The notes beneath the pieces are model-generated. The model had not been told where the DNA came from, did no database searches, and saw only the letters and a list, made by a program, of their open reading frames with translations. A stretch of 64,000 nucleotides of DNA from Muricea muricata (Eukaryota; Cnidaria; Anthozoa; Malacalcyonacea; Plexauridae). The number at the start of each line of letters is the position of its first letter. The first letter of the stretch is position 1. Where the stretch lies: the NCBI GenBank assembly GCA_963855995.1, contig OY979731.1, forward strand, positions 5,798,942-5,862,941, written 5' to 3'. Shown piece by piece: positions 1-64,000 of the stretch. The position numbers and the translations under genes are program-made.

Positions 1-1489
1 ATTGCTTCTAGAACGCTTAAAACGCGATTTTGATGGTTTTAAGATCGTTTCTTTTCAGTTTACAAGCAAGTTATAGGTTTCTCATTTCAACATGTTGTTT
101 CATTCATCTCGATGGTTTGAGCGCCGAAAACATGATTCCCGACTTGCTAAGTTCTGCAATTTCCATTTAGAAGGTCTCTTTTAGGTCCCTGATTGCAGTA
201 CATCATAATGCTCAACTCGTTCGTTCTAGCACTAAAAACACCATTTTAAGCTCTAAAACGTCGCCGTGGTCGATTTAAGACGGCAGATTTTAGTTGGTGA
301 TTTGAGCATGTTTTTACGCTCAAATCGCTTTTAGAACGCTTAAAACACGCGGTTTTGATGGTTCTAAGGTCGTTTCTTTTGAGTTTACAAGCAAGTTATA
401 GGTTTCTCATTTCAACATGTTGTTTCATTCATCTCGATGGTTTGAGCGCCGAAAACATGATTGCCGACTTGCTAAGTTCTGCAATTTCCATTTAGAAGGT
501 CTCTTTTAGGTCCGTGATTGCAGTACATCATTGCGCTCAACTCGTTCACTTTAGCACTGAAAACAGCATTTTAAGCTGTAAAACGTCGCCGTGATCGATT
601 TAAGACGGCAATTTTTGGTGGTGATTTGAGTATGTTTTCACGCTCAAATCGCTTCCAGAACGCTTAAAACGCGACTTTGATGGTTCTAAGATCGTTTCTT
701 TTCAGTTTACAAGCAAGTTATGGGTTTCTCATTTCAACATGTTATTTCGCTCATTTCGATGGTTTGAGCGCCGTAAACATGATTGCCGACTTGCTAAGTT
801 CTTCAATTTCCATTTAGAAGGTCTCTTTTAGTGCCGTGATTGCAGTACATCATTGCGCTCAACTCGTTCACTTTAGCACTGAAAACAGCATTTTAAGCTG
901 TAAAACGTCGCCGTGATCGATTTAAGACGGCAATTTTTAGTTAGTGATTTGCGCATGTTTTCACGCTAAAATCGCTTCTAGAACGCTTAAAACGCGATTT
1001 TGATGGTTCTAAGATTTTTTCTTTTCAGTTTACAAGCAAATTATAGGTTTCTCATTTCAACATGTTGTTTCGCTCTTCTCGATGGTTTGAGCGCAGAAAA
1101 CATGATTCCCGACTTGCTAAGTTCTGCAATATCCATTTAGAAGGCCTCTTTCAGATCCGTGATTGCAGTACATCATTGCGCTCAACTCGTTCACTTTAGC
1201 ACTGAAAACACCATTTTAAGCTGTAAAACGTCGCCGTTATCGATTTAAGACGGCAATTTATAGTTAGTTATTTGAACATGTTTTTACGCTCAAATCGCTT
1301 TTAGAAGGCTTAAAACGCGATTTTGATGGTTCTAAGATCGTTTCTTTTCAGTTTAAAATCAAGTTATAGGTTTCTCATTCAACATGTTGTTTCGCTCATC
1401 TCGATGGTTTGAGCGCCGAAAACATGATTTCCGACTTGCTAAGTTGTGCAAATTCCATTTAGAATGTCTCTTTTAGGTCCGTGATTGCA

Positions 1490-4400
1490 GTACATCATTG
1501 CGCTCAACTCGTTCACTTTAGCACTGAAAACATTATTTAAGCTTTAAAACGTCGCCGTGATCGATTTAAAACGGCAATTTTTAGGTGGTGATTTGAGTAT
1601 GTTTTTACTCTCAAATCGCTTCCAGAACGCTTAAAACGCGATTTTGATGGTTCTAAGATCGTTTCTTTTCAGTTTACAAGCAAGTTATGGGTCTCTCATT
1701 TCAACATGTTATTTCGCTCAATTCGATGGTTTGAGCGCCGTAAACATGATTGCCGACTTGCTAAGTTCTGCAATTTCCATTTAGAAGGTCTCTTTTAGAT
1801 CCGTGGTTGCAGTACATCATTGCGCTCAACTCGTTCACTTTAGCACTGAAAAAAGCATTTTAACCGGTAAAACGTCGCCGTGATCGATTTAAGACGGCAA
1901 TTTTTAGTTGCTGATTTGAGCATGTTTTCACGCTCAAATCACTTCTAGAACGCTTAAAACGCGATTTTGATGGTTCTAAGATCGTTTCTTTTCAGTTTAC
2001 AAGCAAGTTATAGGTTTCTCATTTCAACATGTTATTTCGCTCATCTCGATGGTTTGAGCGCCGAAAACATGATTCTTGACTTGCTAAGTTGTGCAAATTC
2101 CATTTAGAAGGTCTCTTTTTGGTCCGTGATGGCAGTACATCATTGCGCTCAACTCGTTCACTTTAGCACTGAAAACAGCATTTTAAGCTTTAAAACGTCG
2201 CCGTGATTGATTTAAGACGGCAACTTTTAGGTGGTAATTTGAGTATGTTTTCACGCTAAAATCTCTTCCAGAACGTTTAACACGCGATTTTGATGGTTCT
2301 AAGATCGTTTCTTTTCAGTTTACAAGCAAGTTATGGGTCTCTCATTTCAACATGTTATTTCGCTCAATTCGATGGTTTGAGCGCCGTAAACATGATTGCC
2401 GACTTGCTAAGTTCTGCAGATTCCATTTAGAAAGTCTTTTTTAGGTCCGTGATTACAGTACATGATTGTGCTCAACTCATTCACTCTAGCACTAAAAACA
2501 CCATTTTAAGCTCTAAAACGTCGCCGTGGTCGATTTAAAACGGCAATTTTTAGTTGGTGATTTGAGCATGTTTTCACGCTCAAATTACTTCTAGAACGCT
2601 TAAAACGCGATTTTGATGGTTATAAGGTCGTTTCTTTTCAGTGTATAAGCAAGTTATAGGTTTCACATTTCAACATGTTGTTTCGGTCATCTCGATGGTT
2701 TGAGCGCCAAAAACATGATTCCCGACTTCCTAAGTTCTGCAATATCAAATTAGAAGGTCTTTTTTTAGAACCGTCATTGCAGTACATCATTGCGCTCAAC
2801 TCGTTCAATTTAGCACTGAAAACAGCATTTCAAGCTGTAAAACGTCGATGTGATCGATTTAAGACGGCAATTTTTAGTTAGTGATTTTAACATGTTTTCA
2901 CGCTCAAATTGCTTCTAGAACGCTTAAAACGCGATTTTGATGGTTCTAAGATCGTTTCTTTTCAGTTTACAAGCAATTTATAGGTTTCTCATTTCAACAT
3001 GTTTTTTCATTCATCTCGATGGTTTGAGCGCCGAAATCATGATTCCCGACTTGGTATGTTCTGCAAATTCCATTTAGAAGGTCTCTTTTACGTCCGTGAT
3101 TGCAGTACATCATTGCGCTCAACTCGTTCACTATAGGACTAAAAACACCATTTTAAGCTCTAAAACGTCGCCGTGGTCGATTTAAGACGGCAATTTTAAG
3201 TTGGTGATTTGAGCATGTTTTCACGCTCAAATTCCTTCTAGAACGCTTAAAACGCGATTTTGATGGTTCTAAGGTCGTTTCTTTTCAGTTTACAAGCAAG
3301 TTATAGGTTTCACATTTCAACATGTTGTTTCGGTCATCTCGATGGTTTGAGCGCCGAAAACTTGATTCCCGACTTGCTAAGTTCTGCAATATCAAATTAG
3401 AAGGTCTTTTTTAAGATCCGTCATTGCAGTACATCATTGCGCTCAACTCGTTCACTTTAGCACTGAAAACATTATTTAAGCTTTAAAACGTCGCCGTGAT
3501 CGATTTAAAACGGCAATTTTTAGGTGGTGATTTGAGTATGTTTTTACTCTCAAATCGCTTCCAGAACGCTTAAAACGCGATTTTGATGGTTCTAAGATCG
3601 TTTCTTTTCAGTTTACAAGCAAGTTATGGGTCTCTCATTTCAACATGTTATTTCGCTCAATTCGATGGTTTGAGCGCCGTAAACATGATTGCCGACTTGC
3701 TAAGTTCTGCAATTTCCATTTAGAAGGTCTCTTTTAGATCCGTGGTTGCAGTACATCATTGCGCTCAACTCGTTCACTTTAGCACTGAAAAAAGCATTTT
3801 AACCGGTAAAACGTCGCCGTGATCGATTTAAGACGGCAATTTTTAGTTGCTGATTTGAGCATGTTTTCACGCTCAAATCACTTCTAGAACGCTTAAAACG
3901 CGATTTTGATGGTTCTAAGATCGTTTCTTTTCAGTTTACAAGCAAGTTATAGGTTTCTCATTTCAACATGTTATTTCGCTCATCTCGATGGTTTGAGCGC
4001 CGAAAACATGATTCTTGACTTGCTAAGTTGTGCAAATTCCATTTAGAAGGTCTCTTTTTGGTCCGTGATGGCAGTACATCATTGCGCTCAACTCGTTCAC
4101 TTTAGCACTGAAAACAGCATTTTAAGCTTTAAAACGTCGCCGTGATCGATTTAAGACGGCAACTTTTAGGTGGTAATTTGAGTATGTTTTCACGCTAAAA
4201 TCTCTTCCAGAACGCTTAACACGCGATTTTGATGGTTCTAAGATCGTTTCTTTTCAGTTTACAAGCAAGTTATGGGTCTCTCATTTCAACATGTTATTTC
4301 GCTCAATTCGATGGTTTGAGCGCCGTAAACATGATTGCCGACTTGCTAAGTTCTGCAAATTCCATTTAGAAAGTCTTTTTTAGGTCCGTGATTACAGTAC

Positions 4401-4754
4401 ATGATTGTGCTCAACTCATTCACTCTAGCACTAAAAACACCATTTTAAGCTCTAAAACGTCGCCGTGGTCGATTTAAAACGGCAATTTTTAGTTGGTGAT
4501 TTGAGCATGTTTTCACGCTCAAATTACTTCTAGAACGCTTAAAACGCGATTTTGATGGTTCTAAGGTCGTTTCTTTTCAGTGTATAAGCAAGTTATAGGT
4601 TTCACATTTCAACATGTTGTTTCGGTCATCTCGATGGTTTGAGCGCCAAAAACATGATTCCCGACTTCCTAAGTTCTGCAATATCAAATTAGAAGGTCTT
4701 TTTTTAGAACCGTCATTGCAGTACATCATTGCGCTCAACTCGTTCAATTTAGCA
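1490..4754. repeat. 6-monomer duplication, offset 1,939 bp
   Basis: About 1,490-2,815 recurs at about 3,429-4,754. Shared private variants include the shortened CATTATTTAAGC (1,531 and 3,470), AAAAAAGCATTTTAACCGG (about 1,850 and 3,789), and the variant monomer whose ATGTTGTTTCGGTC lies at 2,675 and 4,614. The second copy then jumps back by two monomers near 4,755, creating a further 647-bp dimer step before the sequence continues like 2,819 onward. Confidence 0.8.
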
Positions 4755-5159
4755 CTGAAAACAGCATTTTAAGCTTTAAAACGTCGCCGTGATCGATTTA
4801 AGACGGCAACTTTTAGGTGGTAATTTGAGTATGTTTTCACGCTAAAATCTCTTCCAGAACGCTTAACACGCGATTTTGATGGTTCTAAGATCGTTTCTTT
4901 TCAGTTTACAAGCAAGTTATGGGTCTCTCATTTCAACATGTTATTTCGCTCAATTCGATGGTTTGAGCGCCGTAAACATGATTGCCGACTTGCTAAGTTC
5001 TGCAAATTCCATTTAGAAAGTCTTTTTTAGGTCCGTGATTACAGTACATGATTGTGCTCAACTCATTCACTCTAGCACTAAAAACACCATTTTAAGCTCT
5101 AAAACGTCGCCGTGGTCGATTTAAAACGGCAATTTTTAGTTGGTGATTTGAGCATGTTT

Positions 5160-7757
5160 TCACGCTCAAATTACTTCTAGAACGCTTAAAACGCGATTTT
5201 GATGGTTCTAAGGTCGTTTCTTTTCAGTGTATAAGCAAGTTATAGGTTTCACATTTCAACATGTTGTTTCGGTCATCTCGATGGTTTGAGCGCCAAAAAC
5301 ATGATTCCCGACTTCCTAAGTTCTGCAATATCAAATTAGAAGGTCTTTTTTTAGAACCGTCATTGCAGTACATCATTGCGCTCAACTCGTTCAATTTAGC
5401 ACTGAAAACAGCATTTCAAGCTGTAAAACGTCGATGTGATCGATTTAAGACGGCAATTTTTAGTTAGTGATTTTAACATGTTTTCACGCTCAAATTGCTT
5501 CTAGAACGCTTAAAACGCGATTTTGATGGTTCTAAGATCGTTTCTTTTCAGTTTACAAGCAAGTTATAGGTTTCTCATTTCAACATGTTTTTTCATTCAT
5601 CTCGATGGTTTGAGCGCCGAAATCATGATTCCCGACTTGGTATGTTCTGCAAATTCCATTTAGAAGGTCTCTTTTAGGTCCGTGATTGCAGTACATCATT
5701 GCGCTCAACTCGTTCACTATAGGACTAAAAACACCATTTTAAGCTCTAAAACGTCGCCGTGGTCGATTTAAGACGGCAATTTTAAGTTGGTGATTTGAGC
5801 ATGTTTTCACGCTCAAATTCCTTCTAGAACGCTTAAAACGCGATTTTGATGGTTCTAAGGTCGTTTCTTTTCAGTTTACAAGCAAGTTATAGGTTTCACA
5901 TTTCAACATGTTGTTTCGGTCATCTCGATGGTTTGAGCGCCGAAAACTTGATTCCCGACTTGCTAAGTTCTGCAATATCAAATTAGAAGGTCTTTTTTAA
6001 GATCCGTCATTGCAGTACATCATTGCGCACAACTCGTTCACTTTAGCACTGAAAACCGCATTTTAAGCTGTAAAACGTCGCCGTGATCGATTTAAGACGG
6101 CAATTTTTAGTTAGTGATTTGAGCATGTTTTCACGCTCAAATCCCTTCTAGAAGGCTTAAAACGCGATTTTGATGGTTCTAAGATCGTTTCTTTTCAGTT
6201 TACAAGCAAGTTATAGGTTTCTCATTTCAACATGTTATTTTGCTCATCTCGATGGTTTTAAGGCCGAAAACATGATTGCCGACATGCTAAGTTCTGCAAT
6301 TTCCATTTAGAAGGTCTCTTTTAGGTCCGTGATTGCAGTACATCATTGCGCTAAACTCGTTCACTTTAGCACTGAAAACATTATTTTAAGCTTTAAAACG
6401 TCGCCGTGATCGATTTAAGACGGCAATTTTTTGTTGGTGATTTGAGCATGTTTTTACGCTCAAATTACTTCTAGAACGCTTAAAACGCGATTTTGATGGT
6501 TCTAAGGTCGTTTCTTTTCAGTGTATAAGCAAGTTATAGGTTTCACATTTCAACATGTTGTTTCGGTCATCTCGATGGTTTGAGCGCCAAAAACATGATT
6601 CCCGACTTCCTAAGTTCTGCAATATCAAATTAGAAGGTCTTTTTTTAGAACCGTCATTGCAGTACATCATTGCGCTCAACTCGTTCAATTTAGCACTGAA
6701 AACAGCATTTCAAGCTGTAAAACGTCGATGTGATCGATTTAAGACGGCAATTTTTAGTTAGTGATTTTAACATGTTTTCACGCTCAAATTGCTTCTAGAA
6801 CGCTTAAAACGCGATTTTGATGGTTCTAAGATCGTTTCTTTTCAGTTTACAAGCAAGTTATAGGTTTCTCATTTCAACATGTTTTTTCATTCATCTCGAT
6901 GGTTTGAGCGCCGAAATCATGATTCCCGACTTGGTATGTTCTGCAAATTCCATTTAGAAGGTCTCTTTTAGGTCCGTGATTGCAGTACATCATTGCGCTC
7001 AACTCGTTCACTATAGGACTAAAAACACCATTTTAAGCTCTAAAACGTCGCCGTGGTCGATTTAAGACGGCAATTTTAAGTTGGTGATTTGAGCATGTTT
7101 TCACGCTCAAATTCCTTCTAGAACGCTTAAAACGCGATTTTGATGGTTCTAAGGTCGTTTCTTTTCAGTTTACAAGCAAGTTATAGGTTTCACATTTCAA
7201 CATGTTGTTTCGGTCATCTCGATGGTTTGAGCGCCGAAAACTTTATTCCCGACTTGCTAAGTTCTGCAATATCAAATTAGAAGGTCTTTTTTAAGATCCG
7301 TCATTGCAGTACATCATTGCGCACAACTCGTTCACTTTAGCACTGAAAACCGCATTTTAAGCTGTAAAACGTCGCCGTGATCGATTTAAGACGGCAATTT
7401 TTAGTTAGTGATTTGAGCATGTTTTCACGCTCAAATCGCTTCTAGAAGGCTTAAAACGCGATTTTGATGGTTCTAAGATCGTTTCTTTTCAGTTTACAAG
7501 CAAGTTATAGGTTTCTCATTTCAACATGTTATTTTGCTCATCTCGATGGTTTTAAGGCCGAAAACATGATTGCCGACTTGCTAAGTTCTGCAATTTCCAT
7601 TTAGAAGGTCTCTTTTAGGTCCGTGATTGCAGTACATCATTGCGCTAAACTCGTTCACTTTAGCACTGAAAACATTATTTTAAGCTTTAAAACGTCGCCG
7701 TGATCGATTTAAGACGGCAATTTTTTGTTGGTGATTTGAGCATGTTTTTACGCTCAA
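5160..7757. repeat. Tandem 4-monomer duplication, offset 1,294 bp
   Basis: Two adjacent copies lie at about 5,160-6,463 and 6,464-7,757. Shared rare variants are GCGCACAACTCG (6,025 and 7,319), GAAAACCGCATTTTAAGC, and CTCGATGGTTTTAAGGCCG (about 6,247 and 7,541). A few differences are visible between the copies, for example CTTGATTCCC versus CTTTATTCCC, so the duplication is recent but not identical. Confidence 0.8.
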
Positions 7758-10700
7758 ATCGCTTTTAGCACGCTTAAAACGCGATTTTGATGGTTCTAAG
7801 GTCGTTTCTTTTGAGTTTACAAGCAAGTTATAGGTTTCACATTTCAACATGTTGTTTCGGTCATCTCGATGGTTTGACCGCCGTAAACATGATTCTCGCC
7901 TTGCTAAGTTCTGCAATATCCATTTAGAAGGTCTCTTTTAGATCCGTGATTGCAGTACATCATTGCGCTCAACTCGTTCACTTTAGCACTGAAAACCGCA
8001 TTTTAAGCTGTAAAACGTCGCCGTGATCGATTTAAGACGGAAATTTTTAGTTAGTGATTTAAGCATGTTTTCACGCTCAAATCGCTTCTAGAAGGCTTAA
8101 AACGCGACGTTTATGGTTCTAAGATCGTTACTTTTCAGTTTACAAGCAAGTTATAGGTTTCACATTTCAACATGTTGTTTCGGTCATCTCGATGGTTTGA
8201 GCGCCTAAAACATGATTCCCGACTTGCTAAGTTCTGCAAATTCCATTTAGAAAGTCTTTTTTAGGTCCGTGATTACAGTACATGATTGTGCTCAACTCAT
8301 TCACTCTAGCACTAAAAACACCATTTTAAGCTCTAAAACGTCGCCGTGGTCGATTTAAAACGGCAATTTTTAGTTGGTGATTTGAGCATGTTTTCACGCT
8401 CAAATTACTTCTAGAACGCTTAAAACGCGATTTTGATGGTTCTAAGGTCGTTTCTTTTCAGTGTACAAGCAAGTTATAGGTTTCACATTTCAACATGTTG
8501 TTTCGGTCATCTCGATGGTTTGAGCGCCAAAAACATGATTCCCGACTTGCTAAGTTCTGCAATATCAAATTAGAAGGTCTTTTTTTAGAACCGTCATTGC
8601 AGTACATCATTGCGCTCAACTCGTTCACTTTAGCACTGAAAACAGCATTTCAAGCTGTAAAACGTCGATGTGATCGATTTAAGACGGCAATTTTTAGTTA
8701 GTGATTTTAACATGTTTTCACGCTCAAATTGCTTCTAGAACGCTTAAAACGCGATTTTGATGGTTCTAAGATCGTTTCTTTTCAGTTTACAAGCAAGTTA
8801 TAGGTTTCTCATTTCAACATGTTTTTTCATTCATCTCGATGGTTTGAGCGCCGAAATCATGATTCCCGACTTGGTAAGTTCTGCAAATTCCATTTAGAAG
8901 GTCTCTTTTAGGTCCGTGATTACAGTACATGATTGTGCTCAACTCATTCACTCTAGCACTAAAAACACCATTTTAAGCTCTAAAACGTCGCCGTGGTCGA
9001 TTTAAAACGGCAATTTTTAGTTGGTGATTTGAGCATGTTTTCACGCTCAAATTACTTCTAGAACGCTTAAAACGCGATTTTGATGGTTCTAAGGTCGTTT
9101 CTTTTCAGTGTACAAGCAAGTTATAGGTTTCACATTTCAACATGTTGTTTCGGTCATCTCGATGGTTTGAGCGCCAAAAACATGATTCCCGACTTGCTAA
9201 GTTCTGCAATATCAAATTAGAAGGTCTTTTTTAAGATCCGTCATTGCAGTACATCATTGCGCTCAACTCGTTCACTTTAGCACTGAAAACAGCATTTTAA
9301 GCTGTAAAACGTCGATGTGATCGCTTTAAGACGGCAATTTTTAGTTAGTGATTTGACCATGTTTTCCCGCTCAAATCGCTTCTAGAACGCTTAAAACGCG
9401 ATTTTGATGCTTCTAAGATCGTTTGTTTTCAGTTTACAAGAAAGTTATAGGTTTCTCATTTCAACATGTTGTGTCATTCATCTCGATGGTTTGAGCGCCG
9501 AAATCATGATTCCCGACTTGGTAAGTTCTGCAATTTCCATTTAGAAGGTCTCTTTTAGGTCCCTGATTGCAGTACATCATTGCGCCCAACTCGTTCGTTC
9601 TAGCACTAAAAACACCATTTTAAGCTCTAAAACGTCGCCGTGGTCGATTTAAGATAGCAATTTTTAGTTGGTGATTTGAGCATGTTTTTACGCTCAAATC
9701 GCTTTTTGAGCGCTTAAAACGCGATTTTGATGGTTCTAAGGTCGTTTCTTTTGAGTTTACAAGCAAGTTATAGGTTTCTCATTTCAACATGTTATTTCGC
9801 TCATCTCGATGGTTTTAGCGCCGAAAACATGATTCCCGACTTGCTAAGTTCTGCAAATTCCATTTAGAAGGTCTCTTTTAGGTCCGTGATTGCAGTACAT
9901 CATTGCGCTAAACTCGTTCACTTTAGCACTGAAAACATTATTTTAAGCTTTAAAACGTCGCCGTGATCGATTTAAGACGGCAATTTTTAGGTGGTGATTT
10001 GAGTATCTTTTTACTCTCAAATCGCTTTTAGAACGCTTAAAACGCGATTTTGATGCTTCTAAGATCGTTTCTTTTCAATTTACAAGCAAGTTATAGGTTT
10101 CTCATTTCAACATGTTGTTTCATTCATCTCGATGGTTTGAGCGCCGAAAACATGATTGCCGACTTGCTAAGTTCTGCAATTTCCATTTAGAAGGTCTCTT
10201 TTAGGTCCGTGATTGCAGTACATCATTGCGCTCAACTCGTTCACTTTAGCACTGAAAACATTATTTTAAGCTTTAAAACGTCGCCGTGATCGATTTAAGA
10301 CGGCAATTTTTGGTGGTGATTTGAGTATGTTTTCACGCTCAAATCGCTTCCAGAACGCTTAAACCGCGACTTTGATGGTTCTAAGATCGTTTCTTTTCAG
10401 TTTACAAGCAAGTTATGGGTTTCTCATTTCAACATGTTATTTCGCTCATTTCGATGGTTTGAGCGCCGTAAACATGATTGCCGACTTGCTAAGTTCTTCA
10501 ATTTCCATTTAGAAGGTCTCTTTTAGATCCGTGATTGCAGTACATCATTGCGCTCAACTCGTTCACTTTAGCACTGAAAACAGCATTTTAAGCTGTAAAA
10601 CGTCGCCGTGATCGATTTAAGACGGCAATTTTTAGTTAGTGATTTGCGCATGTTTTCACGCTAAAATCGCTTCTAGAACGCTTAAAACGCGATTTTGATG

Positions 10701-11700
10701 GTTCTAAGATTTTTCTTTTCAGTTTACAAGCAAATTATAGGTTTCTCATTTCAACATGTTGTTTCGCTCTTCTCGATGGTTTGAGCGCAGAAAACATGAT
10801 TCCCGACTTGCTAAGTTCTGCAATATCCATTTAGAAGGCCTCTTTCAGATCCGTGATTGCAGTACATCATTGCGCTCAACTCGTTCACTTTAGCACTGAA
10901 AAAAGCATTTTAAGCTGTAAAACGTCGCCGTTATCGATTTAAGACGGCAATTTATAGTTAGTTATTTGAACATGTTTTCACGCTAAAATCGCTTCTAGAA
11001 CGCTTAAAACGCGATTTTGATGGTTCTAAGATTTTTCTTTTCAGTTTACAAGCAAATTATAGGTTTCTCATTTCAACATGTTGTTTCGCTCTTCTCGATG
11101 GTTTGAGCGCAGAAAACATGATTCCCGACTTGCTAAGTTCTGCAATATCCATTTAGAAGGCCTCTTTCAGATCCGTGATTGCAGTACATCATTGCGCTCA
11201 ACTCGTTCACTTTAGCACTGAAAAAAGCATTTTAAGCTGTAAAACGTCGCCGTTATCGATTTAAGACGGCAATTTATAGTTAGTTATTTGAACATGTTTT
11301 TACGCTCAAATCGCTTTTAGAAGGCTTAAAACGCGATTTTGATGGTTCTAAGATCGTTTCTTTTCAGTTTACAATCAAGTTATAGGTTTCTCATTCAACA
11401 TGTTGTTTCGCTCATCTCGATGGTTTGAGCGCCGAAAACATGATTTCCGACTTGCTAAGTTGTGCAAATTCCATTTAGAATGTCTCTTTTAGGTCCGTGA
11501 TTGCAGTACATCATTGCGCTAAACTCGTTCACTTTAGCACTGAAAACATTATTTAAGCTTTAAAACGTCGCCGTGATCGATTTAAGACGGCAATTTTTAG
11601 GTGGTGATTTGAGTATGTTTTTACTCTCAAATCGCTTCCAGAACGCTTAAAACGCGATTTTGATGGTTCTAAGATCGTTTCTTTTCAGTTTACAAGCAAG
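7600..11700. repeat. A-like higher-order block, older and rearranged
   Basis: The monomer order follows the 4,843-bp A unit: 7,680 matches 25,109 and 8,495 matches 25,924 at an offset of 17,429. By 9,701 the offset has become 18,075, so two monomers are missing here relative to the A unit. At about 11.0 kb the offset drops by 322 because one monomer is duplicated. It carries more private differences than the three A copies carry among themselves, so it looks like an older or less homogenised relative. Confidence 0.7.
10665..11305. repeat. Single-monomer tandem duplication, offset 322 bp
   Basis: Two adjacent monomers share the rare features AAGATTTTTCTTTT (one T shorter than the related copy near 1,008), CGCAGAAAACATG, AGGCCTCTTTCAGATCC and AATTTATAGTTAGTTATTTG. 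The T deletion explains a 322-bp rather than 323-bp step. The three A units carry only one copy at the equivalent place, so the duplication is local to this block. Confidence 0.8.
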
Positions 11701-14700
11701 TTATGGGTCTCTCATTTCAACATGTTATTTCGCTCAATTCGATGGTTTGAGCGCCGTAAACATGATTGCCGACTTCCTAAGTTCTGCAATATCCATTTAG
11801 AAGGTCTCTTTTAAATCCGTGATTGCAGTACATCATTGCGCTCAACTCGTTCACTTTAGCACTGAAAACAGCATTTTAACCTGTAAAACGTCGCCGTTAT
11901 CGATTTAAGACGGCAATTTATAGTTAGTGATTTAAGCATGTTTTCACGCTTAAATCGCTTCTAGAAGGCTTAAAACGCGATTTTGATGGTTCTAAGATCG
12001 TTTCTTTTCAGTTTACAATCAAGTTATAGGTTTCTCATTCAACATGTTGTTTCGCTCATCTCGATGGTTTGAGCGCCGAAAACATGATTTCTGACTTGCT
12101 AAGTTGTGCAAATTCCATTTAGAATGTCTCTTTTAGGTCCGTGATTGCAGTACATCATTGCGCTCAACTCGTTCACTTTAGCACTGAAAACATTATTTTA
12201 AGCTTTAAAACGTCGCCGTGATCGATTTAAGACGGCAATTTTTAGGTGGTGATTTGAGTATGTTTTTACTCTCAAATCGCTTCCAGAACGCTTAAAACGC
12301 GATTTTGATGCTTCTAAGATCGTTTCTTTTCAGTTTACAAGCAAGTTATGGGTTTCTCATTTCAACATGTTTTTTCGCTCAATTCGATGGTTTGAGCGCC
12401 GTAAACATTATTGCCGACTTGCTAAGTTCTGCAATTTCCAGTTAGAAGGTCTCTTTTAGATTCGTGATTGCAGTACATCATTGCGCTCAACTCGTTCACT
12501 TTAGCACTGAAAACAGCATTTTAAGCTGTAAAACGTCGCCGTGATCGATTTAAGACGGCAATTTTTAGTTGGTGATTTGAGCATGTTTTCACGTTCAAAT
12601 CACTTCTAGAACGCTTAAAACGCGATTTTGATGGTTCTAAGATCGTTTCTTTTCAGTTTACAAGCAAGTTATAGGTTTCTCATTTCAACATGTTATTTCG
12701 CTCATCTCGATGGTTTGAGCGCCGAAAACATGATTCTTGACTTGCTAAGTTCTGCAAATTCCATTTAGAAGGTCTCTTTTGGGTCCGTGATTGCAGTACA
12801 TCATTGCGCTCAACTCGTTCAATTTAGCACTGAAAAAATTATTTTAAGCTTTAAAACGTCGCCGTGATCGATTTAAAACGGCAATTTTTAGGTGGTGATT
12901 TGAGTATGTTTTTACTCTGAAATCGCTTCCAGAACGCTTAAAACGCGATTTTGATGGTTCTAAGATCGTTTCTTTTATGTTTACAAGCCAGTTATGGGTT
13001 TCTCGTTTCAACATGTTATTTCGCTCATATCGATGGTTTGAGCGCCGTAAACATGATTGCCGACTTGCTAAGTTCTGCAATTTCCATTTAGAATGTCTCT
13101 TTTAGATCCGTGATTGCAGTACATCATTGCGCTCAACTCGTTCACTTTAGCACTGAAAACAGCATTTTAAGCTGTAAAACGTCGCTGTGATCGATTTAAG
13201 ACGGCAATTTTTAGTTAGTGATTTGAGCATGTTTTCACTTTAAAATCGCTTCTAGAACGCTTAAAACGCGATTTTGATGGTTCTAAGATCGTTTCTTTTC
13301 AGTTTACAAGCAAGTTATGGGTTTCTCATTTCAACATGTTGTTTCGCTCATCTCGATGGTTTGAGCGCAGACAACATGATTCCCGACTTGCTAAGTTCTG
13401 CAATTTCTATTTAGAAGGTCTCTTTTAGGTCCCTGATTACAGTACATGATTGTGCTCAACTCGTTCACTCTAGCACTAAAAAAACCATTTTAAGCTCTAA
13501 AACGTCGCCGTGGTCGATTTAAGACGGATATTTTTAGTTGGTGATTTGAGCATGTTTACACGCTAGAATCGCTTCTAGAACGCTTAAAACGCGATTTTGG
13601 TGGTTCTAAGGTCGTTTCTTTTGAGTTTACAAGCAAGTTATAGGTTTCACATTTCAACATGTTGTTTCGGTCACCTCGATGGCTTGAGCGCCGAAAACAG
13701 GATTCCCGACTTGCTAAGTTCTGCAATTTCCATTTAGAAGGTCTCTTTTAGGTCCCTGATTGCAGTACATCATAACGCTCAACTCGTTCGTTCTAGCACT
13801 AAAAACACCATTTTAAGCTCTAAAACGTCGCCGTGGTCGATTTAAGACGGCAGATTTTAGTTGGTGATTTGAGCATGTTTTTACGCTCAAATCGCTTTTA
13901 GAACGCTTAAAATACGCGGTTTTGATGGTTCTAAGGTCGTTTCTTTTGAGTTTACAAGCAAGTTATAGGTTTCACATTTCAACATGTTGTTTCGGTCATC
14001 TCGATGGTTTGAGCGCCGAAAACATGATTCCCGACTTGCTAAGTTGTGCAATATCAAATTAGAAGGTCTTTTTTAAGATCCGTCATTGCAGTACATCATT
14101 GCGCTCAACTCGTTCACTTTAGCACTGAAAACAGCATTTTAAGCTGTAAAACGTCGATGTGATCGATTTAAGACGGCAATTTTTAGTTAGTGATTTGAGC
14201 ATGTTTTCACGCTCAAATCGCTTCTAGAAGGCTTAAAACGCGATTTCGATGGTTCTAAGATCGTTTCTTTTCAGTTTACAAGCAAGTTATAGGTTTCTCA
14301 TTTCAACATGTTATTTCGCTCATCCCGATGGTTTGAGTGCCGAAAACATGATTCCCGACTTGCTAAGTTCTGCAAATTCCATTTAGAAGGTCTCTTTTAG
14401 GTCCCTGATTGCAGTACATCATTGCGCTCAACTCGTTCGTTCTAGCACTAAAAACACCATTTTAAGCTCTAAAACGTCGCCGTGGTCGATTTAAGATAGC
14501 AATTTTTAGTTGGTGATTTGAGCATGTTTTTACGCTCAAATCGCTTTTTGAGCGCTTAAAACGCGATTTTGATGGTTCTAAGGTCGTTTCTTTTGAGTTT
14601 ACAAGCAAGTTATAGGTTTCTCATTTCAACATGTTATTTCGCTCATCTCGATGGTTTTAGCGCCGAAAACATGATTCCCGACTTGCTAAGTTCTGCAAAT

Positions 14701-15699
14701 TCCATTTAGAAGGTCTCTTTTAGGTCCGTGATTGCAGTACATCATTGCGCTAAACTCGTTCACTTTAGCACTGAAAACATTAGTTTAAGCTTTAAAACGT
14801 CGCCGTGATCGATTTAAGACGGCAATTTTTAGGTGGTGATTTGAGTATGTTTTTACTCTCAAATCGCTTTTAGGACGCTTAAAACGCGATTTTGATTTTT
14901 CTAAGATCGTTTCTTTTCAGTTTACAAGCAAGTTATAGGTTTCTCATTTCAACATGTTGTTTCATTCATCTCGATGGTTTGAGCGCCGAAAACATGATTG
15001 CCGACTTGCTAAGTTCTGCAATTTCCATTTAGAAGGTCTCTTTTAGGTCCGTGATTGCAGTACATCATTGCGCTCAACTCGTTCACTTTAGCACTGAAAA
15101 CATTATTTTAAGCTTTAAAACGTCGCCGTGATCGATTTAAGACGGCAATTTTTGGTGGTGATTTGAGTATGTTTTCACGCTCAAATCGCTTCCAGAACGC
15201 TTAAAACGCGACTTTGATGGTTCTAAGATCGTTTCTTTTCAGTTTACAAGCAAGTTATGGGTTTCTCATTTCAACATGTTATTTCGCTCATTTCGATGGT
15301 TTGAGCGCCGTAAACATGATTGCCGACTTGCTAAGTTCTTCAATTTCCATTTAGAAGGTCTCTTTTAGATCCGTGATTGCAGTACATCATTGCGCTCAAC
15401 TCGTTCACTTTAGCACTGAAAACAGCATTTTAAGCTGTAAAACGTCGCCGTGATCGATTTAAGACGGCAATTTTTAGTTAGTGATTTGCGCATGTTTTCA
15501 CGCTAAAATCGCTTCTAGAACGCTTAAAACGCGATTTTGATGGTTCTAAGATTTTTTCTTTTAAGTTTACAAGCAAATTATAGGTTTCTCATTTCAACAT
15601 GTTGTTTCGCTCTTCTCGATGGTTTGAGCGCAGAAAACATGATTCCCGACTTGCTAAGTTCTGCAATATCCATTTAGAAGGCCTCTTTTAGGTCCGTGA

Positions 15700-17130
15700 T
15701 GGCACTACATCATTGCGCTCAACTCGTTCACTTTAGCACTGAAAACAGCATTTTAAGCTTTAAAACGTCGCCGTGATCGATTTAAGACGGCAACTTTTAG
15801 GTGGTAATTTGAGTATGTTTTCACGCTAAAATCTCTTCCAGAACGCTTAACACGCGATTTTGATGGTTCTAAGATCGTTTCTTTTCAGTTTACAAGCAAG
15901 TTATGGGTCTCTCATTTCAACATGTTATTTCGCTCAATTCGATGGTTTGAGCGCCGTAAACATGATTGCCGACTTGCTAAGTTCTGCAATTTCCATTTAG
16001 AAGGTCTCTTTTAGATCCGTGGTTGCAGTACATCATTGCGCTCAACTCGTTCGCTTTAGCACTGAAAAAAGCATTTTAAGCTGTAAAACGTCGCCGTGAT
16101 CGATTTAAGACGGCAATTTTTAGTTGCTGATTTGAGCATGTTTTCACGCTCAAATCACTTCTAGAACGCTTAAAACGCGATTTTGATGGTTCTAAGATCG
16201 TTTCTTTTCAGTTTACAAGCAAGTTATAGGTTTCTCATTTCAACATGTTATTTCGCTCATCTCGATGGTTTGAGCGCCGAAAACATGATTCTTGACTTGC
16301 TAAGTTCTGCAAATTCCATTTAGAAGGTCTCTTTTAGGTCCGTGATGGCAGTACATCATTGCGCTCAACTCGTTCACTTTAGCACTGAAAACAGCATTTT
16401 AAGCTTTAAAACGTCGCCGTGATCGATTTAAGACGGCAATTTTTAGGTGGTAATTTGAGTATGTTTTCACGCTAAAATCTCTTCCAGAACGCTTAACACG
16501 CGATTTTGATGGTTCTAAGATCGTTTCTTTTCAGTTTACAAGCAAGTTATGGGTCTCTCATTTCAACATGTTATTTCGCTCAATTCGATGGTTTGAGCGC
16601 CGTAAACATGATTGCCGACTTGCTAAGTTCTGCAATTTCCATTTAGAAGGTCTCTTTTAGATCCGTGGTTGCAGTACATCATTGCGCTCAACTCGTTCGC
16701 TTTAGCACTGAAAAAAGCATTTTAAGCTGTAAAACGTCGCCGTGATCGATTTAAGACGGCAATTTTTAGTTGCTGATTTGAGCATGTTTTCACGCTCAAA
16801 TCACTTCTAGAACGCTTAAAACGCGATTTTGATGGTTCTAAGATCGTTTCTTTTCAGTTTACAAGCAAGTTATAGGTTTCTCATTTCAACATGTTATTTC
16901 GCTCATCTCGATGGTTTGAGCGCCGAAAACATGATTCTTGACTTGCTAAGTTCTGCAAATTCCATTTAGAAGGTCTCTTTTAGGTCCGTGATGGCAGTAC
17001 ATCATTGCGCTCAACTCGTTCACTTTAGCACTGAAAACAGCATTTTAAGCTTTAAAACGTCGCCGTGATCGATTTAAGACGGCAATTTTTAGGTGGTAAT
17101 TTGAGTATGTTTTCACGCTAAAATCTCTTC
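15700..17130. repeat. Tandem dimer duplication, offset 646 bp
   Basis: A two-monomer block recurs directly. Private markers are ATCCGTGGTTGCAG (about 16,016 and 16,662), TTAGTTGCTGATTTGAG and the GTGATGGCAG form of the usual GTGATTGCAG. The same dimer pattern is present in the B unit near 52.8-53.9 kb, so this duplication predates the spread of that unit. Confidence 0.75.
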
Positions 17131-17689
17131 CAGAACGCTTAACACGCGATTTTGATGGTTCTAAGATCGTTTCTTTTCAGTTTACAAGCAAGTTATGGGT
17201 TTCTCATTTCAACATGTTATTTCGCTCAATTCGAAGGTTTGAGCGCCGTAAACATGATTCCCGACTTGGTAAGTTCTTCAATTTCCATTTAGAAGGTCTC
17301 TTTTAGATCCGTGATTGCAGTACATCATTGCGCTCAACTCGTTCACTTTAGCACTGAAAACAGCATTTTAAGCTGTAAAACGTCGCCGTGATCGATTTAA
17401 GACCGCAATTTTTAGTTAGTGATTTGAGCATGTTTTCACGCTAAAATCGCTTCTAGAACGCTTAAAACGCGATTTTGATGGTTCTAAGATCGTTTCTTTT
17501 CAGTTTACAAGCAAGTTATAGGTTTCTCATTTCAACATGTTGTTTCGGTCATCTCGATGGTTTGAGCGCCTAAAACATGATTCCCGACTTCCTAAGTTCT
17601 GCAAATTCCATTTAGAAAGTCTTTTTTAGGTCCGTGATTACAGTACATGATTGTGCTCAACTCGTTCACTCTAGCACTAAAAACACCAT

Positions 17690-19010
17690 TTTAAGCCCTA
17701 AAACGTCGCCGTGGTCGATTTAAGACGGCAATTTTTAGTTGGTGATTTGAGCATGTTTTCACGCTCAAATCGCTTCTAGAACGCTTAAAACGCGATTTTG
17801 ATGGTTCTAAGGTCGTTTCTTTTGAGTTTACAAGCAAGTTATACGTTTCACATTTCAACATGTTGTTTCGGTCATCTCGATGGTTTGAGCGCCAAAAACA
17901 TGATTCCCGACTTGCTAAGTTCTGCAATATCCATTTAGAAGGTCTCTTTTAGATCCGTGATTGCAGTACATCATTGCGCTCAACTCGTTCACTTTAGCAC
18001 TGAAAACAGCATTTTAAGCTGTAAAACGTCGCCGTTATCGATTTAAGACGGCAATTTATAGTTAGTGATTTAAGCATGTTTTCACGCTTAAATCGCTTCT
18101 AGAAGGCTTAAAACGCGATTTTGATGGTTCTAAGATCGTTTCTTTTCAGTTTACAATCAAGTTATAGGTTTCTCATTCAACATGTTGTTTCGCTCATCTC
18201 GATGGTTTGAGCGCAGAAAACATGATTCCCGACTTGCTAAGTTCTGCAATTTCTATTTAGAAGGTCTCTTTTAGGTCCCTGATTACAGTACATGATTGTG
18301 CTCAACTCGTTCACTCTAGCACTAAAAAAACCATTTTAAGCTCTAAAACGTCGCCGTGGTCGATTTAAGACGGCAATTTTTAGTTGGTGATTTGAGCATG
18401 TTTTCACGCTCAAATCGCTTCTAGAACGCTTAAAACGCGATTTTGATGGTTCTAAGGTCGTTTCTTTTGAGTTTACAAGCAAGTTATAGGTTCCACATTT
18501 CAACATGTTGTTTCGGTCATCTCGATGGTTTGAGCGCCAAAAACATGATTCCCGACTTGCTAAGTTCTGCAATATCCATTTAGAAGGTCTCTTTTAGATC
18601 CGTGATTGCAGTACATCATTGCGCTCAACTCGTTCACTTTAGCACTGAAAACAGCATTTTAAGCTGTAAAACGTCGCCGTTATCGATTTAAGACGGCAAT
18701 TTATAGTTAGTGATTTAAGCATGTTTTCACGCTTAAATCGCTTCTAGAAGGCTTAAAACGCGATTTTGATGGTTCTAAGATCGTTTCTTTTCAGTTTACA
18801 ATCAAGTTATAGGTTTCTCATTCAATATGTTGTTTCGCTCATCTCGATGGTTTGAGCGCAGAAAACATGATTCCCGACTTGCTAAGTTCTGCAATTTCTA
18901 TTTAGAAGGTCTCTTTTAGGTCCCTGATTACAGTACATGATTGTGCTCAACTCGTTCACTCTAGCACTAAAAAAACCATTTTAAGCTCTAAAACGTCGCC
19001 GTGGTCGATT
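17690..19010. repeat. Tandem dimer duplication, offset 645 bp
   Basis: Two adjacent two-monomer copies share CCGTTATCGATTTAAGACGG, the AATTTATAG variant and the paired hairpin change GATTTAAGC/GCTTAAATC (18,067-18,094 and 18,712-18,739). A third partial copy follows near 18,981 and diverges at TTTAAGACGGATA. The 645-bp step is one base short of two 323-bp monomers because one monomer reads CTCATTCAA instead of CTCATTTCAA. Confidence 0.75.
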
Positions 19011-20420
19011 TAAGACGGATATTTTTAGTTGGTGATTTGAGCATGTTTACACGCTAGAATCGCTTCTAGAACGCTTAAAACGCGATTTTGGTGGTTCTAA
19101 GGTCGTTTCTTTTGAGTTTACAAGCAAGTTATAGGTTTCACATTTCAACATGTTGTTTCGGTCACCTCGATGGCTTGAGCGCCGAAAACATGATTCCGCA
19201 CTTGCTAAGTTCTGCAATATCAAATTAGAAGGTCTCTTTTAGATCCGTGATTGCAGTACATCATTGCGCTCAACTCGTTCACTTTAGCACTGAAAACATT
19301 ATTTTAAGCTTTAAAACGTCGCCGTGATCGATTTAAGACGGAAATTTTTAGGTGGTGATTTGAGTATGTTTTCACGCTCAAATCGCTTCCAGAACGCTTA
19401 AAACGCGATTTTGATGGTTCTAAGATCGTTTCTTTTCAGTTTACAAGCAAGTTATGGGTTTCTCATTTCAACATGTTATTTCGCTCAATTCGATGGTTTG
19501 AGCGCCGTAAACATGATTGCCGACTTGCTAAGTTCTTCAATTTCCATTTAGAACGTCTCTTTTAGATCTGTGATTGCAGTACATCATTGCGCTCAACTCG
19601 TTCGTTCTAGCACTAAAAACACCATTTTAAGCTTTAAAACGTCGCCGTGGTCGATTTAAGATAGCAATTTTTAGTTCGTGATTTGAGCATGTTTTTACGC
19701 TCAAATCGCTTTTAGAACGCTTAAAACGAGATTTTGATGGTTCTAAGGTCGTTTCTTTTGAGTTTACAAGCAAGTTATAGGTTTCACATTTCAACATGTT
19801 GTTTCGGTCATCTCGACGGTTTGAGCGCCAAAAACATGATTCCCGACTTGCTAAGTTCTGCAATATCCATTTAGAAGGTCTCTTTTAGATCCGTGATTGC
19901 AGTACATCATTGCGCTCAAATCGTTCACTTTAGCACTGAAAACCGCATTTTAAGCTGTGAAACGTCGGCGTGATCGATTTAAGACGGCAATTTTTAGTTA
20001 GTGATTTGAGCATGTTTTCACGCTCAAATCGCTTCTAGAAGGCTTAAAACGCGATTTTGATGGTTCTAAGATCGTTTCTTTTAAGTTTACAAGCAAGTTA
20101 TAGGTTTCTCATTTCAACATGTTATTTCGCTTATCTCGATGGTTTGAGCGCCGAAAACATGATTCCCGACTTGCTAAGTTCTGCAAATTCCATTTAGAAG
20201 GTCTCTTTTAGGTCCGTGATTGCAGTACATAATGCGCTCAACTCGTTCACTTTAGCACTGAAAACACCATTTTAAGCTCTAAAACGTCGCCATGGTCGTT
20301 TTAAGACGGCAATTTTAAGTTGGTGATTTGAGCATGTTTTTACGCTCAAATGGCTTCTAGAACGCTTAAAACGCGATTTTTATGGTGCTAAGATCCTTTC
20401 TTTTGAGTTTATAAGCAAGT

Positions 20421-20460
20421 AGGTTATAAAACCTACAGGTTTTATAACCTGTAGGTTTCT
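20421..20460. repeat. Inverted repeat and filler at the LINE 5' junction
   Basis: Positions 20,421-20,434 (AGGTTATAAAACCT) and 20,437-20,450 (AGGTTTTATAACCT) are perfect reverse complements separated by AC, a potential 14-bp hairpin. The following GTAGGTTTCT (20,451-20,460) nearly matches the satellite ATAGGTTTCT found at the target. The block is absent from empty-site satellite copies. It looks like filler DNA copied back and forth from the target during completion of the 5' end, but an old target-site feature or a second small insertion cannot be excluded. Confidence 0.75.
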
Positions 20461-22526
20461 CCGACCATAACTCAGTGTTGATAAAACCGCTGAAGCAATG
20501 TATGAACTCCCGGAGTACCCGAATGGTCAGAGACACGCGTCCTTCTAATCGAAAGTTAGTCTTCGAGGCTTTGTCGAGAATAAACTGGTCCCCCCTGTAT
20601 AGAATGGACTTTTGCAATGATAAGTTTCATTACTTTTCATCCCTTGTTAATGGTATCGTAGACCAGTACCTTCCAATGAAACGTATAAAATCGGATAGTA
20701 GCAATTAGCCCTGGATAACATCTGAGATCAAAAGACTAATCTCCAAACGTCAAGAAGCTTGGAATAGCGGAAATAATATCATGTTCCTTCTCTACAGAAA
20801 CAAAGTTAATATGCTTTGTAAGAGAGCCCGTTCAAGATTTTACAACAGCAATGTCGCCGATTGTTTTACATCAAATCCGCATAAGTGGTGGTCTAACATC
20901 AAAAACATAGCTGGCCTTGGTGCAACAAAAAATGTTTCCACTATCTTATACAATGGTCAATCCTACTCAGGGTCCGCCCTAGCCAACTTGTTTAACGACA
21001 AGTTTGTTGCTGTAGGAAGCACCCTTCCGCCATTCTCATGGTCACCCATTGCTGTTGATGATGTTCCATCAGATTTCTTTATCTCCGTTGATGAAGTTGA
21101 GAAAGCACTAATATCTGTAAAATCCCATTCGGCGGCAGGCCCAGATGAGATTTCCCCTTGGTTCCTCCGTGAGAACTCTGCCTCCCTATCTCGCCCATTG
21201 GCATCAATTTTTAATGCTTCTATTCAAGAAGGAATCATTCCATTGTTGTGGAAATCCGCCAATGTGTCTCCTGTGCCAAAATCGTCACCTGCCCTGGACA
21301 TTGATTCCGATTTTAGACCAATATCTCTTACGCCAATTGTAAGCAAGATCTTGGAGTCGTTCCCTTATAGTTGGCTTCTGCGATCAGTTAGCGGTCAAAT
21401 TGATAACCTCCAATTTGGTGCACTTAAGAGATCAAGTTCCACAATGGCATTATTATATATGTTACATAAATGGTACGAAGCTATGGACACACCCGGCACC
21501 TGTCTTCGAATCTGTACGTTGGATTTCTCAAAAGCATTTGACCGGATCGACTTTAACATCCTACTTCATAAACTGATAAATATGGGCATACATCCTGTCC
21601 TTATTAATTGGATAGCCAACTTTCTTACTGACAGAAGACAGCGTACAAGAATCGGCCAGAATTATTCTTGTTGGAGACCAATCAATGGTGGTGTCCCACA
21701 GGGTACTAAACTTGGCCCCTTGCTCTTTTTAATCATGGTGAACGACCTGAAGGTCTCTGACGATTCTGTTAAATTCGTAGACGACACTACTTTATGGGAA
21801 ATTATTACGAGTGCCCAATCGTCCACTTCAGTCTTACAGGCACAAATTAGTGAATGCTCCAGTTGGGTGGCCAAAAACAATATGAAATTGAATCCCACTA
21901 AAACCAAGGAAATACGAGTATGTTTTTCGACCTATGATACCAAAGCACTTCCACCACTTACCATTGATGGCTGTATCATTTCTGTCGTGTCACACGCTAA
22001 ATTACTCGGATTAATCATCTCGGAAGACCTCAAGTGGGTTCTTCATGTTAATTTCATTTGTAAGAAAGCTGCGAAGCGTCTGTATGCTCTACGATTATTA
22101 AAGAGATCTTCCATTCCATCTAGCAGGTTACTGCGAGTGTTTAATACATGCATCCGACCAATCTTGGAGTACGCGTGCGAAGTATGGCATCACAGTTTGC
22201 CCAAGTATTTAAGCGATCAGATCGAAAGGATCCAACGCAGAGCTCTACGAATTATCTTCCCAGATTGTTGTTATGATATTGCAATGGTCCGTGCCGGCGC
22301 GGTGTCATTGTTCATACGGAGAGAGACGATCTGTAAGAGATTTTTTGAACGAATGCGTACCGACGAATCACACAAGTTACATTCCCTTGTCCCTTCTAAT
22401 CGGGATACAGAATATTCCCTCCGTGGTGGTAATAACATATTATCAATACCTAGGTGTAGAACTGATAGATACGCAAACAGTTTCATAATGGCTAGTAGTA
22501 AAGCTTTTAACATTAGTAAAACTTAA
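20460..22526 (+). pseudogene. LINE ORF2 remnant: endonuclease end, linker, reverse transcriptase
   Basis: One reading frame runs from 20,460 to the TAA at 22,524-22,526, broken once by TAG at 20,706-20,708. It begins SDHNSV, the C-terminal catalytic SDH signature of APE-type LINE endonucleases, so the copy starts at the very end of that domain. The linker follows with NWSPLYRM. Translation after the stop reads PWITSEIKRLISKRQEAW and passes straight into the RT segment, so the stop is a point change inside a once-continuous ORF; the family commonly has a lysine before PWIT, suggesting AAG or AAA to TAG. No frameshift was found. The missing N-terminus and the nonsense codon make the copy unable to encode a full ORF2 product. 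Confidence 0.9.
20781..22526 (+). CDS. Reverse transcriptase of the truncated LINE (581-codon open part)
   Basis: This is the longest open frame in the window. Its Met is internal to the former ORF2 and not a native start. Visible RT features: AGPDEISPWFL near residues 119-129; RPISL at 179-183; motif A LDFSKAFDRIDF (residues 247-258) with the first catalytic Asp at 248; motif B GGVPQGTKLGPLLFL at 303-317; motif C FVDD at 332-335 with the two catalytic Asp residues; MKLNPTKTKE at 368-377; and a KLLGLIIS block at 408-415. A thumb-like region with RPILEYACEVW follows at about 459-469. All three catalytic aspartates are kept. No RNase H or integrase domain is seen. In an intact element this enzyme copies the element RNA at a nicked target. 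Here there is no promoter or native start, so expression is unlikely. Confidence 0.9.
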   Translation: MFLLYRNKVNMLCKRARSRFYNSNVADCFTSNPHKWWSNIKNIAGLGATKNVSTILYNGQSYSGSALANLFNDKFVAVGSTLPPFSWSPIAVDDVPSDFFISVDEVEKALISVKSHSAAGPDEISPWFLRENSASLSRPLASIFNASIQEGIIPLLWKSANVSPVPKSSPALDIDSDFRPISLTPIVSKILESFPYSWLLRSVSGQIDNLQFGALKRSSSTMALLYMLHKWYEAMDTPGTCLRICTLDFSKAFDRIDFNILLHKLINMGIHPVLINWIANFLTDRRQRTRIGQNYSCWRPINGGVPQGTKLGPLLFLIMVNDLKVSDDSVKFVDDTTLWEIITSAQSSTSVLQAQISECSSWVAKNNMKLNPTKTKEIRVCFSTYDTKALPPLTIDGCIISVVSHAKLLGLIISEDLKWVLHVNFICKKAAKRLYALRLLKRSSIPSSRLLRVFNTCIRPILEYACEVWHHSLPKYLSDQIERIQRRALRIIFPDCCYDIAMVRAGAVSLFIRRETICKRFFERMRTDESHKLHSLVPSNRDTEYSLRGGNNILSIPRCRTDRYANSFIMASSKAFNISKT

Positions 22527-22667
22527 TATAATTATCTATGCAATTATTGCTATAATAGTTCTTATAATTGATTGTAATTCTCATCTTAACTCTTTTAATC
22601 TTGTAAACCGGTGTAATTCAGTCTCCGACTGTTAAATCGGTCTTCTCAATAAATTATTAAATAAAAA
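22527..22667 (+). other. LINE 3' UTR and A-rich tail
   Basis: This is a non-coding stretch between the ORF2 stop and the satellite. It is AT-rich and contains no satellite landmarks. It ends in an irregular A-rich tail (22,648-22,667) with overlapping AATAAA and ATTAAA words and a terminal run of A. The exact end is ambiguous by up to two bases because the target also supplies As. Confidence 0.85.
22648..22653 (+). promoter_or_regulatory. Candidate polyadenylation signal AATAAA of the LINE
   Basis: AATAAA lies about 15 bases before the junction with satellite, with ATTAAA (22,656-22,661) and another AATAAA (22,660-22,665) inside the tail. This is the expected place for the signal of a LINE transcript. 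The A-rich context means the words could also simply be tail repeats. Confidence 0.55.
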
Positions 22668-22700
22668 AAGTTATAGGTTTCTTATTTCAACATGTTATTT

Positions 22701-22723
22701 CGCTCATCTCGATGGTTTGAGCG
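22701..22723. other. Monomer hairpin 3 in subunit 2 (representative copy)
   Basis: CGCTCA (22,701-22,706) and TGAGCG (22,718-22,723) form a 6-bp stem around an 11-base loop. Many monomers have CGGTCA with TGAGCG, which breaks one pair. A few have CGGTCA with TGACCG, which restores it by swapping C:G for G:C. The arms are short, so chance is a real alternative. Confidence 0.5.
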
Positions 22724-23221
22724 CCGAAAACATGATTCCCGACTTTCTAAGTTCTGCAAATTCCATTTAGAAGGTCTCTTTTAGGTCCGTGATTACAGTA
22801 CATGAATGTGCTCAACTCGTTCACTCTAGCACTAAAAAGACCATTTAAAGCTCTAAAACTTCGCCGTGGTCGATTTAAGACGGCAATTTTTAGTTGGTGG
22901 TTTGAGCATGTTTTCACGCTCAAATCGCTTCTAGAACGCTTAAAACGCGATTTTGAAGGTTCTAAGGTCGTTTCTTTTGAGTTTACAAGCAAGTTATAGG
23001 TTTCACATTTCAACATGTTGTTTCGGTCATCTCGTTGGCTTGAGCGCCAAAAACATGATTCCCGACTTGCTAAGTTCTGCAATATCAAATTTGAATGTCT
23101 CTTTTAGATCCGTGATTGCAGTACATCATTGCGCTCAACTCGTTCACTTTAGCACTGAAAACAGCATTTTAAGCTGTAAAACGTCGCCGTGATCGATTTA
23201 AGACGGCAATTTTTAGTTAGT

Positions 23222-23249
23222 GATTTGAGCATGTTTTCACGCTCAAATC
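23222..23249. other. Monomer hairpin 1 (representative copy)
   Basis: GATTTGAGC (23,222-23,230) and GCTCAAATC (23,241-23,249) are perfect 9-bp reverse complements around a 10-base loop. The pair straddles the join between subunit 3 of one monomer and subunit 1 of the next and recurs in many monomers. Some variants break it; the paired variant GATTTAAGC/GCTTAAATC keeps it. Whether it forms a cruciform or RNA hairpin is unknown. Confidence 0.7.
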
Positions 23250-23347
23250 GCTTCTAGAACGCTTAAAACGCGATTTTGATGGTTTTAAGATCGTTTCTTT
23301 TCAGTTTACAAGCAAGTTATAGGTTTCTCATTTCAACATGTTGTTTC
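23241..23347. repeat. Subunit 1 of the ancestral ~108-bp repeat
   Basis: This subunit opens with GCTCAAATCG. It shares with the other two an AAAAC block about 25 bases in, a CTAAG or TAAAA block near base 46, an (A/G)TTTA(C/G/A)A block near base 64, a TAG near base 81, and CAT followed by TT near the end. It is one base shorter than the others. It contains the TCTAGA site and the run ending in CAACATGTTGTTTC. Confidence 0.75.
23245..23276. other. Monomer hairpin 2, overlapping hairpin 1
   Basis: AAATCGC (23,245-23,251) pairs with GCGATTT (23,270-23,276) over an 18-base loop that includes TCTAGA. Its left arm shares five bases with the right arm of hairpin 1, so the two cannot form together. 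Monomers with GCTAAAATCGC extend the second stem to 8 bp while weakening the first. Confidence 0.55.
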
Positions 23348-23455
23348 ATTCATCTCGATGGTTTGAGCGCCGAAAACATGATTCCCGTCTTGCTAAGTTC
23401 TGCAATTTCCATTTAGAAGGTCTCTTTTAGGTCCCTGATTGCAGTACATCATAAC
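23348..23455. repeat. Subunit 2 of the ancestral ~108-bp repeat
   Basis: In most monomers this subunit opens with GCTCATCTCG (here ATTCATCTCG). In the consensus it aligns without gaps to subunit 3 over 108 positions with about 61 identities by hand count. The best-kept parts are the opening motif, the GAAAAC block at bases 25-30, ATTTA near base 64 and GTGATT near base 88. It also carries an internal inverted repeat, CGCTCA and TGAGCG, in monomers with the GCTCA opening. Confidence 0.75.
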
Positions 23456-23563
23456 GCTCAACTCGTTCGTTCTAGCACTAAAAACACCATTTTAAGCTCT
23501 AAAACGTCGCCGTGGTCGATTTAAAACGGCAATTTTTAGTTGGTGATTTGAGCATGTTTTCAC
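23456..23563. repeat. Subunit 3 of the ancestral ~108-bp repeat
   Basis: This subunit opens with GCTCAACTCG and ends with the left arm (GATTTGAGC) and loop of a hairpin whose right arm starts the next monomer. Two main haplotypes exist in the array. One reads TTTAGCACTGAAAACAGC, then GCTGTAAAAC and GTGATCG. The other reads TCTAGCACTAAAAACACC, then GCTCTAAAAC and GTGGTCG. Mosaics of the two also occur. Confidence 0.75.
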
Positions 23564-24840
23564 GCTCAAATTACTTCTAGAACGCTTAAAACGCGATTTT
23601 GATGGTTCTAAGGTCGTTTCTTTTCAGTGTATAAGCAAGTTATAGGTTTCACATTTCAACATGTTGTTTCGGTCATCTCGATGGTTTGAGCGCCAAAAAC
23701 ATGATTCCCGACTTCCTAAGTTCTGCAATATCAAATTAGAAGGTCTTTTTTTAGAACCGTCATTGCAGTACATCATTGCGCTCAACTCGTTCAATTTAGC
23801 ACTGAAAACAGCATTTCAAGCTGTAAAACGTCGATGTGATCGATTTAAGACGGCAATTTTTAGTTAGTGATTTTAACATGTTTTCACGCTCAAATTGCTT
23901 CTAGAACGCTTAAAACGCGATTTTGATGGTTCTAAGATCGTTTCTTTTCAGTTTACAAGCAAGTTATAGGTTTCTCATTTCAACATGTTTTTTCATTCAT
24001 CTCGATGGTTTGAGCGCCGAAATCATGATTCCCGACTTGGTATGTTCTGCAAATTCAATTTAGAAGGTCTCTTTTAGGTCCGTGATTGCAGTACATCATT
24101 GCGCTCAACTCGTTCACTATAGGACTAAAAACACCATTTTAAGCTCTAAAACGTCGCCGTGGTCGATTTAGGACGGCTATTTTAAGTTGGTGATTTGAGC
24201 ATGTTTTCACGCTCAAATTCCTTCTAGAACGCTTAAAACGCGATTTTGATGGTTCTAAGGTCGTTTCTTTTCAGTTTACAAGCAAGTTATAGGTTTCACA
24301 TTTCAACATGTTGTTTCGGTCATCTCGATGGTTTGAGCGCCGAAAACTTGATTCCCGACTTGCTAAGTTCTGCAATGTCAAATTAGAAGGTCTTTTTTAA
24401 GATCCGTCATTGCAGTACATCATTGCGCTCAACTCGTTCACTTTAGCACTGAAAACCGCATTTTAAGCTGTAAAACGTCGCCGTGATCGATTTAACACGG
24501 CAATTTTTAGTTAGTGATTTGAGCATGTTTTCACGCTCAAATCGCTTCTAGAAGGCTTAAAACGCGATTTTGATGGTTCTAAGATCGTTTCTTTTCAGTT
24601 TACAAGCAAGTTATAGGTTTCTCATTTCAACATGTTATTTCGCTCATCTCGATGGTTTTAGCGCCGAAAACATGATTCCCGACTTGCTAAGTTCTGCAAA
24701 TTCCATTTAGAAGGTCTCTTTTAGGTCCGTGATTGCAGTACATCATTGCGCTAAACTCGTTCACTTTAGCACTGAAAACATTATTTTAAGCTTTAAAACG
24801 TCGCCGTGATCGATTTAAGACGGCAATTTTTAGGTGGTGG

Positions 24841-27800
24841 TTTGAGTATGTTTTTACTCTCAAATCGCTTTTAGAACGCTTAAAACGCGATTTTGATGCT
24901 TCTAAGATCGTTTCTTTTCAGTTTACAAGCAAGTTATAGGTTTCTCATTTCAACATGTTGTTTCATTCATCTCGATGGTTTGAGCGCCGAAAACATGATT
25001 GCCGACTTGCTAAGTTCTGCAATTTCCATTTAGAAGGTCTCTTTTAGGTCCGTGATTGCAGTACATCATTGCGCTAAACTCGTTCACTTTAGCACTGAAA
25101 ACATTATTTTAAGCTTTAAAACGTCGCCGTGATCGATTTAAGACGGCAATTTTTTGTTGGTGATTTGAGCATGTTTTTACGCTCAAATCGCTTTTAGCAC
25201 GCTTAAAACGCGATTTTGATGGTTCTAAGGTCGTTTCTTTTGAGTTTACAAGCAAGTTATAGGTTTCACATTTCAACATGTTGTTTCGGTCATCTCGATG
25301 GTTTGAGCGCCGTAAACATGATTCTCGACTTGCTAAGTTCTGCAATATCCATTTAGAAGGTCTCTTTTAGATCCGTGATTGCAGTACATCATTGCGCTCA
25401 ACTCGTTCACTTTAGCACTGAAAACCGCATTTTAAGCTGTAAAACGTCGCCGTGATCGATTTAAGACGGAAATTTTTAGTTAGTGATTTAAGCATGTTTT
25501 CACGCTCAAATCGCTTCTAGAAGGCTTAAAACGCGACGTTTATGGTTCTAAGATCGTTACTTTTCAGTTTACAAGCAAGTTATAGGTTTTACATTTCAAC
25601 ATGTTGTTTCGGTCATCTCGATGGTTTGAGCGCCTAAAACATGATTCCCGACTTGCTAAGTTCTGCAAATTCCATTTAGAAAGTCTTTTTTAGGTCCGTG
25701 ATTACAGTACAAGATTGTGCTCAACTCATTCACTCTAGCACTAAAAACACCATTTTAAGCTCTAAAACGTCGCCGTGGTCGATTTAAAACGGCAATTTTT
25801 AGTTGGTGATTTGAGCATGTTTTCACGCTCAAATTACTTCTAGAACGCTTAAAACGCGATTTTGATGGTTCTAAGGTCGTTTCTTTTCAGTGTACAAGCA
25901 AGTTATAGGTTTCACATTTCAACATGTTGTTTCGGTCATCTCGATGGTTTGAGCGCCAAAAACATGGTTCCCGACTTGCTAAGTTCTGCAATATCAAATT
26001 AGAAGGTCTTTTTTTAGAACCGTCATTGCAGTACATCATTGCGCTCAACTCGTTCACTTTAGCACTGAAAACAGCATTTCAAGCTGTAAAACGTCGATGT
26101 GATCGATTTAAGACGGCAATTTTTAGTTAGTGATTTTAACATGTTTTCACGCTCAAATTGCTTCTAGAACGCTTAAAACGCGATTTTGATGGTTCTAAGA
26201 TCGTTTCTTTTCAGTTTACAAGCAAGTTATAGGTTTCTCATTTCAACATGTTTTTTCATTCATCTCGATGGTTTGAGCGCCGAAATCATGATTCCCGACT
26301 TGGTAAGTTCTGCAAATTCCATTTAGAAGGTCTCTTTTAGGTCCGTGATTACAGTACATGATTGTGCTCAACTCATTCACTCTAGCACTAAAAACACCAT
26401 TTTAAGCTCTAAAACGTCGCCGTGGTCGATTTAAAACGGCAATTTTTAGTTGGTGATTTGAGCATGTTTTCACGCTCAAATTACTTCTAGAACGCTTAAA
26501 ACGCGATTTTGATGGTTCTAAGGTCGTTTCTTTTCAGTGTACAAGCAAGTTATAGGTTTCACATTTCAACATGTTGTTTCGGTCATCTCGATGGTTTGAG
26601 CGCCAAAAACATGATTCCCGACTTGCTAAGTTCTGCAATATCAAATTAGAAAGTCTTTTTTTAGAACCGTCATTGCAGTACATCATTGCGCTCAACTCGT
26701 TCACTTTAGCACTGAAAACAGCATTTCAAGCTGAAAACGTCGATGTGATCGCTTTAAGACGGCAATTTTTAGTTAGTGATTTTAACATGTTTTCACGCTC
26801 AAATTGCTTCTAGAACGCTTAAAACGCGATTTTGATGGTTCTAAGATCGTTTCTTTTCAGTTTACAAGCAAGTTATAGGTTTCTCATTTCAACATGTTTT
26901 TTCATTCATCTCGATGGTTTGAGCGCCGAAATCATGATTCCCGACTTGGTATGTTCTGCAAATTCCATTTAGAAGGTCTCTTTTAGGTCCGTGATTGCAG
27001 TACATCATTGCGCTCAACTCGTTCACTAAAGGAATAAAAACACCATTTTAAGCTCTAAAACGTCGCCGTGGTCGATTTAAGACGGCAATTTTAAGTTGGT
27101 GATTTGAGCATGTTTTCACGCTCAAATTCCTTCTAGAACGCTTAAAACGCGATTTTGATGGTTCTAAGGTCGTTTCTTTTCAGTTTACAAGCAAGTTATA
27201 GGTTTCACATTTCAACATGTTGTTTCGGTCATCTCGATGGTTTGAGCGCCGAAAACATGATTCCCGACTTGCTAAGTTCTGCAATATCAAATTAGAAGGT
27301 CTTTTTTAAGATCCGTCATTGCAGTACATCATTGCGCTCAACTCGTTCACTTTAGCACTGAAAACAGCATTTTAAGCTGTAAAACGTCGATGTGATCGAT
27401 TTAAGACGGCAATTTTTAGTTAGTGATTTGACCATGTTTTCCCGCTCAAATCGCTTCTAGAACGCTTAAAACGCGATTTTGATGCTTCTAAGATCGTTTC
27501 TTTTCAGTTTACAAGAAAGTTATAGGTTTCTCATTTCAACATGTTGTGTCATTCATCTCGATGGTTTGAGCGCCGAAATCATGATTCCCGACTTGGTAAG
27601 TTCTGCAATTTCCATTTAGAAGGTCTCTTTTAGGTCCCTGATTGCAGTACATCATTGCGCTCAACTCGTTCGTTCTAGCACTAAAAACACCATTTTAAGC
27701 TCTAAAACGTCGCCGTGGTCGATTTAAGATAGCAATTTTTAGTTGGTGATTTGAGCATGTTTTTACGCTCAAATCGCTTTTTGAGCGCTTAAAACGCGAT

Positions 27801-29683
27801 TTTGATGGTTCTAAGGTCGTTTCTTTTGAGTTTACAAGCAAGTTATAGGTTTCTCATTTCAACATGTTATTTCGCTCATCTCGATGGTTTTAGCGCCGAA
27901 AACATGATTCCCGACTTGCTAAGTTCTGCAAATTCCATTTAGAAGGTCTCTTTTAGGTCCGTGATTGCAGTACATCATTGCGCTAAACTCGTTCACTTTA
28001 GCACTGAAAACATTATTTTAAGCTTTAAAACGTCGCCGTGATCGATTTAAGACGGCAATTTTTAGGTGGTGATTTGAGTATCTTTTTACTCTCAAATCGC
28101 TTTTAGAACGCTTAAAACGCGATTTTGATGCTTCTAAGATCGTTTCTTTTCAGTTTACAAGCAAGTTATAGGTTTCTCATTTCAACATGTTGTTTCATTC
28201 ATCTCGATGGTTTGAGCGCCGAAAACATGATTGCCGACTTGCTAAGTTCTGCAATTTCCATTTAGAAGGTCTCTTTTAGGTCCGTGATTGCAGTACATCA
28301 TTGCGCTCAACTCGTTCACTTTAGCACTGAAAACATTATTTTAAGCTTTAAAACGTCGCCGTGATCGATTTAAGACGGCAATTTTTGGTGGTGATTTGAG
28401 TATGTTTTCACGCTCAAATCGCTTCCAGAACGCTTAAAACGCGACTTTGATGGTTCTAAGATCGTTTCTTTTCAGTTTACAAGCAAGTTATGGGTTTCTC
28501 ATTTCAACATGTTATTTCGCTCATTTCGATGGTTTGAGCGCCGTAAACATGATTGCCGACTTGCTAAGTTCTTCAATTTCCATTTAGAAGGTCTCTTTTA
28601 GATCCGTGATTGCAGTACATCATTGCGCTCAACTCGTTCACTTTAGCACTGAAAACAGCATTTTAAGCTGTAAAATGTCGCCGTGATCGATTTAAGACGG
28701 CAATTTTTAGTTAGTGATTTGCGCATGTTTTCACGCTAAAATCGCTTCTAGAACGCTTAAAACGCGATTTTGATGGTTCTAAGATTTTTCTTTTCAGTTT
28801 ACAAGCAAATTATAGGTTTCTCATTTCAACATGTTGTTTCGCTCTTCTCGATGGTTTGAGCGCAGAAAACATGATTCCCGACTTGCTAAGTTCTGCAATA
28901 TCCATTTAGAAGGCCTCTTTCAGATCCGTGATTGCAGTACATCATTGCGCTCAACTCGTTCACTTTAGCACTGAAAAAAGCATTTTAAGCTGTAAAACGT
29001 CGCCGTTATCGATTTAAGACGGCAATTTATAGTTAGTTATTTGAACATGTTTTTACGCTCAAATCGCTTTTAGAAGGCTTAAAACGCGATTTTGATGGTT
29101 CTAAGATCGTTTCTTTTCAGTTTACAATCAAGTTATAGGTTTCTCATTCAACATGTTGTTTCGCTCATCTCGATGGTTTGAGCGCCGAAAACATGATTTC
29201 CGACTTGCTAAGTTGTGCAAATTCCATTTAGAATGTCTCTTTTAGGTCCGTGATTGCAGTACATCATTGCGCTCAACTCGTTCACTTTAGCACTGAAAAC
29301 ATTATTTAAGCTTTAAAACGTCGCCGTGATCGATTTAAGACGGCAATTTTTAGGTGGTGATTTGAGTATGTTTTTACTCTCAAATCGCTTCCAGAACGCT
29401 TAAAACGCGATTTTGATGGTTCTAAGATCGTTTCTTTTCAGTTTACAAGCAAGTTATGGGTCTCTCATTTCAACATGTTATTTCGCTCAATTCGATGGTT
29501 TGAGCGCCGTAAACATGATTGCCGACTTGCTAAGTTCTGCAATTTCCATTTAGAAGGTCTCTTTTAGATCCGTGGTTGCAGTACATCATTGCGCTCAACT
29601 CGTTCACTTTAGCACTGAAAACAGCATTTTAAGCTGTAAAACGTCGCCGTGATCGATTTAAGACGGCAATTTTTAGGTGGTGG
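24841..29683. repeat. Higher-order repeat A, copy 1 (15 monomers, 4,843 bp)
   Basis: This is the first of three consecutive units. The boundary is set at TTTGAGTATG following AGGTGGTGG, which recurs at 29,684 and 34,527, exactly 4,843 bp apart. Landmarks inside (25,109; 25,924; 26,571) recur at the same step. The monomer before it is of a different type (CATTATTTTAAGC instead of CAGCATTTTAAGC), so the left breakpoint lies within about 60 bp upstream of this coordinate. One difference from the other copies is GGTTTTACATTTC near 25,587. Confidence 0.92.
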
Positions 29684-32600
29684 TTTGAGTATGTTTTTAC
29701 TCTCAAATCGCTTTTAGAACGCTTAAAACGCGATTTTGATGCTTCTAAGATCGTTTCTTTTCAGTTTACAAGCAAGTTATAGGTTTCTCATTTCAACATG
29801 TTGTTTCATTCATCTCGATGGTTTGAGCGCCGAAAACATGATTGCCGACTTGCTAAGTTCTGCAATTTCCATTTAGAAGGTCTCTTTTAGGTCCGTGATT
29901 GCAGTACATCATTGCGCTAAACTCGTTCACTTTAGCACTGAAAACATTATTTTAAGCTTTAAAACGTCGCCGTGATCGATTTAAGACGGCAATTTTTTGT
30001 TGGTGATTTGAGCATGTTTTTACGCTCAAATCGCTTTTAGCACGCTTAAAACGCGATTTTGATGGTTCTAAGGTCGTTTCTTTTGAGTTTACAAGCAAGT
30101 TATAGGTTTCACATTTCAACATGTTGTTTCGGTCATCTCGATGGTTTGAGCGCCGTAAACATGATTCTCGACTTGCTAAGTTCTGCAATATCCATTTAGA
30201 AGGTCTCTTTTAGATCCGTGATTGCAGTACATCATTGCGCTCAACTCGTTCACTTTAGCACTGAAAACCGCATTTTAAGCTGTAAAACGTCGCCGTGATC
30301 GATTTAAGACGGAAATTTTTAGTTAGTGATTTAAGCATGTTTTCACGCTCAAATCGCTTCTAGAAGGCTTAAAACGCGACGTTTATGGTTCTAAGATCGT
30401 TACTTTTCAGTTTACAAGCAAGTTATAGGTTTCACATTTCAACATGTTGTTTCGGTCATCTCGATGGTTTGAGCGCCTAAAACATGATTCCCGACTTGCT
30501 AAGTTCTGCAAATTCCATTTAGAAAGTCTTTTTTAGGTCCGTGATTACAGTACAAGATTGTGCTCAACTCATTCACTCTAGCACTAAAAACACCATTTTA
30601 AGCTCTAAAACGTCGCCGTGGTCGATTTAAAACGGCAATTTTTAGTTGGTGATTTGAGCATGTTTTCACGCTCAAATTACTTCTAGAACGCTTAAAACGC
30701 GATTTTGATGGTTCTAAGGTCGTTTCTTTTCAGTGTACAAGCAAGTTATAGGTTTCACATTTCAACATGTTGTTTCGGTCATCTCGATGGTTTGAGCGCC
30801 AAAAACATGGTTCCCGACTTGCTAAGTTCTGCAATATCAAATTAGAAGGTCTTTTTTTAGAACCGTCATTGCAGTACATCATTGCGCTCAACTCGTTCAC
30901 TTTAGCACTGAAAACAGCATTTCAAGCTGTAAAACGTCGATGTGATCGATTTAAGACGGCAATTTTTAGTTAGTGATTTTAACATGTTTTCACGCTCAAA
31001 TTGCTTCTAGAACGCTTAAAACGCGATTTTGATGGTTCTAAGATCGTTTCTTTTCAGTTTACAAGCAAGTTATAGGTTTCTCATTTCAACATGTTTTTTC
31101 ATTCATCTCGATGGTTTGAGCGCCGAAATCATGATTCCCGACTTGGTAAGTTCTGCAAATTCCATTTAGAAGGTCTCTTTTAGGTCCGTGATTACAGTAC
31201 ATGATTGTGCTCAACTCATTCACTCTAGCACTAAAAACACCATTTTAAGCTCTAAAACGTCGCCGTGGTCGATTTAAAACGGCAATTTTTAGTTGGTGAT
31301 TTGAGCATGTTTTCACGCTCAAATTACTTCTAGAACGCTTAAAACGCGATTTTGATGGTTCTAAGGTCGTTTCTTTTCAGTGTACAAGCAAGTTATAGGT
31401 TTCACATTTCAACATGTTGTTTCGGTCATCTCGATGGTTTGAGCGCCAAAAACATGATTCCCGACTTGCTAAGTTCTGCAATATCAAATTAGAAAGTCTT
31501 TTTTTAGAACCGTCATTGCAGTACATCATTGCGCTCAACTCGTTCACTTTAGCACTGAAAACAGCATTTCAAGCTGAAAACGTCGATGTGATCGCTTTAA
31601 GACGGCAATTTTTAGTTAGTGATTTTAACATGTTTTCACGCTCAAATTGCTTCTAGAACGCTTAAAACGCGATTTTGATGGTTCTAAGATCGTTTCTTTT
31701 CAGTTTACAAGCAAGTTATAGGTTTCTCATTTCAACATGTTTTTTCATTCATCTCGATGGTTTGAGCGCCGAAATCATGATTCCCGACTTGGTATGTTCT
31801 GCAAATTCCATTTAGAAGGTCTCTTTTAGGTCCGTGATTGCAGTACATCATTGCGCTCAACTCGTTCACTAAAGGAATAAAAACACCATTTTAAGCTCTA
31901 AAACGTCGCCGTGGTCGATTTAAGACGGCAATTTTAAGTTGGTGATTTGAGCATGTTTTCACGCTCAAATTCCTTCTAGAACGCTTAAAACGCGATTTTG
32001 ATGGTTCTAAGGTCGTTTCTTTTCAGTTTACAAGCAAGTTATAGGTTTCACATTTCAACATGTTGTTTCGGTCATCTCGATGGTTTGAGCGCCGAAAACA
32101 TGATTCCCGACTTGCTAAGTTCTGCAATATCAAATTAGAAGGTCTTTTTTAAGATCCGTCATTGCAGTACATCATTGCGCTCAACTCGTTCACTTTAGCA
32201 CTGAAAACAGCATTTTAAGCTGTAAAACGTCGATGTGATCGATTTAAGACGGCAATTTTTAGTTAGTGATTTGACCATGTTTTCCCGCTCAAATCGCTTC
32301 TAGAACGCTTAAAACGCGATTTTGATGCTTCTAAGATCGTTTCTTTTCAGTTTACAAGAAAGTTATAGGTTTCTCATTTCAACATGTTGTGTCATTCATC
32401 TCGATGGTTTGAGCGCCGAAATCATGATTCCCGACTTGGTAAGTTCTGCAATTTCCATTTAGAAGGTCTCTTTTAGGTCCCTGATTGCAGTACATCATTG
32501 CGCTCAACTCGTTCGTTCTAGCACTAAAAACACCATTTTAAGCTCTAAAACGTCGCCGTGGTCGATTTAAGATAGCAATTTTTAGTTGGTGATTTGAGCA

Positions 32601-34526
32601 TGTTTTTACGCTCAAATCGCTTTTTGAGCGCTTAAAACGCGATTTTGATGGTTCTAAGGTCGTTTCTTTTGAGTTTACAAGCAAGTTATAGGTTTCTCAT
32701 TTCAACATGTTATTTCGCTCATCTCGATGGTTTTAGCGCCGAAAACATGATTCCCGACTTGCTAAGTTCTGCAAATTCCATTTAGAAGGTCTCTTTTAGG
32801 TCCGTGATTGCAGTACATCATTGCGCTAAACTCGTTCACTTTAGCACTGAAAACATTATTTTAAGCTTTAAAACGTCGCCGTGATCGATTTAAGACGGCA
32901 ATTTTTAGGTGGTGATTTGAGTATCTTTTTACTCTCAAATCGCTTTTAGAACGCTTAAAACGCGATTTTGATGCTTCTAAGATCGTTTCTTTTCAGTTTA
33001 CAAGCAAGTTATAGGTTTCTCATTTCAACATGTTGTTTCATTCATCTCGATGGTTTGAGCGCCGAAAACATGATTGCCGACTTGCTAAGTTCTGCAATTT
33101 CCATTTAGAAGGTCTCTTTTAGGTCCGTGATTGCAGTACATCATTGCGCTCAACTCGTTCACTTTAGCACTGAAAACATTATTTTAAGCATTAAAACGTC
33201 GCCGTGATCGATTTAAGACGGCAATTTTTGGTGGTGATTTGAGTATGTTTTCACGCTCAAATCGCTTCCAGAACGCTTAAAACGCGACTTTGATGGTTCT
33301 AAGATCGTTTCTTTTCAGTTTACAAGCAAGTTATGGGTTTCTCATTTCAACATGTTATTTCGCTCATTTCGATGGTTTGAGCGCCGTAAACATGATTGCC
33401 GACTTGCTAAGTTCTTCAATTTCCATTTAGAAGGTCTCTTTTAGATCCGTGATTGCAGTACATCATTGCGCTCAACTCGTTCACTTTAGCACTGAAAACA
33501 GCATTTTAAGCTGTAAAATGTCGCCGTGATCGATTTAAGACGGCAATTTTTAGTTAGTGATTTGCGCATGTTTTCACGCTAAAATCGCTTCTAGAACGCT
33601 TAAAACGCGATTTTGATGGTTCTAAGATTTTTCTTTTCAGTTTACAAGCAAATTATAGGTTTCTCATTTCAACATGTTGTTTCGCTCTTCTCGATGGTTT
33701 GAGCGCAGAAAACATGATTCCCGACTTGCTAAGTTCTGCAATATCCATTTAGAAGGCCTCTTTCAGATCCGTGATTGCAGTACATCATTGCGCTCAACTC
33801 GTTCACTTTAGCACTGAAAAAAGCATTTTAAGCTGTAAAACGTCGCCGTTATCGATTTAAGACGGCAATTTATAGTTAGTTATTTGAACATGTTTTTACG
33901 CTCAAATCGCTTTTAGAAGGCTTAAAACGCGATTTTGATGGTTCTAAGATCGTTTCTTTTCAGTTTACAATCAAGTTATAGGTTTCTCATTCAACATGTT
34001 GTTTCGCTCATCTCGATGGTTTGAGCGCCGAAAACATGATTTCCGACTTGCTAAGTTGTGCAAATTCCATTTAGAATGTCTCTTTTAGGTCCGTGATTGC
34101 AGTACATCATTGCGCTCAACTCGTTCACTTTAGCACTGAAAACATTATTTAAGCTTTAAAACGTCGCCGTGATCGATTTAAGACGGCAATTTTTAGGTGG
34201 TGATTTGAGTATGTTTTTACTCTCAAATCGCTTCCAGAACGCTTAAAACGCGATTTTGATGGTTCTAAGATCGTTTCTTTTCAGTTTACAAGCAAGTTAT
34301 GGGTCTCTCATTTCAACATGTTATTTCGCTCAATTCGATGGTTTGAGCGCCGTAAACATGATTGCCGACTTGCTAAGTTCTGCAATTTCCATTTAGAAGG
34401 TCTCTTTTAGATCCGTGGTTGCAGTACATCATTGCGCTCAACTCGTTCACTTTAGCACTGAAAACAGCATTTTAAGCTGTAAAACGTCGCCGTGATCGAT
34501 TTAAGACGGCAATTTTTAGGTGGTGG
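29684..34526. repeat. Higher-order repeat A, copy 2 (15 monomers, 4,843 bp)
   Basis: Nearly identical to the units on either side, monomer by monomer. By eye only isolated substitutions were noticed, for example TTTTAAGCATTAAAACG near 33,185 where the others have GCTTTAAAACG. The unit includes its own internal near-duplicates, such as the variant monomers at 30,767 and 31,414 (647 bp apart), so it was assembled by earlier smaller duplications before being amplified as a block. Confidence 0.92.
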
Positions 34527-37500
34527 TTTGAGTATGTTTTTACTCTCAAATCGCTTTTAGAACGCTTAAAACGCGATTTTGATGCTTCTAAGATCGTTTC
34601 TTTTCAGTTTACAAGCAAGTTATAGGTTTCTCATTTCAACATGTTGTTTCATTCATCTCGATGGTTTGAGCGCCGAAAACATGATTGCCGACTTGCTAAG
34701 TTCTGCAATTTCCATTTAGAAGGTCTCTTTTAGGTCCGTGATTGCAGTACATCATTGCGCTAAACTCGTTCACTTTAGCACTGAAAACATTATTTTAAGC
34801 TTTAAAACGTCGCCGTGATCGATTTAAGACGGCAATTTTTTGTTGGTGATTTGAGCATGTTTTTACGCTCAAATCGCTTTTAGCACGCTTAAAACGCGAT
34901 TTTGATGGTTCTAAGGTCGTTTCTTTTGAGTTTACAAGCAAGTTATAGGTTTCACATTTCAACATGTTGTTTCGGTCATCTCGATGGTTTGAGCGCCGTA
35001 AACATGATTCTCGACTTGCTAAGTTCTGCAATATCCATTTAGAAGGTCTCTTTTAGATCCGTGATTGCAGTACATCATTGCGCTCAACTCGTTCACTTTA
35101 GCACTGAAAACCGCATTTTAAGCTGTAAAACGTCGCCGTGATCGATTTAAGACGGAAATTTTTAGTTAGTGATTTAAGCATGTTTTCACGCTCAAATCGC
35201 TTCTAGAAGGCTTAAAACGCGACGTTTATGGTTCTAAGATCGTTACTTTTCAGTTTACAAGCAAGTTATAGGTTTCACATTTCAACATGTTGTTTCGGTC
35301 ATCTCGATGGTTTGAGCGCCTAAAACATGATTCCCGACTTGCTAAGTTCTGCAAATTCCATTTAGAAAGTCTTTTTTAGGTCCGTGATTACAGTACAAGA
35401 TTGTGCTCAACTCATTCACTCTAGCACTAAAAACACCATTTTAAGCTCTAAAACGTCGCCGTGGTCGATTTAAAACGGCAATTTTTAGTTGGTGATTTGA
35501 GCATGTTTTCACGCTCAAATTACTTCTAGAACGCTTAAAACGCGATTTTGATGGTTCTAAGGTCGTTTCTTTTCAGTGTACAAGCAAGTTATAGGTTTCA
35601 CATTTCAACATGTTGTTTCGGTCATCTCGATGGTTTGAGCGCCAAAAACATGGTTCCCGACTTGCTAAGTTCTGCAATATCAAATTAGAAGGTCTTTTTT
35701 TAGAACCGTCATTGCAGTACATCATTGCGCTCAACTCGTTCACTTTAGCACTGAAAACAGCATTTCAAGCTGTAAAACGTCGATGTGATCGATTTAAGAC
35801 GGCAATTTTTAGTTAGTGATTTTAACATGTTTTCACGCTCAAATTGCTTCTAGAACGCTTAAAACGCGATTTTGATGGTTCTAAGATCGTTTCTTTTCAG
35901 TTTACAAGCAAGTTATAGGTTTCTCATTTCAACATGTTTTTTCATTCATCTCGATGGTTTGAGCGCCGAAATCATGATTCCCGACTTGGTAAGTTCTGCA
36001 AATTCCATTTAGAAGGTCTCTTTTAGGTCCGTGATTACAGTACATGATTGTGCTCAACTCATTCACTCTAGCACTAAAAACACCATTTTAAGCTCTAAAA
36101 CGTCGCCGTGGTCGATTTAAAACGGCAATTTTTAGTTGGTGATTTGAGCATGTTTTCACGCTCAAATTACTTCTAGAACGCTTAAAACGCGATTTTGATG
36201 GTTCTAAGGTCGTTTCTTTTCAGTGTACAAGCAAGTTATAGGTTTCACATTTCAACATGTTGTTTCGGTCATCTCGATGGTTTGAGCGCCAAAAACATGA
36301 TTCCCGACTTGCTAAGTTCTGCAATATCAAATTAGAAAGTCTTTTTTTAGAACCGTCATTGCAGTACATCATTGCGCTCAACTCGTTCACTTTAGCACTG
36401 AAAACAGCATTTCAAGCTGAAAACGTCGATGTGATCGCTTTAAGACGGCAATTTTTAGTTAGTGATTTTAACATGTTTTCACGCTCAAATTGCTTCTAGA
36501 ACGCTTAAAACGCGATTTTGATGGTTCTAAGATCGTTTCTTTTCAGTTTACAAGCAAGTTATAGGTTTCTCATTTCAACATGTTTTTTCATTCATCTCGA
36601 TGGTTTGAGCGCCGAAATCATGATTCCCGACTTGGTATGTTCTGCAAATTCCATTTAGAAGGTCTCTTTTAGGTCCGTGATTGCAGTACATCATTGCGCT
36701 CAACTCGTTCACTAAAGGAATAAAAACACCATTTTAAGCTCTAAAACGTCGCCGTGGTCGATTTAAGACGGCAATTTTAAGTTGGTGATTTGAGCATGTT
36801 TTCACGCTCAAATTCCTTCTAGAACGCTTAAAACGCGATTTTGATGGTTCTAAGGTCGTTTCTTTTCAGTTTACAAGCAAGTTATAGGTTTCACATTTCA
36901 ACATGTTGTTTCGGTCATCTCGATGGTTTGAGCGCCGAAAACATGATTCCCGACTTGATAAGTTCTTCAATATCAAATTAGAAGGTCTTTTTTAAGATCC
37001 GTCATTGCAGTACATCATTGCGCTCAACTCGTTCACTTTAGCACTGAAAACAGCATTTTAAGCTGTAAAACGTCGATGTGATCGATTTAAGACGGCAATT
37101 TTTAGTTAGTGATTTGACCATGTTTTCCCGCTCAAATCGCTTCTAGAACGCTTAAAACGCGATTTTGATGCTTCTAAGATCGTTTCTTTTCAGTTTACAA
37201 GAAAGTTATAGGTTTCTCATTTCAACATGTTGTGTCATTCATCTCGATGGTTTGAGCGCCGAAATCATGATTCCCGACTTGGTAAGTTCTGCAATTTCCA
37301 TTTAGAAGGTCTCTTTTAGGTCCCTGATTGCAGTACATCATTGCGCTCAACTCGTTCGTTCTAGCACTAAAAACACCATTTTAAGCTCTAAAACGTCGCC
37401 GTGGTCGATTTAAGATAGCAATTTTTAGTTGGTGATTTGAGCATGTTTTTACGCTCAAATCGCTTTTTGAGCGCTTAAAACGCGATTTTGATGGTTCTAA

Positions 37501-39369
37501 GGTCGTTTCTTTTGAGTTTACAAGCAAGTTATAGGTTTCTCATTTCAACATGTTATTTCGCTCATCTCGATGGTTTTAGCGCCGAAAACATGATTCCCGA
37601 CTTGCTAAGTTCTGCAAATTCCATTTAGAAGGTCTCTTTTAGGTCCGTGATTGCAGTACATCATTGCGCTAAACTCGTTCACTTTAGCACTGAAAACATT
37701 ATTTTAAGCTTTAAAACGTCGCCGTGATCGATTTAAGACGGCAATTTTTAGGTGGTGATTTGAGTATCTTTTTACTCTCAAATCGCTTTTAGAACGCTTA
37801 AAACGCGATTTTGATGCTTCTAAGATCGTTTCTTTTCAGTTTACAAGCAAGTTATAGGTTTCTCATTTCAACATGTTGTTTCATTCATCTCGATGGTTTG
37901 AGCGCCGAAAACATGATTGCCGACTTGCTAAGTTCTGCAATTTCCATTTAGAAGGTCTCTTTTAGGTCCGTGATTGCAGTACATCATTGCGCTCAACTCG
38001 TTCACTTTAGCACTGAAAACATTATTTTAAGCTTTAAAACGTCGCCGTGATCGATTTAAGACGGCAATTTTTGGTGGTGATTTGAGTATGTTTTCACGCT
38101 CAAATCGCTTCCAGAACGCTTAAAACGCGACTTTGATGGTTCTAAGATCGTTTCTTTTCAGTTTACAAGCAAGTTATGGGTTTCTCATTTCAACATGTTA
38201 TTTCGCTCATTTCGATGGTTTGAGCGCCGTAAACATGATTGCCGACTTGCTAAGTTCTTCAATTTCCATTTAGAAGGTCTCTTTTAGATCCGTGATTGCA
38301 GTACATCATTGCGCTCAACTCGTTCACTTTAGCACTGAAAACAGCATTTTAAGCTGTAAAATGTCGCCGTGATCGATTTAAGACGGCAATTTTTAGTTAG
38401 TGATTTGCGCATGTTTTCACGCTAAAATCGCTTCTAGAACGCTTAAAACGCGATTTTGATGGTTCTAAGATTTTTCTTTTCAGTTTACAAGCAAATTATA
38501 GGTTTCTCATTTCAACATGTTGTTTCGCTCTTCTCGATGGTTTGAGCGCAGAAAACATGATTCCCGACTTGCTAAGTTCTGCAATATCCATTTAGAAGGC
38601 CTCTTTCAGATCCGTGATTGCAGTACATCATTGCGCTCAACTCGTTCACTTTAGCACTGAAAAAAGCATTTTAAGCTGTAAAACGTCGCCGTTATCGATT
38701 TAAGACGGCAATTTATAGTTAGTTATTTGAACATGTTTTTACGCTCAAATCGCTTTTAGAAGGCTTAAAACGCGATTTTGATGGTTCTAAGATCGTTTCT
38801 TTTCAGTTTACAATCAAGTTATAGGTTTCTCATTCAACATGTTGTTTCGCTCATCTCGATGGTTTGAGCGCCGAAAACATGATTTCCGACTTGCTAAGTT
38901 GTGCAAATTCCATTTAGAATGTCTCTTTTAGGTCCGTGATTGCAGTACATCATTGCGCTCAACTCGTTCACTTTAGCACTGAAAACATTATTTAAGCTTT
39001 AAAACGTCGCCGTGATCGATTTAAGACGGCAATTTTTAGGTGGTGATTTGAGTATGTTTTTACTCTCAAATCGCTTCCAGAACGCTTAAAACGCGATTTT
39101 GATGGTTCTAAGATCGTTTCTTTTCAGTTTACAAGCAAGTTATGGGTCTCTCATTTCAACATGTTATTTCGCTCAATTCGATGGTTTGAGCGCCGTAAAC
39201 ATGATTGCCGACTTGCTAAGTTCTGCAATTTCCATTTAGAAGGTCTCTTTTAGATCCGTGGTTGCAGTACATCATTGCGCTCAACTCGTTCACTTTAGCA
39301 CTGAAAACAGCATTTTAAGCTGTAAAACGTCGCCGTGATCGATTTAAGACGGCAATTTTTAGTTAGTGA
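34527..39369. repeat. Higher-order repeat A, copy 3 (15 monomers, 4,843 bp)
   Basis: Third unit. It ends where AGGTGGTGGTTTGAG is replaced by AGTTAGTGATTTGAG at 39,361-39,375, so the array contains three full copies and no intact fourth. A private difference is CTTGATAAGTTCTTCAAT near 36,955, where the other copies have CTTGCTAAGTTCTGCAAT. Confidence 0.92.
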
Positions 39370-42300
39370 TTTGAGCATGTTTTCACGCTAAAATCGCTTC
39401 TAGAACGCTTAAAACGCGATTTTGATGGTTCTAAGATCGTTTCTTTTCAGTTTACAAGCAAGTTATAGGTTTCTCATTTCAACATGTTGTTTCGGTCATC
39501 TCGATGGTTTGAGCGCCTAAAACATGATTCCCGCCTTGCTAAGTTCTGCAAATTCCATTTAGAAAGTCTTTTTTAGGTCCGTGATTACAGTACATGATTG
39601 TGCTCAACTCGTTCACTCTAGCACTAAAAACACCATTTTAAGCCCTAAAACGTCGCCGTGGTCGATTTAAGACGGCAATTTTTAGTTGGTAATTTGAGCA
39701 TGTTTTCACGCTCAAATCGCTTCTAGAACGCTTAAAACGCGATTTTGATGGTTCTAAGGTCGTTTCTTTTGAGTTTACAAGCAAGTTATAGGTTTCACAT
39801 TTCAACATGTTGTTTCGGTCATCTCGATGGTTTGACCGCCGTAAACATGATTCTCGACTTGCTAAGTTCTGCAATATCCATTTAGAAGGTCTCTTTTAGA
39901 TCCGTGATTGCAGTACATCATTGCGCTCAACTCGTTCACTTTAGCACTGAAAACCGCATTTTAAGCTGTAAAACGTCGCCGTGATCGATTTAAGACGGAA
40001 ATTTTTAGTTAGTGATTTAAGCATGTTTTCACGCTCAAATCGCTTCTAGAAGGCTTAAAACGCGACGTTTATGGTTCTAAGATCGTTACTTTTCAGTTTA
40101 CAAGCAAGTTATAGGTTTCACATTTCAACATGTTGTTTCGGTCATCTCGATGGTTTGAGCGCCTAAAACATGATTCCCGACTTGCTAAGTTCTGCAAATT
40201 CCATTTAGAAAGTCTTTTTTAGGTCCGTGATTACAGTACATGATTGTGCTCAACTCATTCACTCTAGCACTAAAAACACCATTTTAAGCTCTAAAACGTC
40301 GCCGTGGTCGATTTAAAACGGCAATTTTTAGTTGGTGATTTGAGCATGTTTTCACGCTCAAATTACTTCTAGAACGCTTAAAACGCGATTTTGATGGTTC
40401 TAAGGTCGTTTCTTTTCAGTGTACAAGCAAGTTATAGGTTTCACATTTCAACATGTTGTTTCGGTCATCTCGATGGTTTGAGCGCCAAAAACATGATTCC
40501 CGACTTGCTAAGTTCTGCAATATCAAATTAGAAAATCTTTTTTTAGAACCGTCATTGCAGTACATCATTGCGCTCAACTCGTTCACTTTAGCACTGAAAA
40601 CAGCATTTTAAGCTGTAAAACGTCGATGTGATCGATTTAAGACGGCAATTTTTAGTTAGTGATTTTAACATGTTTTCACGCTCAAATTGCTTCTAGAACG
40701 CTTAAAACGCGATTTTGATGGTTCTAAGATCGTTTCTTTTCAGTTTACAAGCAAGTTATAGGTTTTTCATTTCAACATGTTTTTTCATTCATCTCGATGG
40801 TTTGAGCGCCGAAATCATGATTCCCGACTTGCTAAGTTCTGCAATTTCCATTTAGAAGGTCTCTTTTAGATCCGTGGTTGCAGTACATCATTGCGCTCAA
40901 CTCGTTCACTTTAGCACTGAAAACAGCATTTTAAGCTGTAAAACGTCGCCGTGATCGATTTAAGACGGCAATTTTTAGTTAGTGATTTGAGCATGTTTTC
41001 ACGCTAAAATCGCTTCTAGAACGCTTAAAACGCGATTTTGATGGTTCTAAGATCGTTTCTTTTCAGTTTACAAGCAAGTTATAGGTTTCTCATTTCAACA
41101 TGTTGTTTCGGTCATCTCGATGGTTTGAGCGCCTAAAACATGATTCCCGCCTTGCTAAGTTCTGCAAATTCCATTTAGAAAGTCTTTTTTAGGTCCGTGA
41201 TTACAGTACATGATTGTGCTCAACTCGTTCACTCTAGCACTAAAAACACCATTTTAAGCCCTAAAACGTCGCCGTGGTCGATTTAAGACGGCAATTTTTA
41301 GTTGGTAATTTGAGCATGTTTTCACGCTCAAATCGCTTCTAGAACGCTTAAAACGCGATTTTGATGGTTCTAAGGTCGTTTCTTTTGAGTTTACAAGCAA
41401 GTTATAGGTTTCACATTTCAACATGTTGTTTCGGTCATCTCGATGGTTTGACCGCCGTAAACATGATTCTCGACTTGCTAAGTTCTGCAATATCCATTTA
41501 GAAGGTCTCTTTTAGATCCGTGATTGCAGTACATCATTGCGCTCAACTCGTTCACTTTAGCACTGAAAACCGCATTTTAAGCTGTAAAACGTCGCCGTGA
41601 TCGATTTAAGACGGAAATTTTTAGTTAGTGATTTAAGCATGTTTTCACGCTCAAATCGCTTCTAGAAGGCTTAAAACGCGACGTTTATGGTTCTAAGATC
41701 GTTACTTTTCAGTTTACAAGCAAGTTATAGGTTTCACATTTCAACATGTTGTTTCGGTCATCTCGATGGTTTGAGCGCCTAAAACATGATTCCCGACTTG
41801 CTAAGTTCTGCAAATTCCATTTAGAAAGTCTTTTTTAGGTCCGTGATTACAGTACATGATTGTGCTCAACTCATTCACTCTAGCACTAAAAACACCATTT
41901 TAAGCTCTAAAACGTCGCCGTGGTCGATTTAAAACGGCAATTTTTAGTTGGTGATTTGAGCATGTTTTCACGCTCAAATTACTTCTAGAACGCTTAAAAC
42001 GCGATTTTGATGGTTCTAAGGTCGTTTCTTTTCAGTGTACAAGCAAGTTATAGGTTTCACATTTCAACATGTTGTTTCGGTCATCTCGATGGTTTGAGCG
42101 CCAAAAACATGATTCCCGACTTGCTAAGTTCTGCAATATCAAATTAGAAAATCTTTTTTTAGAACCGTCATTGCAGTACATCATTGCGCTCAACTCGTTC
42201 ACTTTAGCACTGAAAACAGCATTTCAAGCTGTAAAACGTCGATGTGATCGATTTAAGACGGCAATTTTTAGTTAGTGATTTTAACATGTTTTCACGCTCA

Positions 42301-45300
42301 AATTGCTTCTAGAACGCTTAAAACGCGATTTTGATGGTTCTAAGATCGTTTCTTTTCAGTTTACAAGCAAGTTATAGGTTTTTCATTTCAACATGTTTTT
42401 TCATTCATCTCGATGGTTTGAGCGCCGAAATCATGATTCCCGACTTGGTAAGTTCTGCAAATTCCATTTAGAAGGTCTCTTTTAGGTCCGTGATTACAGT
42501 ACATGATTGTGCTCAACTCATTCACTCTAGCACTAAAAACACCATTTTAAGCTCTAAAACGTCGCCGTGGTCGATTTAAAACGGCAATTTTTAGTTGGTG
42601 ATTTGAACATGTTTTCACGCTCAAATTACTTCTAGAACGCTTAAAACGCGATTTTGATGGTTCTAAGGTCGTTTCTTTTGAGTTTACAAGCAAGTTATAG
42701 GTTTCACATTTCAACATGTTGTTTCGGTCATCTCGATGGTTTGACCGCCGTAAACATGATTCTCGACTTGCTAAGTTCTGCAATATCCATTTAGAAGGTC
42801 TCTTTTAGATCCGTGATTGCAGTACATCATTGCGCTCAACTCGTTCACTTTAGCACTGAAAACCGCATTTTAAGCTGTAAAACGTCGCCGTGATCGATTT
42901 AAGACGGAAATTTTTAGTTAGTGATTTAAGCATGTTTTCACGCTCAAATCGCTTCTAGAAGGCTTAAAACGCGACGTTTATGGTTCTAAGATCGTTACTT
43001 TTCAGTTTACAAGCAAGTTATAGGTTTCACATTTCAACATGTTGTTTCGGTCATCTCGATGGTTTGAGCGCCTAAAACATGATTCCCGACTTGCTAAGTT
43101 CTGCAAATTCCATTTAGAAAGTCTTTTTTAGGTCCGTGATTACAGTACATGATTGTGCTCAACTCATTCACTCTAGCACTAAAAACACCATTTTAAGCTC
43201 TAAAACGTCGCCGTGGTCGATTTAAAACGGCAATTTTTAGTTGGTGATTTGAGCATGTTTTCACGCTCAAATTACTTCTAGAACGCTTAAAACGCGATTT
43301 TGATGGTTCTAAGGTCGTTTCTTTTCAGTGTACAAGCAAGTTATAGGTTTCACATTTCAACATGTTGTTTCGGTCATCTCGATGGTTTGAGCGCCAAAAA
43401 CATGATTCCCGACTTGCTAAGTTCTGCAATATCAAATTAGAAAATCTTTTTTTAGAACCGTCATTGCAGTACATCATTGCGCTCAACTCGTTCACTTTAG
43501 CACTGAAAACAGCATTTCAAGCTGTAAAACGTCGATGTGATCGATTTAAGACGGCAATTTTTAGTTAGTGATTTTAACATGTTTTCACGCTCAAATTGCT
43601 TCTAAACGCTTAAAACGCGATTTTGATGGTTCTAAGATCGTTTCTTTTCAGTTTACAAGCAAGTTATAGGTTTTTCATTTCAACATGTTTTTTCATTCAT
43701 CTCGATGGTTTGAGCGCCGAAATCATGATTCCCGACTTGGTAAGTTCTGCAAATTCCATTTAGAAGGTCTCTTTTAGGTCCGTGATTACAGTACATGATT
43801 GTGCTCAACTCATTCACTCTAGCACTAAAAACACCATTTTAAGCTCTAAAACGTCGCCGTGGTCGATTTAAAACGGCAATTTTTAGTTGGTGATTTGAAC
43901 ATGTTTTCACGCTCAAATTACTTCTAGAACGCTTAAAACGCGATTTTGATGGTTCTAAGGTCGTTTTTTTTCAGTGTACAAGCAAGTTATAGGTTTCACA
44001 TTTCAACATGTTGTTTCGGTCATCTCGATGGTTTGACCGCCAAAAACATGATTCCCGACTTGCTAAGTTCTGCAATATCAAATTAGAAAGTCTTTTTTTA
44101 GAACCGTCATTGCAGTACATCATTGCGCTCAACTCGTTCACTTTAGCACTGAAAACAGCATTTCAAGCTGTAAAACGTCGATGTGATCGATTTAAGACGG
44201 CAATTTTTAGTTAGTGATTTTAACATGTTTTCACGCTCAAATTGCTTCTGGAACGCTTAAAACGCGATTTTGATGGTTCTAAGATCGTTTCTTTTCAGTT
44301 TACAAGCAAGTTATAGGTTTCTCATTTCAACATGTTTTTTCATTCATCTCGACGGTTTGAGCGCCGAAATCATGATTCCCGACTTGGTATGTTCTGCAAA
44401 TTCCATTTAGAAGGTCTCTTTTAGGTCCGTGATTGCAGTACATCATTGCGCTCAACTCGTTCACTATAGGACTAAAAACACCATTTTAAGCTCTAAAACG
44501 TCGCCGTGGTCGATTTATGACGGCAATTTTAAGTTGGTGATTTGAGCATGTTTTCACGCTCAAATTCCTTCTAGAACGCTTAAAACGCGATTTTGATGGT
44601 TCTAAGGTCGTTTCTTTTCAGTTTACAAGCAAGTTATAGGTTTCACATTTCAACATGTTGTTTCGGTCATCTCGATGGTTTGAGCGCCGAAAACATGATT
44701 CCCGACTTGCTAAGTTCTGCAATATCAAATTAGAAGGTCTTTTTTAAGATCCGTCATTGCAGTACATCATTGCGCTCAACTCGTTCACTTTAGCACTGAA
44801 AACAGCATTTTAAGCTGTAAAACGTCGATGTGATCGATTTAAGACGGCAATTTTTATTTAGTGATTTGACCATGTTTTCCCGCTCAAATCGCTTCTAGAA
44901 CGCTTAAAACGCGATTTTGATGCTTCTAAGATCGTTTCTTTTCAGTTTACAAGAAAGTTATAGGTTTCTCATTTCAACATGTTGTGTCATTCATCTCGAT
45001 GGTTTGAGCGCCGAAATCATGATTCCCAACTTGGTAAGTTTTGCAATTTCCATTTAGAAGGTCTCTTTTAGGTCCCTGATTGCAGTACATCATTGCGCTC
45101 AACTCGTTCGTTCTAGCACTAAAAACACCATTTTAAGCTCTAAAACGTCGCCGTGGTCGATTTAAGATAGCAATTTTTAGTTGGTGATTTGAGCATGTTT
45201 TTACGCTCAAATCGCTTTTTGAGCGCTTAAAACGCGATTTTGATGGTTCTAAGGTCGTTTCTTTTGAGTTTACAAGCAAGTTATAGGTTTCTCATTTCAA

Positions 45301-46700
45301 CATGTTATTTCGCTCATCTCGATGGTTTTAGCGCCGAAAACATGATTCCCGACTTGCTAAGTTCTGCAAATTCCATTTAGAAGGTCTCTTTTAGGTCCGT
45401 GATTGCAGTACATCATTGCGCTAAACTCGTTCACTTTAGCACTGAAAACATTATTTTAAGCTTTAAAACGTCGCCGTGATCGATTTAAGACGGCAATTTT
45501 TAGGTGGTGATTTGAGTATCTTTTTACTCTCAAATCGCTTTTAGAACGCTTAAAACGCGATTTTGATGCTTCTAAGATCGTTTCTTTTCAGTTTACAAGC
45601 AAGTTATAGGTTTCTCATTTCAACATGTTGTTTCATTCATCTCGATGGTTTGAGCGCCGAAAACATGATTGCCGACTTGCTAAGTTCTGCAATTTCCATT
45701 TAGAAGGTCTCTTTTAGGTCCGTGATTGCAGTACATCATTGCGCTCAACTCGTTCACTTTAGCACTGAAAACATTATTTTAAGCTTTAAAACGTCGCCGT
45801 GATCGATTTAAGACGGCAATTTTTGGTGGTGATTTGAGTATGTTTTCACGCTCAAATCGCTTCCAGAACGCTTAAAACGCGACTTTGATGGTTCTAAGAT
45901 CGTTTCTTTTCAGTTTACAAGCAAGTTATGGGTTTCTCATTTCAACATGTTATTTCGCTCATTTCGATGGTTTGAGCGCCGTAAACATGATTGCCGACTT
46001 GCTAAGTTCTTCAATTTCCATTTAGAAGGTCTCTTTAGATCCGTGATTGCAGTACATCATTGCGCTCAACTCGTTCACTTTAGCACTGAAAACAGCATTT
46101 TAAGCTGTAAAACGTCGCCGTGATCGATTTAAGACGGCAATTTTTAGTTAGTGATTTGCGCATGTTTTCACGCTAAAATCGCTTCTAGAACGCTTAAAAC
46201 GCGATTTTGATGGTTCTAAGATTTTTCTTTTCAGTTTACAAGCAAATTATAGGTTTCTCATTTCAACATGTTGTTTCGCTCTTCTCGATGGTTTGAGCGC
46301 AGAAAACATGATTCCCGACTTGCTAAGTTCTGCAATATCCATTTAGAAGGCCTCTTTCAGATCCGTGATTGCAGTACATCATTGCGCTCAACTCGTTCAC
46401 TTTAGCACTGAAAAAAGCATTTTAAGCTGTAAAACGTCGCCGTTATCGATTTAAGACGGCAATTTATAGTTAGTTATTTGAACATGTTTTTACGCTCAAA
46501 TCCCTTTTAGAAGGCTTAAAACGCGATTTTGATGGTTCTAAGATCGTTTCTTTTCAGTTTACAATCAAGTTATAGGTTTCTCATTCAACATGTTGTTTCG
46601 CTCATCTCGATGGTTTGAGCGCCGAAAACATGATTTCCGACTTGCTAAGTTGTGCAAATTCCATTTAGAATATCTCTTTTAGGTCCGTGATTGCAGTACA
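39370..46700. repeat. Rearranged A-like tail with 5- and 4-monomer duplications
   Basis: Monomers are of the A types but the order is expanded. A 5-monomer step of 1,616 bp links 39,638 with 41,254, and a 4-monomer step of 1,293 bp links 41,254 with 42,547 and 42,069 with 43,362. From about 44.2 kb the order follows the right part of the A unit again (about 36.5-38.9 kb, offset about 7,750 bp, 24 monomers). It therefore behaves as a fourth A copy enlarged by internal duplication. Confidence 0.8.
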
Positions 46701-46739
46701 TCATTGCGCTCAACTCGTTCACTTTAGCACTGAAAACAT

Positions 46740-48680
46740 TATTTTAAGCTTTAAAACGTCGCCGTGATCGATTTAAGACGGCAATTTTTAGGTGGTGATT
46801 TGAGTATGTTTTTACTCTCAAATCGCTTCCAGAACGCTTAAAATGCGATTTTGATGGTTCTAAGATCGTTTCTTTTCAGTTTACAAGCAAGTTATGGGTT
46901 TCTCATTTCAACATGTTATTTCGCTCATCTCGATGATTTGAGCGCCGAAAACATGATTCTTGACTTGCTAAGTTCTGCAAATTCCATTTAGAAGGTCTCT
47001 TTTAGGTCCGTGATTGCAGTACATCATTGCGCTCAACTCGTTCAATTTAGCACTGAAAAAATTATTTTAAGCTTTAAAACGTTGCCGTGATCGATTTAAG
47101 ACGGCAATTTTTAGTTAGTGATTTGAGCATGTTTTCACTTTAAAATCGCTTCTAGAACGCTTAAAACGCGATTTTGATGGTTCTAAGATCGTTTCTTTTC
47201 AGTTTACAAGCAAGTTATGGGTTTCTCATTTCAACATGTTGTTTCGCTCATCTCGATGGTTTGAGCGCAGAAAACATGATTCCCGACTTGCTAAGTTCTG
47301 CAATTTCTATTTAGAAGGTCTCTTTTAGGTCCCTGATTACAGTACATGATTGTGCTCAACTCGTTCACTCTAGCACTAAAAAAACCATTTTAAGCTCTAA
47401 AACGTCGCCGTGGTCGATTTAAGACGGATATTTTTAGTTGGTGATTTGAGCATGTTTACACGCTAGAATCGCTTCTAGAACGCTTAAAACGCGATTTTGG
47501 TGGTTCTAAGGTCGTTTCTTTTGAGTTTACAAGCAAGTTATAGGTTTCACATTTCAACATGTTGTTTCGGTCATCTCGATGGTTTGAGCGCCAAAAACAT
47601 GATTCCCGACTTGCTAAGTTCTGCAATATCCATTTAGAAGGTCTCTTTTAAATCCGTGATTGCAGTACATCATTGCGCTCAACTCGTTCACTTTAGCACT
47701 GAAAACATTATTTTAAGCTTTAAAACGTCGCCGTGATCGATTTAAGACGGCAATTTTTAGGTGGTGATTTGAGTATGTTTTTACTCTCAAATCGCTTCCA
47801 GAACGCTTAAAATGCGATTTTGATGGTTCTAAGATCGTTTCTTTTCAGTTTACAAGCAAGTTATGGGTTTCTCATTTCAACATGTTATTTCGCTCATCTC
47901 GATGATTTGAGCGCCGAAAACATGATTCTTGACTTGCTAAGTTCTGCAAATTCCATTTAGAAGGTCTCTTTTAGGTCCGTGATTGCAGTACATCATTGCG
48001 CTCAACTCGTTCAATTTAGCACTGAAAAAATTATTTTAAGCTTTAAAACGTTGCCGTGATCGATTTAAGACGGCAATTTTTAGTTAGTGATTTGAGCATG
48101 TTTTCACTTTAAAATCGCTTCTAGAACGCTTAAAACGCGATTTTGATGGTTCTAAGATCGTTTCTTTTCAGTTTACAAGCAAGTTATGGGTTTCTCATTT
48201 CAACATGTTGTTTCGCTCATCTCGATGGTTTGAGCGCAGAAAACATGATTCCCGACTTGCTAAGTTCTGCAATTTCTATTTAGAAGGTCTCTTTTAGGTC
48301 CCTGATTACAGTACATGATTGTGCTCAACTCGTTCACTCTAGCACTAAAAAAACCATTTTAAGCTCTAAAACGTCGCCGTGGTCGATTTAAGACGGATAT
48401 TTTTAGTTGGTGATTTGAGCATGTTTACACGCTAGAATCGCTTCTAGAACGCTTAAAACGCGATTTTGGTGGTTCTAAGGTCGTTTCTTTTGAGTTTACA
48501 AGCAAGTTATAGGTTTCACATTTCAACATGTTGTTTCGGTCACCTCGATGGCTTGAGCGCCGAAAACATGATTCCGCACTTGCTAAGTTCTGCAATATCA
48601 AATTGGAAGGTCTCTTTTAGATCCGTGATTGCAGTATATCATTGCGCTCAACTCGTTCACTTTAGCACTGAAAACATTAT
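46740..48680. repeat. Tandem 3-monomer duplication, offset 969 bp
   Basis: Two adjacent three-monomer copies share AAAATGCGATTTTG (46,840 and 47,809), CTCGATGATTTGAGCG, AAACGTTGCCGTG and the CATGTTTACACGCTAGAATC variant. The third monomer of each copy differs at its end: the first has GGTTTGAGCGCCAAAAAC and the second GGCTTGAGCGCCGAAAAC. Confidence 0.8.
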
Positions 48681-48913
48681 TTTAAGCTTTAAAACGTCGC
48701 CGTGATCGATTTAAGACGGAAATTTTTAGGTGGTGATTTGAGTATGTTTTCACGCTCAAATCGCTTCCAGAACGCTTAAAACGCGATTTTGATGGTTCTA
48801 AGATCGTTTCTTTTCAGTTTACAAGCAAGTTATGGGTTTCTCATTTCAACATGTTATTTCGCTCAATTCGATGGTTTGAGCGCCGTAAACATGATTGCCG
48901 ACTTGCTAAGTTC

Positions 48914-51900
48914 TTCAATTTCCATTTAGAACGTCTCTTTTAGATCTGTGATTGCAGTACATCATTGCGCTCAACTCGTTCGTTCTAGCACTAAAAACAC
49001 CATTTTAAGCTTTAAAACGTCGCCGTGGTCGACTTAAGATAGCAATTTTTAGTTGGTGATTTGAGCATGTTTTTACGCTCAAATCGCTTTTAGAACGCTT
49101 AAAACGAGATTTTGACGGTTCTAAGGTCGTTTCTTTTGAGTTTACAAGCAAGTTATAGGTTTCACATTTCAACATGTTGTTTCGGTCATCTCGATGGTTT
49201 GAGCGCCAAAAACATGATTCCCGACTTGCTAAGTTCTGCAATATCCATTTAGAAGGTCTCTTTTAGATCCGTGATTGCAGTACATCATTGCGCTCAAATC
49301 GTTCACTTTAGCACTGAAAACCGCATTTTAAGCTGTGAAACGTCGCCGTGATCGATTTAAGACGGCAATTTTTAGTTAGTGATTTGAGCATGTTTTCACG
49401 CTCAAATCGCTTCTAGAAGGCTTAAAACGCGATTTTGATGGTTCTAAGATCGTTTCTTTTAAGTTTAAAAGCAAATTATAAGTTTCTCATTTCAACATGT
49501 TATTTCGCTTATCTCGATGGTTTGAGCGCCGAAAACATGATTCCCGACTTGCTAAGTTCTGCAAATTCCATTTAGAAGGTCTCTTTTAGGTCCGTGATTG
49601 CAGTACATAATGCGCTCAACTCGTTCACTTTAGCACTGAAAACACCATTTTAAGCTCTAAAACGTCGCCATGGTCGTTTTAAGACGGCAATTTTAAGTTG
49701 GTGATTTGAGCATGTTTTTACGCTCAAATGGCTTCTAGAACGCTTAAAACGCGATTTTTATGGTGCTAAGATCCTTTCTTTTGAGTTTATAAGCAAGTTA
49801 TAGGTTTCTTATTTCAACATGTTATTTCGCTCATCTCGATGGTTTGAGCGCCGAAAACATGATTCCCGACTTTCTAAGTTCTGCAAATTCCATTTAGAAG
49901 GTCTCTTTTAGGTCCGTGATTACAGTACATGAATGTGCTCAACTCGTTCACTCTAGCACTAAAAAGACCATTTAAAGCTCTAAAACTTCGCCGTGGTCGA
50001 TTTAAGACGGCAATTTTTAGTTGGTGGTTTGAGCATGTTTTCACGCTCAAATCGCTTCTAGAACGCTTAAAACGCGATTTTGAAGGTTCTAAGGTCGTTT
50101 CTTTTGAGTTTACAAGCAAGTTATAGGTTTCACATTTAAACATGTTGTTTCGGTCATCTCGTTGGCTTGAGCGCCAAAAACATGATTCCCGACTTGCTAA
50201 GTTCTGCAATATCAAATTTGAATGTCTCTTTTAGATCCGTGATTGCAGTACATCATTGCGCTCAACTCGTTCACTTTAGCACTGAAAACAGCATTTTAAG
50301 CTGTAAAACGTCGCCGTGATCGATTTAAGACGGCAATTTTTAGTTAGTGATTTGAGCATGTTTTCACGCTCAAATCGCTTCTAGAACGCTTAAAACGCGA
50401 TTTTGATGGTTTTAAGATCGTTTTTTTTCAGTTTACAAGCAAGTTATAGGTTTCTCATTTCAACATGTTGTTTCATTCATCTCGATGGTTTGAGCGCCGA
50501 AAACATGATTCCCGACTTGCTAAGTTCTGCAATTTCCATTTAGAAGGTCTCTTTTAGGTCCCTGATTGCAGTACATCATAACGCTCAACTCGTTCGTTCT
50601 AGCACTAAAAACACCATTTTAAGCTCTAAAACGTCGCCGAGGTCGATTTAAGACGGCAGATTTTAGTTGGTGATTTGAGCATGTTTTTACGCTCAAATCG
50701 CTTTTAGAACGCTTAAAACACGCGGTTTTGATGGTTCTAAGGTCGTTTCTTTTGAGTTTACAAGCAAGTTATAGGTTTCACATTTCAACATGCTCTTTCG
50801 GTCATCTCGATGGTTTGAGCGCCAAAAACATGATTCCCGACTTGCTAAGTTCTGCACTATCCATTTAGAAGGTCTCTTTTAGATCCGATATTGCAGTACA
50901 TCATTGCGCTCAACTCGTTCGTTCTAGCACTAAAAACACCATTTTAAGCTCTAAAACGTCGCCGTGGTCGATTTAAGATAGCAATTTTTAGTTGGTGATT
51001 TGAGCATGTTTTTACGCTCAAATCGCTTTTTGAGCGCTTAAAACGCGATTTTGATGGTTCTAAGGTCGTTTCTTTTGAGTTTACAAGCAAGTTATAGGTT
51101 TCTCATTTCAACATGTTATTTCGCTCATCTCGATGGTTTTAGCGCCGAAAACATGATTCCCGACTTGCTAAGTTCTGCAAATTCCATTTAGAAGGTCTCT
51201 TTTAGGTCCGTGATTGCAGTACATCATTGCGCTAAACTCGTTCACTTTAGCACTGAAAACATTAGTTTAAGCTTTAAAACGTCGCCGTGATCGATTTAAG
51301 ACGGCAATTTTTAGGTGGTGATTTGAGTATGTTTTTACTCTCAAATCGCTTTTAGGACGCTTAAAACGCGATTTTGATGCTTCTAAGATCGTTTCTTTTC
51401 AGTTTACAAGCAAGTTATAGGTTTCTCATTTCAACATGTTGTTTCATTCATCTCGATGGTTTGAGCGCCGAAAACATGATTGCCGACTTGCTAAGTTCTG
51501 CAATTTCCATTTAGAAGGTCTCTTTTAGGTCCGTGATTGCAGTACATCATTGCGCTCAACTCGTTCACTTTAGCACTGAAAACATTATTTTAAGCTTTAA
51601 AACGTCGCCGTGATCGATTTAAGACGGCAATTTTTGGTGGTGATTTGAGTATGTTTTCACGCTCAAATCGCTTCCAGAACGCTTAAAACGCGACTTTGAT
51701 GGTTCTAAGATCGTTTCTTTTCAGTTTACAAGCAAGTTATGGGTTTCTCATTTCAACATGTTATTTCGCTCATTTCGATGGTTTGAGCGCCGTAAACATG
51801 ATTGCCGACTTGCTAAGTTCTTCAATTTCCATTTAGAAGGTCTCTTTTAGATCCGTGATTGCAGTACATCATTGCGCTCAACTCGTTCACTTTAGCACTG

Positions 51901-54078
51901 AAAACAGCATTTTAAGCTGTAAAACGTCGCCGTGATCGATTTAAGACGGCAATTTTTAGTTAGTGATTTGCGCATGTTTTCACGCTAAAATCGCCTCTAG
52001 AACGCTTAAAACGCGATTTTGATGGTTCTAAGATTTTTTCTTTTCAGTTTACAAGCAAATTATAAATTTCTCATTTCAACATGTTGTTTCGCTCTTCTCG
52101 ATGGTTTGAGCGCAGAAAACATGATTCCCGACTTGCTAAGTTCTGCAATATCCATTTAGAAGGCCTCTTTTAGATCCGTGATTGCAGTACATCATTGCGC
52201 TCAACTCGTTCACTTTAGCACTAAAAACACCATTTTAAGCTGTAAAACGTCGCCGTTATCGATTTAAGACGGCAATTTATAGTTAGTTATTTGAACATGT
52301 TTTTACGCTCAAATCGCTTTTAGAAGGCTTAAAACGCGATTTTGATGGTTCTAAGATCGTTTCTTTTCAGTTTACAATCAAGTTATAGGTTTCTCATTCA
52401 ACATGTTGTTTCGCTCATCTCGATGGTTTGAGCGCCGAAAACATGATTTCCGACTTGCTAAGTTGTGCAAATTCCATTTAGAATGTCTCTTTTAGGTCCG
52501 TGATTGCAGTACATCATTGCGCTCAACTCGTTCACTTTAGCACTGAAAACATTATTTAAGCTTTAAAACGTCGCCGTGATCGATTTAAGACGGCAATTTT
52601 TAAGTGGTGATTTGAGTATGTTTTTACTCTCAAATCGCTTCCAGAACGCTTAAAACGCGATTTTGATGGTTCTAAGATCGTTTCTTTTCAGTTTACAAGC
52701 AAGTTATGGGTCTCTCATTTCAACATGTTATTTCGCTCAATTCGATGGTTTGAGCGCCGTAAACATGATTGCCGACTTGCTAAGTTCTGCAATTTCCATT
52801 TAGAAGGTCTCTTTTAGATCCGTGGTTGCAGTACATCATTGCGCTCAACTCGTTCACTTTAGCACTGAAAAAAGCATTTTAAGCTGTAAAACGTCGCCGT
52901 GATCGATTTAAGACGGCAATTTTTAGTTGCTGATTTGAGCATGTTTTCACGCTCAAATCACTTCTAGAACGCTTAAAACGCGATTTTGATGGTTCTAAGA
53001 TCGTTTCTTTTCAGTTTACAAGCAAGTTATAGGTTTCTCATTTCAACATGTTATTTCGCTCATCTCGATGGTTTGAGCGCCGAAAACATGATTCTTGACT
53101 TGCTAAGTTCTGCAAACTCCATTTAGAAGGTCTCTTTTAGGTCCGTGATGGCAGTACATCATTGCGCTCAACTCGTTCACTTTAGCACTGAAAACAGCAT
53201 TTTAAGCTTTAAAACGTCGCCGTGATCGATTTAAGACGGCAACTTTTAGGTGGTAATTTGAGTATGTTTTCACGCTAAAATCTCTTCCAGAACGCTTAAC
53301 ACGCGATTTTGATGGTTCTAAGATCGTTTCTTTTCAGTTTACAAGCAAGTTATGGGTCTCTCATTTCAACATGTTATTTCGCTCAATTCGATGGTTTGAG
53401 CGCCGTAAACATGATTGCCGACTTGCTAAGTTCTGCAATTTCCATTTAGAAGGTCTCTTTTAGATCCGTGGTTGCAGTACATCATTGCGCTCAACTCGTT
53501 CACTTTAGCACTGAAAAAAGCATTTTAAGCTGTAAAACGTCGCCGTGATCGATTTAAGACGGCAATTTTTAGTTGCTGATTTGAGCATGTTTTCACGCTC
53601 AAATCACTTCTAGAACGCTTAAAACGCGATTTTGATGGTTCTAAGATCGTTTCTTTTCAGTTTACATCAAGTTATAGGTTTCTCATTTCAACATGTTATT
53701 TCGCTCATCTCGATGGTTTGAGCGCCGAAAACATGATTCTTGACTTGCTAAGTTCTGCAAATTCCATTTAGAAGGTCTCTTTTAGGTCCGTGATGGCAGT
53801 ACATCATTGCGCTCAACTCGTTCACTTTAGCACTGAAAACAGCATTTTAAGCTTTAAAACGTCGCCGTGATCGATTTAAGACGGCAATTTTTAGGTGGTA
53901 ATTTGAGTATGTTTTCACGCTAAAATCTCTTCCAGAACGCTTAACACGCGATTTTGATGGTTCTAAGATCGTTTCTTTTCAGTTTACAAGCAAGTTATGG
54001 GTTTCTCATTTCAACATGTTATTTCGCTCAATTCGAAGGTTTGAGCGCCGTAAACATGATTCCCGACTTGGTAAGTCC
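48914..54078. repeat. Higher-order repeat B, copy 1 (16 monomers, 5,165 bp)
   Basis: The start is placed at TTCAATTTCC before ATTTAGAACGTCTC, which recurs 5,165 bp later at 54,079. Internal landmarks (49,005 to 54,170; 49,874 to 55,039) keep the same step. The unit contains an unoccupied version of the LINE target monomer at about 49,791-49,810 and the dimer repeat with ATCCGTGGTTGCAG near 52.8 and 53.5 kb. Differences from copy 2 are few, for example CACATTTAAACATG near 50,130. Confidence 0.88.
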
Positions 54079-57000
54079 TTCAATTTCCATTTAGAACGTC
54101 TCTTTTAGATCTGTGATTGCAGTACATCATTGCGCTCAACTCGTTCGTTCTAGCACTAAAAACACCATTTTAAGCTTTAAAACGTCGCCGTGGTCGACTT
54201 AAGATAGCAATTTTTAGTTGGTGATTTGAGCATGTTTTTACGCTCAAATCGCTTTTAGAACGCTTAAAACGAGATTTTGATGGTTCTAAGGTCGTTTCTT
54301 TTGAGTTTACAAGCAAGTTATAGGTTTCACATTTCAACATGTTGTTTCGGTCATCTCGATGGTTTGAGCGCCAAAAACATGATTCCCGACTTGCTAAGTT
54401 CTGCAATATCCATTTAGAAGGTCTCTTTTAGATCCGTGATTGCAGTACATCATTGCGCTCAAATCGTTCACTTTAGCACTGAAAACCGCAATTTAAGCTG
54501 TGAAACGTCGCCGTGATCGATTTAAGACGGCAATTTTTAGTTAGTGATTTGAGCATGTTTTCACGCTCAAATCGCTTCTAGAAGGCTTAAAACGCGATTT
54601 TGATGGTTCTAAGATCGTTTCTTTTAAGTTTAAAAGCAAGTTATAAGTTTCTCATTTCAACATGTTATTTCGCTTATCTCGATGGTTTGAGCGCCGAAAA
54701 CATGATTCCCGACTTGCTAAGTTCTGCAAATTCCATTTAGAAGGTCTCTTTTAGGTCCGTGATTGCAGTACATAATGCGCTCAACTCGTTCACTTTAGCA
54801 CTGAAAACACCATTTTAAGCTCTAAAACGTCGCCATGGTCGTTTTAAGACGGCAATTTTAAGTTGGTGATTTGAGCATGTTTTTACGCTCAAATGGCTTC
54901 TAGAACGCTTAAAACGCGATTTTTATGGTGCTAAGATCCTTTCTTTTGAGTTTATAAGCAAGTTATAGGTTTCTTATTTCAACATGTTATTTCGCTCATC
55001 TCGATGGTTTGAGCGCCGAAAACATGATTCCCGACTTTCTAAGTTCTGCAAATTCCATTTAGAAGGTCTCTTTTAGGTCCGTGATTACAGTACATGAATG
55101 TGCTCAACTCGTTCACTCTAGCACTAAAAAGACCATTTAAAGCTCTAAAACTTCGCCGTGGTCGATTTAAGACGGCAATTTTTAGTTGGTGGTTTGAGCA
55201 TGTTTTCACGCTCAAATCGCTTCTAGAACGCTTAAAACGCGATTTTGAAGGTTCTAAGGTCGTTTCTTTTGAGTTTACAAGCAAGTTATAGGTTTCACAT
55301 TTCAACATGTTGTTTCGGTCATCTCGTTGGCTTGAGCGCCAAAAACATGATTCCCGACTTGCTAAGTTCTGCAATATCAAATTTGAATGTCTCTTTTAGA
55401 TCCGTGATTGCAGTACATCATTGCGCTCAACTCGTTCACTTTAGCACTGAAAACAGCATTTTAAGCTGTAAAACGTCGCCGTGATCGATTTAAGACGGCA
55501 ATTTTTAGTTAGTGATTTGAGCATGTTTTCACGCTCAAATCGCTTCTAGAACGCTTAAAACGCGATTTTGATGGTTTTAAGATCGTTTTTTTTCAGTTTA
55601 CAAGCAAGTTATAGGTTTCTCATTTCAACATGTTGTTTCATTCATCTCGATGGTTTGAGCGCCGAAAAATTGATTCCCGACTTGCTAAGTTCTGCAATTT
55701 CCATTTAGAAGGTCTCTTTTAGGTCCCTGATTGCAGTACATCATAACGCTCAACTCGTTCGTTCTAGCACTAAAAACACCATTTTAAGCTCTAAAACGTC
55801 GCCGTGGTCGATTTAAGACGGCAGATTTTAGTTGGTGATTTGAGCATGTTTTTACGCTCAAATCGCTTTTAGAACGCTTAAAACACGCGGTTTTGATGGT
55901 TCTAAGGTCGTTTCTTTTGAGTTTACAAGCAAGTTATAGGTTTCACATTTCAACATGCTCTTTCGGTCATCTCGATGGTTTGAGCGCCAAAAACATGATT
56001 CCCGACTTGCTAAGTTCTGCACTATCCATTTAGAAGGTCTCTTTTAGATCCGATATTGCAGTACATCATTGCGCTCAACTCGTTCGTTCTAGCACTAAAA
56101 ACACCATTTTAAGCTCTAAAACGTCGCCGTGGTCGATTTAAGATAGCAATTTTTAGTTGGTGATTTGAGCATGTTTTTACGCTCAAATCGCTTTTTGAGC
56201 GCTTAAAACGCGATTTTGATGGTTCTAAGGTCGTTTCTTTTGAGTTTACAAGCAAGTTATAGGTTTCTCATTTCAACATGTTATTTCGCTCATCTCGATG
56301 GTTTTAGCGCCGAAAACATGATTCCCGACTTGCTAAGTTCTGCAAATTCCATTTAGAAGGTCTCTTTTAGGTCCGTGATTGCAGTACATCATTGCGCTAA
56401 ACTCGTTCACTTTAGCACTGAAAACATTAGTTTAAGCTTTAAAACGTCGCCGTGATCGATTTAAGACGGCAATTTTTAGGTGGTGATTTGAGTATGTTTT
56501 TACTCTCAAATCGCTTTTAGGACGCTTAAAACGCGATTTTGATGCTTCTAAGATCGTTTCTTTTCAGTTTACAAGCAAGTTATAGGTTTCTCATTTCAAC
56601 ATGTTGTTTCATTCATCTCGATGGTTTGAGCGCCGAAAACATGATTGCCGACTTGCTAAGTTCTGCAATTTCCATTTAGAAGGTCTCTTTTAGGTCCGTG
56701 ATTGCAGTACATCATTGCGCTCAACTCGTTCACTTTAGCACTGAAAACATTATTTTAAGCTTTAAAACGTCGCCGTGATCGATTTAAGACGGCAATTTTT
56801 GGTGGTGATTTGAGTATGTTTTCACGCTCAAATCGCTTCCAGAACGCTTAAAACGCGACTTTGATGGTTCTAAGATCGTTTCTTTTCAGTTTACAAGCAA
56901 GTTATGGGTTTCTCATTTCAACATGTTATTTCGCTCATTTCGATGGTTTGAGCGCCGTAAACATGATTGCCGACTTGCTAAGTTCTTCAATTTCCATTTA

Positions 57001-58920
57001 GAAGGTCTCTTTTAGATCCGTGATTGCAGTACATCATTGCGCTCAACTCGTTCACTTTAGCACTGAAAACAGCATTTTAAGCTGTAAAACGTCGCCGTGA
57101 TCGATTTAAGACGGCAATTTTTAGTTAGTGATTTGCGCATGTTTTCACGCTAAAATCGCCTCTAGAACGCTTAAAACGCGATTTTGATGGTTCTAAGATT
57201 TTTTCTTTTCAGTTTACAAGCAAATTATAAATTTCTCATTTCAACATGTTGTTTCGCTCTTCTCGATGGTTTGAGCGCAGAAAACATGATTCCCGACTTG
57301 CTAAGTTCTGCAATATCCATTTAGAAGGCCTCTTTTAGATCCGTGATTGCAGTACATCATTGCGCTCAACTCGTTCACTTTAGCACTAAAAACACCATTT
57401 TAAGCTGTAAAACGTCGCCGTTATCGATTTAAGACGGCAATTTATAGTTAGTTATTTGAACATGTTTTTACGCTCAAATCGCTTTTAGAAGGCTTAAAAC
57501 GCGATTTTGATGGTTCTAAGATCGTTTCTTTTCAGTTTACAATCAAGTTATAGGTTTCTCATTCAACATGTTGTTTCGCTCATCTCGATGGTTTGAGCGC
57601 CGAAAACATGATTTCCGACTTGCTAAGTTGTGCAAATTCCATTTAGAATGTCTCTTTTAGGTCCGTGATTGCAGTACATCATTGCGCTCAACTCGTTCAC
57701 TTTAGCACTGAAAACATTATTTAAGCTTTAAAACGTCGCCGTGATCGATTTAAGACGGCAATTTTTAAGTGGTGATTTGAGTATGTTTTTACTCTCAAAT
57801 CGCTTCCAGAACGCTTAAAACGCGATTTTGATGGTTCTAAGATCGTTTCTTTTCAGTTTACAAGCAAGTTATGGGTCTCTCATTTCAACATGTTATTTCG
57901 CTCAATTCGATGGTTTGAGCGCCGTAAACATGATTGCCGACTTGCTAAGTTCTGCAATTTCCATTTAGAAGGTCTCTTTTAGATCCGTGGTTGCAGTACA
58001 TCATTGCGCTCAACTCGTTCACTTTAGCACTGAAAAAAGCATTTTAAGCTGTAAAACGTCGCCGTGATCGATTTAAGACGGCAATTTTTAGTTGCTGATT
58101 TGAGCATGTTTTCACGCTCAAATCACTTCTAGAACGCTTAAAACGCGATTTTGATGGTTCTAAGATCGTTTCTTTTCAGTTTACAAGCAAGTTATAGGTT
58201 TCTCATTTCAACATGTTATTTCGCTCATCTCGATGGTTTGAGCGCCGAAAACATGATTCTTGACTTGCTAAGTTCTGCAAACTCCATTTAGAAGGTCTCT
58301 TTTAGGTCCGTGATGGCAGTACATCATTGCGCTCAACTCGTTCACTTTAGCACTGAAAACAGCATTTTAAGCTTTAAAACGTCGCCGTGATCGATTTAAG
58401 ACGGCAACTTTTAGGTGGTAATTTGAGTATGTTTTCACGCTAAAATCTCTTCCAGAACGCTTAACACGCGATTTTGATGGTTCTAAGATCGTTTCTTTTC
58501 AGTTTACAAGCAAGTTATGGGTCTCTCATTTCAACATGTTATTTCGCTCAATTCGATGGTTTGAGCGCCGTAAACATGATTGCCGACTTGCTAAGTTCTG
58601 CAATTTCCATTTAGAAGGTCTCTTTTAGATCCGTGGTTCAGTACATCATTGCGCTCAACTCGTTCACTTTAGCACTGAAAACAGCATTTTAAGCTTTAAA
58701 ACGTCGCCGTGATCGATTTAAGACGGCAATTTTTAGGTGGTAATTTGAGTATGTTTTCACGCTAAAATCTCTTCCAGAACGCTTAACACGCGATTTTGAT
58801 GGTTCTAAGATCGTTTCTTTTCAGTTTACAAGCAAGTTATGGGTTTCTCATTTCAACATGTTATTTCGCTCAATTCGAAGGTTTGAGCGCCGTAAACATG
58901 ATTCCCGACTTGGTAAGTCC
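54079..58920. repeat. Higher-order repeat B, copy 2 (15 monomers, 4,842 bp)
   Basis: Nearly identical to copy 1 through most of its length but one monomer shorter. The missing monomer belongs to the dimer repeat: at about 58,629 GATCCGTGGTT runs directly into CAGTACATC of a later monomer, with one base lost at the join. After 58,921 the sequence changes from AGAACGTCTC to AGAAGGTCTC and leaves the B order. Confidence 0.85.
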
Positions 58921-61900
58921 TTCAATTTCCATTTAGAAGGTCTCTTTTAGATCCGTGATTGCAGTACATCATTGCGCTCAACTCGTTCACTTTAGCACTG
59001 AAAACATTATTTTAAGCTTTAAAACGTCGCCGTGATCGATTTAAGACGGCAATTTTTAGGTGGTGATTTGAGTATGTTTTTACTCTCAAATCGCTTTTAG
59101 GACGCTTAAAACGCGATTTTGATGCTTCTAAGATCGTTTCTTGTCAGTTTACAAGCAAGTTATAGGTTTCTCATTTCAACATGTTGTTTCATTCATCTCG
59201 ATGGTTTGAGCGCCGAAAACATGATTGCCGACTTGCTAAGTTCTGCAAATTCCATTTAGAAGGTCTCTTTTAGGTCCGTGATTGCAGTACATAATGCGCT
59301 CAACTCGTTCACTTTAGCACTGAAAACACCATTTTAAGCTCTAAAACGTCGCCATGGTCGTTTTAAGACGGCAATTTTAAGTTGGTGATTTGAGCATGTT
59401 TTTACGCTCAAATGGCTTCTAGAACGCTTAAAACGCGATTTTTTTGGTGCTAAGATCCTTTCTTTTGAGTTTATAAGCAAGTTATAGGTTTCTTATTTCA
59501 ACATGTTATTTCGCTCATCTCGATGGTTTGAGCGCCGAAAACATGATTCCCGACTTTCTACGTTCTGCAAATTCCATTTAGAAGGTCTCTTTTAGGTCCG
59601 TGATTACAGTACATGAATGTGCTCAACTCGTTCACTCTAGCACTAAAAAGACCATTTAAAGCTCTAAAACTTCGCCGTGGTCGATTTAAGACGGCAATTT
59701 TTAGTTGGTGGTTTGAGCATGTTTTCACGCTCAAATCGCTTCTAGAACGCTTAAAACGCGATTTTGAAGGTTCTAAGGTCGTTTCTTTTGAGTTTACAAG
59801 CAAGTTATAGGTTTCACATTTCAACATGTTGTTTCGGTCATCTCGTTGGCTTGAGCGCCAAAAACATGATTCCCGTCTTGCTAAGTTCTGCAATATCAAA
59901 TTTGAATGTCTCTTTTAGATCCGTGATTGCAGTACATCATTGCGCTCAACTCGTTCACTTTAGCACTGAAAACCGCATTTTAAGCTGTAAAACGTCGCCG
60001 TGATCGATTTAAGACGGCAATTTTTAGTTAGTGATTTGAGCATGTTTTCACGCTCAAATCGCTTCTAGAACGCTTAAAACGCGATTTTGATGGTTTTAAG
60101 ATCGTTTCTTTTGAGTTTACAAGCAAGTTATAGGTTTCACATTTCAACATGCTGTTTCGGTCATCTCGATGGTTTGAGCGCCAAAAACATGATTCCCGAC
60201 TTGCTAAGTTCTGCACTATCCATTTAGAAGGTCTCTTTTAGATCCGATATTGCAGTACATCATTGCGCTCAACTCGTTCACTTTAGCACTGAAAAAAGCA
60301 TTTTAAGCTGTAAAATGTCGCGGGTGATCGATTTAAGACGGCAATTTTTAGTTAGTGATTTGAGCATGTTTTCACGCTCAAATCGCTTCTAGAAGGCTTA
60401 AAACGCGATTTTGATGGTTCTAAGATCGTTTCTTTTCAGTTTACAAGCAAGTTATAGGTTTCTCATTTCAACATGTTATTTCGCTCATCCCGATGGTTTG
60501 AGCGCCGAAAACATGATTCCCGACTTGCTAAGTTCTGCAAATTCCATTCAGAAGGTCTCTTTTAGGTCCGTGATTGCAGTACATCATTGCGCTCAACTCG
60601 TTCACTCTAGCACTAAAAACACCATTTTAAGCTCTAAAACGTCGCCATGGTCGTTTTAAGACGGCAATTTTAAGTTGGTGATTTGAGCATGTTTTTACGC
60701 TCAAATCGCTTCTAGAACGCTTAAAACGCGACTTTTATGGTTCTAACTTCGTTTCTTTTCAGTTTACAAGCAAGTTATAGGTTTCTCATTTTAACATGTT
60801 GTTTCGCTCATCTCGCTGGTATGAGCGCCGAAAACATGATTCCCGACTTGCTAAGTTCTGCAATTTCCATTTAGAAGGTCTCTTTTAGGTCCGTGATTGC
60901 AGTACATAATGCGCTCAACTCGTTCACTTTAGCACTGAAAACACCATTTTAAGCTCTAAAACGTCGCCGTGGTCGATCTAAAACGGCAATTTTTATTTGG
61001 TGATTTGAGCATGTTTTTACGCTCAAATGGCTTCTAGAACGCTTAAAACGCGATTTTTATGGTGCTAAGATCCTTTCTTTTGAGTTTATAAGCAAGTTAT
61101 AGGTTTCTTATTTCAACATGTTATTTCGCTCATCTCGATGGTTTGAGCGCCGAAAACATGATTCCCGACTTTCTAAGTTCTGCAAATTCCATTTAGAAGG
61201 TCTCTTTTAGGTCCGTGATTACAGTACATGAATGTGCTCAACTCGTTCACTCTAGCACTAAAAACACCATTTTAAGCTCTAAAACGTCGCCGTGGTCGAT
61301 TTAAGATAGCAATTTTTAGTTGGTGATTTGAGCATGTTTTTACGCTCAAATCGCTTTTTGAGCGCTTAAAACGCGATTTTGATTGTTCTAAGGTCGTTTC
61401 TTTTGAGTTTACAAGCAAGTTATAGGTTTCACATTTCAACATGTTGTTTCGGTCATCTCGATGGTTTGAGCGCCGTAAACATGATTCTCGACTTGCTAAG
61501 TTCTGCAATATCCATTTAGAAGGTCTCTTTTAGATCCGTGATTGCAGTACATCATTGCGCTCAACTCATTCACTTTAGCACTGAAAACATCATTTTAAGC
61601 TCTAAAACGTCGCCGTTATCGATTTAAGACGGCAATTTTTTGTTATTGATTTAGCACGCTTAAAACGCGATTTTGATGGTTCTAAGGTCGTTTCTTTTGA
61701 GTTTACAAGCAAGTTATAGGTTTCACATTTCAACATGTTGTTTCGGTCATCTCGATGGTTTGACCGCCGTAAACATGATTCTCGACTTGCTAAGTTCTGC
61801 AATATCCATTTAGAAGGTCTCTTTTAGATCCGTGATTGCAGTACATCATTGCGCTCAACTCGTTCACTTTAGCACTGAAAACCGCATTTTAAGCTGTAAA

Positions 61901-64000
61901 ACGTCGCCGTGATCGATTTAAGACGGCAATTTTTAGTTAGTGATTTGAGCATGTTTTCACGCTCAAATCGCTTCTAGAAGGCTTAAAACGCGATTTTGAT
62001 GGTTCTAAGATCGTTTCTTTTCAGTTTACAAGCAAGTTATAGGTTTCTCATTTCAACATTTTATTTCGCTCATCTCGATGGTTTTAGCGCCGAAAACATG
62101 ATTCCCGACTTGCTAAGTTCTGCAAATTCATTTTAGAAGGTCTCTTTTAGATCCGTGACTGCAGTACATCATTGCGCTCAACTCGTTCACTTTAGCACTG
62201 AAAACAGCATTTTAAGCTGTAAAACGTCGCCGTGATCGATTTAAGACGGCAACTTTTAGTTAGTGATTTGCGCATGTTTTCACGCTAAAATCGCTTCTAG
62301 AACGCTTAAAACGCGATTTTGATGGTTCTAAGATTTTTTCTTTTCAGTTTACAAGCAAATTATAGGTTTCTCATTTCAACATGTTGTTTCGCTCTTCTCG
62401 ATGGTTTGAGCGCAGAAAACATGATTCCCGACTTGCTAAGTTCTGCAATATCCATTTAGAAGGCCTCTTTTAGATCCGTGATTGCAGTACATCATTGCGC
62501 TCAACTCGTTCACTTTAGCACTGAAAACAGCATTTTAAGCTGTAAAACGTCGCCGTTATCGATTTAAGACGGCAATTTATTGTTAGTTATTTGAACATGT
62601 TTTTACGCTCATATCGCTTTTAGAAAACTTAAAACGCGATTTTGATGGTTCTAAGATCGTTTCTTTTCAGTTTACAATCAAGTTATAGGTTTCTCATTCA
62701 ACATGTTGTTTCGCTCATCTCGATGGTTTGAGCGCCGAAAACATGATTTCCGACTTGCTAAGTTGTGAAAATTCCATTTAGAATGTCTCTTTTAGGTCCG
62801 TGATTGCAGTACATCATTGCGCTCAACTCGTTCACTTTAGCACTGAAAACATTATTTAAGCTTTAAAACGTCGCCGTGATCGATTTAAGACGGCAATTTT
62901 TAGGTGGTGATTTGAGTATGTTTTTACTCTCAAATCGCTTCCAGAACGCTTAAAACGCGATTTTGATGGTTCTAAGATCGTTTCTTTTCAGTTTACAAGC
63001 AAGTTATGGGTCTCTCATTTCAACATGTTATTTCGCTCAATTCGATGGTTTGAGCGCCGTAAACATGATTGCCGACTTGCTAAGTTCTGCAATTTCCATT
63101 TAGAAGGTCTCTTTTAGATCCGTGGTTGCAGTAAATCATTGCGCTCAACTCGTTCACTTTAGCACTGAAAAAAGCATTTTAAGCTGTAAAACGTCGCCGA
63201 GATCGATTTAAGACGGCAATTTTTAGTTGCTGATTTGAGCATGTTTTCACGCTCAAATCACTTCTAGAACGCTTAAAACGCGATTTTGATGGTTCTAAGA
63301 TCGTTTCTTTTCTGTTTACAAGCAAGTTATAGGTTTCTCATTTCAACATGTTATTTCGCTCATCTCGATGGTTTGAGCGCCGAAAACATGATTCTTGACT
63401 TGCTAAGTTCTGCAAATTCCATTTAGAAGGTCTCTTTTAGGTCCGTGATGGCAGTACATCATTGCGCTCAACTCGTTCACTTTAGCACTGAAAACAGCAT
63501 TTTAAGCTTTAAAACGTCGCCGTGATCGATTTAAGACGGCAACTTTTAGGTGGTAATTTGAGTATGTTTTCACGCTAAAATCTCTTCCAGAACGCTTAAC
63601 ACGCGATTTTGATGGTTCTAAGATCGTTTCTTTTCAGTTTACAAGCAAGTTATGGGTCTCTCATTTCAACATGTTATTTCGCTCAATTCGATGGTTTGAG
63701 CGGCGTAAACATGATTGCCGACTTGCTAAGTTCTGCAATTTCCATTTAGAAGGTCTCTTTTAGATCCGTGGTTGCAGTACATCATTGCGCTCAACTCGTT
63801 CACTTTAGCACTGAAAAAAGCATTTTAAGCTGTAAAACGTCGCCGTGATCGATTTAAGACGGCAATTTTTAGTTGCTGATTTGAGCATGTTTTCACGCTC
63901 AAATCACTTCTAGAACGCTTAAAACGCGATTTTGATGGTTCTAAGATCGTTTCTTTTCAGTTTACAAGCAAGTTATAGGTTTCTCATTTCAACATGTTAT
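58921..64000. repeat. Mosaic right end of the satellite (B-like pieces)
   Basis: A short bridge of about one monomer is followed by 59,240-60,100, which matches about 54,720-55,580 in B. Around 60.2-62.2 kb the order is mixed and includes a second empty version of the LINE target (61,091-61,110) and a monomer shortened by 29 bp at 61,652/61,653. From about 62.2 kb to the window end the order again follows B (about 51.9-53.6 kb). The array is still running at the last base. Confidence 0.75.

Follow-up and report, generated by a model that had tools for sequence, protein, structure and literature searches.

Background

The mouse major satellite (234 bp) and rat satellite I (370 bp) are classic satellite monomers built of shorter, diverged subunits; both differ in subunit number and length from the 323-bp satellite monomer of the cnidarian Muricea muricata described here. 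A review describes complex satellites as lengthening their units by merging shorter motifs, and gives Drosophila Responder as two 120-bp monomers, 84% identical, that repeat as a dimer (PMC8122249). In Responder and in the M. muricata satellite alike, a shorter, diverged unit is repeated as a block with a fixed number of copies, but the M. muricata block holds three units at 56% identity instead of two at 84%, the genomes are unrelated, and the parallel is drawn from the published description. In the plant Chenopodium, the 117-bp monomer of CficCl-61-40 has been decomposed into three 39-bp subrepeats (PMC6429384). Here too there are three diverged shorter units, and a path from a short ancestral unit to longer monomers and higher-order repeats, although the host is a plant, the unit is about 40 bp long and the parallel is again drawn from the published description. 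Primate alpha satellite shares the long arrays and the contrast between monomers that differ strongly within a block and block copies that are nearly identical (PMC8122249); it differs in monomer length and sequence, and in M. muricata a weak search recovered no free copies of the 108-bp subunit and any centromeric role is read from position. Satellite growth by multimerisation of shorter units is already known; notable in M. muricata are the clear register, the relative dating and the variants that have gained or lost a subunit. No paper listed in the literature searches was recognisable as a description of this satellite; the term 323-bp occurs in one listed paper, on maize (PMC7010299).

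Structure of the array

The window, the whole stretch of 64,000 nucleotides analysed, lies at 5.80-5.86 Mb of an 11.6-Mb contig (C16), one of the 74 contigs that make up a 453-Mb assembly. It is a 323-bp satellite array, delimited by Tandem Repeats Finder and interrupted by one LINE fragment (Table 1), with the long head-to-tail organization of satellite DNA (blocks of 63.2 and 120.7 copies, plus 7.3). Anchor matching gave 188 matches. Omitting the final one and those that precede steps of 649, 2574, 646 and 617 left 183 normal-length monomers; the mean pairwise identity among these 183 aligned full monomers is 0.916 (range 0.852-1.0). One monomer, within 61344-61960, has only 294 bp. The consensus monomer contains more CpG than expected (observed/expected 1.48, versus 0.88 in the LINE insert), and the predicted DNA fold of the monomer is unremarkable (z -1.72; 6 of 100 shuffles equally stable).

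Part of the right block is organized into a higher-order repeat. Among monomer pairs at a lag of 15, 35/156 reach an identity of 0.985 or more, 32 of these with a start within 24858-35513, against an all-pairs background of 387/16653, and many monomer pairs within the tract are 0.99-1.00 identical. Blocks of diverged monomers thus recur with near identity, which is what characterizes a higher-order repeat.

The LINE fragment (20421-22667 of the window, + strand) carries an uninterrupted 581-codon frame at 20781-22526 that matches RVT_1 (reverse transcriptase). Pfam finds no endonuclease in this frame; thus, the retrotransposon fragment is probably 5'-truncated. An inverted repeat, AGGTTATAAAACCT, lies at its left edge.

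Table 1. Features of the 323-bp satellite in the window (window coordinates)
Feature	Position	Strand	Basis
323-bp satellite array, left block, 63.2 copies	4..20420	+	Tandem Repeats Finder, 90% matches
323-bp satellite array, right block, including a monomer 29 bp short near 61344-61960	22668..64000	+	Tandem Repeats Finder rows 22668-61656, 61363-61951 (period 294) and 61652-64000; anchor step 617 at 61344
Monomer of the earlier note, T1-T2-T3, 323 bp	23241..23563	+	Head motif exact at 23241 and 23456; ATTCATCTCG at 23348
Subunit T1, 107 bp, one base short	23241..23347	+	Register of consensus thirds
Subunit T2, 108 bp	23348..23455	+	Register of consensus thirds
Subunit T3, 108 bp	23456..23563	+	Register of consensus thirds
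Higher-order repeat, 15 monomers (4843 bp), near-identical pairs throughout, a few monomers skipped	24858..40678	+	Lag-15 identities

Threefold periodicity of the monomer

The head motif GCTCANNTCG stands at positions 1, 108 and 216 of the 183-monomer consensus, that is, at steps of 107, 108 and 108 bp. The window contains 305 exact copies, most commonly spaced by 108 (115 times), 215 (55 times) or 107 bp (35 times). The earlier note on this DNA had reported the motif three times per monomer at the same three steps; this is true of the consensus, but the monomer at the coordinates given in the note has the exact motif in two of the three places, the middle one being altered (Table 1).

Circular self-comparison of the consensus reaches its maximum at shift 108, where 153/323 positions match (shuffled maximum 106.8±3.4). 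None of 5000 dinucleotide shuffles reaches this peak at any shift, and a chance origin of the periodicity was rejected. Individual monomers behave alike, with the peak at shift 108 in 165/183 and at 107 in 18/183. Secondary self-similarity at shift 127 (117/323), and also at 87 and 20, stays below that at 108.

Divided into thirds of 107, 108 and 108 bp (T1, T2 and T3), the consensus aligns with a single one-base gap and identities of 59/107, 61/107 and 61/108; the base missing from T1 is located near its position 14. The ungapped T2-T3 identity, 61/108, is exactly the count that the earlier note had obtained by hand, and it is reached by none of 5000 shuffles (29.9±4.6). Ungapped T1-T2 and T1-T3 comparisons score only 43 (reached by 15/5000 shuffles) and 42 (35/5000) because of the base missing from T1. 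Gapped global scores are 68, 80 and 75 against shuffled means of 28-32 (sd about 7.5), each reached by 0/5000 shuffles; in local alignment the T1-T2 pair is weaker (120/5000 shuffles reach its score) than T1-T3 (0) and T2-T3 (1/5000). The thirds therefore align above chance in one register, as expected of a monomer built from subunits, and the outcome named beforehand as refuting this view, thirds scoring no better than shuffled sequences, did not appear.

Genomic distribution, subfamilies and relative age

A 33-base T2 pattern, allowed up to three mismatches, has 18,326 + 22,450 = 40,776 matches genome-wide, and the reversed control has none. At one match per monomer, simple arithmetic gives a lower bound of about 13 Mb; the satellite thus makes up at least about 2.9% of the 453-Mb assembly. 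An earlier pattern scanned in this genome had poor spacing and told little (2 matches versus 20 in the control; its match on C11 was satellite, that on C2 was not). One pattern scanned in bacterial/archaeal and viral collections had no matches there, as expected for an animal satellite.

The satellite is present on at least nine contigs: sequence was examined on C4, C7, C8, C10, C11, C13 and C16, and C3 and C6 are among the listed matches. Placement on at least nine contigs is mid-contig among the matches listed, a position that suggests a centromeric role. On C16 (11.6 Mb), satellite was seen between about 4.99 and 5.90 Mb and is absent from samples at 4.96-4.98 and 5.91-5.95 Mb. Contig sizes are very uneven among those seen (C1, 124 Mb; C2, 72 Mb; C4, 19 Mb), with C7, C8, C10, C11, C13 and C16 at 11.6-15 Mb each. 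Among the matches listed, the C16 array switches strand, being + near 5.007 Mb, - at 5.01-5.29 Mb and + at 5.40-5.90 Mb, and the arrays of C7 (7.40-8.78 Mb) and C6 (5.10-6.89 Mb) are - on the left and + on the right. In a C13 locus (L057) the strand switches near 1344.

Consensuses from C7, C8, C10 and C13, based on a few loci each, differ by 2-3% from that of C16, and the C4 consensus (14 monomers) is identical to it at 303/323 positions. More distant are C11 and a part of C13 located near 6.3 Mb (7 monomers each), which differ by 12-13% from C16 and by 18% from each other, without gaps. The register is kept in each compared subfamily: matches summed over the three subunit pairs are 185 in the main subfamily, 163 in C11 and 164 in the C13 part, and C4 has 55+62+60 matches in register.

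Different subunits are separated by a mean of 0.72 changes per site (75 pairs), versus 0.13 for the same subunit across subfamilies (27 pairs) and 0.20 for the deepest whole-monomer pair between subfamilies. In a 15-row tree, T1, T2 and T3 form one group each, with support of 98/96, 98/99 and 85/88; the tree program issued a warning about a meeting of two long branches, and the T3 grouping has the lowest of these values. Since each subunit type forms one group across the compared subfamilies, the trimer appears older than both the subfamilies and the 15-monomer repeat. If rates were equal, the relative distances support an order in which the trimer would have come first, then the subfamilies, then the 15-monomer higher-order repeat. 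The earlier proposal that the trimer preceded the higher-order repeats agrees with this contrast between about 0.72 (subunits), 0.13-0.20 (subfamilies) and the near identity of lag-15 pairs.

Within the window, the subunits show no homogenisation with one another: each third is nearest to its own subunit type in 183/183 monomers (identity 0.943-0.959 versus 0.53-0.57). Across 59 inferred subfamily changes, in-register matches between subunits were lost 58 times and gained 21 times, compared with 28 and 29 in shifted registers; inter-subunit similarity is thus still decaying. The reconstructed ancestor of the subfamilies is not more periodic than the main subfamily (185 matches in each) and therefore adds no support for a deeper step. 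Copying of tracts between subunits was considered and rejected, the longest run of partner-matching diagnostic sites being 3. Minor variants match the base of a partner subunit in 105/262 cases (0.40, versus 0.344±0.023 in shifted registers; 1/103 shifts as high), and when restricted to variants seen at least 3 or at least 10 times, 9/103 and 5/103 shifts are as high. This slight excess is taken to reflect remnants of ancestral states or a bias in mutation.

Variants with a changed number of subunits

The spacing of an exact 15-base T2 motif across the genome uncovered monomers with altered subunit number. In the window itself, 18 motif pairs lie near 323 bp apart and none at about 108, 215 or 431 bp. 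Genome-wide, spacing of about 108 bp occurs in five places (one on C4, in register, and four on C16), spacing of about 215 bp in three places, all on C13 at 6.09-6.17 Mb and actually 219-221 bp, and spacing of about 431 bp in eight places (four on C4, at 430 or 431 bp, and four on C16, out of register).

The C4 variant has the structure T1-T2-T2-T3, and its second T2 starts exactly 108 bp past the first, an exact gain of 108 bp. For the two pairs of duplicate T2s that were compared, similarity is 92 and 95%. This variant is found twice, 1074 bp apart, within a 4.5-kb stretch, and a third time about 25 kb away. The C13 variant has the structure T2-T3-T2 and has lost most of T1: the T1 body is gone, and the junction, 4 bp off register, leads from T3 (after CAGTTAG) into the T1 tail (TTTCTTATTT). 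At the left edge of the C16 array, at 4.993-5.006 Mb (loci L083, L084, L086 and L089), several copies of T2(1-58)-T1(69-107)-T2 contain a 94-bp duplication that is clearly out of register and accounts for the four C16 places with 108-bp spacing. Thus, rearrangements need not follow subunit homology. The C4 and C13 variants sit inside otherwise trimeric families and look derived. Mispairing of related subunits would yield both a gain and a loss, as could slippage, or end joining where short stretches match.

Origin of the 323-bp monomer

The best explanation, to which a probability of roughly 90% is assigned, is that the 323-bp monomer is an old trimer of a unit of about 108 bp, as the earlier note had thought probable. 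It is preferred because the periodicity follows one register, subunit distances are near equal and star-like, each subunit type forms a single group, and variants that change subunit number exist. The starting point would have been a tandem array of the 108-bp unit, presumably free, whose neighbouring units differed or were diverging. A block of three neighbours, T1-T2-T3, with T1 lacking one base, would then have become the unit that was copied and homogenised, giving the 323-bp monomer, which would have come to occupy at least nine contigs as long mid-contig arrays and split into subfamilies. Homogenisation acting on whole trimers, and later on higher-order blocks, would have let the subunits drift to about 56% identity, and the residual similarity between subunits would still occasionally allow mispairing and, by unequal exchange, the addition of a subunit or the removal of most of one. 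Several results weigh against this explanation: the C16 variant is out of register, the C13 loss misses the register by 4 bp, and the ancestor test is neutral (185, 185). The modest T1-T2 local alignment, the 85/88 support for T3 and the failure of a weak search to find a free 108-bp satellite also count against it. In that search, the best 40 of 1790 candidates were scored, with full-length matches of 86-88%, and all 20 loci fetched lie within the 323-bp satellite; arrays further from the query would escape it.

The column pattern bears on whether history or function holds the thirds alike. Of 107 gap-free columns, 45 are identical across all three thirds, 46 are alike in two and 16 differ in all; the expectation for an equal-branched star tree is 41.9, 53.3 and 11.9, so that a uniform model nearly fits. 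A protein or nucleosome that recognises GCTCANNTCG together with neighbouring blocks, three times in each monomer, with selection having kept or made the thirds alike, is very unlikely to be the source of the pattern: although 8/10 head-motif positions are alike across the three consensus subunits and all-alike columns vary slightly less among present-day monomers (p 0.044; 0.021 without CpG), similarity is spread across the whole 108 bp, all-alike columns show no clustering (longest run 5, p 0.55; 20 adjacent pairs versus 18.5±2.6, p 0.35), and the difference in variability is not significant between subfamilies (22/141 versus 42/182 sites, p 0.12). Because the conserved columns are unclustered, history accounts for the threefold pattern better than a functional motif does; a weak functional pull on some columns is possible. 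Base composition or a short internal repeat can hardly have produced the similarity as a by-product. The monomer is about 38% GC with runs of A and T, and there is the weaker peak at shift 127, but no dinucleotide shuffle reproduces the peak at shift 108, and a deeper period was rejected, the best shift within the 108-bp majority sequence being 21 (p 0.30 versus simple permutations).

A stepwise origin, in which a two-subunit repeat of about 216 bp came first and a third subunit was added later by duplicating one, is unlikely. The one-subunit gain on C4 and the two-subunit variant on C13, both rare, indicate that either step can occur, but the near-equal distances between subunits leave no pair clearly younger, which argues against late duplication of one subunit, and the derived look of both variants, in families otherwise trimeric, also speaks against it. 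An extension of the preferred trimer reading, in which the subunits remain live exchange partners, mispairing among T1, T2 and T3 goes on producing monomers with other subunit numbers, and three subunits are also actively favoured, for example by a chromatin length or a factor that reads each monomer thrice, is based on few variants and appears quite unlikely.

With the trimer as its middle step, the satellite presents three levels of repeat growth in one genome that can be ordered relative to each other: the 108-bp subunit, the 323-bp trimer and the multi-monomer block. Its variants also document, at the level of sequence, changes in subunit number, and each level is assumed to begin with such a change. 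Data from related species would open the shift of the homogenisation unit to direct testing; the principle as such is already known.

Other features of the assembly

Cadherins mark the genome as that of an animal: at least 150 matches were obtained, all 150 that were scored out of 399 candidates, some of them on C16, and one archaeal control genome matched as well. Chitin_synth_1N matched neither this genome nor any control genome. A contig of 19,292 bp (C74) looks mitochondrial. It carries cox1 on one strand, which reads without any TGA under table 11, and frames resembling cox2, atp8 and atp6 on the opposite strand, of which atp8 and atp6 were named by eye. By sequence score, the mitochondrial cox1 and cox2 come closest to a 7jro chain, a result that gave no taxonomic placement. 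A damaged nuclear copy of this C74 region lies on C1, at 38.41 Mb.
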